Below the pieces are notes generated by a model. That model saw only the letters and a list, made by a program, of their open reading frames with translations, did not search any database and was not told the origin of the DNA. Positions 1 through 41,371 of a stretch of 41,371 nucleotides of DNA are shown here, in pieces (within the stretch, counting starts at the first letter, position 1; the number at the start of each line of letters is the position of its first letter). Origin of the DNA: Oscillospiraceae bacterium (GTDB lineage: Bacteria; Bacillota; Clostridia; Oscillospirales; Oscillospiraceae); contig JAFTGD010000001.1 in the NCBI GenBank assembly GCA_017458065.1, forward strand, positions 1 through 41,371, in the 5' to 3' direction. The translations under genes were made by a program, and so were the position numbers.

Positions 1-40
1 GCACGTCAAGCGGATGCGCTACCAGCTGCGCCAATCGTCC
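1..40 (-). tRNA. tRNA-Val(GAC), partial copy at the window edge
   Basis: These bases are identical to the 5' part of the complete tRNA-Val(GAC) gene near the right end (39941-39980). On the minus strand they cover the acceptor 5' strand, the D arm and the anticodon. The 3' part lies outside the window, so it cannot be seen whether this copy is intact. Confidence 0.8.
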
Positions 41-89
41 TGGTGGAGATAAGCGGGATCGAACCGCTGACCTCTTGAATGCCATTCAA
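41..89 (-). pseudogene. 3' part of tRNA-Ala(GGC), split at the anticodon stem
   Basis: This segment is identical to 39981-40029. It carries the encoded CCA, acceptor 3' strand, T arm, variable loop, anticodon loop and four of five bases of the 5' anticodon stem. The match stops at base 89, and the rest of the tRNA (5' stem, D arm) is replaced by unrelated AT-rich DNA. Such a half tRNA is what is left at one end of an element that recombined in the anticodon region of tRNA-Ala. Confidence 0.85.
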
Positions 90-538
90 AGCAGAAGCCT
101 ATATTTTTCTGGTATTATACGGAAACAAGTCACTAATAATTAACCACAATTACATTATTTGAGTTTCGAGGATTATCTTACCTTATATATAATAATAACA
201 CTTTTTTGGCCATCGTACAATACTAGATGTGTGTTGCTTCGAATCTGTTCCATGTGAAAAAGATTTGCAGGCGCAGTAAAAATGATTACTGCCCTGTAAG
301 GTTTTATACAGACATGCATTTTGAATAGAAGCCAATTAATTTATTCTGCCAACGAGCATAACAGCACCACCAACGTTGATATTATTTCATTGAATTTACT
401 TTCAACATTTTTCCTTTTCAAGTACTACTATCATTCAGTCCAAGAACCATCCATTAAGTCTCTTTGTTTTCCCTGTGAATGAAATACTTATTGCACTAAA
501 AATCCTCCTTCAGTAGATGAGGTAACTTACCTCATCTA
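90..538. other. AT-rich left-end non-coding region of the island
   Basis: No convincing gene was found on either strand. The stretch is AT-rich and lies between the tRNA-derived repeat and the conjugation genes, where integrase arm sites or transfer-related regulatory DNA would be expected. The only clear structure is the perfect palindrome at 512-540, listed separately. Confidence 0.5.
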
Positions 539-540
539 CT
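512..540. terminator. 14-bp perfect hairpin after the conjugation gene block
   Basis: Arms 512-525 (AGTAGATGAGGTAA) and 527-540 are perfect inverse complements, separated by a single base. The hairpin begins at the last bases of the minus-strand small membrane gene, whose stop is 541-539. It probably ends transcription of that operon, although no long U-run follows; a regulatory palindrome is the alternative. Confidence 0.55.
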
Positions 541-679
541 AAAGTCTGTCAACGTAAGCCTGCAGTCCTTCGTATACAGACATTGGAACAGCAAAGATTA
601 CACAGAACAGAATCAAGAAACTGATTGCCAGCAGAAAGGCAATCAGTTTTTTTAGATTATCATCTTTTAATATGTTCAC
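539..679 (-). CDS. 46-aa single-pass membrane peptide, GTG start
   Basis: The reading frame begins at GTG (679) inside the last codons of the VirB6-like gene and ends at TAG (541-539). It encodes a charged N-terminus (NILKDDNLKK), one hydrophobic helix (about residues 11-30) and a short tail ending in YVDRL. The 20-base overlap with the upstream gene suggests translational coupling. Small membrane proteins of this kind are common next to pilin genes of Gram-positive conjugative elements, but no specific family was recognised. The ribosome site is weak, so the start is uncertain. Confidence 0.5.
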   Translation of the reverse strand: MNILKDDNLKKLIAFLLAISFLILFCVIFAVPMSVYEGLQAYVDRL

Positions 680-1217
680 ATATTTCAACCACTAGCTTGA
701 AAAGGTTCCAGCCAATGATAATCGTCATCAGGAGGCTGATCATGGAAATCGCAAGATCGCCAATTATGGCAAGATCGATTCCCAGCCCGGTTGATCCAGT
801 CAAAATTCCGGCTGAGAATGTTTTCCAGTCAAAGGTTGTAGTTGAAGCATTCGCAGCATCCAGATTTAGAAAACGATCATATGGAATGGATCCCAGATGA
901 ACAATATATTCCAGCACATAGCCGCCCCAATATACAGCCAGAACAGCGAAGAACGTTCTCAGAAGGACCATCATCGGTCGGTCTTTTGCCGTTCCTTCAA
1001 CGGATCCGAACCAGAAAGAGGCCAGTGATTTTCCTGCTATAACTGCAATCATCCCTACAGAAAAGCTTCTCAGAATATCGTATGATATTGCCAGAAGAGG
1101 AAATACATCCAGATATGACGACAGATTCATGCCAAGAGCAGTGAGAAAGGCATTCAGCAGTGCCTCAAGAATGTCTCCAAATGCCGTAGACAAGGACTGA
1201 ATTATTGATGTTAACAT
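660..1217 (-). CDS. VirB6/TrbL-like conjugation membrane protein
   Basis: The 185-aa protein has several hydrophobic segments (about residues 40-65, 80-110, 140-180) and an N-terminal amphipathic stretch. This resembles the polytopic VirB6/TrbL component that forms the inner-membrane channel of type IV secretion systems in Gram-positive conjugative elements. It is shorter than typical VirB6 proteins (about 280 aa or more), so it may be a minimal version or a truncated copy. It lies 21 bp downstream of a pilin-like gene in a minus-strand operon. The remaining transfer genes (VirB4 ATPase, coupling protein, relaxase) are not seen nearby, so the module appears incomplete. Confidence 0.55.
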   Translation of the reverse strand: MLTSIIQSLSTAFGDILEALLNAFLTALGMNLSSYLDVFPLLAISYDILRSFSVGMIAVIAGKSLASFWFGSVEGTAKDRPMMVLLRTFFAVLAVYWGGYVLEYIVHLGSIPYDRFLNLDAANASTTTFDWKTFSAGILTGSTGLGIDLAIIGDLAISMISLLMTIIIGWNLFKLVVEICEHIKR

Positions 1218-1238
1218 GCGCTACAATCTCCTCCTTGC

Positions 1239-1577
1239 TCAGCCAGTGCCCAAGTGCCCCGGAGACCATGCCGAACCTGAGGCAAGACTCTGTCCCATGC
1301 GAATAGCATACGGAAGAAGAAAGACCGCTGCTGTCGCCGCCAGAATCAGAAAAATCCTTGTTTTTGCTTTCGTGGCAGTCTGTTCATTCCCATAAGCGAG
1401 TTCAATCCCGCTGAAAGCAACTCCAAGTGCTCCGCCGCAAAGTGCCAGTCTCTGAATAATACTGCCGGCTTCCGAAAGATCATTTCCGAAACCATCTGCG
1501 TAAACTACTTGCGATTCTGAAAAGATGATTATTATGGCAAGGATCAGAATCATCGAGGGCAACGTGTTTTTTCTCAT
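1239..1577 (-). CDS. TrbC/VirB2-like pilin-type protein
   Basis: The start chosen is the ATG at 1577 (MRKNTLPSM), which gives 112 aa: a signal peptide (about residues 1-26, ending near VVYA) followed by two hydrophobic helices around residues 40-60 and 75-90. This is the usual layout of VirB2/TrbC pilin-like subunits. It is the middle gene of the conjugation operon, 22 bp upstream of the VirB6-like gene. The longer frame to 1676 has no ribosome site and an implausible N-terminus. Confidence 0.55.
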   Translation of the reverse strand: MRKNTLPSMILILAIIIIFSESQVVYADGFGNDLSEAGSIIQRLALCGGALGVAFSGIELAYGNEQTATKAKTRIFLILAATAAVFLLPYAIRMGQSLASGSAWSPGHLGTG

Positions 1578-1682
1578 CTTATTATCTTTAGAATTGGTAG
1601 AGTTCAACTTGATTCTTTTCTCCTTATAGCGGGAAGCACCCGCCTTACGAGTGAAGGTGGGTGCTCCATGCTCCAATTGATC

Positions 1683-2078
1683 TTAACCGCCAAAATTCCA
1701 TGATGCCTGCGTAAACCAGCCTCGGACTGCGCTGACAATGGCGGGGGCCATCAGGACAACTGCAATCGCAATGACAATTTTGATTGCTGCTGATTTTGCT
1801 TCCTCCGCAGCCCGTTGACCGCCCCAGATGATCTTGATAACCTGGAGAGCAAGAGCTGCTGCGGCAATCGGTGCCACAACTCCGATCAGGATCCTCCATA
1901 TCTGCTCAGTTCCCTGGGTAATCCCACTGATAATACTCTGTGACTCTCCTGCAGCAAAAGCTGGTACAGAAGTCACAAAAGCACTGTATAAGCCGGTCAT
2001 GACAGCACAAATCTCTCTGTTCTTACACCTCAGACCTGTATTATTTTCAGAAGTCCGAATCGCTCCGGCCATCTCCAT
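1683..2078 (-). CDS. TrbC/VirB2-like pilin-type protein, first gene of the transfer block
   Basis: The start at 2078 is set by AAGGAGG five bases upstream. The 131-aa product has a hydrophobic segment around residues 25-43 ending at FAAG, a probable signal cleavage site. A second helix lies near residues 60-80 and a third near 95-112, separated by the basic loop WGGQRAAEEAK. This is the TrbC/VirB2 pattern. Two different pilin-like genes in tandem are typical of Firmicute conjugative elements. Upstream DNA (2080-2157) carries no other transfer gene, so the operon has lost its front part. Confidence 0.6.
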   Translation of the reverse strand: MEMAGAIRTSENNTGLRCKNREICAVMTGLYSAFVTSVPAFAAGESQSIISGITQGTEQIWRILIGVVAPIAAAALALQVIKIIWGGQRAAEEAKSAAIKIVIAIAVVLMAPAIVSAVRGWFTQASWNFGG

Positions 2079-2157
2079 TTCTTCCTCCTTCCCGTTCAGC
2101 TTAATGCTGAATCCGATTCTTTCAAAATTATATGCAGCATTTTTATATCTGTCAATT

Positions 2158-2379
2158 TTACGGCTGCACATAGAAAAAAGGCGCTGTCTTAAAGGAAGGC
2201 GCTGAGATTGCTCTTTTACCGCGCTTCGGTGGAAGATGATTGGCGTCCCGGTACATTCTCATATAGTTCCGGGCGGTCTGTTCGCCGATGCCATATTGTT
2301 CGGCGGCTTCATAACGGCTCAATTCGCCGTCGTAAATCTGCCGGCCAATGTCCAGCCGTTCTTCCGGAGTGTACTTCAT
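2158..2379 (-). pseudogene. IS3-type transposase OrfA (helix-turn-helix) remnant
   Basis: AGGAGG lies seven bases before ATG at 2379. The 73-aa frame starts with a helix-turn-helix (MKYTPEERLDIGRQIYDGE, then SRYEAAEQYGIGEQTARNY), typical of IS3-family OrfA proteins. No OrfB with a DDE domain follows. The C-terminus runs into an IS1182-like end (2180-2194) and continues to TAG in unrelated sequence, so this is a truncated remnant. Confidence 0.6.
2180..2194. repeat. Solo IS1182-like terminal repeat
   Basis: The sequence GGCGCTGTCTTAAAG closely matches the terminal repeats of the two IS1182-like elements in this window (GGYGYTGTCTCAAAA at 15215 and 34550). No transposase belonging to it is visible, so it looks like an end left by an earlier insertion. 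Confidence 0.45.
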
Positions 2380-2489
2380 GGCAAGCCTCCTGTTCTTGTC
2401 TGGGAGCCTTTGTACAGTGACGTGTTCTTGCTTGTCCTCCAGTATACCATCATCTGTACAAAAAATACCCCTTCGTGTCCAATAAAAGC

Positions 2490-2831
2490 TTACCACTGCA
2501 GATACTTGGCTACCCTTTTCCCCGTTTCTTTTTCAACAACGTATAGGGTACTGGAATAGTTTTCGTGTTGCTCGTACTCATACCAGTAACGGTCATAATC
2601 TTTGAAGATGGAAATCGGCGCGTCAATCAGCATTGTAAACGGCTCGTATCCACTTCGTTGTTTGCCGCCGTATGCCCAACACAGAAGCAGCCCGAAAAAA
2701 GATCCACATTCCAAGTCCGGGCCATGGACGAACTCGTCCTCGACATAGAACTCAAACACGTTTTCATCAAATTCGCCGGAGCCCTCAAAGCTATATACCG
2801 TATTGGGATTACCTCCATGCTCCAGTACTGC
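2490..2831 (-). pseudogene. Hypothetical protein, 5'-truncated
   Basis: The open frame runs from after a TGA (2834-2832) to the stop at 2490. It gives about 113 aa rich in aromatic and acidic residues (DAPISIFKDYDRYWYEYEQ and similar). The first ATG at 2759 would leave out 24 in-frame codons of similar character. The real start is probably lost, because an unrelated plus-strand fragment begins at 2861. No family was recognised. Confidence 0.4.
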
Positions 2832-2860
2832 TCATATTTCTTCTTTGGAGAGAGAAGAAC

Positions 2861-2984
2861 ATGACTGAACAAGAAAAGCGGCTACATCGCTGTTGTTTCA
2901 CGGGCCACAGACCACAGAAACTCCGGCGCTCTGAGATGGAAATCAAGGCTGATCTGGAGAGGGCTATCAAGCAGGTCATGCGAG
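2861..2984 (+). pseudogene. SLOG/DUF1273-like protein, N-terminal fragment
   Basis: The frame starts MTEQEKRLHRCCFTGHRPQK and continues through EIKADLERAIKQ. This is the beginning of DUF1273-type nucleotide-binding (SLOG/DprA-like) proteins found in mobile elements (CFTGHRPxKL). The similarity stops after about 41 codons, where sequence from another element begins. Confidence 0.55.
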
Positions 2985-3055
2985 TACGGTTTTTACCGTA
3001 TAATAGTAAAAATGGCAGCAACGCGCCGCCGCAAAAAAGCATCACGGCCAGGGCA

Positions 3056-3365
3056 TCATGCTGCTCTGACCGTGATTGTGATTTCACCCCTGAAAACAAA
3101 CTCAACGCATCCGTTCCTCCGAATGATCACCCGAGAGACCAGAAGGTTCCATGCCTGCTCATCCCAATCCTCAAGGCTTTGAGGCTGCCCGTCAAGCGCG
3201 GACAGAAATCGGCGGATACCCTTGCCCCTGGTGAGGTGATCTTCTCGTTCAGCTTTCAGCCGGGCAATTTTCTCATCCGCTTTTTTGTATCGCTCGTTCA
3301 GCATTGCGGCACGAGCATCGAAGCTCAACAGCAAAGGGACGCAGGCCGGGGGCTGATATTCGGCG
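3056..3365 (-). pseudogene. Large serine recombinase, C-terminal fragment
   Basis: The frame encodes a coiled-coil stretch (ERYKKADEKIARLKAERED), then LEDWDEQAWNLLVSRVIIRR and FVFRGEITITV. This resembles the coiled coil and last segment of large serine recombinases (TnpX/TndX type), where a phrase like DEWDExLW..V..V is followed by a FxFRNG-type strand. The catalytic resolvase domain is absent. The fragment abuts the phosphorylase gene within a few bases, which marks a recombination junction. Confidence 0.6.
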
Positions 3366-3372
3366 GCAGAGG

Positions 3373-5634
3373 TCAGCGGGCGCTGCCCACCTGCCAGATG
3401 TCGCGGTCGTAGTCGGCGATGGTGCGGTCGGAGGAGAAATAGCCTGCCATGGCGATGTTCACGAGGGTCTTCCTCGCCCAGGCGGCTTCATCCCCGAGGT
3501 CGGCGAGCATCCGGGCCTTGGTGGCGCAGTAGTCCGCGAAGTCCGGGAAGGTCATGAACCAGTCCTTATTCTGTAGCTCCGCGTGCAGGCGCTCCAGCCG
3601 GGCGGCGTCGCCCATGGTGCGCATCTCATCGCAGACGAGGAAGTCAAGCGCCGCCTTGAGGCGCGGATCGGCCTCGAGGTACGCGGCGGGATCGTAGTCG
3701 CCCCGGGCGTAGCTGTTGATGACCGCCTCGGAGGACAGGCCGAAGGTATAGATGTTCTCCAGGCCGACCAGCTCGGCGATTTCCACGTTCGCGCCGTCCA
3801 GGGTGCCCATGGTCACCGCGCCGTTCAGCATGAACTTCATGTTGCCCGTGCCGCTGGCTTCCTTGGACGCCAGGGAGATCTGCTCCGAGATGTCGCAGGC
3901 GGGGATCAGCTTCTCCGCGGCGGACACGTTGTAGTTCTCCACCATGGCGATGCGCAGATGCCGCCGGGCCGCCGGGTCTGCGTCGATCACATCGGACAGG
4001 CACAGTATGGCGTGGATGATGTCCTTGGCGATGGTATAGGCCGGGGCTGCTTTCGCGCCGAAGATCACCGTCACCGGGCGCTCAGGGAGGATGCCCGCGC
4101 GGATGTCCAGCAGCGTGCGCACGCACCACAGCAGGTTCAGCTGCTGGCGCTTGTACTCGTGGAGGCGCTTCGACTGCACATCGAACACGCTGTCAGGGTC
4201 GATGACGGTACCCTGGTGCCCCCGCAGCCAATCGGCGAAGCGCCGCTTGTTGGCCCGCTTGATCTCGGCGAGGGAGGTGAGCAGCGCCGCATCGTCGATG
4301 TGCGCGAGCAGCTTCTCCAGCTCAGCGCTGTCCCTGCGCCAGCCCGCGCCGATGGCGTCGTCGATCCGGGCCGCCAGGGCGGGATTGCAGCTCATCAGCC
4401 AGCGGCGGAAGGTGATGCCGTTGGTCTTGTTGTTGAACTTCTCCGGATAGATGGCGTAGAAGGGCGCGAGCTCCGAGTTCTTCAGGATCTCCGTGTGCAG
4501 CTTCGCCACGCCATTGACGGAGTGGGTGAAGTGGATGTCCAGGTTCGCCATGCGAACGTTCCCCTGTTCGTCGATGATCTGCACGAAGGGATCGTCGTAC
4601 TTGGCGCGCACCCGGGCGTCCAGCCGGTCGATGACGGGCATCAGCTGGGGCGCGACCTTCTCCAGATATGCCCGCGGCCACTTCTCCAGCGCCTCGGCCA
4701 GGATGGTGTGGTTGGTGTAGGCGCACACGCTTCTCACGATGGATACAGCCTCGTCTTCACCGATGCCCCGTTCCTGGAGCAGACGGATCAGCTCCGGGAT
4801 GACTAGCGTGGGGTGGGTGTCGTTGATCTGGATGGCGGCGTAGTCGGCGAGGTCGTGCAGGTCGCTGCCCCGCGCGACGCACTCATCCAGGATCAGGCGC
4901 GCGGCGTTGGCCACCATGAAGTACTCCTGGTACACGCGCAGCAGGCGCCCCTGCTCGGTGCTGTCGTCGGGGTACAGGAACAGGGTGAGGCCGCGGGCGA
5001 CATCCCTTGCGTCGAAGCCGATGCCGGACTTGATCAGCCGCTCGTCCGCGGTGTCCACGTCGAAGAGGCGCAGCCTGCCGCACTTGCCTTGGTAGCCGGT
5101 GACGTCGATCTCGTACAGGGTGGAGCGGGCGGTGAAATCGCCGAAGGGGATGTCATAGTGAACGTCTGTGCGGCGCATCCAGCTCTCCTGGCCCCATTTG
5201 AGCCAATGGTCCGGGGCCTCGGTCTGCTGGCGGTCCACAAAGCTCTGGCGGAACAGCCCACAGTGGTAGGCGAGCCCCAGGCCGTCCGCGGGCAGGCCCA
5301 GCGTGGCGAGGCTGTCCAGGAAGCAGGCCGCCAGCCGCCCCAGGCCGCCGTTGCCCAGGGAGGGCTCCAGCTCGAACTCCTCCAGTTCGGACAAGGCGAT
5401 GCCCTCCGCCGCCAGTTCATCCCGGACCTCCCCGTACAAGCCCAGGTTGATCAGGTTGTTGCTCAGCAGCTTGCCGATCAGGAACTCGGCGGAGATGTAG
5501 TAGACCTTCTTCCTACCCTCGTTGTATCCCCGCGCCTTCGCGGCGTCGGCGACATACCGCAGCAGGGCGTTGAACAGCTCGAGCCTGGTGCAGTCCGTGA
5601 ACTTCCTGTTTTCTGTGTAATCTCTCAGCTTCAT
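3373..5634 (-). CDS. glgP: Glycogen/maltodextrin phosphorylase (GT35)
   Basis: This PLP-dependent enzyme releases glucose-1-phosphate from alpha-1,4-glucans. The 753-aa protein is close to the normal bacterial length (750-830). It shows the family core: EPSLGNGGLGRLAACFLDS near residue 110, FTHSVNGVAKLH, YPEKFNNKTNGITFRRWL, VQSKRLHEYKRQ, and the PLP-lysine region EASGTGNMKFMLNGAVTMG. The ATG at 5634 is chosen because GGAGGG lies seven bases upstream. It is GC-rich, unlike the surrounding fragments, and divergent from an AraC regulator. It probably works with the alpha-amylase and ABC importer at 9875-15174. Its 3' end touches a recombinase fragment. Confidence 0.95.
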   Translation of the reverse strand: MKLRDYTENRKFTDCTRLELFNALLRYVADAAKARGYNEGRKKVYYISAEFLIGKLLSNNLINLGLYGEVRDELAAEGIALSELEEFELEPSLGNGGLGRLAACFLDSLATLGLPADGLGLAYHCGLFRQSFVDRQQTEAPDHWLKWGQESWMRRTDVHYDIPFGDFTARSTLYEIDVTGYQGKCGRLRLFDVDTADERLIKSGIGFDARDVARGLTLFLYPDDSTEQGRLLRVYQEYFMVANAARLILDECVARGSDLHDLADYAAIQINDTHPTLVIPELIRLLQERGIGEDEAVSIVRSVCAYTNHTILAEALEKWPRAYLEKVAPQLMPVIDRLDARVRAKYDDPFVQIIDEQGNVRMANLDIHFTHSVNGVAKLHTEILKNSELAPFYAIYPEKFNNKTNGITFRRWLMSCNPALAARIDDAIGAGWRRDSAELEKLLAHIDDAALLTSLAEIKRANKRRFADWLRGHQGTVIDPDSVFDVQSKRLHEYKRQQLNLLWCVRTLLDIRAGILPERPVTVIFGAKAAPAYTIAKDIIHAILCLSDVIDADPAARRHLRIAMVENYNVSAAEKLIPACDISEQISLASKEASGTGNMKFMLNGAVTMGTLDGANVEIAELVGLENIYTFGLSSEAVINSYARGDYDPAAYLEADPRLKAALDFLVCDEMRTMGDAARLERLHAELQNKDWFMTFPDFADYCATKARMLADLGDEAAWARKTLVNIAMAGYFSSDRTIADYDRDIWQVGSAR

Positions 5635-5673
5635 GGTCGTGCCCTCCATGGTCTTGTTTCGATGACTCTGGCA

Positions 5674-5729
5674 TTATAATCTGTTTTTTGAAAAAATGCT
5701 TGCAGCTTACGCTCACAATGTTGTATAAT
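5674..5729. promoter_or_regulatory. Divergent promoters between glgP and the AraC gene
   Basis: On the plus strand, TTGCAG (5700-5705) and TATAAT (5724-5729) are 18 bp apart and lie 28 bp before the AraC start. On the minus strand a TATAAT at 5679-5674 could serve glgP, with no convincing -35. The close back-to-back arrangement fits shared control by the AraC protein. Confidence 0.55.
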
Positions 5730-5757
5730 TCTATCATCATCTGCCGCGTGGGGAGGG

Positions 5758-6678
5758 ATGGACGTGGAGCTGGAGGAATACACGCAGTACCAGGAGACCA
5801 AGCTGCACGAAAAGCCGGGTTTTGCCTACGAGACCTACCTGTGCACGATCCCGCTGGACTTCGACCGTGTGAACCTGCACTGGCACGACCAGATGGAAGT
5901 GATCTACATCAAGAAGGGCCGGGGCACGGTGTCGGTGAATCTGGAGAGCTACCCGGTGGAGGCGGGCTGCATCGTGCCGGTGCTGCCGGGGGAGCTGCAC
6001 GCCATCGACGGCGCCCCCGACGGGCCCATGGAGTATGAGAACATCATCTTCTCCCTGTCCATACTGGACAGCACCGAGACGGACGACTGGTGCCGCCACC
6101 ACGTGATCCAGACCCTCAGGCAGGGCACGCTGCTGTTCGACCGGCCCATCCGCCCGGGCACCGCCTTCCACGACGCGGCCGCCGCGGCCCTCGATGCCGC
6201 CGACCGGGCCTGCGAGGCGCGGCCGCAGGGCTTCGCGCTGGTGGTGAAGAGCCAGCTCTTCATGTTCCTGCACGCGCTGTACTGCAACCGGCACACCGGC
6301 CTCGTGCGGCCGTTGGTGGAGGAGGCCGAATGGCTCAAGGGCGTGATCGCTTATGTGAAGGCCCACTATGCCGAACGCATCACGGTGGCGGACGCGGCGG
6401 CGGTGTCGGGCTACAGCCCCAGCCACTTCATGCGCATCTTCCGCCAGGAGGCGGGTCAGACCTTCGTGGACTTCCTCACCGACTACCGGCTCTCGGCGGC
6501 GGTGTATTATTTGAAGGAGACCCGGGACGAGATCGGCGTGGTGGCGGAGAATTGCGGCTTTGCCAACCTGTCCTATTTCATACGCCGCTTCAATCGGAAG
6601 TACGGCGCGTCCCCCGGACGATACCGCAAGCTGAGTCGGCTGGGGGAGAATGAAGCCATCGCGGCGGGGAAGGAATGA
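5758..6678 (+). CDS. AraC-family transcriptional regulator
   Basis: The 306-aa protein has an N-terminal cupin sensor domain (about residues 25-110; HWHDQMEVIYIKKGRGTVSV, with the metal- or ligand-type HWH). Its C-terminal double helix-turn-helix of the AraC/XylS family starts near residue 200, with ITVADAAAVSGYSPSHFMRI, CGFANLSYFIRRFNRKYG and SPGRYRK. It is divergent from glgP and overlaps the start of a GH42 beta-galactosidase fragment, so it probably controlled glycoside use. A GTG at 5764 has a better-placed GGGAGG and is an alternative start. Confidence 0.9.
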   Translation: MDVELEEYTQYQETKLHEKPGFAYETYLCTIPLDFDRVNLHWHDQMEVIYIKKGRGTVSVNLESYPVEAGCIVPVLPGELHAIDGAPDGPMEYENIIFSLSILDSTETDDWCRHHVIQTLRQGTLLFDRPIRPGTAFHDAAAAALDAADRACEARPQGFALVVKSQLFMFLHALYCNRHTGLVRPLVEEAEWLKGVIAYVKAHYAERITVADAAAVSGYSPSHFMRIFRQEAGQTFVDFLTDYRLSAAVYYLKETRDEIGVVAENCGFANLSYFIRRFNRKYGASPGRYRKLSRLGENEAIAAGKE

Positions 6679-6842
6679 AAATGGCGGAACTGAAGCTGCC
6701 CTTCATCGGGCATGGCGGCGACTACAATCCGGATCAGTGGCGGGACCGGCCGGACATTCTGGCGGAGGACATCCGGCTGATGAAGCTGGCCAGGTGCAAT
6801 CTGATGAGCGTGGGCATATTTGCCTGGGCCACGCTGGAGCAC
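6675..6842 (+). pseudogene. GH42 beta-galactosidase, N-terminal fragment
   Basis: The start overlaps the AraC stop (ATGA), so the two were once translationally coupled. The first 56 codons contain GHGGDYNPDQW and MKLARCNLMSVGIFAWATLE, the classic N-terminus of family 42 beta-galactosidases (YNPEQW...FSWA.LEP). The similarity stops right after WATLE near 6842, and the enzyme's remaining ~600 residues are missing. The frame runs on into unrelated sequence, so no functional enzyme is made. Confidence 0.8.
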
Positions 6843-6994
6843 TTCCAACGCACACGCGGTGTTCTGCGTCTAATGGCTGCGGTCATCCATGAGCTTTGGA
6901 TGGCCAACGATGCCAGTGCTATGATTATGCCCGGTTCTTTCCCGCTGGATATTCCAACCGTAAAGGACGAACTGGTACGGTATCTGCCGGAAAC
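6843..6994 (+). other. Unassigned fragment between GH42 and AarF remnants
   Basis: The plus frame continues open and encodes MAAVIHELWMANDASAMIMP followed by GSFPLDIPTVKDELVRYLPE. This looks like real protein sequence rather than a shadow frame, but no family was recognised. It is bounded on both sides by other truncated genes. Confidence 0.3.
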
Positions 6995-7291
6995 ATCATG
7001 TCCAGCCGGGTTGATCTTCTGCCTGTCGGGTATTGCAGGGAGCTGGCAAAGCTGCGTGATAGCGTAAAGCCTCTGGACCCGGCTGTGGCCAAAGCCGTCA
7101 TCGAGCAGGAAACCGGCAAAAAAATCGACGAAATCTATTCTGAGTTTCGGGATGAACCACTGGGATCCGCATCTATCGCTCAGGTCCATTATGGTGTCCT
7201 CAAGGATGGTACCCGAGTCGTTACCAAGATACAGCGCCCTTTGATCGCCGACATGATGCGAAAAGACTTCGTGCTTCTCAACAAGCTTCCG
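6995..7291 (+). pseudogene. AarF/UbiB (ABC1 kinase-like) fragment
   Basis: The frame shows IMSSRVDLLPVGYCRELAKL near its beginning, then EPLGSASIAQVHYGVLKDGT and VVTKIQRP. These are the KxGQ-like loop region and the Ala-rich nucleotide loop (SASIAQVH) that define the ABC1/UbiB/AarF kinase-like family. About 100 residues remain of the ~550 of a full protein. Both the N-terminus and the catalytic C-terminal lobe are absent. Confidence 0.8.
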
Positions 7292-7302
7292 TTACAGAAG
7301 AA

Positions 7303-7923
7303 GTGTGCAGAAGAATACGCACACTTGGTGTTGGCGCGGAGGTCGCTATCTCACAGATTGTGCGGGACATCTATCTTGAAAAAGGATATGAGTTCAAACA
7401 TGCAGATGGCCGGCACGGATGGGTCTGGACCCGAGATGGCTGCGAAACGTATTCCCTACAGGATAGTGATCAGTTCATAGTCCTTGATCAGGTTATCAAA
7501 GAACTAAGTAAAGAGTTCAGGTTTGATTTTACTAAGTATAAAGGTCTAACTGTCGGGCTCCCATACAACATTCCATTCATTGTAAGAGCAAAGAAAACAG
7601 CTAATGATCCGTTCCTTGAGGGAGTTATAGCCGGTATTTTGAATGGAAGACGAGACATTTACAATCCCACAGTCTTCTATGGAGATGCATTTGAAATAGA
7701 AGATATTATTTCTATGCTGACCGAGAAGTATCAAGTTATGTACCCACAGCGAAACATTGTACAAATCACCGGCGAGGAGTTTACTCACATATTGATTCTC
7801 TGCATTAAAGACGGTACTCATCTTGATTTCAGGAAGCAATTTGATAACACTGATTTTCTCGTTTTTGAGAATGTGCAAGAAATTGCCGGAAAGAATGCTA
7901 CAATGCAGCGTCGCCATCTGTAA
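7303..7923 (+). pseudogene. DnaA-like AAA+ domain fragment lacking Walker A
   Basis: Residues about 115-200 align by eye with DnaA domain III. IYNPTVFYGD sits where DnaA has YNPLFIYGG, then RNIVQITGEEFTHILILCIK matches the V(Y)xTSEEFTN.F segment, then FRKQFDNTDFLVFENVQEIA matches FR.RY...DVLLIDDIQFLAG. The Walker A loop GGVGLGKTH is replaced by GDAFEIEDI, and the Walker B acidic pair IDD is FEN. The frame ends right after GKNATMQ at a junction with the next gene. It is probably a truncated, ATPase-dead relative used by mobile elements. The N-terminal 100 residues are unrecognised. Confidence 0.55.
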
Positions 7924-8110
7924 CTTCACTTGACCGGGCTTTTATCTGAACTTCGATAAAAGTACCATTTTCCTTTTTGATTACACAATCCACACCGTGG
8001 TCATCAACAAGTGGAAGGTAGACATCCAGCCCTTCCATGAGCATCTTTCCAACAAGATTGTACTCCATCCGCTTTCCAAAACCAGCGGAGTGTCTAAAAG
8101 ATATACCCAT
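7898..8110 (-). pseudogene. PD-(D/E)XK nuclease-like protein, C-truncated
   Basis: The start at 8110 follows GAGGAAAT. The 70-aa frame reads GFGKRMEYNLVGKMLMEGLD, then DDHGVDCVIKKENGTFIEVQ and IKARSS. A GVD followed about 12 residues later by E-V-Q-I-K is the D...ExK core of restriction-endonuclease-fold proteins (DUF4365 and relatives). The similarity ends at the junction near 7910, where it meets the DnaA-like fragment in the opposite orientation. Confidence 0.5.
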
Positions 8111-8119
8111 GCTATTTCC

Positions 8120-8317
8120 TCACCAATCGTCATCCAGCAGCGCAGACAAGCCCTCGGCCTCGTCCACCCATGATGGATCATACTTTGTTTTCTTCATTGG
8201 CGCTCCGCAGGATGGGCAAACCTTGTAGGGCTTATCGCATGATGCCTTACAAGCGGAGCAAATATACTCATCAGATCGAAACAGATGTGTGCGCTGAGTC
8301 CAGTGAGCCGCTTTCAT
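8120..8317 (-). CDS. Small zinc-ribbon protein of mobile elements
   Basis: The 65-aa protein contains two CXXC pairs, CSACKASC and CPSCGAPM, followed by the strongly conserved tail KKTKYDPSWVDEAEGLSALL. Such zinc-ribbon proteins are frequent in prophages and conjugative elements of Clostridia; their role is unknown. It lies nine bases upstream of the nuclease-like gene on the same strand. No clear ribosome site precedes the ATG, so the N-terminus may be truncated. Confidence 0.6.
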   Translation of the reverse strand: MKAAHWTQRTHLFRSDEYICSACKASCDKPYKVCPSCGAPMKKTKYDPSWVDEAEGLSALLDDDW

Positions 8318-8339
8318 TCGTGTTCACCCATTTTCTCTA

Positions 8340-9640
8340 TCAGATCATGCAGGCTCTTATCATGTTGGTTTTCCAGTTCTCTGCTTTGGAAAAGTCAAAG
8401 AGAAGCATGATCTTATTTCTCGCGGACACCAGTCTGCCAACGGCTCTGTAATTGTATTCGGGGTCCAATCCCCAAGCCCGGTAGATCTCATCTCCAAACA
8501 GCTTTGATTTCCCGGTTTTCTGTTGATGATCCGCGTCGTCTGTTAATCGAAGTAAAATCGTCAACAAAGCCACTTGATAGCGCTGAAGCAATAATATCAA
8601 GGCATCCGGAAGCTTTACTCCATAGACTCTTTCAAATGTCTCAACTGCTTTTTTCGTTAATCTCGGTTTGCGTAAGCTGCTGTTATCTGAAAAATCTTCT
8701 GGTCTGTAAAGCTCTCCCGCTTGTGCTAATGGCAGCAGATCCGTTTTGAAACGGATATATTCGCAATCAGCATAGCTTCGCTTCCAGATGACTTTCATTG
8801 TCCCCATGAAGTTCGCAGGGGCGTCCGAAAGAGATCCTCGCGTTTTGCTGAGGACCTGAGCGATACGGTAACCGTCGCGGAATTCTATATCCACATAATC
8901 GCCAACTTCAACATTGGGGAGTGTGTTGATATATCCAAGGTCTTCTATTTCAGAGATGCGCGGTACCATTTCCCAAGAAGAGAACACCAGAACCTTCGAG
9001 AAATCGCGGTTGCGGTCGAACACACCACCGGTCCGATAATACGGCCTGGAAGGCGGCATCCAGAGCAGCGCTTCAGATCCTATTTTTCCATCGGCAAAAA
9101 CCGTATCCTTCAGATGTTCCAGCCGCGCGTTGTTTGCCGCGATCGGGCGGTAAGAATGGATCGCTGCTTTCTTGAGCAACATGTACTGCTCCGCTGCGTA
9201 TTGCTTTATTGAGAAGTCGGGATGACTAACGCAGAAATCTCGGACCTGCTTCTTCAGCTGATAGTTCTCCATGAAGGAAAGCAAATACGGGGCTGACTTG
9301 ACGTAGTCGACAGGCACATTCCTCCAGCGCACTGCCTTCGGACTTTGTGCAGTTATTGCCTCCAGCAGCGTTTGCATGGCGTCATAGGAAAAGATATCGC
9401 CGGTGGTGATCTTCACTTCTTTGACGCCGCTATCATCAATGATCCCGGTGTTGAATCGCTCGGTGCGGCAGATTCCCTGATACAGGGCATCTTCTGCTTT
9501 TGTTTTCTGCGCTACGAGGAGCGCTAGCGAATCATTGCTGAGTTCACAGAGCGTTGTTGAATAATCCTGCCATACAGTCTGAAATGACTGGCGTTTGTTA
9601 TCCTCATAGAACAGGAAGAGCTTGTCTCCCCTGCTCGTGT
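8340..9640 (-). pseudogene. Chimeric remnant: helicase segment joined to unrelated C-terminal segment
   Basis: The frame is open from about 9640 to the stop at 8340 but has no proper start. The first usable codon is a GTG at 9416, yet coding character continues upstream (RGDKLFLFYEDNKRQSF). Residues before about 8960 resemble a helicase segment of mobile elements, ending with DFSKVLVFSSWEMVPR. The text then switches abruptly to SEIEDLGYINTLPNVEVGD and a long unrecognised part (KPRLTKKAVETFERVYGVKL and further). The switch looks like a deletion fusion of two genes. Confidence 0.5.
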
Positions 9641-9670
9641 TTTTGTGCGGAGCGGATGCTGTTTCTCAGG

Positions 9671-9696
9671 CGATTGCGAAACTCGTTTCGCAATCG
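9671..9696. repeat. 12-bp inverted repeat
   Basis: Arms 9671-9682 (CGATTGCGAAAC) and 9685-9696 are perfect inverse complements around a 2-base centre. The half-sequence TTTCGCAATCG recurs at 9857-9867, near the 3' end of the amylase gene. It may be a recombination or terminator motif. Confidence 0.5.
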
Positions 9697-9780
9697 GGAA
9701 CTCGCGCTCATCGCACGAGGCGCACGGGGGACGCGCCTCGTTTGGTCGGCGCGAGGCCCTCGCGAAGCTCGGCTCAGGGT

Positions 9781-9811
9781 GTTTTTGAGGCGGCAAAGCT
9801 GCCTCAAAAAC
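9781..9811. terminator. Hairpin downstream of the alpha-amylase gene
   Basis: GTTTTTGAGGC (9781-9791) pairs perfectly with GCCTCAAAAAC (9801-9811). On the minus strand it lies about 65 bp after the amylase stop, and the A/T-rich arm gives a U-rich transcript end. This suggests an intrinsic terminator for the amylase. Confidence 0.6.
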
Positions 9812-9874
9812 GATTGTAATTCCCTTCGGGGCAAAAGTGTGTGCTTTCCAGTGACTTTCGCAATCGACTATGTT

Positions 9875-11377
9875 TTATCCCTCAAGGACCGCGATGGAAT
9901 AGGGCGGGAGCGTGAGGCTGGTTCCGGAGAGGGACGCGCTCAGCCCGGGATCGGTGCAGAGCGAGGCGGAGAGCCTCGCGTATCCGGCGGCCTCGCCCTC
10001 GAGCGTCAGCTGCGTCTCGGCGGTCGAGGGGTTCACGGCCAGCAGGATCGCGCTCTCCCCGTCCGAGCGGAGGATCAGCGCGGCGGCCTCCGTCTCACAG
10101 GGGAGGACCGTGCTGCGTCCGGCGGCGATGAGCGGAAACTCCCGGCGCAGGGCGAGGGCCTGCCGGTAATAGCTCAGGAGCGAGGCCGGGTCCTCCCGCT
10201 GCGCGGCGACGGAGGGATAGGCGTATTCCACCTCGGTGACGCCGGGCGGGGGCAGCGTCGTCTCCTCCTGCGTGGTCCAGAGCATCCCGAGGCGCTTGTT
10301 CGGGTCCACGCCGCTGCCGACCATGCCGATCTCCTGCCCGTAGTAGAGAAAGACCTCTCCGCGCATCAGGCACAGCAGTCCCCCGGCCATCTTGGTCTTG
10401 TCCGGGTTCGTGCGCCCGGTGAAGCCCACGGTGCGGCCCGTGTCGTGGTTTTCCAGGAAGGGCGCGGGGACGGTATTCTCCGGCAGCGTCTCCTCCAGCA
10501 GCGCCACATAGTCTCCGAACTTTTTCCCGTTCTGCTTTCCCCGCCCGCCGAGCGTCTTGGCGATATAGCCCTCGGCCTGCGAGACCGGGAAGGTGAAGAA
10601 GCTGTCGATCCGGCTCTCGCTGTAGCGGGCGAGCGCGGCGAGGTTCTCCCAGGCCTCCGCGACCAGATAGCAGTCCGGGGCGATGCCGTGCGCGGCGTCG
10701 GCCAGCCAGTTGAGCAACTCCACGTTCTTCTCCACGTTGCCAGTATAGAAGCTGGTCACCGCGTCAAGACGGAAGCCGTCCGCCCCGCGCTCCAGCCAGA
10801 AGCGGAGAATCGCCTCGATCTCGGCGCGCACCTCGGGATTGTCCAGGTTCAGATCCGGCATCGAATCCACGAAGCGGCTCTCATAATACTCCTCCCCGCA
10901 GGGGCTGTAGCCCGGCTGGGCCTTGTCGCTCCAGTTGAACCAGGCGCGCCGGGGCGAAGAGGGGTCCGCCGCGGCGCTGAGGAACCAGGGGTGCTCGCTC
11001 GAGCAGTGGTTGACCGGCAGATCGAGGATCACGCGCAGTCCGCGTGCGTGCGCCGCGGCCAGCAGCGCGTCGAAGTCCTCCAGCGTGCCGTAGAGCGGGT
11101 CGACGTCATAATAATCCGTCACGTCGTATTTGTGATAGCTGGGCGAGGGCATGATCGGCATCAGCCAGATCCCGCCGCAGCCCAGGTCCGCGACATAGTC
11201 CAGCTTCTGCGCGACGCCCTTGAGGTCGCCGATCCCGTCCCCGTCGCTGTCGCAGAAGGACCAGACGAAGATCTCATACCAGGCGTCCGAGGTCACGATT
11301 TCCTCCGCCCGCGCCGCGGGCGCGGCGGCAAGAAGCAGGACAAGAGAGAGCAGCAGGGCGAGGATGCGGTGTTTCAT
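9875..11377 (-). CDS. Secreted alpha-amylase (GH13)
   Basis: AAGGAGG lies seven bases before the ATG at 11377; the longer frame to 11548 is not used. The 500-aa protein starts with a Sec signal peptide (MKHRILALLLSLVLLLAAAP, cleavage after ARA). The GH13 regions follow: DGDGIGDLKG, DLPVNHCSSEHPW (region I), GFRLDAVTSFY (region II, nucleophile Asp), VAEAW (region III, acid/base Glu) and FLENHDTGR (region IV, transition-state Asp). It should cleave starch or maltodextrin outside the membrane, feeding the divergent ABC importer. No cell-wall anchor or starch-binding domain is seen. Confidence 0.93.
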   Translation of the reverse strand: MKHRILALLLSLVLLLAAAPAARAEEIVTSDAWYEIFVWSFCDSDGDGIGDLKGVAQKLDYVADLGCGGIWLMPIMPSPSYHKYDVTDYYDVDPLYGTLEDFDALLAAAHARGLRVILDLPVNHCSSEHPWFLSAAADPSSPRRAWFNWSDKAQPGYSPCGEEYYESRFVDSMPDLNLDNPEVRAEIEAILRFWLERGADGFRLDAVTSFYTGNVEKNVELLNWLADAAHGIAPDCYLVAEAWENLAALARYSESRIDSFFTFPVSQAEGYIAKTLGGRGKQNGKKFGDYVALLEETLPENTVPAPFLENHDTGRTVGFTGRTNPDKTKMAGGLLCLMRGEVFLYYGQEIGMVGSGVDPNKRLGMLWTTQEETTLPPPGVTEVEYAYPSVAAQREDPASLLSYYRQALALRREFPLIAAGRSTVLPCETEAAALILRSDGESAILLAVNPSTAETQLTLEGEAAGYARLSASLCTDPGLSASLSGTSLTLPPYSIAVLEG

Positions 11378-11435
11378 GGGGGCAGCCTCCTTTTTTCGCT
11401 CACGGGATCCGTCTCGCAAGCGACGCTTTTGTTCC

Positions 11436-11464
11436 ATTATAGCCGCTCGGCGGCCTGTCGGCAA
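11436..11464 (-). promoter_or_regulatory. Promoter of the alpha-amylase gene
   Basis: On the minus strand TTGCCG (11464-11459) and TATAAT (11441-11436) are separated by 17 bp. The -10 lies about 60 bp before the amylase start, in a GC-rich context where such a match is unlikely by chance. Confidence 0.65.
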
Positions 11465-11537
11465 GCGCCGGACGCGGAGCGGAAAAGCTTCGACATTTTG
11501 AACAAAGCAGGCCGTTATTTTTTGGACACTTGGACAG

Positions 11538-11566
11538 TTGAAGCTCATGCTTTAGCGTGATATAAT
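11538..11566 (+). promoter_or_regulatory. Promoter of the maltodextrin importer operon
   Basis: TTGAAG (11538-11543) and TATAAT (11561-11566) have a 17-bp spacer. The start point would be near 11573, about 85 bp before the binding-protein gene. It is back-to-back with the amylase promoter, fitting joint regulation. Confidence 0.7.
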
Positions 11567-11570
11567 ATCA

Positions 11571-11595
11571 TGCGTTCAAGAACAGGTCGAACGCA
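11571..11595. promoter_or_regulatory. Inverted repeat at the importer transcription start
   Basis: TGCGTTC (11571-11577) and GAACGCA (11589-11595) form a perfect 7-bp inverted repeat with an 11-bp centre, directly at the predicted start point. It is well placed for a repressor operator or a leader hairpin. A LacI-family site usually has a tighter centre, so the binding protein is unknown. Confidence 0.5.
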
Positions 11596-11656
11596 TTCCC
11601 ATCCGTATTTCGTCGCGCTTCGGCGCGTGGAACAAAAATTTTTATGAGGAAAGGAA

Positions 11657-12862
11657 ATGGAAAAAATGAAAAAGTTTGCTGCCCTGTTTCTGGCCCTGTG
11701 CATGATCTTCGCGCTGGCGGTCCCCGCCTCCGCGGCGAATGACAAGGCCGTCAAGGTCTGGGTCGCCGAGAACGTCGTAGAGTTCACCAAGGCCCAGATC
11801 GCCGACTTCCAGGCCGCCCACCCCGAGTACGCGGACTTTGAAGTCACGGTCGAGCCCGTCGGCGAGGGCGACGCCGCCTCCAACGTGCTGACTGACCTGG
11901 ACGCCGCGGCCGATATCTTCGGCTTCCCCCAGGACCAGCTGGCCCGTCTGGTCGCCGCCAACTCCCTGCTGGAGCTTGAGGAGAGCGTGGCCGAGCAGGT
12001 CGCCGCTGAGAACGACGGCGGTTCCGTCGCCGCCGCCACCCTGGGCGATCTGATGTATGCCTACCCCATGACCTCCGACAACGGCTACTTCCTGTACTAT
12101 GACAAGAGCGTCGTCTCCGATCCCAGCACCCTCGAGGGCATCCTGGCCGACTGCGAGGCCGCCGGCAAGAGCTTCTACTACGATCTGCGCAGCGGCTGGT
12201 ATCAGCCCGCCTTCTTCTTCGGCGCCGGCTGCACCCTGACCTATGATACCGACTCCGAGGGCAATTACATCGCCTGCAACATCGACTACGCCTCCGAGAA
12301 GGGCTTTGCCGCGATGAAGGCTCTGGTCGCCCTGGCCAAGTCCCCCGCCTTCGTCAACGGCTCCTCCATGAGCACCGCCACCAACGTCGGCGCGATCGTC
12401 GACGGCACCTGGGATGCCGGCGCTGTCAAGGAGGCCTTTGGTGAGAACTATGCCTGCGCGAAGCTTCCCACCTGCGGCGGCGTACAGCTCAGCGGCTTCG
12501 GCGGCTTCAAGCTGCTCGGCGTGAAGCCTCAGACCGACGACGACAAGCTCGCCTTCTGCGACGAGCTGGCCTACTTCCTCGCCAGCGGCGAGGTGCAGCT
12601 GGCCCGCTTCAAGGCGGTCGGCTGGGGTCCCTCCAACCTCGAGGCCAAGGCCGACGAGGCTGTTCAGGCTGACGAGGCGCTCTCCGCTCTCGGCGCTCAG
12701 CTCGAGTTCATGATCCCGCAGGGTCAGTATCCCGGCGAGTACTGGGGTCTGGCTGAGGGCCTGGGCGACGACATCATCTCCGGCAAGTATGCCGACGCTG
12801 ACGACGCCGCTCTGATGGCCGCGCTGGAGACCTTCCAGGCTGCCTGCGAAGCCGCGAAGTAA
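11657..12862 (+). CDS. Maltodextrin-type ABC transporter substrate-binding protein
   Basis: The 401-aa secreted protein has a Sec signal peptide (residues 1-27, LAVPASA then AND). It shows the family 1 solute-binding layout: KVWVAENVVEFTKAQIADF, then DIFGFPQDQLARLVAANSL, AYPMTSDNGYFLYYDKSV, and VGAIVDGTWDAGAVKEAFGE (the IxGPW-like helix). These resemble MalE-type maltose/maltodextrin binders. The lipobox cysteine expected in a Gram-positive binding protein is absent: the cleavage region is Ala-rich with no Cys. It is the first gene of the importer operon, followed by malF and malG. Confidence 0.88.
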   Translation: MEKMKKFAALFLALCMIFALAVPASAANDKAVKVWVAENVVEFTKAQIADFQAAHPEYADFEVTVEPVGEGDAASNVLTDLDAAADIFGFPQDQLARLVAANSLLELEESVAEQVAAENDGGSVAAATLGDLMYAYPMTSDNGYFLYYDKSVVSDPSTLEGILADCEAAGKSFYYDLRSGWYQPAFFFGAGCTLTYDTDSEGNYIACNIDYASEKGFAAMKALVALAKSPAFVNGSSMSTATNVGAIVDGTWDAGAVKEAFGENYACAKLPTCGGVQLSGFGGFKLLGVKPQTDDDKLAFCDELAYFLASGEVQLARFKAVGWGPSNLEAKADEAVQADEALSALGAQLEFMIPQGQYPGEYWGLAEGLGDDIISGKYADADDAALMAALETFQAACEAAK

Positions 12863-12874
12863 TCCGATTTTATA

Positions 12875-12901
12875 ACAAGGAAGGGCTTTGCCCTGCCTTG
12901 T
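12875..12901 (+). promoter_or_regulatory. Intercistronic hairpin between binding protein and malF
   Basis: ACAAGG (12875-12880) with GGGC pairs with GCCC and CCTTGT (12896-12901). Hairpins here typically stabilise the abundant binding-protein mRNA or partly terminate, which sets a higher level of binding protein than permease. Confidence 0.55.
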
Positions 12902-12940
12902 CCCGTTCCCGGACAGTTTATCTACTTGGGAGGAAACCGT

Positions 12941-14332
12941 ATGGATGAGACATACAGAGGCGGCGGAGCGCTATCCCGCTTCTTCCGCTGGCTCGGCAAG
13001 GACCTGAAGGAGATCGGCCTCAGCTTTGCCGAGGGGGATTGGAAAACCAAGCTCTCCTTCCTCATCATGGGCTTCGGCCAGCTCTGCCGGGGGCAGATCG
13101 TCCGCGGCCTGTCGATGCTCGCGCTGGAGGGCGGAATCCTGTTTTATTTCTTTGATTTCGGCTGGGGCTATCTGAAGGACATCGTCACGCTCGGCACCGT
13201 GGAGACCTATAAGGAAGGCCGCCGCACGGTTTACGGCGACAACAGCTTCCTGATCCTGCTCTACGGCCTGCTCACCATCGTCATCGTCGCCGCGCTAATC
13301 TTCCTCTGGCGCGTCAACGTCAAGCAGAACCGCGAGGCCGAGAAGCGCCTGAAGCTCGGCAAGCGTCTGCCGACAAACCGGGAGGATCTCGCCTCTCTCT
13401 TCGACAAAAACTTCGACAAGACCCTGCTGGCCCTGCCTGTGACCGGCATCTTCATTTTCACGGTGCTGCCGATCATCTTCATGATCTGCATCGCCTTCAC
13501 CAACTACGACGTGACGCATCAGCCGCCCGCCAAGCTCTTCTCCTGGGTGGGGCTCTCGAACTTCAAGGAGCTGTTCGGCATCGGCGGCGAGGGCTTCGGC
13601 AACACCTTCTTCTACGTTTTGGGCTGGACCCTGGTCTGGGCTTTCTTCGCCACCTTCCTGACCTACTTCCTGGGCATGGCCGTGGCCATCATGATCAACA
13701 AGAAGGGCATCAAGCTCAAGAAGCTCTGGCGTACGATCCTGGTCATGACCATCGCAGTGCCGCAGTTCGTGTCGCTGCTGTACGTGGGCAAGATGTTCGC
13801 CGCCGACGGGCTCGTGAACGGGCTCCTGCTCAAGTGGGGCTGGATCCAGACGGCGATCCCCTTCTGGCAGAACGCCACCTACGCCCGCATCCTGATCATT
13901 CTCATCAACCTCTGGATCGGCATCCCCTACACGATGCTGATCGTGACGGGCCTGCTGATGAACATCCCGGCCGAGCTGTACGAGAGCGCGCGCATCGACG
14001 GGGCCAACGTCTTCCAGACCTTCCGGAAGATCACCCTGCCCTACATGCTCTTCGTCACCGGCCCCTTCCTGCTGACGCAGTTCATCGGCAACCTCAACAA
14101 CTTCAACGTCATCTTCCTGCTCAACCAGGGCAACCCCAAGAGCCTGTCGCTGGCCAAGAACGCCGGCTCCACCGACCTGCTGGTCACCTGGCTGTACAAG
14201 ATGACCATCAACGACTCCAACTACAAGATCGCCGCCGTCATCGGCATCATGGTCTTCCTGGTCACCGCCGTGATCTCGCTGATCGTGTACAACACGATGC
14301 CGTCGGTCAAGGATGAGGAGGGATTCCAGTAA
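12941..14332 (+). CDS. malF: MalF-like ABC transporter permease
   Basis: ATG at 12941 is chosen over TTG 12926 because GGGAGG ends eight bases before it. The 463-aa permease has an extra N-terminal part (about 150 residues with two or three helices, as in long MalF proteins). The MetI-like domain follows, carrying the coupling EAA motif ESARIDGANVFQTFRKITLP near residue 350. It forms the heterodimeric membrane channel with MalG. The ATPase (MsmX/MalK type) is not encoded here and is commonly shared between importers in Firmicutes. Confidence 0.9.
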   Translation: MDETYRGGGALSRFFRWLGKDLKEIGLSFAEGDWKTKLSFLIMGFGQLCRGQIVRGLSMLALEGGILFYFFDFGWGYLKDIVTLGTVETYKEGRRTVYGDNSFLILLYGLLTIVIVAALIFLWRVNVKQNREAEKRLKLGKRLPTNREDLASLFDKNFDKTLLALPVTGIFIFTVLPIIFMICIAFTNYDVTHQPPAKLFSWVGLSNFKELFGIGGEGFGNTFFYVLGWTLVWAFFATFLTYFLGMAVAIMINKKGIKLKKLWRTILVMTIAVPQFVSLLYVGKMFAADGLVNGLLLKWGWIQTAIPFWQNATYARILIILINLWIGIPYTMLIVTGLLMNIPAELYESARIDGANVFQTFRKITLPYMLFVTGPFLLTQFIGNLNNFNVIFLLNQGNPKSLSLAKNAGSTDLLVTWLYKMTINDSNYKIAAVIGIMVFLVTAVISLIVYNTMPSVKDEEGFQ

Positions 14333-15174
14333 TGGCAAGAAGAAGAAAGCTCGGGAATGCCGGCATCTACTGCATTCTCATCCTCATGAGCATCGTCTGG
14401 CTCTTCCCCTTCGTGGGGCTGGTGCTGCAGAGCTTCCGCGGCGAGAGCGGCGGCATGGTGCAGTACCTCGTGCCGAAGGAGTTCTCCTGGAAGAACTACC
14501 AGTTCCTCTTCGGCGGCGAGAGCAACTTCCCCCGCTGGTATCTGAACACCCTGATCATCGCGATCTTCGTCGCCGTCCTGCAGACGGTCATCATCATCTG
14601 CGTCAGCTACGCCCTCTCGCGCATGCGCTTCAAGGGCCGCCGGATGCTGATGAACATCTGGCTGGTGCTGGGCATGTTCCCCGGCTTTTTGACGATGATC
14701 TGCCTGTACTTCCTGCTCAAGCAGATGGGCCTGACGATGTCGGGCGCCGTGCCTGGCTTGATTTTAATCTCGGTCGCGAGCTCCGGCATGGGCTATTACG
14801 TCTGCAAGGGCTACTTTGACACGATCCCGAAATCGCTGGACGAGGCCGCCATCATCGACGGCGCGACCCGCGCGCAGATCCTGGTGCAGATGATCATTCC
14901 GCTCTCCAAGCCCATCATCATCTACACCGCGCTCGTCGCCTTCATGGCCCCTTGGTGCGACTACATTTTCGCCTCCTACGTGGCCTTCGGCTACGAGAAG
15001 GGCTACAACGTGGCCGTCGCCATGACGCGCTGGGTCTGGACCAACGACTACCAGGGCTACTTCACCCGCTTCTGCGCGGGCGGCATCCTGGTCGCCATCC
15101 CCGTTACGATCCTCTTCATGTGCCTGCAGAAGTACTACGTCGAGGGCGTCACCGGCGGCGCGGTCAAGGGCTGA
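14332..15174 (+). CDS. malG: MalG-like ABC transporter permease
   Basis: The start ATG shares one base with the malF stop (TAATG), so translation is coupled. The 280-aa protein has six predicted membrane helices and the EAA motif LDEAAIIDGATRAQILVQMI near residue 170, followed by PLSKP. It ends KYYVEGVTGGAVKG, the standard MalG C-terminus. It is the last gene of the importer operon; an IS1182-like element begins 40 bp downstream, so any further genes have been cut off. Confidence 0.9.
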   Translation: MARRRKLGNAGIYCILILMSIVWLFPFVGLVLQSFRGESGGMVQYLVPKEFSWKNYQFLFGGESNFPRWYLNTLIIAIFVAVLQTVIIICVSYALSRMRFKGRRMLMNIWLVLGMFPGFLTMICLYFLLKQMGLTMSGAVPGLILISVASSGMGYYVCKGYFDTIPKSLDEAAIIDGATRAQILVQMIIPLSKPIIIYTALVAFMAPWCDYIFASYVAFGYEKGYNVAVAMTRWVWTNDYQGYFTRFCAGGILVAIPVTILFMCLQKYYVEGVTGGAVKG

Positions 15175-15214
15175 GCCTGGGATCAGCGCAGTTTTATACA
15201 GAAAACCACCAAAA

Positions 15215-16742
15215 GGTGCTGTCTCAAAAGGCAGCCCCGGGAAAAGCAAAAGAAATAACGGCAGCCGTCCCTTGAAAGAGGGGCGGCTGTCGGCATATAA
15301 TTTAGGTGTGAAACAAAACCATACGCAGGTAGATTTTACACTGTACGAGACAGGTCGTCAACTAAAACTACCGATGGAAACAGAAATATTAATAGCAGCA
15401 GATGATCCGGTGAGATTGGTAAGCGCCGTAGTGGAAAGGATGGATATACGAAAGATCGAGCGCTCCTACTCTCAGGACGGGAGAAACGAATATCCGCCGA
15501 GGATTCTGCTGAAAATCCTGATCTATGGATACATGCGCATGATCTACAGCTCGCGGGCCATAGAACAGGCATGCCGGGAGAACATCTGCTTCATGTAACG
15601 GGAAAAGGGCATCACAAGTCCGCCTTGCAAAAAGCGATCGAGTTGGTGAACGGCTGGCTGGAACGGTGGAAGAAGTACACACAGGATCTGCATATCTGCG
15701 GAGATCGGAACAGTTATTGCAAAACGGATCATGACGCCACGTTTATGCACATGAAAGAGGATCACATGCGAAACGGGCAGCTCAAGCCCGGATACAATGT
15801 GAATGTGGCGACCTCGGAGGAGTTCATCATCGGCAACTACATCAGCGCCGACCGAAACGATGTGCATACGCTCGTCCCGTTTATGGAGTATTTGAAGCAG
15901 TATCCGATCAAGCGAGTTTGCGTAGACGCCGGGTATGAGAGCGAAGAGAATTACTGCTACTTTGAAGGAAACAAAAGCACAAAGCTATATGTGAAGCCCA
16001 GCAACCATGAGCAGAAGAAAACGAAGAAATACCGTACAGACATCAGCCGCCGTGAGAATATGTCTTATGACGCTGAGAAGGACGCCTACACCTGTGCAAA
16101 AGGGAAGCTGATCACATATGACTTCACCAAGAAAAGCAAATCTCAAAGCGGCTTCGAGACAGAGACCGCCGTATACAGTTGCAAGGACTGTGCCGGCTGT
16201 CCTTTGAAAGAGAAGTGCATCCGTGCCTGTGGGAGCAAGAAGCCGCTGGAGGAAAGAAACAAGGTGATCTATGTTTCCAAGCGCTTTGTCAGACAGCGGG
16301 AGGAAATGGAGCAGCGGATCAACACCGATGAAGGGAAGCTGATCCGCGTGAACCGCAGTATTCAGGCCGAGGGCGTCTTCGCCATGACAAAGGAAGACAT
16401 GCACTTTCGAAGGTTTATGCTCCGCAGCGCGGTCAAGGTAGAGGTCGAGTGGACACTTCTGAGCCTCGCCTACAACGTGCTCAAGCTGCACCATAAAATC
16501 CAAACCGGCCGCTTGGGAACGGGTCTCGTGGTTCCGAAGAGCTTCCCTGCCGGACTGTAGCTTTTTCCCACAATTGAACACAGAAAAACACCCGGGAGCG
16601 CCGCAACCCTGCGGTACTCCCGGGGTGTTTTCCACATTTCGACGTGATTCCGCCCTCGCTCGCTTCCTCTTTTCCACAGAAGCCCACCAAATTAAGAGGC
16701 GTTGCCTCTCAATAGCCGATTGAGCTATTTTGAGACAACGCC
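15215..16742 (+). mobile_element. IS1182-like insertion sequence, internally deleted
   Basis: The ends are GGTGCTGTCTCAAAA (15215-15229) and the inverse of GGCGTTGTCTCAAAA (16728-16742), matching inverted repeats with two differences. The interior carries a transposase pseudogene and a terminator-like hairpin (about 16590-16630). No target duplication is visible. The right end cuts a DUF3854-type gene on the minus strand. It is about 100-200 codons shorter than a full element. Confidence 0.85.
15308..16560 (+). pseudogene. IS1182-family transposase with internal deletion and frameshift
   Basis: The 5' part (GTG 15308 to TAA 15598) encodes the N-terminal domain ending RAIEQACRENICFM. The text then resumes in another frame with KSALQKAIELVNGWLERW, YCKTDHDATFMHMKEDHMRN and DAGYESEENYCYFE, and the cysteine cluster CKDCAGCPLKEKCIRACGSK. 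The segment with the first DDE aspartate, normally between these parts, is missing. The protein cannot be active as it stands. Confidence 0.85.
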
Positions 16743-17300
16743 CCAATTTACAAATATAGTTTAAGTAGTCATCCAGTCCTTTTGTTTCCTTCCTCCAGTG
16801 CTCTTTGATGCGAATTCCATTCTCATAGCGGGTATCATATTCAATTTTGGCTTTTGAAAGCTGCTGTGACAATCGCGCTATATCGAAAAATGGGTTATCG
16901 CTCAGTTGGAAACTTATTATGTTGAGACCAGCCAGATGCGACAGGTCTTCTCTTTTCCGCAATGCATATTCCTGATCCCAGCAAAGCACATCAACCGCAA
17001 TCTGTTCGGCATTGAATATTTGCTTGATCTTTCGTGAAGCTGTTGCAACCGCAGGATTGCAGCATTTATCCATATCGAAAGCAGACTGTATTCTTCTGAC
17101 GCCTTCCTTTTTCAGTTTTCCTGCAATCATCGGCAACTCATTAATGTTGTTGACTCCCTGAACAGCTATGACTGCAACGTCGTCATTCAAGCCTTCCTGG
17201 CACAGGAGCCAAAGGATTACCTCCGCTTTTAATGGGCCTTCGGTAAGATATACTGATGTATTCTCGCTGATTGTACGTTGGCTGCGGCAAACATGAGTCC
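16743..17300 (-). pseudogene. DUF3854 (Toprim/primase-like) fragment
   Basis: The minus frame reads VYLTEGPLKAEVILWLL, AVIAVQGVNNINELP, VRRIQSAFDMDKCCNPAV, and later KETKGLDDYLNYI. The TEGPLKA element, followed by a D-x-D-type AFDMD, is the Toprim-like core of DUF3854, found with phage and plasmid primases and helicases. The C-terminus is cut by the IS1182 end at 16742. The N-terminus ends where the sortase fragment begins on the other strand. The long frame continuing through the IS is a shadow of the transposase. Confidence 0.65.
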
Positions 17301-17324
17301 TCGAGATTCCAGAGGTCACACCAT

Positions 17325-17494
17325 CCGGCAACCCCTTTGAGGATATCATTATCACTCCGGAAGACCATTTCGTCACGATGAGCACATGCGCTTATTCTTT
17401 TGAAAATGCGAGAACCGTAGTCGTCGGAAAAATGATATGTCTAGATGACTATTCTGATAATTACAGATCTGGTTCTTCTAAATCTCTCGATTAA
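17325..17494 (+). pseudogene. Sortase B, C-terminal fragment
   Basis: The frame encodes PFEDIIITPEDHFVTMSTC, then AYSFENARTVVVGKMI and ends SGSSKSLD before TAA. TMSTC followed by Y-x-F-x-N-A-R-x-V-V-x-G-K is the catalytic cysteine and arginine region of class B sortases. Only the last ~55 residues remain, and a TGA at about 17290 closes the frame upstream. It is a relic of a surface-protein or conjugation locus. Confidence 0.7.
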
Positions 17495-17867
17495 GGAGAA
17501 CTAAAGTATCAAAAAACACAAAAGCATTGTTGTAGAGTATAGTAAGCCCGTTTTCCCCCACCCCCTTCTGCAACAACGTGCATAAGTCCGGATTTTCTCC
17601 CCCGGTGGAAAGCAACAGTCTGAACTTGATTTTTTACATAATTTCGGCGCATCAAAAGCGCGAAATTCATGTACGGAAAAGAAGCCTAGAGCCCAAGAAG
17701 CCCATTTTTTACAGGCTTTCTGGCGATTATGTAAAAAGCAATAACAGACGAGCGCCTCACTTTGGAGACGCTCGTTTTCACTTTATAGTGTCGGTATAAC
17801 GATTTGGAAAAATTAGTCCTCGTAGCTAACGCTTGCCATATACACGCATTGTAGGTATAAAAAGACC
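17495..17867. other. Non-coding stretch with inverted repeats and a terminator
   Basis: No gene is seen. TTTTTACATAAT (17631-17642) and ATTATGTAAAAA (17726-17737) are a perfect 12-bp inverted pair enclosing about 83 bp. ACGAGCGCCTC (17748-17758) pairs with GAGACGCTCGT (17765-17775), one mismatch, followed by TTTTC, a likely intrinsic terminator. Confidence 0.55.
17748..17779 (+). terminator. Intrinsic terminator
   Basis: An 11-bp GC-rich stem with a 6-base loop is followed by TTTTC. It would stop transcription entering from the left, upstream of the higBA remnant. Confidence 0.6.
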
Positions 17868-17927
17868 ATGATTAAAACCATTTGCTGATAAAGAAACTGA
17901 AAAGGTTTACCACAAAATCTTTTCTTG
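17868..17927 (+). pseudogene. higB: higB toxin remnant (first ~19 codons, frameshifted)
   Basis: ATG ATT AAA ACC is followed, after a one-base shift, by codons for FADKETEKVYHKIFS and then TGA. This is the typical N-terminus of HigB toxins (MIKTFADKETEKVF...FSRKLP). The rest of the ~90-aa toxin is missing, and the antitoxin gene follows within 16 bases. Confidence 0.65.
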
Positions 17928-17942
17928 AAACAACCTACTATA

Positions 17943-18260
17943 ATGGACGATATTATGGATACATCAATTACCACTCCAAGGATTAGTGAAATTCTCTGGG
18001 AAGAATTCATGCAGCCGATGGGTATTTCCGCATATCGACTTGCTACGGATATTTATGTCCCGGTTTCCAGAATTCAGAATATTTTGCATGACCGGAGAAA
18101 GATCACACCGGATACATCCTTACGTCTTGCCCGTTATTTCGGTGTTTCGGACAGATACTTTCTTGATATGCAGAATGATATTGATGTACGAAATCTGAAA
18201 ATGCAGCTTGCTACTGAAATTGCAGTCATCCGGCCATTTCAGGAGGCCGCTGCAGGGTAA
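17943..18260 (+). CDS. higA: HigA-family antitoxin (XRE helix-turn-helix)
   Basis: The protein reads TPRISEILWEEFMQPMGISA, then YRLATDIYVPVSRIQNILHD, RRKITPDTSLRLARYFGVSD and RYFLDMQNDID. This is the full HigA/VapI pattern of an XRE helix-turn-helix with the conserved DTALRLARYFG-type helix. Length is 105 aa from ATG 17943; ATG 17955 is an equally possible start, and neither has a good ribosome site. Its toxin partner is reduced to a broken stub directly upstream, so the antitoxin is an orphan that may still repress its own promoter. Confidence 0.85.
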   Translation: MDDIMDTSITTPRISEILWEEFMQPMGISAYRLATDIYVPVSRIQNILHDRRKITPDTSLRLARYFGVSDRYFLDMQNDIDVRNLKMQLATEIAVIRPFQEAAAG

Positions 18261-18274
18261 ATATGGAGTAATGT

Positions 18275-18300
18275 GGGGAGCTTTTACGGCTCCCCTAAAA
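18275..18300 (+). terminator. Terminator of higA
   Basis: GGGGAGC (18275-18281) pairs with GCTCCCC (18289-18295) over a 7-base loop, 15 bp after the higA stop, followed by TAAAATAAT. Confidence 0.55.
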
Positions 18301-18346
18301 TAATGCATAATAGATGCAGGCGGTTGCAATCAAAGCCACGCATATA

Positions 18347-18390
18347 ACATAACGCGCATCTCTGCTTTAAGCAGGAGATGCGCGTTATGT
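18347..18390. terminator. Long 16-bp hairpin between higA and the heme operon
   Basis: ACATAACGCGCATCTC (18347-18362) is the exact inverse complement of 18375-18390, with an additional inner TGCT/AGCA stem. It lies between two convergent transcription units and is probably a bidirectional terminator closing the heme operon. Confidence 0.7.
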
Positions 18391-18407
18391 ATAGGAAAAA
18401 CATCCTC

Positions 18408-18809
18408 TTACTGTTTGAAGCGCTGTACAAGGAAAAGAATCCCAGCCAGTGTCAGTGCCGTTCCAAGCCCTGTGTAGAATACTGCGATGAAATGGAGTGG
18501 GAGCAGCTCAAATCGCCGGATCAGTATCCCACCTCCGATCATCACCACCATGATCATAAAGGCCTTCAAATCCAGGAAGCGATAGACTGGTTGCTTCTCC
18601 CGTTCATAGCCGAGCATCCTGGCTGTGTGCTTTTTGACCAGTTTGCCGAAGACCATAAAGTGGAACAGAAGGAATACGACCACGGAGAGCAGATAATTGA
18701 CAATGGAATGATAGTCCTGGTAAGTCAGAATCCCGATCCGAAGCACATTGATCCCTGCAATCAGCCATACGGCTCCAGCGACAATCAGCAGGTTTTTTTT
18801 ATGAAGCAT
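18408..18809 (-). CDS. Four-helix membrane protein at the end of the heme operon
   Basis: ATG 18809 is preceded by AAAGGA; the GTG at 18851 lacks a site. The 133-aa protein has four hydrophobic helices (about residues 6-25, 37-57, 78-97, 107-127) with a basic loop (KKHTARMLGYEREKQ) between the second and third. No family was recognised. It is the last gene downstream of the sirohydrochlorin dehydrogenase, 48 bp away, so it is probably co-transcribed. A role in heme or precursor handling at the membrane is possible but unsupported by motifs. Confidence 0.65.
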   Translation of the reverse strand: MLHKKNLLIVAGAVWLIAGINVLRIGILTYQDYHSIVNYLLSVVVFLLFHFMVFGKLVKKHTARMLGYEREKQPVYRFLDLKAFMIMVVMIGGGILIRRFELLPLHFIAVFYTGLGTALTLAGILFLVQRFKQ

Positions 18810-18857
18810 AGAGTATCCTTTCCGGCTCGCGCCAATGTATTGTTTACCCACCCTGTT

Positions 18858-19505
18858 TCAAGGCTTTTTCTCTATTGAATCATCCCCAAAGCTGTTCTCC
18901 TCTATGCTATGCTGAATCTGCAGCACCTCTTCCGGGTGCAGTGCACGTTGCCGCCGCATCATCTCGTTTAGGCAACTGTGCAGAAACTGGCTGCGCATCG
19001 GCTGGGTATTGAAGGCTTCCCGGGATTGCATCCGCAACTCTGCCATGGTTTCCATGATTACATCCATGCACGTGGGGATATGTTCAGCCAGAAGGTCGCG
19101 AAGCAATGCGCTTGCAGCTGGACTTGCACCGAGACTGGATACGGCAAGCATAGTACGGCCCTCTCGGTAAACCGCGGGAAAAACCGCTGTTCCGCCCTCG
19201 GCCCGGGACACGCTGTTAAAGGGAATGTGCTGTTCCCTGCAGGCTTTCTGCAGCAGCAGAGTCGTCTCTGCATCGCCTGTGGCGTCCACCACGAGGCACT
19301 GTCCGCTCACATCTTCCTTCGACACCTTCCGCAGGTAAATGCGGATCGGCAGCGCCTGAAGTTCGGGGCAAATGATCGGAGCGACCACTGTCACGTCAGC
19401 TCCCAGTGAGCAGAGCAGCTCCGCCTTATGTAATGCGACTGGGCCTCCCCCGGCAATCATGCAAGGGATGCCCTCCCATTCGACGAAAACAGGAAAAAAG
19501 GCCAT
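18858..19505 (-). CDS. sirC: Precorrin-2 dehydrogenase, SirC/CysG N-terminal type
   Basis: AAAGGAAC precedes ATG 19505. The 215-aa protein begins PVFVEWEGIPCMIAGGGPVA, an NAD-binding Rossmann loop (GGGPVA) as in the siroheme synthase N-terminal domain, followed by GADVTVVAP. SVSRAEGGTAVFPAVYREG and VSSLGASPAASALLRDLL match the conserved central region. It oxidises precorrin-2 to sirohydrochlorin with NAD+. No methyltransferase domain is fused here; that activity is in the adjacent CobA-HemD. Iron insertion would come from the CbiX-like chelatase at 25667. Confidence 0.88.
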   Translation of the reverse strand: MAFFPVFVEWEGIPCMIAGGGPVALHKAELLCSLGADVTVVAPIICPELQALPIRIYLRKVSKEDVSGQCLVVDATGDAETTLLLQKACREQHIPFNSVSRAEGGTAVFPAVYREGRTMLAVSSLGASPAASALLRDLLAEHIPTCMDVIMETMAELRMQSREAFNTQPMRSQFLHSCLNEMMRRQRALHPEEVLQIQHSIEENSFGDDSIEKKP

Positions 19506-19561
19506 GTTCGAGCAGTTCCTTTCTCTTTCGCGCTTCAGACGGGATGCAACGGAAATGATCT

Positions 19562-21085
19562 TTAATGTTCGGTCAGGCCAAGTTCCGCGGCTGCCTGTTC
19601 CACACAGGCGACCAGGGACTCCAGCGTGGCTTCGGCGGCCACCCAGGTTCGCATTCCAAAGCGGTCCGCCTCCCGCTGCGTCTGCCGGCCTATGCATACG
19701 GCGCGCAACCCGGTCAGATCGATCCCATGGGCACTTTCCACAAAGCCTCTCACCGTGGATGCGCTGGTGAAAACGGCAAAATCCACATCCTCCCGCTGAA
19801 GGAACTCAGTCTCATCCAAGATCCGTGGAGTTCTGTGCACCGTATGATAAAGGGGCAGATCCGTGAGGATCAGATGGTCGCCTTTGCTCAGCTCCTCGAT
19901 AAGCTCTGGGTTTCCGGCAGCGGCTCTCGGGATCAGGATCCTCTCACCGGCACCGCAGATACCTGCAAGCTCCGTGCCGAGTGTCCGACCGTCGTACACC
20001 GACGGGATGAAGTCTGCCCTGAGTCCGTACTTCCGAAGCTCCTTCTCACTCCCCCGCCCGATCGCGGCGAGTCTGACACCGGCGAGGACGCGCAGGTCAC
20101 TGCGCTCCATCAGCTGTTCCAGAAAGATTCTCACGCCGCTGGGGCTGGTAAACACTAGCCAGTCGAAGTCACCCTGTCCCAGCTTCAGGATTACCGTATC
20201 AAGGGTTTCCTTGTCCTCCGTGAGCTCCGTCGTAATGGCAGGATATTCCAATACCTCCGCACCCTGCAAGCGAAGCATGGCGGAAAGGCCAGAAATCAGT
20301 TGCTTCGGCCGCGTCAACAAGATTCTGACGCCTGCCAGGGGGCGCTTCTCATACCAGGAAAACTGTTCCGCCAACGAGCAAACTGGCCCGACCACAATAA
20401 CAGCGGGAGGCTGAATGCCGGATTGCGCACTGGCTTCCGGCAGCGTGCTTACTGTAGCAACAATCCTTCTCTGACGTGCGGTGGTTCCGTTTTCCAGCAC
20501 GGCTGCTGGGGTGTCCGGAGCCATGCCAGCGTTCACAAGACCTGCGCAGATCTCAGGCAAAGCCCTGACTCCCATCAGGAAAATCAGTGTTCCCCCACCA
20601 CGGACAAGCGCTTCGAAATCAAGGTTGTCGGCACTGTCCGCCCTCTTGTGCCCGGTGATGATATGCACAGAGGAGCAGAAGTCCCTGTGAGTGACCGGGA
20701 TACCGTTGTAAGCTGGGACGGCTAGGGCGCTCGTAACACCGGGGACAACCTCAAAGGGGATTCCGTGCTCCCGAAGTAGTTCCAATTCTTCCCCTCCGCG
20801 ACCGAACAGGAATGGGTCTCCGCCCTTCAGGCGGACAACACGATACCCCTTCTGCGCTTCCTCCAGCAGGATGCGGTTGATTGTCTCCTGTGGGAGTGTA
20901 TGGTTTCCTGAACGCTTTCCAGCATAGATCAGTCTAGCCGTCTCCGGGATCATACTCAGTACACCAGGGCCGACCAGAGCGTCATAAACGACGACTTCCG
21001 CCTGTTCCAGGACCTCTTTGCCCCGCAATGTGAAGAGCCCCGGATCTCCGGGGCCGCCTCCGACCAGCCAAACCTTTCCACCCAT
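19562..21085 (-). CDS. cobA-hemD: Uroporphyrinogen-III methyltransferase / uroporphyrinogen-III synthase fusion
   Basis: Residues 1-240 form the SAM-dependent methyltransferase (CobA/SUMT): VWLVGGGPGDPGLFTLRG, VVVYDALVGP, YAGKRSGNH, VVRLKGGDPFLFGRGGEE and GIPVTHRDFCSSVHIITGH. Residues 250-507 form uroporphyrinogen-III synthase (GVRILLTRPKQ, DWLVFTSPSGVRIFLEQL, DFAVFTSASTVRGFVE). The fusion closes uroporphyrinogen III and methylates it to precorrin-2, directing flux to siroheme. It starts four bases after the hemC stop. Fusions of these two activities are common in Clostridia. Confidence 0.95.
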   Translation of the reverse strand: MGGKVWLVGGGPGDPGLFTLRGKEVLEQAEVVVYDALVGPGVLSMIPETARLIYAGKRSGNHTLPQETINRILLEEAQKGYRVVRLKGGDPFLFGRGGEELELLREHGIPFEVVPGVTSALAVPAYNGIPVTHRDFCSSVHIITGHKRADSADNLDFEALVRGGGTLIFLMGVRALPEICAGLVNAGMAPDTPAAVLENGTTARQRRIVATVSTLPEASAQSGIQPPAVIVVGPVCSLAEQFSWYEKRPLAGVRILLTRPKQLISGLSAMLRLQGAEVLEYPAITTELTEDKETLDTVILKLGQGDFDWLVFTSPSGVRIFLEQLMERSDLRVLAGVRLAAIGRGSEKELRKYGLRADFIPSVYDGRTLGTELAGICGAGERILIPRAAAGNPELIEELSKGDHLILTDLPLYHTVHRTPRILDETEFLQREDVDFAVFTSASTVRGFVESAHGIDLTGLRAVCIGRQTQREADRFGMRTWVAAEATLESLVACVEQAAAELGLTEH

Positions 21086-21089
21086 TCCG

Positions 21090-21971
21090 TTACAACCTTC
21101 CTTTACTCAGTGAGCGTGCCAATTCACGTCCCAGCTCCTCCGCGTCCGATACAGAGCCCTTCAATTCTCCGATGCGATACATCCCGGAGTCTCCGTCATA
21201 GTATAGTCCGCGCAGTGCAATCTGATCCACGCTCACCACCGCATAGGCACAAACGGGAGAGCTGCAGCCCCCGTTCAGCTCACGGACAAATGCCCGCTCA
21301 CAGACAGCGGCGGCAGCGGATTCCGGATCGTAGTATTCCTTCAGACAATCCCAGACAGTTCCGCTCCGGCCCTGGACGGCAAGTATGCCCTGGCCGGCCG
21401 CAGGGATCATTTCCTCAACGCTAAAGTAGCGGCTTATCCGGTGGGCAAGGCCCAGGCGCTTCAAGCCGGCAGCTGCAAGCACAAGCGCCGCGTACTGCCC
21501 ACTATCCAACTTGTTCAGCCTGGTCTGGAGGTTACCCCGCACAGGCCTAATCTCCCAGCCCGGATAGAGCTGCTTCAGCTGCAGCGCACGCCGGAGGCTG
21601 GAGGAGCCAATGGGTAGGGCCGGATCCAGTTCTGTTCTATCGGCAGGGAGAACCAGTACGTCACGGGGATCCTCTCTCCGGGACATGGCCACAATCGGCA
21701 GATCGGAAGGCAGATCCATGGGCAGGTCCTTCAGGCTGTGAACCGTCAGATCTGCCCTGCCTTCCCGGAGGGCGACGTCCAGTTCCTTGACAAACAGACC
21801 CTTCCCGCCGATCTGGTCCAGCGTCCGATCCAGAATCCGGTCACCGGTGGTTTTCATGGTCAGCAGGGAGACCTGGGCGTCAGGCAGCGCTTTCCGGATG
21901 GCATCGACTACCGTCATGCTCTGTGCAACTGCGAGGCTGCTCTCCCTGCTTCCAATGACGATCTTCTTCAT
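21090..21971 (-). CDS. hemC: Hydroxymethylbilane synthase (porphobilinogen deaminase)
   Basis: ATG 21971 overlaps the hemL stop (ATGA). The 293-aa protein has IGSRESSLAVAQ, TTGDRILDRTLDQIGGKGLF, DLTVHSLKDLPMDLP, GSSSLRRALQLKQ and RGNLQTRLNKL. ELNGGCSSPVCAYA holds the cysteine that carries the dipyrromethane cofactor. It polymerises four porphobilinogens to hydroxymethylbilane. Length and motifs are complete. Confidence 0.96.
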   Translation of the reverse strand: MKKIVIGSRESSLAVAQSMTVVDAIRKALPDAQVSLLTMKTTGDRILDRTLDQIGGKGLFVKELDVALREGRADLTVHSLKDLPMDLPSDLPIVAMSRREDPRDVLVLPADRTELDPALPIGSSSLRRALQLKQLYPGWEIRPVRGNLQTRLNKLDSGQYAALVLAAAGLKRLGLAHRISRYFSVEEMIPAAGQGILAVQGRSGTVWDCLKEYYDPESAAAAVCERAFVRELNGGCSSPVCAYAVVSVDQIALRGLYYDGDSGMYRIGELKGSVSDAEELGRELARSLSKGRL

Positions 21972-23245
21972 CGGAAGAAATCTCTTACCGCTTCCAGTGT
22001 TCTGTCCAGGTCTGCGTCGCAGTGGGCGCAAGACAGGAAGACTGCCTCAAACTGTGAGGGAGCCAGCAGGATGCCGCGGTCAATCATGTGTCGGAAGTAG
22101 GCTGTGTACCGGTCGGTATCGCTGGTCTGTGCGGAAGCATAGTCGCGCACGAGCTGCTCAGTAAAGAACAGACAACCGAGAGAACCCACGTGATTCACCT
22201 GGCAAGGAATTCGCTCCTGCTGGACAAGCTGCTTCAGTTCCCCAAAAAAGCTGTCCCCGGTTTTGTTGAGTTTTCCATAGAAATCCGGGCTGTCTTTCAG
22301 GATCCTCAGCTGGGCAAGTCCAGCTGCCATGGCAACAGGGTTGCCGCTAAGGGTGCCGGCCTGATAAACCGGCCCACAAGGAGCCACCCGTTCCATGATA
22401 TCGCGTCGGCCACCGTAGGCGCCGACAGGCATACCGCCTCCAATGATTTTGCCGAAGGTGCTCAAATCCGGGCACACATGATAATAGCCCTGTGCGCCGT
22501 CTGGGGCCAGACGGAACCCAGTGATCACCTCATCAAAAATGAGCAGGCTGCCGTGCCGGTCGCACACGGAGCGCAGGCTCTCCAGAAAGCCGTCTGCGGG
22601 CAGTACAACACCCATGTTGGCTCCGACAGGCTCCACGATGACGGCGGCAATCTCTCCGGGATTGGCCTCAAAGAGCGCCTCCACCGACTCCAGATCGTTG
22701 TACACGGCACAGAGCGTATCGCGCGAGCAGGCCTCCGGGACCCCGGCGCTGCCGGGGATGCCCTGGGTCATCAGTCCGGAGCCAGCTTTAACCAGCATTG
22801 CATCGCAGTGCCCGTGGTAGCAGCCGGAGAACTTGATGATCTTGTCTCTGCCGGTATAGCCCCTGGCAAGCCGGATGGCACTCATTACGGCCTCCGTCCC
22901 GGAATTGACCATACGGACCATCTCAATGGAAGGAACCATACTGCAGATCAGCTCCGCCATCTCGACTTCCCGCTCAGTGGCAGCTCCGAAGCTCAGACCG
23001 TCCGAGACAGCCTTCCCGACCGCCTCGATCACAGCCGGGTGGCTGTGTCCCAGAATCATGGGGCCCCAAGAGCAGATATAGTCGATGTATTCCCTGCCGT
23101 CGACGTCCCAGACGCGGTCTCCCAGGCCCTTACGGATAAAGCGGGGGGTCATGCCAACAGATCCAAAGGCTCGTACCGGGCTGTTCACGCCACCGGGGAT
23201 GCACTCCTTCGCACGATGAAACAGGTTCTCAGAAGATATCATCAT
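21968..23245 (-). CDS. hemL: Glutamate-1-semialdehyde 2,1-aminomutase
   Basis: This PLP enzyme converts glutamate-1-semialdehyde to 5-aminolevulinate. The 425-aa protein starts LFHRAKECIPGGVNSPVRAF and contains MVNSGTEAVMSAIRLARGYT, FSGCYHGHCDAMLVKAGSG, IFDEVITGFRLA and TFGKIIGGGMPVGAYGG, where the lysine binds PLP. The start overlaps the hemB stop by four bases and the stop overlaps hemC. In this operon it follows hemA functionally, giving the C5 route to aminolevulinate. Confidence 0.96.
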   Translation of the reverse strand: MMISSENLFHRAKECIPGGVNSPVRAFGSVGMTPRFIRKGLGDRVWDVDGREYIDYICSWGPMILGHSHPAVIEAVGKAVSDGLSFGAATEREVEMAELICSMVPSIEMVRMVNSGTEAVMSAIRLARGYTGRDKIIKFSGCYHGHCDAMLVKAGSGLMTQGIPGSAGVPEACSRDTLCAVYNDLESVEALFEANPGEIAAVIVEPVGANMGVVLPADGFLESLRSVCDRHGSLLIFDEVITGFRLAPDGAQGYYHVCPDLSTFGKIIGGGMPVGAYGGRRDIMERVAPCGPVYQAGTLSGNPVAMAAGLAQLRILKDSPDFYGKLNKTGDSFFGELKQLVQQERIPCQVNHVGSLGCLFFTEQLVRDYASAQTSDTDRYTAYFRHMIDRGILLAPSQFEAVFLSCAHCDADLDRTLEAVRDFFR

Positions 23246-24225
23246 CCGATTCTCCCTTCCCTCATGAATTGCGCCAGCTCCTTGGCATAGTAGCTCAGAT
23301 AGATGTCGGCGCCTGCGCGGTAGGCGGAGACCGCCATTTCACAGAAGATCTTTTCCTCATCGATCCAGCCCCGCTGTGCGGCGGCCTTTACCATGGCGTA
23401 CTCTCCGCTTACGCTGTACGTCGCCACTGGAACGTCGACGATCTCACGCACATCTCTTACCAAGTCGAGATAGGACATGGCGGGCTTGACCATCACGATA
23501 TCGGCGCCCTCTGCGACGTCAAGCAGGGCCTCCTTCCGGCCCTCCCTGCGGTTATGGAAATCCATCTGATAGCTCTTCCGATCGCCAAAGGAGGGCGCAG
23601 AGCCCGCAGCCTCCCGGAAGGGACCGTAAAAAGAGGATGCGTACTTGACTGCATAGGACATAATCGGAAGACTGGAAAAGCCATTTGAGTCCAGACATTC
23701 CCGGATTGCCCGGATGCGTCCGTCCATCATGTCGGAAGGGGCAACCATATCTGCTCCCGCCCGGGCATGGGACAGGGCAGTTTTCGCCAGCAGCTCCAGA
23801 GTCTGGTCGTTGTCGACATCATGGCCGTGTAGGACACCGCAGTGACCGTGGGAGGTATACTCGCACATACAGACGTCCGTGATCAGATACAGGTCCGGGA
23901 ACTGATTCTTCGCCATTCCGAGTGCACGCTGCACCACGCCGTCTTCCGCATATGCCTGGCTGCCCACGCTGTCCTTTTCGGCCGGAATCCCGAATAGCAT
24001 CACGTTGCTGACGCCGACGCGGCTCAGCCGCTCCAACTCCTCCGACATCCGATCCACCGTATAGCGGTACTGCCCGGGCAGGGACGGTATCTCTTCAACG
24101 AGGTTTGTTCCGTCCATCACGAACATGGGATAGATCAGCGACGCGGGATCCACCCGGGTTTCCCTTACCATCCTGCGGATAGATTCGCTGCCGCGCAGTC
24201 TTCTCGGTCTCTGTGTCAGATCCAT
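23242..24225 (-). CDS. hemB: Delta-aminolevulinic acid dehydratase (porphobilinogen synthase)
   Basis: AGAAGG precedes the ATG at 24225 (MDLTQRPRRLR); an ATG six codons upstream has no ribosome site. The enzyme condenses two aminolevulinates to porphobilinogen. DVCMCEYTSHGHCG is the zinc-binding cysteine loop. The two Schiff-base lysines lie in MSYAVKYASSFYGPFR and DIVMVKPAMSYLD. Length is 327 aa, normal for the family. The zinc-type cysteines are complete. Confidence 0.96.
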   Translation of the reverse strand: MDLTQRPRRLRGSESIRRMVRETRVDPASLIYPMFVMDGTNLVEEIPSLPGQYRYTVDRMSEELERLSRVGVSNVMLFGIPAEKDSVGSQAYAEDGVVQRALGMAKNQFPDLYLITDVCMCEYTSHGHCGVLHGHDVDNDQTLELLAKTALSHARAGADMVAPSDMMDGRIRAIRECLDSNGFSSLPIMSYAVKYASSFYGPFREAAGSAPSFGDRKSYQMDFHNRREGRKEALLDVAEGADIVMVKPAMSYLDLVRDVREIVDVPVATYSVSGEYAMVKAAAQRGWIDEEKIFCEMAVSAYRAGADIYLSYYAKELAQFMREGRIG

Positions 24226-24251
24226 TTCATTGCCTTCTTTCATCTGTATCG

Positions 24252-25481
24252 TTACTCGTCGAATGCTTTTTCCATTGCATCCAGACAGTCCCTGAATTCT
24301 CGATCGGTCAGTCTGTCACGCAGGCTGAACAGGAGATGATTCATCATCCGGGCGGCAGCGCCCTCAACTTCCTTGCGCAGGTCTGACTTTTCATCCTCAT
24401 GTAATGCGATGTAGCGGAAGAAAGGGTTCATACGGTCTCCCACATCCTTCCCGGTACGGGACTTGAGATCCTGAATTCGGGGAATGAATTCCCTGCAGTC
24501 ATACCAAGAGTTGAAACGTTCCTGCTCTTCCTGAAGTATTTCCTCCGCTCTGGCGAGATTGACACGAAGCTTCTCAGAATGCAGATCTATGTGAAAAGAG
24601 TCGATGTCGTACATGATGAACCCGTCCAGTGAAGCAATCTCCGGCTCCATATCACGGGGTACCGCGAGATCAATCATATAAACGGGATGATCGGGCTTCA
24701 TGCCGCACAGATCCTGATAGCGTAGTGTATAGTTCGGACTGCTGGTGGCACTGACCACAAAGTCGCAATCCGGCAGAACGGACAGTCGTTCGTCATAGTT
24801 GATGCGCCGGCAGCCGGGAGGAATGTCGACAATTCCGCTGCGGTACTGTCGGACGGTGACGGTCACCATCGCTCCGTGGTCCAGGAGAGCCTGAGCCGCC
24901 AGCCGGCCCATCATTCCATTTCCTATGACCAGGCAGCGGCTGTCGGTTACGGTAACACCCCCTTCCGCCAGCATCCTCAGGGCCGCGTGAATCACGGAAT
25001 GATCAGCTGTAGACAGGTTGGTCTCGGTCTTGATCCGTTTCCCGGCGGTCACGGCAAGACGGAACAGCACCTCCAGGCAATGGTCTGTGGCATAGCAGCT
25101 TCGGGCAAAGGCCAGCGCATCTCCAACCTGTGTAATGATCTGGTCCTCCCCTACGATTCTCGATTCCAGCCCGGCCGCAAGTCGAAACAGATGGTCAACG
25201 GCATCCTGTTCCTTCCGATCGACAAAAAAAGGGGCGTACTGAATCGGGTCTACGTGAAGGAACCCGCAGATAAGCGAAACCGGAGAAAGTTCCTCTTCCT
25301 CCGAGACGCTGAACCAAATCTCCATCCGGTTGCAGGTTGAGATGATCACGCAGCCTTCAACCGCAGGGAGTGCCAGGAAGTCCTTGTACGCCTGCTCCAT
25401 GAGCTTTTTAGTGAAGGAAAAAACGCTTCTGACGTCCAGACTTGCCAGGTTGTGATCAATGCCAGCCATCTGCACGGACAT
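24252..25481 (-). CDS. hemA: Glutamyl-tRNA reductase
   Basis: GGAGGAG sits five bases before ATG 25481; the longer frame to 25559 is rejected. The 409-aa enzyme reduces glutamyl-tRNA to glutamate-1-semialdehyde with NADPH, the committed step of the C5 pathway. VIISTCNRMEIW holds the catalytic cysteine. GLESRIVGEDQIITQV follows, then the NADPH site CLVIGNGMMGRLAAQALL and VSATSSPNYTL. It begins the second half of the operon, after a 185-bp gap that contains a structured leader. The C-terminal dimerisation domain is present. Confidence 0.95.
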   Translation of the reverse strand: MSVQMAGIDHNLASLDVRSVFSFTKKLMEQAYKDFLALPAVEGCVIISTCNRMEIWFSVSEEEELSPVSLICGFLHVDPIQYAPFFVDRKEQDAVDHLFRLAAGLESRIVGEDQIITQVGDALAFARSCYATDHCLEVLFRLAVTAGKRIKTETNLSTADHSVIHAALRMLAEGGVTVTDSRCLVIGNGMMGRLAAQALLDHGAMVTVTVRQYRSGIVDIPPGCRRINYDERLSVLPDCDFVVSATSSPNYTLRYQDLCGMKPDHPVYMIDLAVPRDMEPEIASLDGFIMYDIDSFHIDLHSEKLRVNLARAEEILQEEQERFNSWYDCREFIPRIQDLKSRTGKDVGDRMNPFFRYIALHEDEKSDLRKEVEGAAARMMNHLLFSLRDRLTDREFRDCLDAMEKAFDE

Positions 25482-25498
25482 AAAAACTCCTCCAGAAA

Positions 25499-25564
25499 CG
25501 GTAATGTCATATTGGAGAAACCATTGTCGCTGTCCAGATCCGGACGACTCTGTCGACATTACCG
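25499..25564 (-). promoter_or_regulatory. Structured leader upstream of hemA
   Basis: On the minus strand CGGTAATGTC (25564-25555) and GACATTACCG (25508-25499) form a perfect 10-bp stem. It encloses a second stem, GTCGTCC...GGAC(AG)CGAC (25548-25526). The structure ends about 18 bases before the hemA start and just before GGAGGAG. It does not match the cobalamin or other riboswitches I know. It may control hemA translation or separate expression of the two operon halves. Confidence 0.55.
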
Positions 25565-25666
25565 GGGATAGAAAAGCTGTGGGGACAGCACCGAGTGCAG
25601 TCTCCGTAAGCGGTTTTACACAGCAAATTGCGTTTCACTTTACAAAAAAGGGTTTTCTGTCTCCGT

Positions 25667-26065
25667 CTATGCCTCCGGATCCAGCACCTGTTCCATCCTT
25701 TTGAGACAGAGTGTTCCGATCGCGGCACAGACCTCGGGAGATTCCAGCAGGCCATGACCGAGCATTTCCGAATGGATGCCGGCTGCAGTGAAAGCGCGGC
25801 GCAAGGCGGCCCCTTCCGCCGCAATGTCACGGGCAACATGTGAAGCGGGTGACAGAAACAGCGGAAACAGAAAGATGTGGGAAATCTGTTTCTTGCAAAG
25901 AATCGGTAGTAGGGATTGAACGGAGGGTTCTCCGTAGAGCATTACGAGATAGGTCTCCGGGAAGGACTTGCGAAGCCCGTCCCGAAAACGGATATATGAC
26001 TGGTCCTCAAAACCGGTGGAACCGTGCCCGACCAGAACGAGCGCGGTATTAACGGTGGAGTTTAT
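25667..26065 (-). CDS. CbiX/SirB-type sirohydrochlorin chelatase, apparent ATA start
   Basis: The coding frame runs from codon ATA (26065-26063) and gives 132 aa, the normal length of a short CbiX/SirB chelatase. It starts NSTVNTALVLVGHGSTGFED, with the metal-binding VGHGS histidine. HIFLFPLFLSPASHVARDIA carries the second conserved region, and EMLGHGLLESPEV the third. It should insert Fe(II) into sirohydrochlorin to give siroheme, the substrate of AhbAB. The ATA overlaps the ahbB stop (GAATAA), just where ATG would overlap TGA. The first ATG in frame (25942) would delete the catalytic VGHGS, so ATA initiation or a damaged start codon is likely. Confidence 0.8.
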   Translation of the reverse strand: MNSTVNTALVLVGHGSTGFEDQSYIRFRDGLRKSFPETYLVMLYGEPSVQSLLPILCKKQISHIFLFPLFLSPASHVARDIAAEGAALRRAFTAAGIHSEMLGHGLLESPEVCAAIGTLCLKRMEQVLDPEA

Positions 26066-26559
26066 TCTAGGTCACCACTTTCCTCTGTGAAATACTTCAT
26101 TCCTGTTTTTTTTAGTTCACGAAGCGACCGGAGACTTGCGTATCTGATCGGACGGATGCGGCGTTCCATCTCCTCCAGCAGCTTTAGAAAACGAGCCTCT
26201 GAGCGTTCATGCACCATGGTATAGAGGTTGTAATCAAATTCAGGCCTGCGGCTGCGGACGTAACAGTGCGTAACCTGAGGAAACTCCGTGACCGCGGCTG
26301 CTGCTTCGGAAACGCGATCCTCAGGAACGTCCCAGACCAGCATGGAATTGATGGTGTAACCGACGCTGCGGTGATACAGCGCAGCCGCAATCCGTTTGAG
26401 CCGGCCCTGCCGCTGAAGCTCCCTTGTCATCTCCAGTACCTGTTCCCCACTCACGCCGAGGGCGTCGCCAAGAACATCAAAGGGCCTCTCACAGAGAGGA
26501 AACTCCTCCTGTAGCAAGCGGATCAAAGCAATCTGACTGTCTGTCAGTGGCGGATTCAT
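26062..26559 (-). CDS. ahbB: Siroheme decarboxylase subunit, AhbB-like
   Basis: This 165-aa Lrp/AsnC-type protein has an N-terminal helix-turn-helix (LTDSQIALIRLLQEEFPL, then ALGVSGEQVLEMTRELQRQG) and the AhbA/B ferredoxin-like domain. The hallmark is RIAAALYHRSVGYTINSMLV, which carries the conserved siroheme-contacting RH/YHR region, followed by WDVPEDRV and VTHCYVRSRRPEFDYNLYTM. It ends LRELKKTGMKYF, typical of AhbB. AhbA and AhbB remove two acetate carboxyls of siroheme to give didecarboxysiroheme. Start and stop overlap the neighbouring genes. Confidence 0.92.
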   Translation of the reverse strand: MNPPLTDSQIALIRLLQEEFPLCERPFDVLGDALGVSGEQVLEMTRELQRQGRLKRIAAALYHRSVGYTINSMLVWDVPEDRVSEAAAAVTEFPQVTHCYVRSRRPEFDYNLYTMVHERSEARFLKLLEEMERRIRPIRYASLRSLRELKKTGMKYFTEESGDLE

Positions 26560-27029
26560 GGTCTTTCCTCTCTCACGTCAAACGCGGCATGGATTTTGAA
26601 CTGCCGTAAGCGTTCAAAACGGTAGACCCGATCCGTCAAGCCGCTGGATTCCAGTTGACCGATCACCCGGTCAAGATCCTCCTGCCTGCGGCAGGAGAGT
26701 GTAAACCACATATTAAGCGTATGATCCCGCAGATAGTTGTGCGTGATCCCGGGAATCGTGCTGATCAGGTTCGCCATCTCCTCGACATGCTCTTCCGGAA
26801 CGCGCATGGCACAGAGGAGAGAATGATACCCGAGCGAGGCGGCATGAAAAAAGCCGGAAAAGCGACGGATCCAGCCGTCTTCCATGAGCCGGGTGATGCG
26901 TGCGATCACCTCCTGGGCGGACAGTCCGCCCAGTCGCTCACCCAGGTCCCGATAAGGCTCCTCCGTAAGAGGAATCCCCTCCTGGAGCAGATTCAGGAGG
27001 GCCCGATCTGTATTGTCCACTTCTCTCAT
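26556..27029 (-). CDS. ahbA: Siroheme decarboxylase subunit, AhbA-like
   Basis: The ATG at 27029 gives 157 aa. The protein is a paralogue of its neighbour: NTDRALLNLLQEGIPLTEEP is the helix-turn-helix start, IRRFSGFFHAASLGYHSLLC holds the conserved FFxxxxLGY siroheme region, and ITHNYLRDHTLNMWFTLSC follows. It ends RQFKIHAAFDV. The ribosome site is poor (GAGTAGG touching the ATG); GTG at 27020 is an alternative. It works as a heterodimer with AhbB. The gene is 11 bp after ahbC and overlaps ahbB by four bases. Confidence 0.92.
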   Translation of the reverse strand: MREVDNTDRALLNLLQEGIPLTEEPYRDLGERLGGLSAQEVIARITRLMEDGWIRRFSGFFHAASLGYHSLLCAMRVPEEHVEEMANLISTIPGITHNYLRDHTLNMWFTLSCRRQEDLDRVIGQLESSGLTDRVYRFERLRQFKIHAAFDVREERP

Positions 27030-27040
27030 CCTACTCGGAA

Positions 27041-28231
27041 TCAGAGCTGTACCGGGACGGGGAGTCTGCGCTCCTCTTCGGTCAGGTAGCAAGCGGGGTC
27101 GAAGCCCCAGAAATCGCCGCTTACTGCTTCCGCGCGGGAACGGAAATTACCGTTACAGACAGAGAGCCAGCTGCAATTGCGACAGGTCTCTGGCAGAAGA
27201 GACTGCCGGTCCTTCAGGCCTGCGAGAAGCGGAATGCTTCTGTCGGTCCAGATCTCGCTGAAGGGGCGCTCACGCACATTGCCCAGTGTATGCTGCTGGG
27301 TGAACTGATCCGGATGAACATTGCCTTCGGCATCGATGTTGGCAAAAGCCATCCCGGAGCGGTTTCCTCCGTTGCGGCGGAGCAGACGGTAGATGGCGGC
27401 GCAACGCTCGGGATCGGACTCACGAATTTTCAGACAGAGATAGGGGCCGTCCGCATGGTTGTCCACCATGAGGACCTCCTTTTTCAGACCGCGTCGGTGA
27501 AAATCCAGCGTGCGGTCGATAATCAGGTCCAGGACGTCACGGGTCTGCTGAGGGCTGAGATCCTCCTTTTGCATGGTGCTGCCGCGGCCGGAATAGACCA
27601 GATGATAAAAGCAGATGCGGTCCACATCCTCCCGCTCCAGAATATCAAGGATTCCCGGGACATCGTCAACGTTGTTCCGGTTGAGGGTGAAGCGGAAGCC
27701 GACTCGCTGCCCGATACGGCGGCAGTTGCGCACCCCGTTGAGTGCACGCTCATATGCTCCCGGCATTCCGCGGAAGCGATCGTTCGTCTCCGGCATCCCG
27801 TCCAAGCTGATGCCGACGTAGCTGATCCCGAGTGAGCGGATACACTCCGCGAGTTCCGGGGTGATCAGCGTTCCGTTTGTCGAAAGCGTCACGCGGATAC
27901 CGCGTTTGATTGCATGTCCCGCTAGAACAGGAAAATCCTCCCGGCAGAGCGGCTCCCCGCCGCTGAAGAGCAGCGCAGGCACGTGGAAATCCGCCAGATC
28001 ATCAATCAGGCGAAGAGCTTCTTCGGTGTTCAGTTCATTCTCATAAAGCCGGTTTTCCGAGCGGGAATAGCAGTGCCGGCAGTGAAGATTGCATGTGCGG
28101 GTATAATTCCATGCTACGACGGGGCCGCGGCCTTCCGCCACCCCGTCGGTCTGGGAGAAGGCGTTTACGGTGTACCGCAGCTCATCGCCGGAATAGTTGT
28201 CGCCGATCAGCATCTTGGTCAGACTGAGCAT
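27041..28231 (-). CDS. ahbC: Radical SAM enzyme AhbC (didecarboxysiroheme to Fe-coproporphyrin III)
   Basis: AGGAGG is eight bases before the start. The 396-aa protein has VVAWNYTRTCNLHCRHCYSR, with the iron-sulfur cysteines at residues 47, 51 and 54, then ALLFSGGEPLCRED and STNGTLITPELAE. Its C-terminal SPASM-like cluster region reads ETCRNCSWLSVCNGNFRSRA and later FDPACYLTEEE. This matches AhbC/NirJ proteins. AhbC removes two acetate side chains as methyl-forming cleavages to give iron-coproporphyrin III. It lies between ahbD and ahbA. Confidence 0.9.
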   Translation of the reverse strand: MLSLTKMLIGDNYSGDELRYTVNAFSQTDGVAEGRGPVVAWNYTRTCNLHCRHCYSRSENRLYENELNTEEALRLIDDLADFHVPALLFSGGEPLCREDFPVLAGHAIKRGIRVTLSTNGTLITPELAECIRSLGISYVGISLDGMPETNDRFRGMPGAYERALNGVRNCRRIGQRVGFRFTLNRNNVDDVPGILDILEREDVDRICFYHLVYSGRGSTMQKEDLSPQQTRDVLDLIIDRTLDFHRRGLKKEVLMVDNHADGPYLCLKIRESDPERCAAIYRLLRRNGGNRSGMAFANIDAEGNVHPDQFTQQHTLGNVRERPFSEIWTDRSIPLLAGLKDRQSLLPETCRNCSWLSVCNGNFRSRAEAVSGDFWGFDPACYLTEEERRLPVPVQL

Positions 28232-28234
28232 GCT

Positions 28235-29239
28235 TTATGCCTCCTGCATCTGAAGTCCATAGGCACAGTAGCTGTCTGCAGCCATATAGTCTCCGTTATG
28301 ATAATAAGCCGCGCGCGCACGGCAGCCGCCGCAGATGTCCTGATAGCCGCAGGCGCTGCAGTAGCCTCCGTAGTTGCGGGTGCGCAAAGAAGCAAAGAGT
28401 TCACTGTTTTTCCAGATTTCGTCGAAGGGCTTCTCCCGGATGCTGCCGGCCTCTTCGGTCATGTACGCGCAAGGACGGACCATGCCGACTGGACTGACAA
28501 TGCAGTAAGTGAGTCCGGCAAGACAACCCCTGGTAAAGCGCCGGTCGAGCGTGACGCCGAGCTGCTTAGCTACTCGCGTGAACTGAGGCGCACAGGTCGG
28601 CTTGATTGGGATAGGGATCTCTTTCTGCTTCATCATGATCCGCTGCAGCAGCTCCTCGTATGCCTGAACCTCAAGAGCAGAATCCTCAATAAACACTCCG
28701 CGGCCGACCGGGATCAGGAAGAACAGGTAAGCAGCCATGGCGCCCTTCTCTACGGCAAAATCAATCACGTCGCAGATCTCATCCCGGTTCCAGTCCATGA
28801 CGGTGGTGTGCAGCTGGAAAGGAAGCCCGGCCTCTCGGCAGTTCTCCATCCCCTGCAGTGTGCGGTCGAAAGCGGTTTCATCACCCCGGAAGGCGTTATG
28901 CTTGTCACGATCCAGACTGTCCAAACTGATGCCCATGGCCGCAGCTCCGCTCGCCTTCAGCGCGCGGACTATCTCTGGCGTAAGCAACGTGCCGTTGGTC
29001 CCGAAGACAGGCCGCAACCCTTTTGAGGAAGCATAGGAGACCAGCTCCAGAATATCCGGCCGAAGCAGTGCCTCGCCGCCGCTGAAGATCATAATCCGGA
29101 AGCCTGCCCTGGCAATCCCGTCAATCAACTCCCGCGCTTCAGCGGTCGTCAGCTCTTCGGCACGGCTCTCTCCAGCATTCTGGTAACAGTGTTTACAGTG
29201 GAGATTGCATTTGTTTGTTGTCATCCAGGAAACGATCAT
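28235..29239 (-). CDS. ahbD: Radical SAM heme synthase AhbD
   Basis: The first gene of the heme operon encodes 334 aa. SWMTTNKCNLHCKHCYQNAG holds the radical SAM cysteines at residues 11, 15 and 18. IMIFSGGEALLRPD and FGTNGTLLTPE follow. The auxiliary cluster region is YCSACGYQDICGGCRARAAY, then DSYCAYG. AhbD decarboxylates the two propionates of iron-coproporphyrin III to vinyls, giving protoheme. AAGGAG is 14 bases before the ATG. Its gene order just before ahbC supports AhbD over related peptide-modifying SPASM enzymes. Confidence 0.88.
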   Translation of the reverse strand: MIVSWMTTNKCNLHCKHCYQNAGESRAEELTTAEARELIDGIARAGFRIMIFSGGEALLRPDILELVSYASSKGLRPVFGTNGTLLTPEIVRALKASGAAAMGISLDSLDRDKHNAFRGDETAFDRTLQGMENCREAGLPFQLHTTVMDWNRDEICDVIDFAVEKGAMAAYLFFLIPVGRGVFIEDSALEVQAYEELLQRIMMKQKEIPIPIKPTCAPQFTRVAKQLGVTLDRRFTRGCLAGLTYCIVSPVGMVRPCAYMTEEAGSIREKPFDEIWKNSELFASLRTRNYGGYCSACGYQDICGGCRARAAYYHNGDYMAADSYCAYGLQMQEA

Positions 29240-29718
29240 TTTTAGTCAAACGCTCCTTCTATATGCACTGACCCGGAATCCAGTCCGGAAGCTTCTAGTC
29301 TGAATACCCGTTCCTGCTTGAAATACAAAAGCCTCAAAGCCGGGACAGGCTTGCTGTTTATTGAAACAAAAGCTAAAAAACAATATTAATTCTGATTACT
29401 CATAAGAGCATGCGGGCTTTTGCGTCAAAACTTGATCCAAGCTGGAAAATAACTGGTATTTAATCAAAATTATGGCCGAAACCCCCCAAAACATCATCAA
29501 TTTGTTGAAACAAATTTTAACATACTGCATTCACGCTTTCAAGTGCATTCCCAAAAAATCATCGATTTTGTTCATCGAGTTAAAATATGCTACAGAAGTC
29601 GTCTGCAGATTTCAGATTGAATCGGCATTTTTTGTCATCTTTACAAACGTTTTTCTTGACAGGTAGAAAAGCAATATTCTATAATTTTTCCAGTGCATGA
29701 TGAAAGGGGCGATGAATC
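29240..29718. promoter_or_regulatory. Divergent regulatory region between heme operon and radical SAM operon
   Basis: No gene is seen in these 479 AT-rich bases. On the plus strand TTGACA (29656-29661) and TATAAT (29680-29685) are 18 bp apart and end 33 bp before the Tat-protein gene, a near-perfect promoter. AATTTGTT-GA-AACAAATT (29499-29516) is a perfect 8-bp palindrome. The half TTGAAACAAA recurs at 29361-29370, nearer the heme operon, so a shared regulator may bind here. A possible minus-strand promoter for ahbD lies near 29410-29435 (TTGACG) but is weak. Confidence 0.6.
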
Positions 29719-30198
29719 ATGGGCGAAATCTCACGCAGGACTTTTCTGAAGGGCAGCGCGGCGCTTGCCGGTACGACGTTGCTTGCGTCGCTCGGTCTGA
29801 ATGCCTCCGCAGAAGTGGCACAGTCTGACGAAGAAAAGGTCGTCAGCGCAAAGACCGGAACGTCTCCTGTTTCCGATCAGAACACAGAAGGCCGCAATGT
29901 GGAAGAACAGACAGCGGAGCGGAAATTTGAGCTCATCATCAGTGATGAGATCGCAGAACTTATGGAAGAGCGCGGGATACGGGAAGAGGACGTCCGTGAA
30001 GTTGTTGAATTTGCTGAGTCCAGCGGGAAAAAGCTCTATATCGAAGGAGAAGAGCACTTTCTGGCTCGGAAACGTATCGGCAGTTTTACGGCATATGCGG
30101 AGTACACGGTCAGTGGGAACGACGTAGAGGTGCTAGATGTTTACAGTCACATGATCGTCTTTCCAGGCGACGTGCTTGAGGATCAGGGAGAATCATAA
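29719..30198 (+). CDS. Tat-exported small protein of the radical SAM operon
   Basis: The 159-aa protein begins with a twin-arginine signal, ISRRTFLKGSAALAGTTLLA, with a predicted cleavage after ASA near residue 31. A low-complexity linker (about 32-65) follows. A small folded domain comes next: FELIISDEIAELMEERGIRE, DVREVVEFAESSGKKLYIEG, ARKRIGSFTAYAEYTVSGND and VLDVYSHMIVF. No cysteine is present in the mature part, so it is not itself an iron-sulfur protein. Tat export suggests it folds, or binds a cofactor or partner, in the cytoplasm first. It is the first gene of a coupled operon; its stop shares one base with the next start. The family is not known to me by function. Confidence 0.85.
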   Translation: MGEISRRTFLKGSAALAGTTLLASLGLNASAEVAQSDEEKVVSAKTGTSPVSDQNTEGRNVEEQTAERKFELIISDEIAELMEERGIREEDVREVVEFAESSGKKLYIEGEEHFLARKRIGSFTAYAEYTVSGNDVEVLDVYSHMIVFPGDVLEDQGES

Positions 30199-30398
30199 TG
30201 GGTAAGCCAAGTAAATGGAAATGCTACACCTGTAGGGTTGAAATGGAGAAGGTCCTCGACATCTCCGTGAAATTCCGCAAATTCAACCTGCCAAAAGCGG
30301 AAGGTCTGCGCTGTCCGCAATGCGGGGTGCAGTATCTGGAATCAGACTATGTAGCTGAGCAGGTCTCCCCTGCAGAAGAAATACTCTCCGGAAAATAA
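30198..30398 (+). CDS. Small two-CXXC redox or zinc-ribbon protein
   Basis: The 66-aa protein has WKCYTCRVEME at the N-terminus and LRCPQCGVQYLESDY near residue 45, that is, two CXXC pairs about 33 residues apart. This is the layout of a rubredoxin-like or zinc-ribbon fold. From memory it resembles the small redox protein (DVU_1557-like) that accompanies TrsS-type radical SAM genes in Desulfovibrio and other anaerobes. It is coupled to the Tat protein gene (TAATG) and ends four bases before the first radical SAM gene. It could supply electrons or a metal to the SAM enzymes. Confidence 0.75.
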   Translation: MGKPSKWKCYTCRVEMEKVLDISVKFRKFNLPKAEGLRCPQCGVQYLESDYVAEQVSPAEEILSGK

Positions 30399-30402
30399 GG
30401 CT

Positions 30403-31668
30403 ATGAATCTGATTTGTAAAACCCGTAGCGTCTGCCCGGTCTGTCTGAGGGAACTGCCCGCAGAACTCACAGAACATCCAGACGGGATTTACATGGAGAA
30501 AGTCTGTGCCGATCATGGTAGATTTGAAACGCTGATCTGGCAGGACGATGGGGCCGGCTTCCTGCAGTGGATGACCAGAGGAGGATGTCCGCCAGAAACA
30601 CTGCCCTTGACAGAGGAACAGCTGGAGGCTCAGCTGTCGGGAGCCGGGTTTACATGCGACGCCTGTCAGAGCCCCTCCTCCGCTGCGCTCATGACGACAA
30701 ACCGCTGCAATATGAACTGTCCGGTCTGCTTCACCAGAGACCGGCAGGAGGCGCTTCATGAGCCCTCTCTGGAGGAATGCGAGAGTCTTCTGCGAAACTA
30801 TCGGGAGCGAGCCGGAGATGACGCACTGCTGGAATTCTGTGGTGGGGAGCCCACCGTGCGGGAGGATCTCCCCGCCCTGGCTCAGCTTGCACGCAATATC
30901 GGATTTGACTACATCCAGCTCAATACAAACGGAATTCGTCTTTCTGAGAGCGTGTCCTACTGCAGCCAGCTCAGAGAAGCAGGTATAACCACCGTTTATC
31001 TGGGCTTCGACGGTGTGACGGACCATCCTTACCAGATAAAGTACGGACGCAGTCTGCTGGAGGAAAAGAAAAGGGCCGTGGACAACTGCGAAGCAGCGGG
31101 GCTCGCCGTCGTGCTGGTTGTCTGTGTGATCCCAGGAGAAAACGACGGAGAGCTTGGAGAGATCATCCGCTACGCCAAGGCTAATGTTCCGACAGTAAAG
31201 GGCGTCTATCTGCAGCCGATCAGTTATTTCGGCATCTATCCGGAAGACATCCGGAAAAGGATCACAATCCCGGAGCTGATCCGCAGGCTCGCAGATCAGT
31301 GCGGGGACATTTCCGAAGGAGACTTCGGGCCCTGCAGCTACGAACACCCCCAATGCAGCTTCAATGCCTGTTATCTGGTTGACCGTGAGGGCACTCTTTG
31401 GAGCTTGTCAGAGCCCTTCTCTTCCCGCTGTGTGGAAGGCCAGTGTGCCGGTCGTATCAGGAAAGTGCTCCGTAATACCTGGATGCCGAGCCGTACCAGG
31501 ATGCTAACGATTGGAGGAATGGCTTTCCAGGACGCCTGGAATATCGATCTGCTGCGCGTCAGGCGTTGCTCAATTCAGGTTATCCAGAAAGACGGCAGGC
31601 TGATTCCTCTGTGCAGTAAGTATCTCAGCAGTTGCGGAGGCGGGAAACTCTTTCCGGGAATAGGATAA
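30403..31668 (+). CDS. Radical SAM enzyme 1, Tes/TrsS-like architecture
   Basis: The 421-aa protein has an N-terminal CPVC module (VCPVCLRELPAEL, then EKVCADHGRF) as in MJ0619/Tes-type tetraether synthases and TrsS proteins. The radical SAM core follows: TTNRCNMNCPVCFT with cysteines 102, 106 and 109, FCGGEPTVREDLPALAQ, LNTNGIRLSES, and VYLGFDGVTDHPYQIKYGR. The C-terminus ends VRRCSIQVIQKDGRLIPLC. It is clearly a paralogue of the enzyme at 33020 but keeps fewer cysteines in the auxiliary segment (CDAC at 85-88). No in-frame TGA or selenocysteine is seen. Its substrate is unknown. The stop overlaps the CoA-ligase start. Confidence 0.85.
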   Translation: MNLICKTRSVCPVCLRELPAELTEHPDGIYMEKVCADHGRFETLIWQDDGAGFLQWMTRGGCPPETLPLTEEQLEAQLSGAGFTCDACQSPSSAALMTTNRCNMNCPVCFTRDRQEALHEPSLEECESLLRNYRERAGDDALLEFCGGEPTVREDLPALAQLARNIGFDYIQLNTNGIRLSESVSYCSQLREAGITTVYLGFDGVTDHPYQIKYGRSLLEEKKRAVDNCEAAGLAVVLVVCVIPGENDGELGEIIRYAKANVPTVKGVYLQPISYFGIYPEDIRKRITIPELIRRLADQCGDISEGDFGPCSYEHPQCSFNACYLVDREGTLWSLSEPFSSRCVEGQCAGRIRKVLRNTWMPSRTRMLTIGGMAFQDAWNIDLLRVRRCSIQVIQKDGRLIPLCSKYLSSCGGGKLFPGIG

Positions 31669-33023
31669 TGAGCCAGTCTCTTCAATGCGGGCTCTATAAG
31701 CTGTGCGAAAAACGAATCTCAGAGGAGCGAGAATTCCGGGCCGTAACCGATACCTGCGACGGTCCAGTAACCGATGAGCTTTTTGATGCATACCGGCTGT
31801 GGCAGCTGCAGAAGACTGTAAAGCTGGTCTGTGAAGAGAGCCCATTTTACCGCCGACTCTATCAAGCGGCAGGGGTTACTCCCGGGGATATACGCTGTCT
31901 GCAGGACCTGAAAAAGCTGCCCTTCACTACGTCTTCCGACCTTCAGAACAACCCGTACCGATTTTTGTGCACCTCTCAGAGTGAGATAGAAAAGCCGGTC
32001 ACTTTTTTCAGCTCGGGTTCTGTCGGCCAGAAAAAAAGAGTGTTTTTCAGCCGGTTGGACATTCAGAGGATCATGGATTTTCTCCCGTGTGGAATGCATA
32101 CGGTAATTGAACCCGGAGAGGGACGCGTTCAGGTCTTTCTGCAGAATTCCCAGGGTAGAGGAACCGGGGAGATCCTCGCCAGGAGCCTTCGACTGTACGG
32201 TATGCAGTCTTGGACTTCTGACCTGCAGGACAGCACAGAGGACATCTTTCGACTTGCCTCTGAAAACCAGGTAAACGTCTGGTTCGGAGATGCACTGACC
32301 ATTCTCCGGGCGAGCAGGATCCTTGCACAAGAGCATGATCTGCGCCGTTTTGGAATGCAGTGCATATTTCTCACAATGACGAATATTCCCGACAGTATGG
32401 TGCAGGATCTGACAGACATCTGGGGCTGCCGGGTCTCCACGCACTACGGTCTCACGGAAGCCGGCTGGGGGCTGGCCGTTGACTGTGAGGTCTGTAGGGG
32501 ATATCATTACAACGAACTGGATCATATCATCGAGATCGTCGACCCTGAAACCGGAGCACCGCTCCCATACGGTGCGACGGGTGAAGTGGTTCTGACGACG
32601 ATTGCAAGAGACTGCATGCCTTTGCTGCGGTATCGGACTGGCGACATTGCTTCCCTGTACCCTTGCCGTTGCGGAGGGCATCTGGATATTCTTGGGCATA
32701 TTGTGCGGAGAAAGGAAGGCGCCTGCCGGATCGCGGGAAGAGAGGTCTACCCTGCCCTGTTTGAAGAAATACTTTTCAAGGACCGGCAGATTTTGGACTA
32801 CCGTGCGTATACCGACGGAGAACAGCTCTACTTTGACGCAGAAGTCCTGAGTCCGTACTGTTTTGATGCCAGTGTATTGTCCGAACAGTTGGGGGAAATT
32901 CCGGGGTTGCAGGGAATGAAGTCACCTCAGATCCGCGTTCTTCCGGTCGGAGCTCTTCGTCCTTATGCATTTGAAAAAAAGCGGATTTTGCCCGTCTCCG
33001 AACGGGTGGGAGCAACAGTATGA
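31668..33023 (+). CDS. PaaK-like AMP-dependent CoA ligase
   Basis: The start at 31668 shares one base with the preceding stop (TAATG). The 451-aa protein has FFSSGSVGQKKRVFFS (the SSGTTGxPK-type phosphate loop), VSTHYGLTEAGWG (YGxTE), GATGEVVLTTI and LLRYRTGDIAS, and a C-terminal lid ending YAFEKKRIL. These are the ANL adenylating motifs with a phenylacetate-CoA-ligase-like arrangement. A cysteine-rich insertion YPCRCGGHLDILGH resembles the PaaK metal site. It should activate a carboxylic acid as adenylate or CoA thioester. It resembles the DVU_1553-type ligases found beside TrsS. It lies between the two radical SAM genes. Confidence 0.85.
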   Translation: MSQSLQCGLYKLCEKRISEEREFRAVTDTCDGPVTDELFDAYRLWQLQKTVKLVCEESPFYRRLYQAAGVTPGDIRCLQDLKKLPFTTSSDLQNNPYRFLCTSQSEIEKPVTFFSSGSVGQKKRVFFSRLDIQRIMDFLPCGMHTVIEPGEGRVQVFLQNSQGRGTGEILARSLRLYGMQSWTSDLQDSTEDIFRLASENQVNVWFGDALTILRASRILAQEHDLRRFGMQCIFLTMTNIPDSMVQDLTDIWGCRVSTHYGLTEAGWGLAVDCEVCRGYHYNELDHIIEIVDPETGAPLPYGATGEVVLTTIARDCMPLLRYRTGDIASLYPCRCGGHLDILGHIVRRKEGACRIAGREVYPALFEEILFKDRQILDYRAYTDGEQLYFDAEVLSPYCFDASVLSEQLGEIPGLQGMKSPQIRVLPVGALRPYAFEKKRILPVSERVGATV

Positions 33024-34354
33024 ACGGTGACATTCTCTATACAACAGACAGCCTTTGTCCGGTCTGCCTGAAAAGGATTCCGGCCAGATATCTCAGGAAA
33101 GACAGCAAAGTTTACTTCTACAAGGAATGCCCTGAACACGGTCCGTTCTCGGTATTTTTCTGGGATGATGCCGATCTGTACGAAGAGTGGCTTAAACAGA
33201 GCATCCGTGCGCCTGCTGTAAAAAACGGGAAACCGAAAAAGGACGGGTGTCCTTTTGACTGCGGTCTTTGCGAGGAACATCACAGCGGTACCTGCACCGT
33301 CATTCTGGAAATCACCTATCGCTGCAACATGGACTGCAGGATCTGCTTTGCCGATGCTAATAGGAACCGCTTTGATCCGGATTTGGACACCATCCGCCGG
33401 ATGTACGGAACTGCCCTCCGTGCAAATCGTTTCTGCAGTGTTCAGCTCAGTGGCGGAGAACCGACAGTCCGTGACGATTTGCCTGAAATCATACGTATGG
33501 GAAAAGAGCTCGGTGTCATCCATCTCCAGGTTAATACGAATGGATTGCGGATCGCACAGGACCTCCCCTATCTGCAGAAGCTGAAAGATGCAGGTGTCGA
33601 TCTGATCTACCTTCAGTTTGACGGCACCGACGACGAGATCTACCGCGCTATTCGCGGCAGAGAGATGATGGAGATCAAGAAGCAGGCTATAGCCAACTGT
33701 GAAGCGCTTGGGATCGGGGTTTTGCTGGTGCCGGTTGTTATACCGGAACTGAATCTCCATCGCCTTGGAGAGATTATTGCATTTGCAAAATCACATATTC
33801 CGACGGTCAAAGGAGTCCATTTTCAGCCGCTCAGCTTCTTTGGCCGCTATCCTGACCAGGCTCCTCCAGACGAATGCCGCTGCGGGCTTAGTGACGTCCT
33901 TCACGCGCTGGATGAGCAGTGCGGGGGTGAATTGAAGATGGAGCATTTCGTTCCCAGAAAGCAGTTCGATTCTCACTGCGACTTCAGCAGCAGCTATTAT
34001 CTTGACGAAGACGGGAAGCTGATCGCCATATCCGACAAGACGCAGAATTGTGATGATACCGAGAAGACCGACTTTGTTGCCAAGACCAACCGATATACTG
34101 ACAAGCGATGGCGCTTCCAGCCGGAGGGTTATTCTGACAAACCTTTGATTCGCTTTGCCATGCGGACAATGACACATTCCTTCAGCGTTTCCGGAAAAGG
34201 GTTTCAGGATGTGTGGAACATCGACCTGGGGCGGCTGCGCGGCTGCTGTGTCCACGCAGTCACCGATCGTGGGGAGCTGGTTCCATTCTGTGCGTTTCAC
34301 CTGACATCAGCCAACGGAAAAAGATTATATGAAAATGGTGAGGAAATACTATGA
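33020..34354 (+). CDS. Radical SAM enzyme 2, Tes/TrsS-like
   Basis: The 444-aa protein carries the complete Tes-like arrangement. The N-terminal module is LCPVCLKRIPARY and KECPEHGPF; the auxiliary segment is GCPFDCGLCEEH (cysteines 77, 81, 84). The radical core is TYRCNMDCRICFADA (cysteines 102, 106, 109), then LSGGEPTVRDDLPEIIRM, VNTNGLRIAQDL, LIYLQFDGTDDEIYRAIRGR and VKGVHFQPLSFFGRYP. The C-terminus has LRGCCVHAVTDRGELVPFC. Tes enzymes join unactivated carbons of lipids; TrsS has no proven role that I know. Start and stop overlap both neighbours by four bases (ATGA), giving tight coupling. Confidence 0.87.
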   Translation: MNGDILYTTDSLCPVCLKRIPARYLRKDSKVYFYKECPEHGPFSVFFWDDADLYEEWLKQSIRAPAVKNGKPKKDGCPFDCGLCEEHHSGTCTVILEITYRCNMDCRICFADANRNRFDPDLDTIRRMYGTALRANRFCSVQLSGGEPTVRDDLPEIIRMGKELGVIHLQVNTNGLRIAQDLPYLQKLKDAGVDLIYLQFDGTDDEIYRAIRGREMMEIKKQAIANCEALGIGVLLVPVVIPELNLHRLGEIIAFAKSHIPTVKGVHFQPLSFFGRYPDQAPPDECRCGLSDVLHALDEQCGGELKMEHFVPRKQFDSHCDFSSSYYLDEDGKLIAISDKTQNCDDTEKTDFVAKTNRYTDKRWRFQPEGYSDKPLIRFAMRTMTHSFSVSGKGFQDVWNIDLGRLRGCCVHAVTDRGELVPFCAFHLTSANGKRLYENGEEIL

Positions 34355-34548
34355 TACAGATTCCGATCAGGAAGGACACCACACTGGAAGATGCAGTCGA
34401 GAGAGCGCCGGAGACCATGTCTGTTTTCCGTTTGCTCGGGATATGCTGCATCAACGACCGCAACCGGAATATGACCATAGAGGAACTCTGTCGGTCCTGT
34501 AATATTGAGCCGGACTCTTTCCTGGCAGCACTGAACAAAATAATCTGA
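34351..34548 (+). CDS. ScdA_N/DUF542-like small protein
   Basis: The 65-aa protein reads DTTLEDAVERAPETMSVFRL, LGICCINDRNRNMTIEELCR and SCNIEPDSFLAALNKII. This is the single-domain pattern of ScdA_N (DUF542), normally found at the N-terminus of RIC/ScdA iron-sulfur repair proteins and as a separate domain in anaerobes (TLxE.V...P....VF..LGIDYCCG). Here the metal-site dyad is shifted to ICCIN. It overlaps the preceding stop and is the last visible gene of the operon. The IS1182-like end begins two bases after its stop, so genes that once followed may have been lost. Confidence 0.75.
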   Translation: MIQIPIRKDTTLEDAVERAPETMSVFRLLGICCINDRNRNMTIEELCRSCNIEPDSFLAALNKII

Positions 34549-34549
34549 A

Positions 34550-35579
34550 GGCGTTGTCTCAAAATAGCAATTAAGGCTATTGAGAGGCAACGCCTCTTTC
34601 GTTTGACCAGGAATGTTGAAAATTACGGTCAGATCAAGCGATGAGATGTCAAAATGCGGAAAACCATCCAAGGAGTACTGCAAAACAGCAGTGCTCCCGG
34701 ATGGTTTTCCTGTGTTGAGTTTTTAGGAAAAGCTACAGTCCGGCCGGAAACCCCTTTGGAACTACGAGACCTGTTCCCAAGCGACCATTTTGGTTTTTAT
34801 GATGCAGCTTGAGCATGTTGTAGGCCAGACTCAGCAATGTCCATTCCACTTCAACTTTAACGGTGCTGCGGAGAAGGAAGCGACGAAATCCCATGTCTTC
34901 TTTGACCATAGCGAAGACGCCCTCGGCCTGGATGCTGCGGTTCACACGGATCAGCTTTCCTTCGTTTGTGTTGATCTGTTCTTCCATCGCGTCTCTTTGC
35001 CTGGCAAAGCGCTTGGAGACGTATATAACCTTGTTTCTATCCTCCAACGGTTTCTTGCTTCCACAGGCGCGGATGCACTTTTCCTTCATTGGGCAGCCCG
35101 CACAGTCTTTGCAGCTGTAGACGGACGTTTCCATCTTAAAGCCATTTTGAGAAGTGGTTTTCTTAATGCCGTCAAAGGTGATCGCCTTTCCGTTTGCACA
35201 GGTATATGTGTCTGTCTCTGCATTGTATGCCATGTTTTCCCGGCGGCTGATGTCTGTACGGTACTTTTTTGTCTTCCTTTGTTCGTGATTGGAAGGCTTT
35301 ACAAACAGAGCAATATCCTTTAATTCCTCAAAGTAGCAGTAGTTTTCTTCGCTCTCATAGCCAGAGTCCGCACAAATCTGCTTTATCTCGTACTGCTTCA
35401 AGTACTCTGTAAACGGGATCAACGTATGTACGTCATTCCGGTCAGCGCTGATGTAATTGCCGATGATGAACTCTTCCGAGGTCGCCACATTCACATTGTA
35501 ACCGGGCTTGAGCTGGCCGTTGCGCATATGGTCTTCCTTCATATGCATGAACGTAGCGTCATGATCCGTTTTGCAATAA
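34550..35579 (-). mobile_element. IS1182-like insertion sequence, 5'-truncated, inverted
   Basis: The 3' terminal repeat GGCGTTGTCTCAAAA lies at 34550-34564. The element reads on the minus strand and retains its downstream hairpin (about 34635-34715) and the transposase C-terminus. Similarity to the copy at 15215 stops at about 35579 (TTATTGC), where a dynamin-like gene begins. It is related to but not identical with the first element. Confidence 0.85.
34733..35579 (-). pseudogene. IS1182-family transposase, C-terminal part
   Basis: The frame holds YCKTDHDATFMHMKEDHMRN, ADSGYESEENYCYFEELKD, the cysteine cluster CKDCAGCPMKEKCIRACGSK, and the end LGTGLVVPKGFPAGL. The N-terminal domain and the first catalytic Asp are missing. 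Residues differ from the other copy throughout (for example EIKQICADSG instead of PIKRVCVDAG), so the two were acquired separately or diverged long ago. Confidence 0.85.
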
Positions 35580-36760
35580 GGCAAGACGAGATAATTGAAC
35601 AGACTGAAGCGGAGTTAAAAGCATTTTTAGGAAATAATTATAAGGGAAGTATTTCTATAAACGGTCTGTTGAGCTTTTGTGGGTTGGCAGTCGACAACAA
35701 TGGGAATACAACCATTGTCGATGAAAAAGATAAGAGCTTACGTGTTGACCAACAGAAATACTTAAAAGAGTATTCTTACGAAGCACGAGATCTTGTAAGA
35801 GATGGCCACATAGCAATTGTACAAGACACGATTTCCGCAAAAGTTAATAATGTGGAGTCATATATATATGAGGAAAATATCAAAAAACTTCGAAGCCGCC
35901 TTCAGAAGATGCAGACCAAAGTCGACAAACTGAACGCAGCAGAGTCTTCAAAAATAAGGGGTTTCATTCAAGTCTATAACGAGTTTGAATCAAACTGTTA
36001 TAACGCTAAAGAGGATTTTATTCAAGCAATCAGACATGTAGGATACAATGCGGCATCCGATGCTTTCCTAGATATAAAATCAGAATTGTTCTATATGGTC
36101 GAAACGGAAAAAGGAAAGACGAAGACATCAGATATCCAAGGGTATTTTGATGCACATAAGGACCGAATTATCCGAAGTATCCAAGAAAGAATAAACAAAA
36201 AGATGGCTCAGGCGGAACAAGATTACGCTGAAGCTATAAAAGATGCACAGGAACGATTAGTTAAAGACTTCAAGAGAGAACAAACAGTATTTGAAATATC
36301 TTTATCTTCAGAAAACCTTTCGTTGGATGATATTCTTGGGAATGCGTTAAAGTATTCTTGGAAATCGTTCGGTAATGATGCATTTCGGGTTGGAAGTTTA
36401 GCTTTAAGCGGTGCAGGTATAGGTTCATTAGTTGCTCTTGGTATAGGTACAATTATTGGAGCTGCGATTGGCGCATTAGTTGGAATACTTAGCAGTATAT
36501 GGAACTTCTTCGCAACAGAGAATTCAAGAGTAAACACAGCAAAAGAAAAAATCGAGAGAGCAATTAATGAACAGATTGATGTTGTCTCTGATGATATCAA
36601 ATCCGAAATAGATAAACTCGATTTTGAGCAACGTATAAACGCAAGTTATGACCAGATTTATGAGCAAGCTGAAAAGCAAAAAAATGCATTAACACAGATA
36701 GAAAGAGTACTTAGTGTTGTATCAAGCGAATTGGGAAGAAAGAGTCGTAAGGTTTCATAA
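35580..36760 (+). pseudogene. Dynamin-like (LeoA-type) protein, C-terminal part
   Basis: The coding text begins QDEIIEQTEAELKAFLGNNY directly after the IS remnant and runs to TAA at 36758-36760 (about 393 aa). It contains long charged coiled coils (EENIKKLRSRLQKMQTKVDK, AQAEQDYAEAIKDAQERLVK). A glycine-rich hydrophobic paddle, GSLALSGAGIGSLVALGIG and TIIGAAIGALVGILSSIW, lies near the end. This matches the trunk and membrane-insertion paddle of bacterial dynamin-like proteins, some of which are phage defence or vesicle-related. The N-terminal GTPase is missing, cut by the IS. The identification rests on architecture rather than a catalytic motif. Confidence 0.5.
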
Positions 36761-36774
36761 GGAGGAGGCAACCG

Positions 36775-36810
36775 ATGTATAGCTTCAATGATTACATAGA
36801 TAATAAGAAT
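36775..36810 (+). pseudogene. Start of an unknown gene, cut after ~12 codons
   Basis: A perfect AAGGAGGAGG site precedes ATG 36775, which begins MYSFNDYIDNKNE. The frame then runs into the DUF4317 fragment out of phase and stops at TGA after 26 codons. It looks like the beginning of the gene that followed the dynamin-like gene, joined to another gene's end. Confidence 0.45.
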
Positions 36811-37057
36811 GAGCTTATCGGAAGAGCAGATTGCAGCATTCAATGGGGCATTTGAGGAAAGATTTGGGAACATCGCGCTGAATCCTGAGATTATCGTCGA
36901 TACCAGGAAATTTGAGGTCAAAACCGGAGATGTTACAATCTCCGTCAATCCGGACCAGAGTTTTCTTGTTGAGTCAAGAGAGATAAATGGGAAAAAATAT
37001 ATCATGATTCCGGCAGACAGCGGAGCTGAGCTAAATGGTTTCTCGGTGACAGTATAA
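36809..37057 (+). pseudogene. DUF4317 protein, C-terminal fragment
   Basis: The 82-aa frame reads LSEEQIAAFNGAFEERFGN, then VDTRKFEVKTGDVTISVNPD, FLVESREINGKKYIMIPA and ELNGFSVTV. This fits the last ~80 residues of DUF4317 proteins (NTRKFEVKTPDVVIQVNPD...VNGV). A full protein is about 400 aa. The apparent ATG is probably fortuitous. Confidence 0.7.
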
Positions 37058-37075
37058 TAAAGTCTTTTCTACTAA

Positions 37076-37125
37076 CAGTGGGAAGCAAAGATCCTGATGG
37101 TAAACTTTGCTTCCCACTGTCTTTT
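37076..37125 (+). terminator. 15-bp intrinsic terminator
   Basis: CAGTGGGAAGCAAAG (37076-37090) pairs perfectly with CTTTGCTTCCCACTG (37105-37119) and is followed by TCTTTTTG. It lies 19 bp after the DUF4317 fragment stop. Confidence 0.85.
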
Positions 37126-37129
37126 TGAT

Positions 37130-37436
37130 TGTTACTCTGTCGCTTAAGAGGCATCCTTTGAAGAAGTCAATGATTCCCTTTTCCTCATCACATTTGATTT
37201 CATCAGAATTATCAATCTCATGCCGATAACCGGAATAAAGCCTGGTCTTTATCTCATGCTCTTTTTCTTCAGGCCGGTTTGTAGTCTGACAGACGCCTTC
37301 TCCCCAATTGCCAATCAGGTCCAGGTCGCCGCCAATGTTGTAGTTTGGCAGATCAGCCGGTACTTTGGATGACCGTCCTTTTCCCTGGCGCAGTCCATAA
37401 TAAAGGAACCAGTAATAAAAAATTTTTTTCTGTCAT
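37130..37436 (-). pseudogene. Small hypothetical gene frameshifted at A7/T6
   Basis: AAAGGAT precedes ATG 37436 (MTEK). The frame meets seven A and six T and stops after 27 codons. Removing one A restores a frame of about 100 codons: FYYWFLYYGLRQGKGRSSKV, PADLPNYNIGGDLDLIGNWG and EKEHEIKTRLYSGYRHEIDN, then IIDFFKGCLL. Its amino-acid composition looks like real protein, but no family was recognised. It could be a mutated gene, a sequencing error, or a slippage-prone on/off tract. Confidence 0.45.
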
Positions 37437-37511
37437 ATCCTTTCACAGCTTTTCATAGAATTCCGTAATTTGCTCTAAAAGTTACTGTTTTGCGATTTTT
37501 CGTTGTTTTTA

Positions 37512-37540
37512 TTGACTTTTTATGGTGTTTTAGTTATACT
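37512..37540 (+). promoter_or_regulatory. Promoter of the integrase operon
   Basis: TTGACT (37512-37517) and TATACT (37535-37540) are spaced by 17 bp and lie about 135 bp before the first gene of the recombination operon. The long AT-rich leader between them carries no other gene. Confidence 0.65.
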
Positions 37541-37676
37541 TTTGATGCATAGTTCATGGGATCATGTGTTTGCTATTAAACCTCAAATACGTCTCAGGAA
37601 AGATTATCACTGCCAAACACTTTTCAAATGAGCAAAGCACTATTTGATATGATAACACTGGAAAGAGCTTTCATAT

Positions 37677-38135
37677 ATGGCAGAAATAAAAGCTAGCGAT
37701 TCTTCTATTGAAGAGCAGCCCGAAACAGGTCTCCCGTTTGTGTCGGCGTCATGTGATATTCCACCTGCCCGTGGTCATAAGCGTAGAGGAAACGGAACAG
37801 GATCAGTACGGCAGATGTGGGACGGCCGCTGGAAAGCAATGATAACTACGGAAATATACACCGTACCCACTGAACATGGCAAAATACTCACACGAAAGCA
37901 CACCAAAAGCAGAATTTTTCTGACAGAAAAGGAAGCGGAACGCGGAATAATCCAGCTCAAGGAAGAATATGAGAAAATGGGAGGGATCACTGATTTCAAG
38001 AAGCATTGTATTGAATTAAAAGATGGACTTGCGAAGAAAGACGCTCATATTAAGGATTTGAAGGCTCAATTGTCCAGACTTCAAAATAACATTGCTGAGC
38101 TGGGAACACACACTGAACAATCCAATAAGATTTGA
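37677..38135 (+). CDS. Stand-alone arm-binding-domain protein next to the integrase
   Basis: The 152-aa protein shares its core with the N-terminus of the integrase just downstream. RGNGTGSVRQMWDGRWKAMI corresponds to RANGTGSVTQLENGQWRAKI, and RKHTKSRIFLTEKEAERGI to RKSTKSRVYPTKHAAELGI. This is the AP2-like/arm-type DNA-binding domain of Tn916-type tyrosine integrases, without any catalytic domain. A C-terminal coiled coil (KDLKAQLSRLQNNIAELGTH) follows. Its end lies 10 bp before the integrase start, so they form one operon. It may bind the same arm sites and modulate integration or excision. Confidence 0.7.
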   Translation: MAEIKASDSSIEEQPETGLPFVSASCDIPPARGHKRRGNGTGSVRQMWDGRWKAMITTEIYTVPTEHGKILTRKHTKSRIFLTEKEAERGIIQLKEEYEKMGGITDFKKHCIELKDGLAKKDAHIKDLKAQLSRLQNNIAELGTHTEQSNKI

Positions 38136-38145
38136 AGGTATACAC

Positions 38146-39357
38146 ATGGCTAGAATTATTACAAATAACTCCTTATCATTAGAAGAGCAAAAAGACAAAC
38201 CAGTTGTTCTTTCGCCTCCAAAAGAGATGTCTCACTCAGCAGTCGGGAACAAGAAGCGTGCGAATGGTACTGGTTCTGTCACACAACTCGAAAATGGCCA
38301 ATGGCGGGCTAAAATCATAACAAAAGTATATACTGTAATTGACGATAACGGTAAAAAATGCACACGGAAAAGCACGAAGAGCCGTGTATACCCCACGAAA
38401 CATGCTGCCGAACTTGGAATTAAAGAGCTTTGGTTGGAATATGAAAGAGATAGAAATGGCGGACTAACTAGCAACCCTACACTTTCAGAAGTTTATTCAG
38501 TCTGGGATAAGTGGTATGATCGCTTTGGACGTTCAAAGCAGACTTCTGACTGCTATCGTTCTGCTTATTTGCATTTGAAACCGCTTTATAACGAAAGAAT
38601 ATCAGAAATCACTATTGACCAGCTACAAAATTGCCTTGACAGTTGCCCTAGAGGGAAACGAACACGTGAAAACTTAAAAACCCTTATTGGTCTTCTCTAT
38701 AAATATGCCGTTCCTCGTTCTATGGCAAGAGAGAATCTCGCCCAGTACTTGATTGTATCATATAACAAAGACAATGAGAATATTCCCCGTCAATCATTAA
38801 CAGACCAAGAAATTGATCGTCTGTTTAAGCTTGCAGAAATTGATGAAGATGCAAAAGACGTCTGCTGCCTGATATACCTTGGGCTGAGGCCCTCAGAATT
38901 TCTCAATCTTAGAGTTGAAAAGACCGACCTTGAGCGAGGATACATTATCGGCGGTTCAAAAACTGAAGCTGGAATAGACCGGATTGTCACCATCGCACCT
39001 CGAATTGAAAAATATATGCGCGAACGGATCGGAACAAGAACTGAAGGTTTTGTTTTTGGGAATCCCGACCGTAAATATGCAAGGCGAGACCTGAAGCGAT
39101 GGAGTGAGGGACCTTTTCGTCATGTACTGGAGAAGGCAAAAATCGATAATCCTCTGGTTAAAGCTGGAGGAGGGACCAAAAGAAAAAGGATAACGCCTCA
39201 TAACTGTAGGCATACTTTTGCGAGGCTCGTCAAAAAAGTCAACGCTCCTGTTGAAGATAAAATGGCGCTGATTGGACATGCAAACGAAGACCAGCTCAGG
39301 GATTACATGGACTCAACATTACCTGAACTGAGAAGAATTACAGACCAGCTCAAATGA
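38146..39357 (+). CDS. Tyrosine recombinase integrase
   Basis: GAAGG precedes ATG 38146. The 403-aa protein has the arm-binding domain (about 38-95), a SAM-like core-binding domain (about 110-195) and the catalytic domain. Catalytic residues seen are Arg in LGLRPSEFLNL, Lys in GGSKTEAGIDRIV, His-x-x-Arg in TPHNCRHTFARLVKK, His in LIGHANEDQ, and the nucleophile Tyr in LRDYMDST. It should catalyse integration and excision at the tRNA-Ala repeat 580 bp away. All catalytic residues appear present, so the enzyme may be active. A terminator follows at 39458. Confidence 0.93.
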   Translation: MARIITNNSLSLEEQKDKPVVLSPPKEMSHSAVGNKKRANGTGSVTQLENGQWRAKIITKVYTVIDDNGKKCTRKSTKSRVYPTKHAAELGIKELWLEYERDRNGGLTSNPTLSEVYSVWDKWYDRFGRSKQTSDCYRSAYLHLKPLYNERISEITIDQLQNCLDSCPRGKRTRENLKTLIGLLYKYAVPRSMARENLAQYLIVSYNKDNENIPRQSLTDQEIDRLFKLAEIDEDAKDVCCLIYLGLRPSEFLNLRVEKTDLERGYIIGGSKTEAGIDRIVTIAPRIEKYMRERIGTRTEGFVFGNPDRKYARRDLKRWSEGPFRHVLEKAKIDNPLVKAGGGTKRKRITPHNCRHTFARLVKKVNAPVEDKMALIGHANEDQLRDYMDSTLPELRRITDQLK

Positions 39358-39457
39358 GAAGGAACAGATGAGACTCATCATACGTGAGAATCATAATGAT
39401 ATCTGCTTCAATGAGAACGCCATATCACTTCACCGTGAATCATATTTTTGTGAAAAG

Positions 39458-39492
39458 AAAGGACGCTTCATTAAATAGAGGCGTCCTTTCAT
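39458..39492 (+). terminator. Integrase terminator
   Basis: AAAGGACGC (39458-39466) pairs with GCGTCCTTT (39481-39489) about 100 bp after the integrase stop. Confidence 0.7.
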
Positions 39493-39878
39493 ATATGCCG
39501 AATTATACTTTTCACGCCAGTTGAGGTATTAGATAAGCCATTTTTTGAAAAATTAAGAAAATAACAATTTCAATCAAAATATAGGCTAATTGTCCAAATT
39601 ATATCCACATTGCGAACAATTTCAGCGTTTTCCAAAGGCTCTCATTAATCTTCATTTCCAAAAACGGCGTCATTTAACAATATGTTCATATTTGGGGAGT
39701 GTTTTTCTATTCCCCACCAAAAATTAGTCGCCACGGCGTTATCCACGATATCTATTGTTTGGCCTAAAATGTTCTAAAACTCATAACGTAGTAATAACAA
39801 CTTTTCATTGCAGTTCTTTTCAAAATTCGCCACGCAGCAAAAAGTATTTATGGTTGAAAAGTTTCGCAAACAGCAAAA
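39493..39878. other. AT-rich stretch between integrase and tRNAs
   Basis: No gene is supported. It lies where integrase arm-type sites of the right end would be. A GGGGA/TCCCC inverted repeat (about 39696-39715) and several related AT-rich words (for example CGCCACG at 39730 and 39829) are visible, but no clear repeat array. Confidence 0.45.
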
Positions 39879-39900
39879 AACCACACCTTTCGGTGTGGTT
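39879..39900 (-). terminator. Terminator after tRNA-Val
   Basis: AACCACACC (39879-39887) pairs with GGTGTGGTT (39892-39900) and on the minus strand is followed by TTTTTTG. It ends the tRNA-Ala/tRNA-Val transcript five bases after the CCA. Confidence 0.8.
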
Positions 39901-39940
39901 ATTGTGGTGGACGATACAAGACTCGAACTTGTGACCTCCC

Positions 39941-40056
<116 letters not shown>

Positions 40057-40144
40057 GTGAACAAGCGATAATATAGCAGAAAACAGGGAAAAAGTCAAGC
40101 ACTATTTTTAGTTGGGGGCAATTTATTTCATTGCCCCCGTTTTA

Positions 40145-40885
40145 TCAGTGATCGTGGCCTTTTTCTGCACCTTTGGCGCCTACGCCAAAGTGCAGTTCCT
40201 TCATGCCTTCCACCTCGTCACAGATCCCCTTGAGAGAGCAGACCGAACAGTCCGTCGGCAGACCTTCAAGGATCGTCGTGAGGGTGTTGGTGATATCATT
40301 CGCCTTTTTGGCGGTATCCTTCATGCCGGTATAGTCATAACCGGGAGCGGTTACAAAAATCACCGTTGCGTTCAGGACGTTGATATCCTTTTTATAGGCC
40401 TTGATATAGCTGGATCCGATGCTGCGGAAACTGATACCGCGTTTGATCGCCTGCTTGGAAACACGGATCTGCTCGCGGTAATTCTCCGGTGAGATCCGGA
40501 CCATGTACCCTTCCGGATAAACATGGTACTTGGCAAACTCAATGTCCTTCAGAATGCGATATACCTTCTCGTTATCGTCATCCAGAACGCCGACCCGAAG
40601 CAGAACAATCCTTGCAAAATCCGTATCGGAACGGATCTCTTTCAGGTCCGGTCCATACAGGAGCACCTGGTCCCGGTTAACAAGGTCGGCGTCAGAAGTA
40701 AACAGGACATAGTTTGCAGACCCCTTGCCGCTTGCGCCGAGCTCATATGCCGCATCTCGCTGCATGACCAGCTCGCTCGAGCCGATATCCGTCCAGCAGT
40801 CGCGCTCGGAATAATCCCAGACCTTTGGCGAACCTTTCGCCAGAAATGCCTGTGTGTCTTTGATCAGGGAATTATACAGTTCCAT
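40145..40885 (-). CDS. CODH/ACS beta-subunit-like protein
   Basis: The 246-aa protein reads SANYVLFTSDADLVNRDQVL, LYGPDLKEIRSDTDFARIVL, LKDIEFAKYHVYPEGYMVRI, FRSIGSSYIKAYKKDINVLN and LEGLPTDCSVCSLKGICDEV. From memory this resembles small proteins annotated as carbon monoxide dehydrogenase/acetyl-CoA synthase beta subunit family, and the CxxCxxxxxC near the C-terminus suggests a metal or iron-sulfur site. It lies on the host side of the tRNAs, downstream of a small membrane peptide and a BcrA/BadF-type activase. It probably belongs to an acyl-CoA dehydratase or reductase locus. The functional assignment is tentative. Confidence 0.5.
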   Translation of the reverse strand: MELYNSLIKDTQAFLAKGSPKVWDYSERDCWTDIGSSELVMQRDAAYELGASGKGSANYVLFTSDADLVNRDQVLLYGPDLKEIRSDTDFARIVLLRVGVLDDDNEKVYRILKDIEFAKYHVYPEGYMVRISPENYREQIRVSKQAIKRGISFRSIGSSYIKAYKKDINVLNATVIFVTAPGYDYTGMKDTAKKANDITNTLTTILEGLPTDCSVCSLKGICDEVEGMKELHFGVGAKGAEKGHDH

Positions 40886-40891
40886 ATGCGA

Positions 40892-41047
40892 TTAGAACAC
40901 CTGGTCTACTTTCTTCTGATCAAACATCAGGTTGACCTGTTTATAGGCCCAGCCCAGAACCTTCTGATCCAGGTTCCAGAAGTAGACCGCAAACAGGATC
41001 GCTACAACCGCGAAGAGGACCTTGCACAGCTTCTTCACAAATTTCAA
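40892..41047 (-). CDS. 51-aa membrane peptide, TTG start
   Basis: AAAGGAG lies eight bases before TTG 41047. The peptide reads KFVKKLCKVLFAVVAILFAV, YFWNLDQKVLGWAYKQVNLM and FDQKKVDQVF, with one N-terminal membrane helix. It stands between the activase and the CODH-like gene on the same strand with short gaps, so it is probably translated. No family was recognised. Confidence 0.65.
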   Translation of the reverse strand: MKFVKKLCKVLFAVVAILFAVYFWNLDQKVLGWAYKQVNLMFDQKKVDQVF

Positions 41048-41130
41048 TGGAATAAGCTCCTTTCAATCATTTTCAGTTGGATGCGGGAGAAGCGCAGATA
41101 GCGCTTCTCCCTTTCAGGCTTCAGGGAGAC

Positions 41131-41371
41131 TTACTTCTTCGCGAGGCCCTTCTGGCGTGCATACTCGGCAGCACCCAGCGCGCCCATGAGCTGCGGGTCG
41201 GTCTTGAGGTTGACGACCTTCAGCTTCAGGACATGCTCGATGGCTTCCTTCAGACCGTCGTTCTTGGCGCAGCCGCCGGTCAGCGTGATGCTGTCGGTGG
41301 CGCCGGCCTTCTTGGCCATGACAAAGCAGCGCTTTGCAACTGCCATCTCGATACCGGCAGCGATCTCATCC
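41131..41371 (-). CDS. BcrA/BadF-type acyl-CoA dehydratase activase, C-terminal part
   Basis: The frame is open to the window edge and ends at TAA 41131. It reads DEIAAGIEMAVAKRCFVMAK, ITLTGGCAKNDGLKEAIEHV and LKTDPQLMGALGAAEYARQK. TGGxAKNxG followed by DPQxxGALGAA is the last nucleotide-binding part of BcrA/BadF/HgdC ATPases, which activate 2-hydroxyacyl-CoA dehydratases or benzoyl-CoA reductases with ATP. The N-terminal part lies outside. Confidence 0.85.
   Translation of the reverse strand, partial: DEIAAGIEMAVAKRCFVMAKKAGATDSITLTGGCAKNDGLKEAIEHVLKLKVVNLKTDPQLMGALGAAEYARQKGLAKK

Follow-up and report, generated by a model that had tools for sequence, protein, structure and literature searches.

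A twin radical SAM operon of an Oscillospiraceae bacterium resembles the Trs gene set and carries an export-tagged partner domain

The window analyzed here, the whole stretch of 41,371 nucleotides from an Oscillospiraceae bacterium, contains six open reading frames on the forward (+) strand between positions 29719 and 34548, confirmed by a position check. They encode, in this order, a Tat-tagged protein, a zinc-ribbon/redox protein, a first radical SAM protein (rSAM1), a PaaK-like ligase, a second radical SAM protein (rSAM2) and a DUF1858-type protein. The genes for the Tat protein and the zinc ribbon overlap by 1 nt (-1), a gap of 4 nt (+4) separates the zinc ribbon from rSAM1, rSAM1 and the ligase overlap by 1 nt (-1) when the ligase start is taken at 31668 (this ATG is preferable to the TTG at 31632), and the ligase/rSAM2 and rSAM2/DUF1858 junctions are both overlaps of 4 nt (-4). 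A promoter-like TTGACA-18-TATAAT site (29656–29685, +) lies 33 nt upstream of the first ATG and matches the sigma-70-type consensus at 12/12 positions; it is assigned by consensus only, the scan having returned 7 sites in the scanned region against a shuffle mean of 3.8, with no control specific to 12/12 matches. The identical six-gene order recurs, with 80–94% protein identity, in a sister genome, L095 (record "Oscillospiraceae bacterium isolate RUI069"), and comparison of this genome with the window reveals purifying selection on 6/6 genes (dN/dS 0.07–0.24). The coupling of the six genes is real, and the view taken in the preliminary description that they belong together is borne out by the junctions, the conservation in L095 and the selection on every gene. 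The siroheme/heme operon that had been suggested as a cofactor source was dropped, since heme-gene matches (E <= 1e-20, identity at least 35%) occur only at the window and L095 among the 129 loci of the database searched.

The first protein (159 aa; 29719–30198, +) carries a Tat signal above the cut-offs of TIGR01409 (19.6 bits vs. 16.7) and PF10518. It consists of an SRRTFLK signal, with cleavage likely after ASA at residue 31 as judged by eye, a linker, and a domain spanning approximately residues 60–146, called tatdom hereafter, that contains the invariant His144. Residues 58–146 match the C-terminus of NF045663 (667–755 of 759, 6.9e-18), and by this comparison the mature part of the protein is identified as a domain that elsewhere makes up the C-terminal end of the Trs-linked oxidoreductase NF045663. 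In an alignment of tatdom sequences (A1) the histidine is invariant in 53/53 rows and is the sole invariant residue; these 53 rows contain no conserved Cys or Lys, and a search against PDB sequences gave nothing below E 0.37. Assignment to the known domain DUF4258 was rejected: weak matches appear in 9/53 members (best E 0.00035), and the window member reaches 17.3 of the 25 bits needed. With a signal above cut-off and a TatC gene in the window genome, the protein is a predicted Tat substrate, export itself being a prediction. TatC is present in 2/2 genomes with a Tat-tagged tatdom in a twin set, i.e. a set with two radical SAM genes. The remaining twin sets have no Tat tag, that of Cuneatibacter (G869) being untagged despite TatC; TatC was not found in 4/5 other twin-set genomes checked, part of which are incomplete (G493, 85%).

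The zinc-ribbon/redox protein (66 aa; 30198–30398, +) belongs to the DUF7479 family (PF24292, 34.7 bits over a cut-off of 27) and resembles DVU_1557, although it scores 23.4 bits with the DVU_1557 model NF045645, under the cut-off of 60. The ligase (31668–33023, +) is a PaaK-like AMP-dependent enzyme of the DVU_1553 family (NF045666, 328.3 bits over a cut-off of 300), and its nearest solved sequence is phenylacetate-CoA ligase 4r1l (1.9e-33). The last gene (34351–34548, +) encodes a 65-residue protein with a CC motif. It had been read as ScdA_N but is better named DUF1858, because it passes the DUF1858 cut-off (PF08984, 32.5 bits vs. 32.2) and not that of ScdA_N (18.8 bits vs. the Pfam cut-off of 32.5). 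The DUF1858 protein holds the same position in L095, and a relative with 34% identity lies 3' of rSAM2 in G493.

The radical SAM proteins, rSAM1 (30403–31668, +) and rSAM2 (33020–34354, +), were assigned from model matches, alignment and tree. With the TrsS model NF045646, rSAM2 scores 534.6 bits, over the cut-off of 490, and is classed as TrsS; rSAM1 scores 389.2 bits, under the cut-off, and is termed TrsS-like. Both contain CX3CX2C at residues 102/106/109 and an N-terminal CPxC, and the top solved relative of both is GDGT-MAS (7tol/7tom; 302.9 and 260.8 bits). The alignment indicates that rSAM2 retains Cys/His ligands at all four Tes-type metal sites, and that rSAM1 retains the rubredoxin CxxC/CxxH, the RS CX3CX2C and the Met, its N-terminal [4Fe-4S] ligands being lost; the three C-terminal [4Fe-4S] cysteines of tetraether synthase are conserved in both. 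The labile-Met position is Met in 13/13 rSAM1 rows and 103/111 TrsS rows, and the position equivalent to Met439 in rSAM2 is Lys, in the window as in L095. At the position five residues N-terminal to the first C-cluster Cys, where Cys or Sec is common but not universal in TrsS (Cys in 60/111 other TrsS rows), the window proteins have Tyr (rSAM1) and Gln (rSAM2). In the tree rSAM1 and rSAM2 each form a separate clade (support 100), and 99 other TrsS rows form a clade excluding both (support 98). The initial reading of the pair as Tes/TrsS relatives is supported; placement of both in unrelated, well-characterized families, which would have refuted it, did not arise, and no characterized TrsS was found in the literature searched.

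By sequence the window operon is a rare variant of the bacterial Trs set. Trs sets are found in many phyla, as judged from record titles. In the literature searched the set is named only in NCBIfam and in one review table, where TrsS appears alongside the terms "radical SAM" and "selenoprotein"; no study of Trs function was found in the open literature searched, which otherwise offers names or gene lists only, and six DVU gene names yielded a single occurrence there, that of DVU1558 in PMC3114432. Tatdom is a constant companion of TrsS: in the phylum of the window it occurs in 18/18 genomes with a TrsS match of at least 469 bits, and it accompanies TrsS in other phyla too; one genome (G207) has tatdom but no TrsS at E 1e-60. 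The usual stretches with a single TrsS include a molybdenum aldehyde oxidoreductase (AOR) in 52/69 cases, and AOR was found in 0/13 twin-rSAM stretches. The window operon contains neither AOR nor the dicluster protein, nor do the two occur in any of the 13 twin stretches, and the operon is accordingly not classed as an AOR-linked Trs locus; TrsM, a usual Trs member, is absent from it as well. In all six twin stretches that have a tatdom (the window, L095, L099, L101, L104, L175) it is standalone and lies 5' of DUF7479. The gene neighborhood recurs elsewhere, contrary to the outcome that would have refuted the earlier reading, and the comparison adds two points to that reading, namely the identification of the mature Tat protein with a Trs component and the lack of AOR in 13/13 twin stretches. 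L104 carries a degenerate lipoyl-like tail, and a lipoate-protein-ligase-like gene lies near L100–L102; both were observed at these loci only. A lipoyl-like Trs product was discarded given the restriction of lipoyl-type genes to those loci and a tatdom with no conserved Lys. Trs as a visible AOR modification was set aside as well: the AOR of L040 belongs to the 1sij/1vlb family (1467 bits), whose crystal cofactor is ordinary MCD.

A survey of acidobacterial genomes recovered tatdom in 9/297. All nine have a standalone tatdom with an SRRxF Tat motif, followed downstream by DUF7479 (9/9), TrsS (9/9) and the ligase (7/9; at L266 there is none within 12 kb). The acidobacterial TrsS has an in-frame TGA at a Cys position in 6/9, and no second rSAM was seen in the nine stretches. 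This recurrence of a Tat-tagged tatdom 5' of TrsS, together with the company the two keep in other phyla, makes plausible the earlier proposal that the Tat protein is the product or target.

Trs membership, the association of tatdom with TrsS, the Tat tag, the TatC gene and the retained cluster ligands are all read from sequence. The position of tatdom beside the Trs enzymes and its export tag suggest that tatdom carries a product of the set; the likeliest role of Trs is to make something on this domain or to install it there, and we infer export of the loaded domain here. Our preferred reading, which we advance tentatively, takes the operon for a twin-rSAM form of Trs that does without AOR and whose product would go to tatdom, an acceptor tagged for export. 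Weighing against it are the lack of a conserved Cys or Lys and of a solved relative for tatdom, the untagged tatdom of the other twin sets, the missing TrsM, the acidobacterial stretch L266 with no ligase seen, and the genome G207. Electrons would come from the zinc-ribbon protein and perhaps also from the DUF1858 protein, the PaaK-like ligase would adenylate a carboxylic acid precursor, and rSAM1 and rSAM2 would abstract H atoms. The substrate radical may be held as a C-S bond on the C-terminal [4Fe-4S] cluster, as in tetraether synthase, for which the accessible part of PMC9433317 describes an S-C intermediate, and a C-C or C-S bond would then be formed by the pair. Tatdom would bind the product, or have it attached, in the vicinity of His144, and the folded, loaded domain would be exported by the Tat route. 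Since the tatdom of usual loci is fused to the dicluster oxidoreductase accompanying AOR, a redox cofactor or carrier would be the expected cargo; in Clostridium ljungdahlii the dicluster protein has a CCG pair that has been proposed to serve a membrane-bound carrier (PMC5640608, accessible part).

Among other explanations, the operon might be an accessory of the AOR-linked Trs set of its own genome and supply an identical product. This genome indeed carries AOR, dicluster protein, DUF7479, CGCAxxG protein and ligase on contig C63 and a third TrsS on contig C30, and a dicluster protein occurs in 6/7 twin genomes checked. We consider this improbable, as the twin set also occurs in Schaedlerella arabinosiphila (G868), where no match to the dicluster model exceeds the cut-off, AOR is missing from every twin stretch, and both rSAMs fall outside the main TrsS clade. 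Maturation of a double-cubane/2-hydroxyacyl-CoA-dehydratase-like reductase appears decidedly improbable: such a subunit pair is present in 4/13 twin stretches (L097, L101, L103, L104), four more (L175, L099, L102, L105) have HGD-D-like ORFs that are weak or partial, and none was found in 69 single-TrsS stretches; 8 HGD-D matches also lie on other contigs of the window genome. Yet no such reductase was found in the window stretch or the nine acidobacterial ones, the subunit tested scores 173.8 of 350 bits, under the NF040772 cut-off, and the Tat tag is left unexplained.

Coupling or modification of lipid chains by the rSAM pair, in the manner of tetraether synthase, with the ligase giving activated fatty acids and the Tat protein acting on the outer face, is very improbable in our view. 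GDGT-MAS as best solved relative and the Met position speak for such chemistry, which the initial proposal named as possible fatty-chain coupling. On the other hand, the window pair scores 299.9 and 345.8 bits with the Tes model NF045702, under the cut-off of 450, the first C-cluster Cys and the Met position lie 52–55 (rSAM1) or 70–87 (rSAM2) residues apart vs. 101 in Tes, and the neighbors of TrsS are soluble redox enzymes. At the Tyr459 position 24/24 twin rows have V, I or A (the two window proteins V and A), yet Tes Y459 variants remain active according to the accessible part of PMC9433317. Least probable of all is a catabolic pathway of carboxylic acid import, CoA activation and radical chemistry, for although MFS transporters lie near the L097 and L104 twin sets, L104 has alcohol dehydrogenase, aldehyde dehydrogenase, phosphotransacylase and acetokinase-family genes and the ligase resembles phenylacetate-CoA ligase, such genes were examined at L097 and L104 only, none is in the window operon, and the idea offers no account of tatdom, the constant partner, for which no enzymatic relative was found.

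The window operon is a Trs set reduced to few genes, in which the large enzymes are gone and the constant partner domain is export-tagged; the tatdom could therefore be purified and weighed, and the product and acceptor of TrsS become directly testable. A wider proposal, which we regard as doubtful, is that tatdom represents a new kind of carrier domain and that Trs builds an undescribed redox cofactor by tetraether-synthase-type radical chemistry, which would serve AOR when the domain is fused and other reductases when it is free, and, in some Oscillospiraceae and Acidobacteriota, would leave the cell carried by the folded domain.

The two-protein lipoyl synthase LipS1/LipS2 is a precedent for two rSAM proteins per product, but its rSAM family differs from that of the window rSAMs, and tatdom has no conserved Lys. 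With GDGT-MAS/Tes (7tol, 7tom) the window rSAMs have in common the N-terminal rubredoxin site, the RS cluster and the C-terminal cluster Cys, as well as the Met position in rSAM1; they differ in the shorter C-terminal region, the missing N-terminal cluster ligands of rSAM1, the Lys at the Met439 position of rSAM2, and the absence of Tyr459, which is fully conserved among archaeal homologues of Tes (PMC9433317, accessible part). The AOR gene sets of C. ljungdahlii bring together an MCD-type AOR, a fused disulfide oxidoreductase/CCG protein, a four-Cys protein and a C_GCAxxG_C_C protein; the main text of that paper does not contain the term "radical SAM", and its accessible part mentions no exported form, in contrast to the Tat tag of the window (PMC5640608). 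The acidobacterial four-gene operon found in the present analysis (Tat-tatdom/DUF7479/TrsS/ligase) has the first genes, order and export tag of the window operon and differs in its single TrsS and the TGA codons. Finally, the NCBIfam Trs set (TrsS NF045646, DVU_1553 ligase NF045666, DVU_1557 NF045645, DVU_1556 methyltransferase NF045667, dicluster NF045663) shares with the window the TrsS-type rSAM, the DVU_1553-type ligase, DUF7479 and tatdom; the window operon is devoid of AOR, dicluster body, CGCAxxG protein and TrsM, and has two diverged rSAMs, a standalone Tat-tagged tatdom and an extra DUF1858 protein.

The preliminary description placed six ORFs at 29719–34548, and this observation stands; all are on the + strand, their junctions are −1, +4, −1, −4 and −4, the ligase start is better set at ATG 31668, and a sigma-70-type promoter-like site with a full consensus match lies at 29656–29685. 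Of the two radical SAM proteins, rSAM2 scores above the cut-off of the TrsS model and rSAM1 below it (534.6 and 389 vs. 490), and both stay under the cut-off of 450 for the tetraether lipid synthase (Tes) model (345.8 and 299.9, respectively). The ligase matches the DVU_1553 model (328 vs. a cut-off of 300) and the zinc-ribbon protein matches Pfam DUF7479 while failing NF045645, a narrower model. The final gene, first read as ScdA_N, fails that model and passes DUF1858 marginally. Residues 58–146 of the Tat protein, after the signal, match the C-terminal end (667–755 of 759; 6.9e-18) of the dicluster oxidoreductase found in Trs loci (NF045663); this domain is called tatdom here. In an alignment of 53 copies a single residue, His144 (window protein numbering), is invariant, and I33, D37, T70, Y75, Y88 and R91 (alignment numbering) are at least 90% conserved; sequence search retrieved no solved structural relative of tatdom. 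The closest relative, L095, has the six genes in identical order, with dN/dS values against the window, from the first gene to the last, of 0.148, 0.091, 0.095, 0.160, 0.070 and 0.242. A siroheme-route heme operon (21968–29239, − strand; AhbA, AhbB, NirJ1-like and NirJ2 by model match, hem genes by eye) diverges from the Trs operon, an arrangement recurring in L095 only among 129 loci searched. Two transposase ORFs about 18 kb apart (15571–16560, + strand; 34733–35584, − strand, DDE type by Pfam), with 84% identity over 281 residues in opposite orientation, flank the heme and Trs operons on both sides.

Neighboring ORFs were named by best BLAST match to one reference protein each. The labels AOR (aldehyde oxidoreductase), dicluster protein, TrsS, ligase, DUF7479, TrsM-like, DLD (dihydrolipoyl dehydrogenase, TIGR01350), activase and double-cubane-like are search-based; CGCAxxG, XdhC, MoeA, NTP transferase, phosphatase and CobW-like are presumed identities, assigned by eye. 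When rSAM1 was used to scan genome contigs, the best 80 of its 157 relatives defined 80 loci, 11 of them twin loci with rSAM1 orthologues and 69 with a single TrsS. Among the latter 69 stretches, from the best 80 of 157 relatives and with counts that are lower bounds because contig ends cut stretches, AOR occurs in at least 52, TrsM in at least 56, the dicluster protein and DUF7479 each in at least 57, tatdom and CGCAxxG each in at least 58, and the ligase in at least 63. In the reference locus, L040, AOR belongs to the 1sij/1vlb type, with a score of 1467 bits across residues 1–904. A table row in PMC10920352 gives DVU_1559 as aldehyde oxidoreductase under the heading ethanol metabolism. The window's genome also has the usual set, on two contigs: C63 with AOR, dicluster protein, DUF7479, CGCAxxG, ligase and a TrsM-like methyltransferase (C63:48322–48864) under the cut-off (121 vs. 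155), and C30 with TrsS adjoining a CobW-like protein. TrsS likewise adjoins a CobW-like GTPase gene (named by eye) in L039, L193 and L194, loci of the window's family without an AOR match in the stretch.

The twin variant is rare. Across 300 genomes from the family, rSAM1 finds, besides itself, one match above 50% (59%, in G493, the genome of L175), the rest reaching at most 47%, and a search of 294 other genomes from the order at E 1e-60 retrieved no relative of the ligase. Comparison of 13 twin stretches (the window, L175 and L095–L105) reveals rSAM1 in all and rSAM2 in 11, the exceptions being L096 and L103, whose contigs stop in or just past the ligase. The window, L095, L097 and L175 are arranged rSAM1-ligase-rSAM2; L098–L102 and L104 run rSAM2-rSAM1-ligase, and L105 shows rSAM2-rSAM1 and then ends. 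AOR and the dicluster protein are found in none of the 13. DLD is present in eight (50–74% to the L101 reference, L101 itself included), a double-cubane-like subunit pair in four (L097, L101, L103, L104), and weaker or partial HGD-D-like ORFs in four more, namely L175 (25%, 48 bits, no NCBIfam match), L099 (28%), L105 (29%) and L102 (an edge fragment). The window and L095 stretches contain neither DLD nor double-cubane-like/HGD-D-like parts, nor do any of the 69 single-TrsS stretches from the best 80 of 157 relatives. In Schaedlerella arabinosiphila (L101) the order is activase, two double-cubane-like subunits, tatdom, DUF7479, TrsM-like (under the model cut-off, 105.4 vs. 155), DLD, a DUF5714-type (MbdU-like) protein, HGD-D-like, rSAM2, rSAM1, ligase, a second DUF5714-type protein and a lipoate-protein-ligase-like gene (under its cut-off, 277.3 vs. 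280). A DUF5714 protein of L104 (13078–14136) has a lipoyl-like C-terminal domain in which, by eye, the attachment lysine seems to be missing. Of the seven genomes checked for the dicluster protein, six have a match above the cut-off and that of S. arabinosiphila has none; the twin set can thus exist without the AOR-type set.

The Tat-tagged version of tatdom is recurrent. It precedes TrsS and ligase in L121, L136 and L154, and a tatdom survey of 297 genomes of the acidobacterial phylum to which L136 belongs gave nine positives, these three loci included. All nine have a standalone tatdom frame of 144–165 codons, five with an extra fused copy elsewhere, and in all nine stretches a tatdom with an SRRxF motif is followed by DUF7479 and TrsS, and in seven by the ligase, which was not seen in L265 (stopping at the contig end) or within 12 kb in L266. 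Weak matches concern an AOR-like ORF in L268 (32%, 62 bits; upstream, divergent) and methyltransferases in three stretches. Downstream of the operon in L136 (14690–18296) lie aldehyde:ferredoxin-oxidoreductase-like and URO-D-like ORFs, named by eye; a URO-D gene (Pfam) also stands ahead of tatdom-TrsS in the archaeal locus L123. Six of the nine TrsS genes (L261, L263, L264, L265, L268, L269) are interrupted by an in-frame TGA whose position they share, beside the same HC motif (context GUExxHCSFSALSVLR), where 60 of 111 TrsS rows have Cys; it most likely encodes selenocysteine. One review table (PMC13188914) has TrsS with 'radical SAM' and 'selenoprotein'.

Among 299 genomes of the window's phylum, the 18 with TrsS at 469 bits or more are all tatdom-positive; in a second sample tatdom occurs in 26 of 398, and G207 is the only tatdom-positive genome shared with the first sample that lacks a TrsS match (E 1e-60). 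None of the five genomes whose TrsS-like matches are weaker is among the positives, possibly because not all five were in the 398-genome sample. Of seven twin-set genomes, TatC is present in three (those of the window and L095, and Cuneatibacter) and was not found in G493, G866, G867 and G868 (S. arabinosiphila); only the window and L095 genomes have a tagged tatdom (G866 being judged from a 93-codon frame), the Cuneatibacter tatdom carrying no tag. Tag loss alongside TatC loss and independent gains would both fit this pattern.

Tatdom is a Trs component accompanying TrsS, being fused to a redox enzyme, free, or Tat-tagged according to subtype. Read most simply, it is a putative acceptor or carrier for the product of TrsS and the ligase and, once loaded, would leave by the Tat route, which we propose would be used because loaded tatdom needs folding before export. 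The dicluster protein of Clostridium ljungdahlii was suggested in PMC5640608 to serve a carrier bound to the membrane, in agreement with a carrier-type product.

In a TrsS tree of 135 rows (from 138), built by a quick method with five long branches flagged and after exclusion of ORFs below 330 residues, including the interrupted TrsS of L136 as well as the L090 and L121 ORFs, rSAM1 (13 rows) and rSAM2 (11 rows) each form one clade with support 100. They group, with weak support (81), with L113 (Dehalococcoidia) and L154 (Acidobacteria), and a further 99 TrsS rows make up a clade (support 98) that excludes them all. L113 contains tatdom, DUF7479, TrsM, TrsS, ligase and a dicluster-like protein in 21 kb, without AOR, and L154 contains Tat-tatdom, DUF7479, TrsS and ligase. 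At the Cys/Sec site rSAM1 has Tyr (11) or Cys (2) and rSAM2 has Arg (7) or Gln (4). Comparison with Tes draws on PMC9433317; judging from the rubredoxin cysteines, the chain number is taken as the paper's plus 20. Like Tes, both proteins retain the rubredoxin site CxxC-X20-CxxH, the CX3CX2C motif and all three cysteines of the C-terminal cluster. Ligands of the N-terminal cluster persist in 11 of 11 rSAM2 rows but in just 2 of 13 rSAM1 rows. That the two are altered at different sites suggests a division of labour between them. At the labile-Met position, Met stands in 13 of 13 rSAM1, 9 of 11 rSAM2 and 103 of 111 TrsS rows and Lys in rSAM2 of the window and L095; Tyr459 is substituted in all 24 twin rows. 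According to PMC9433317, the Met439Ala variant of Tes remains active.
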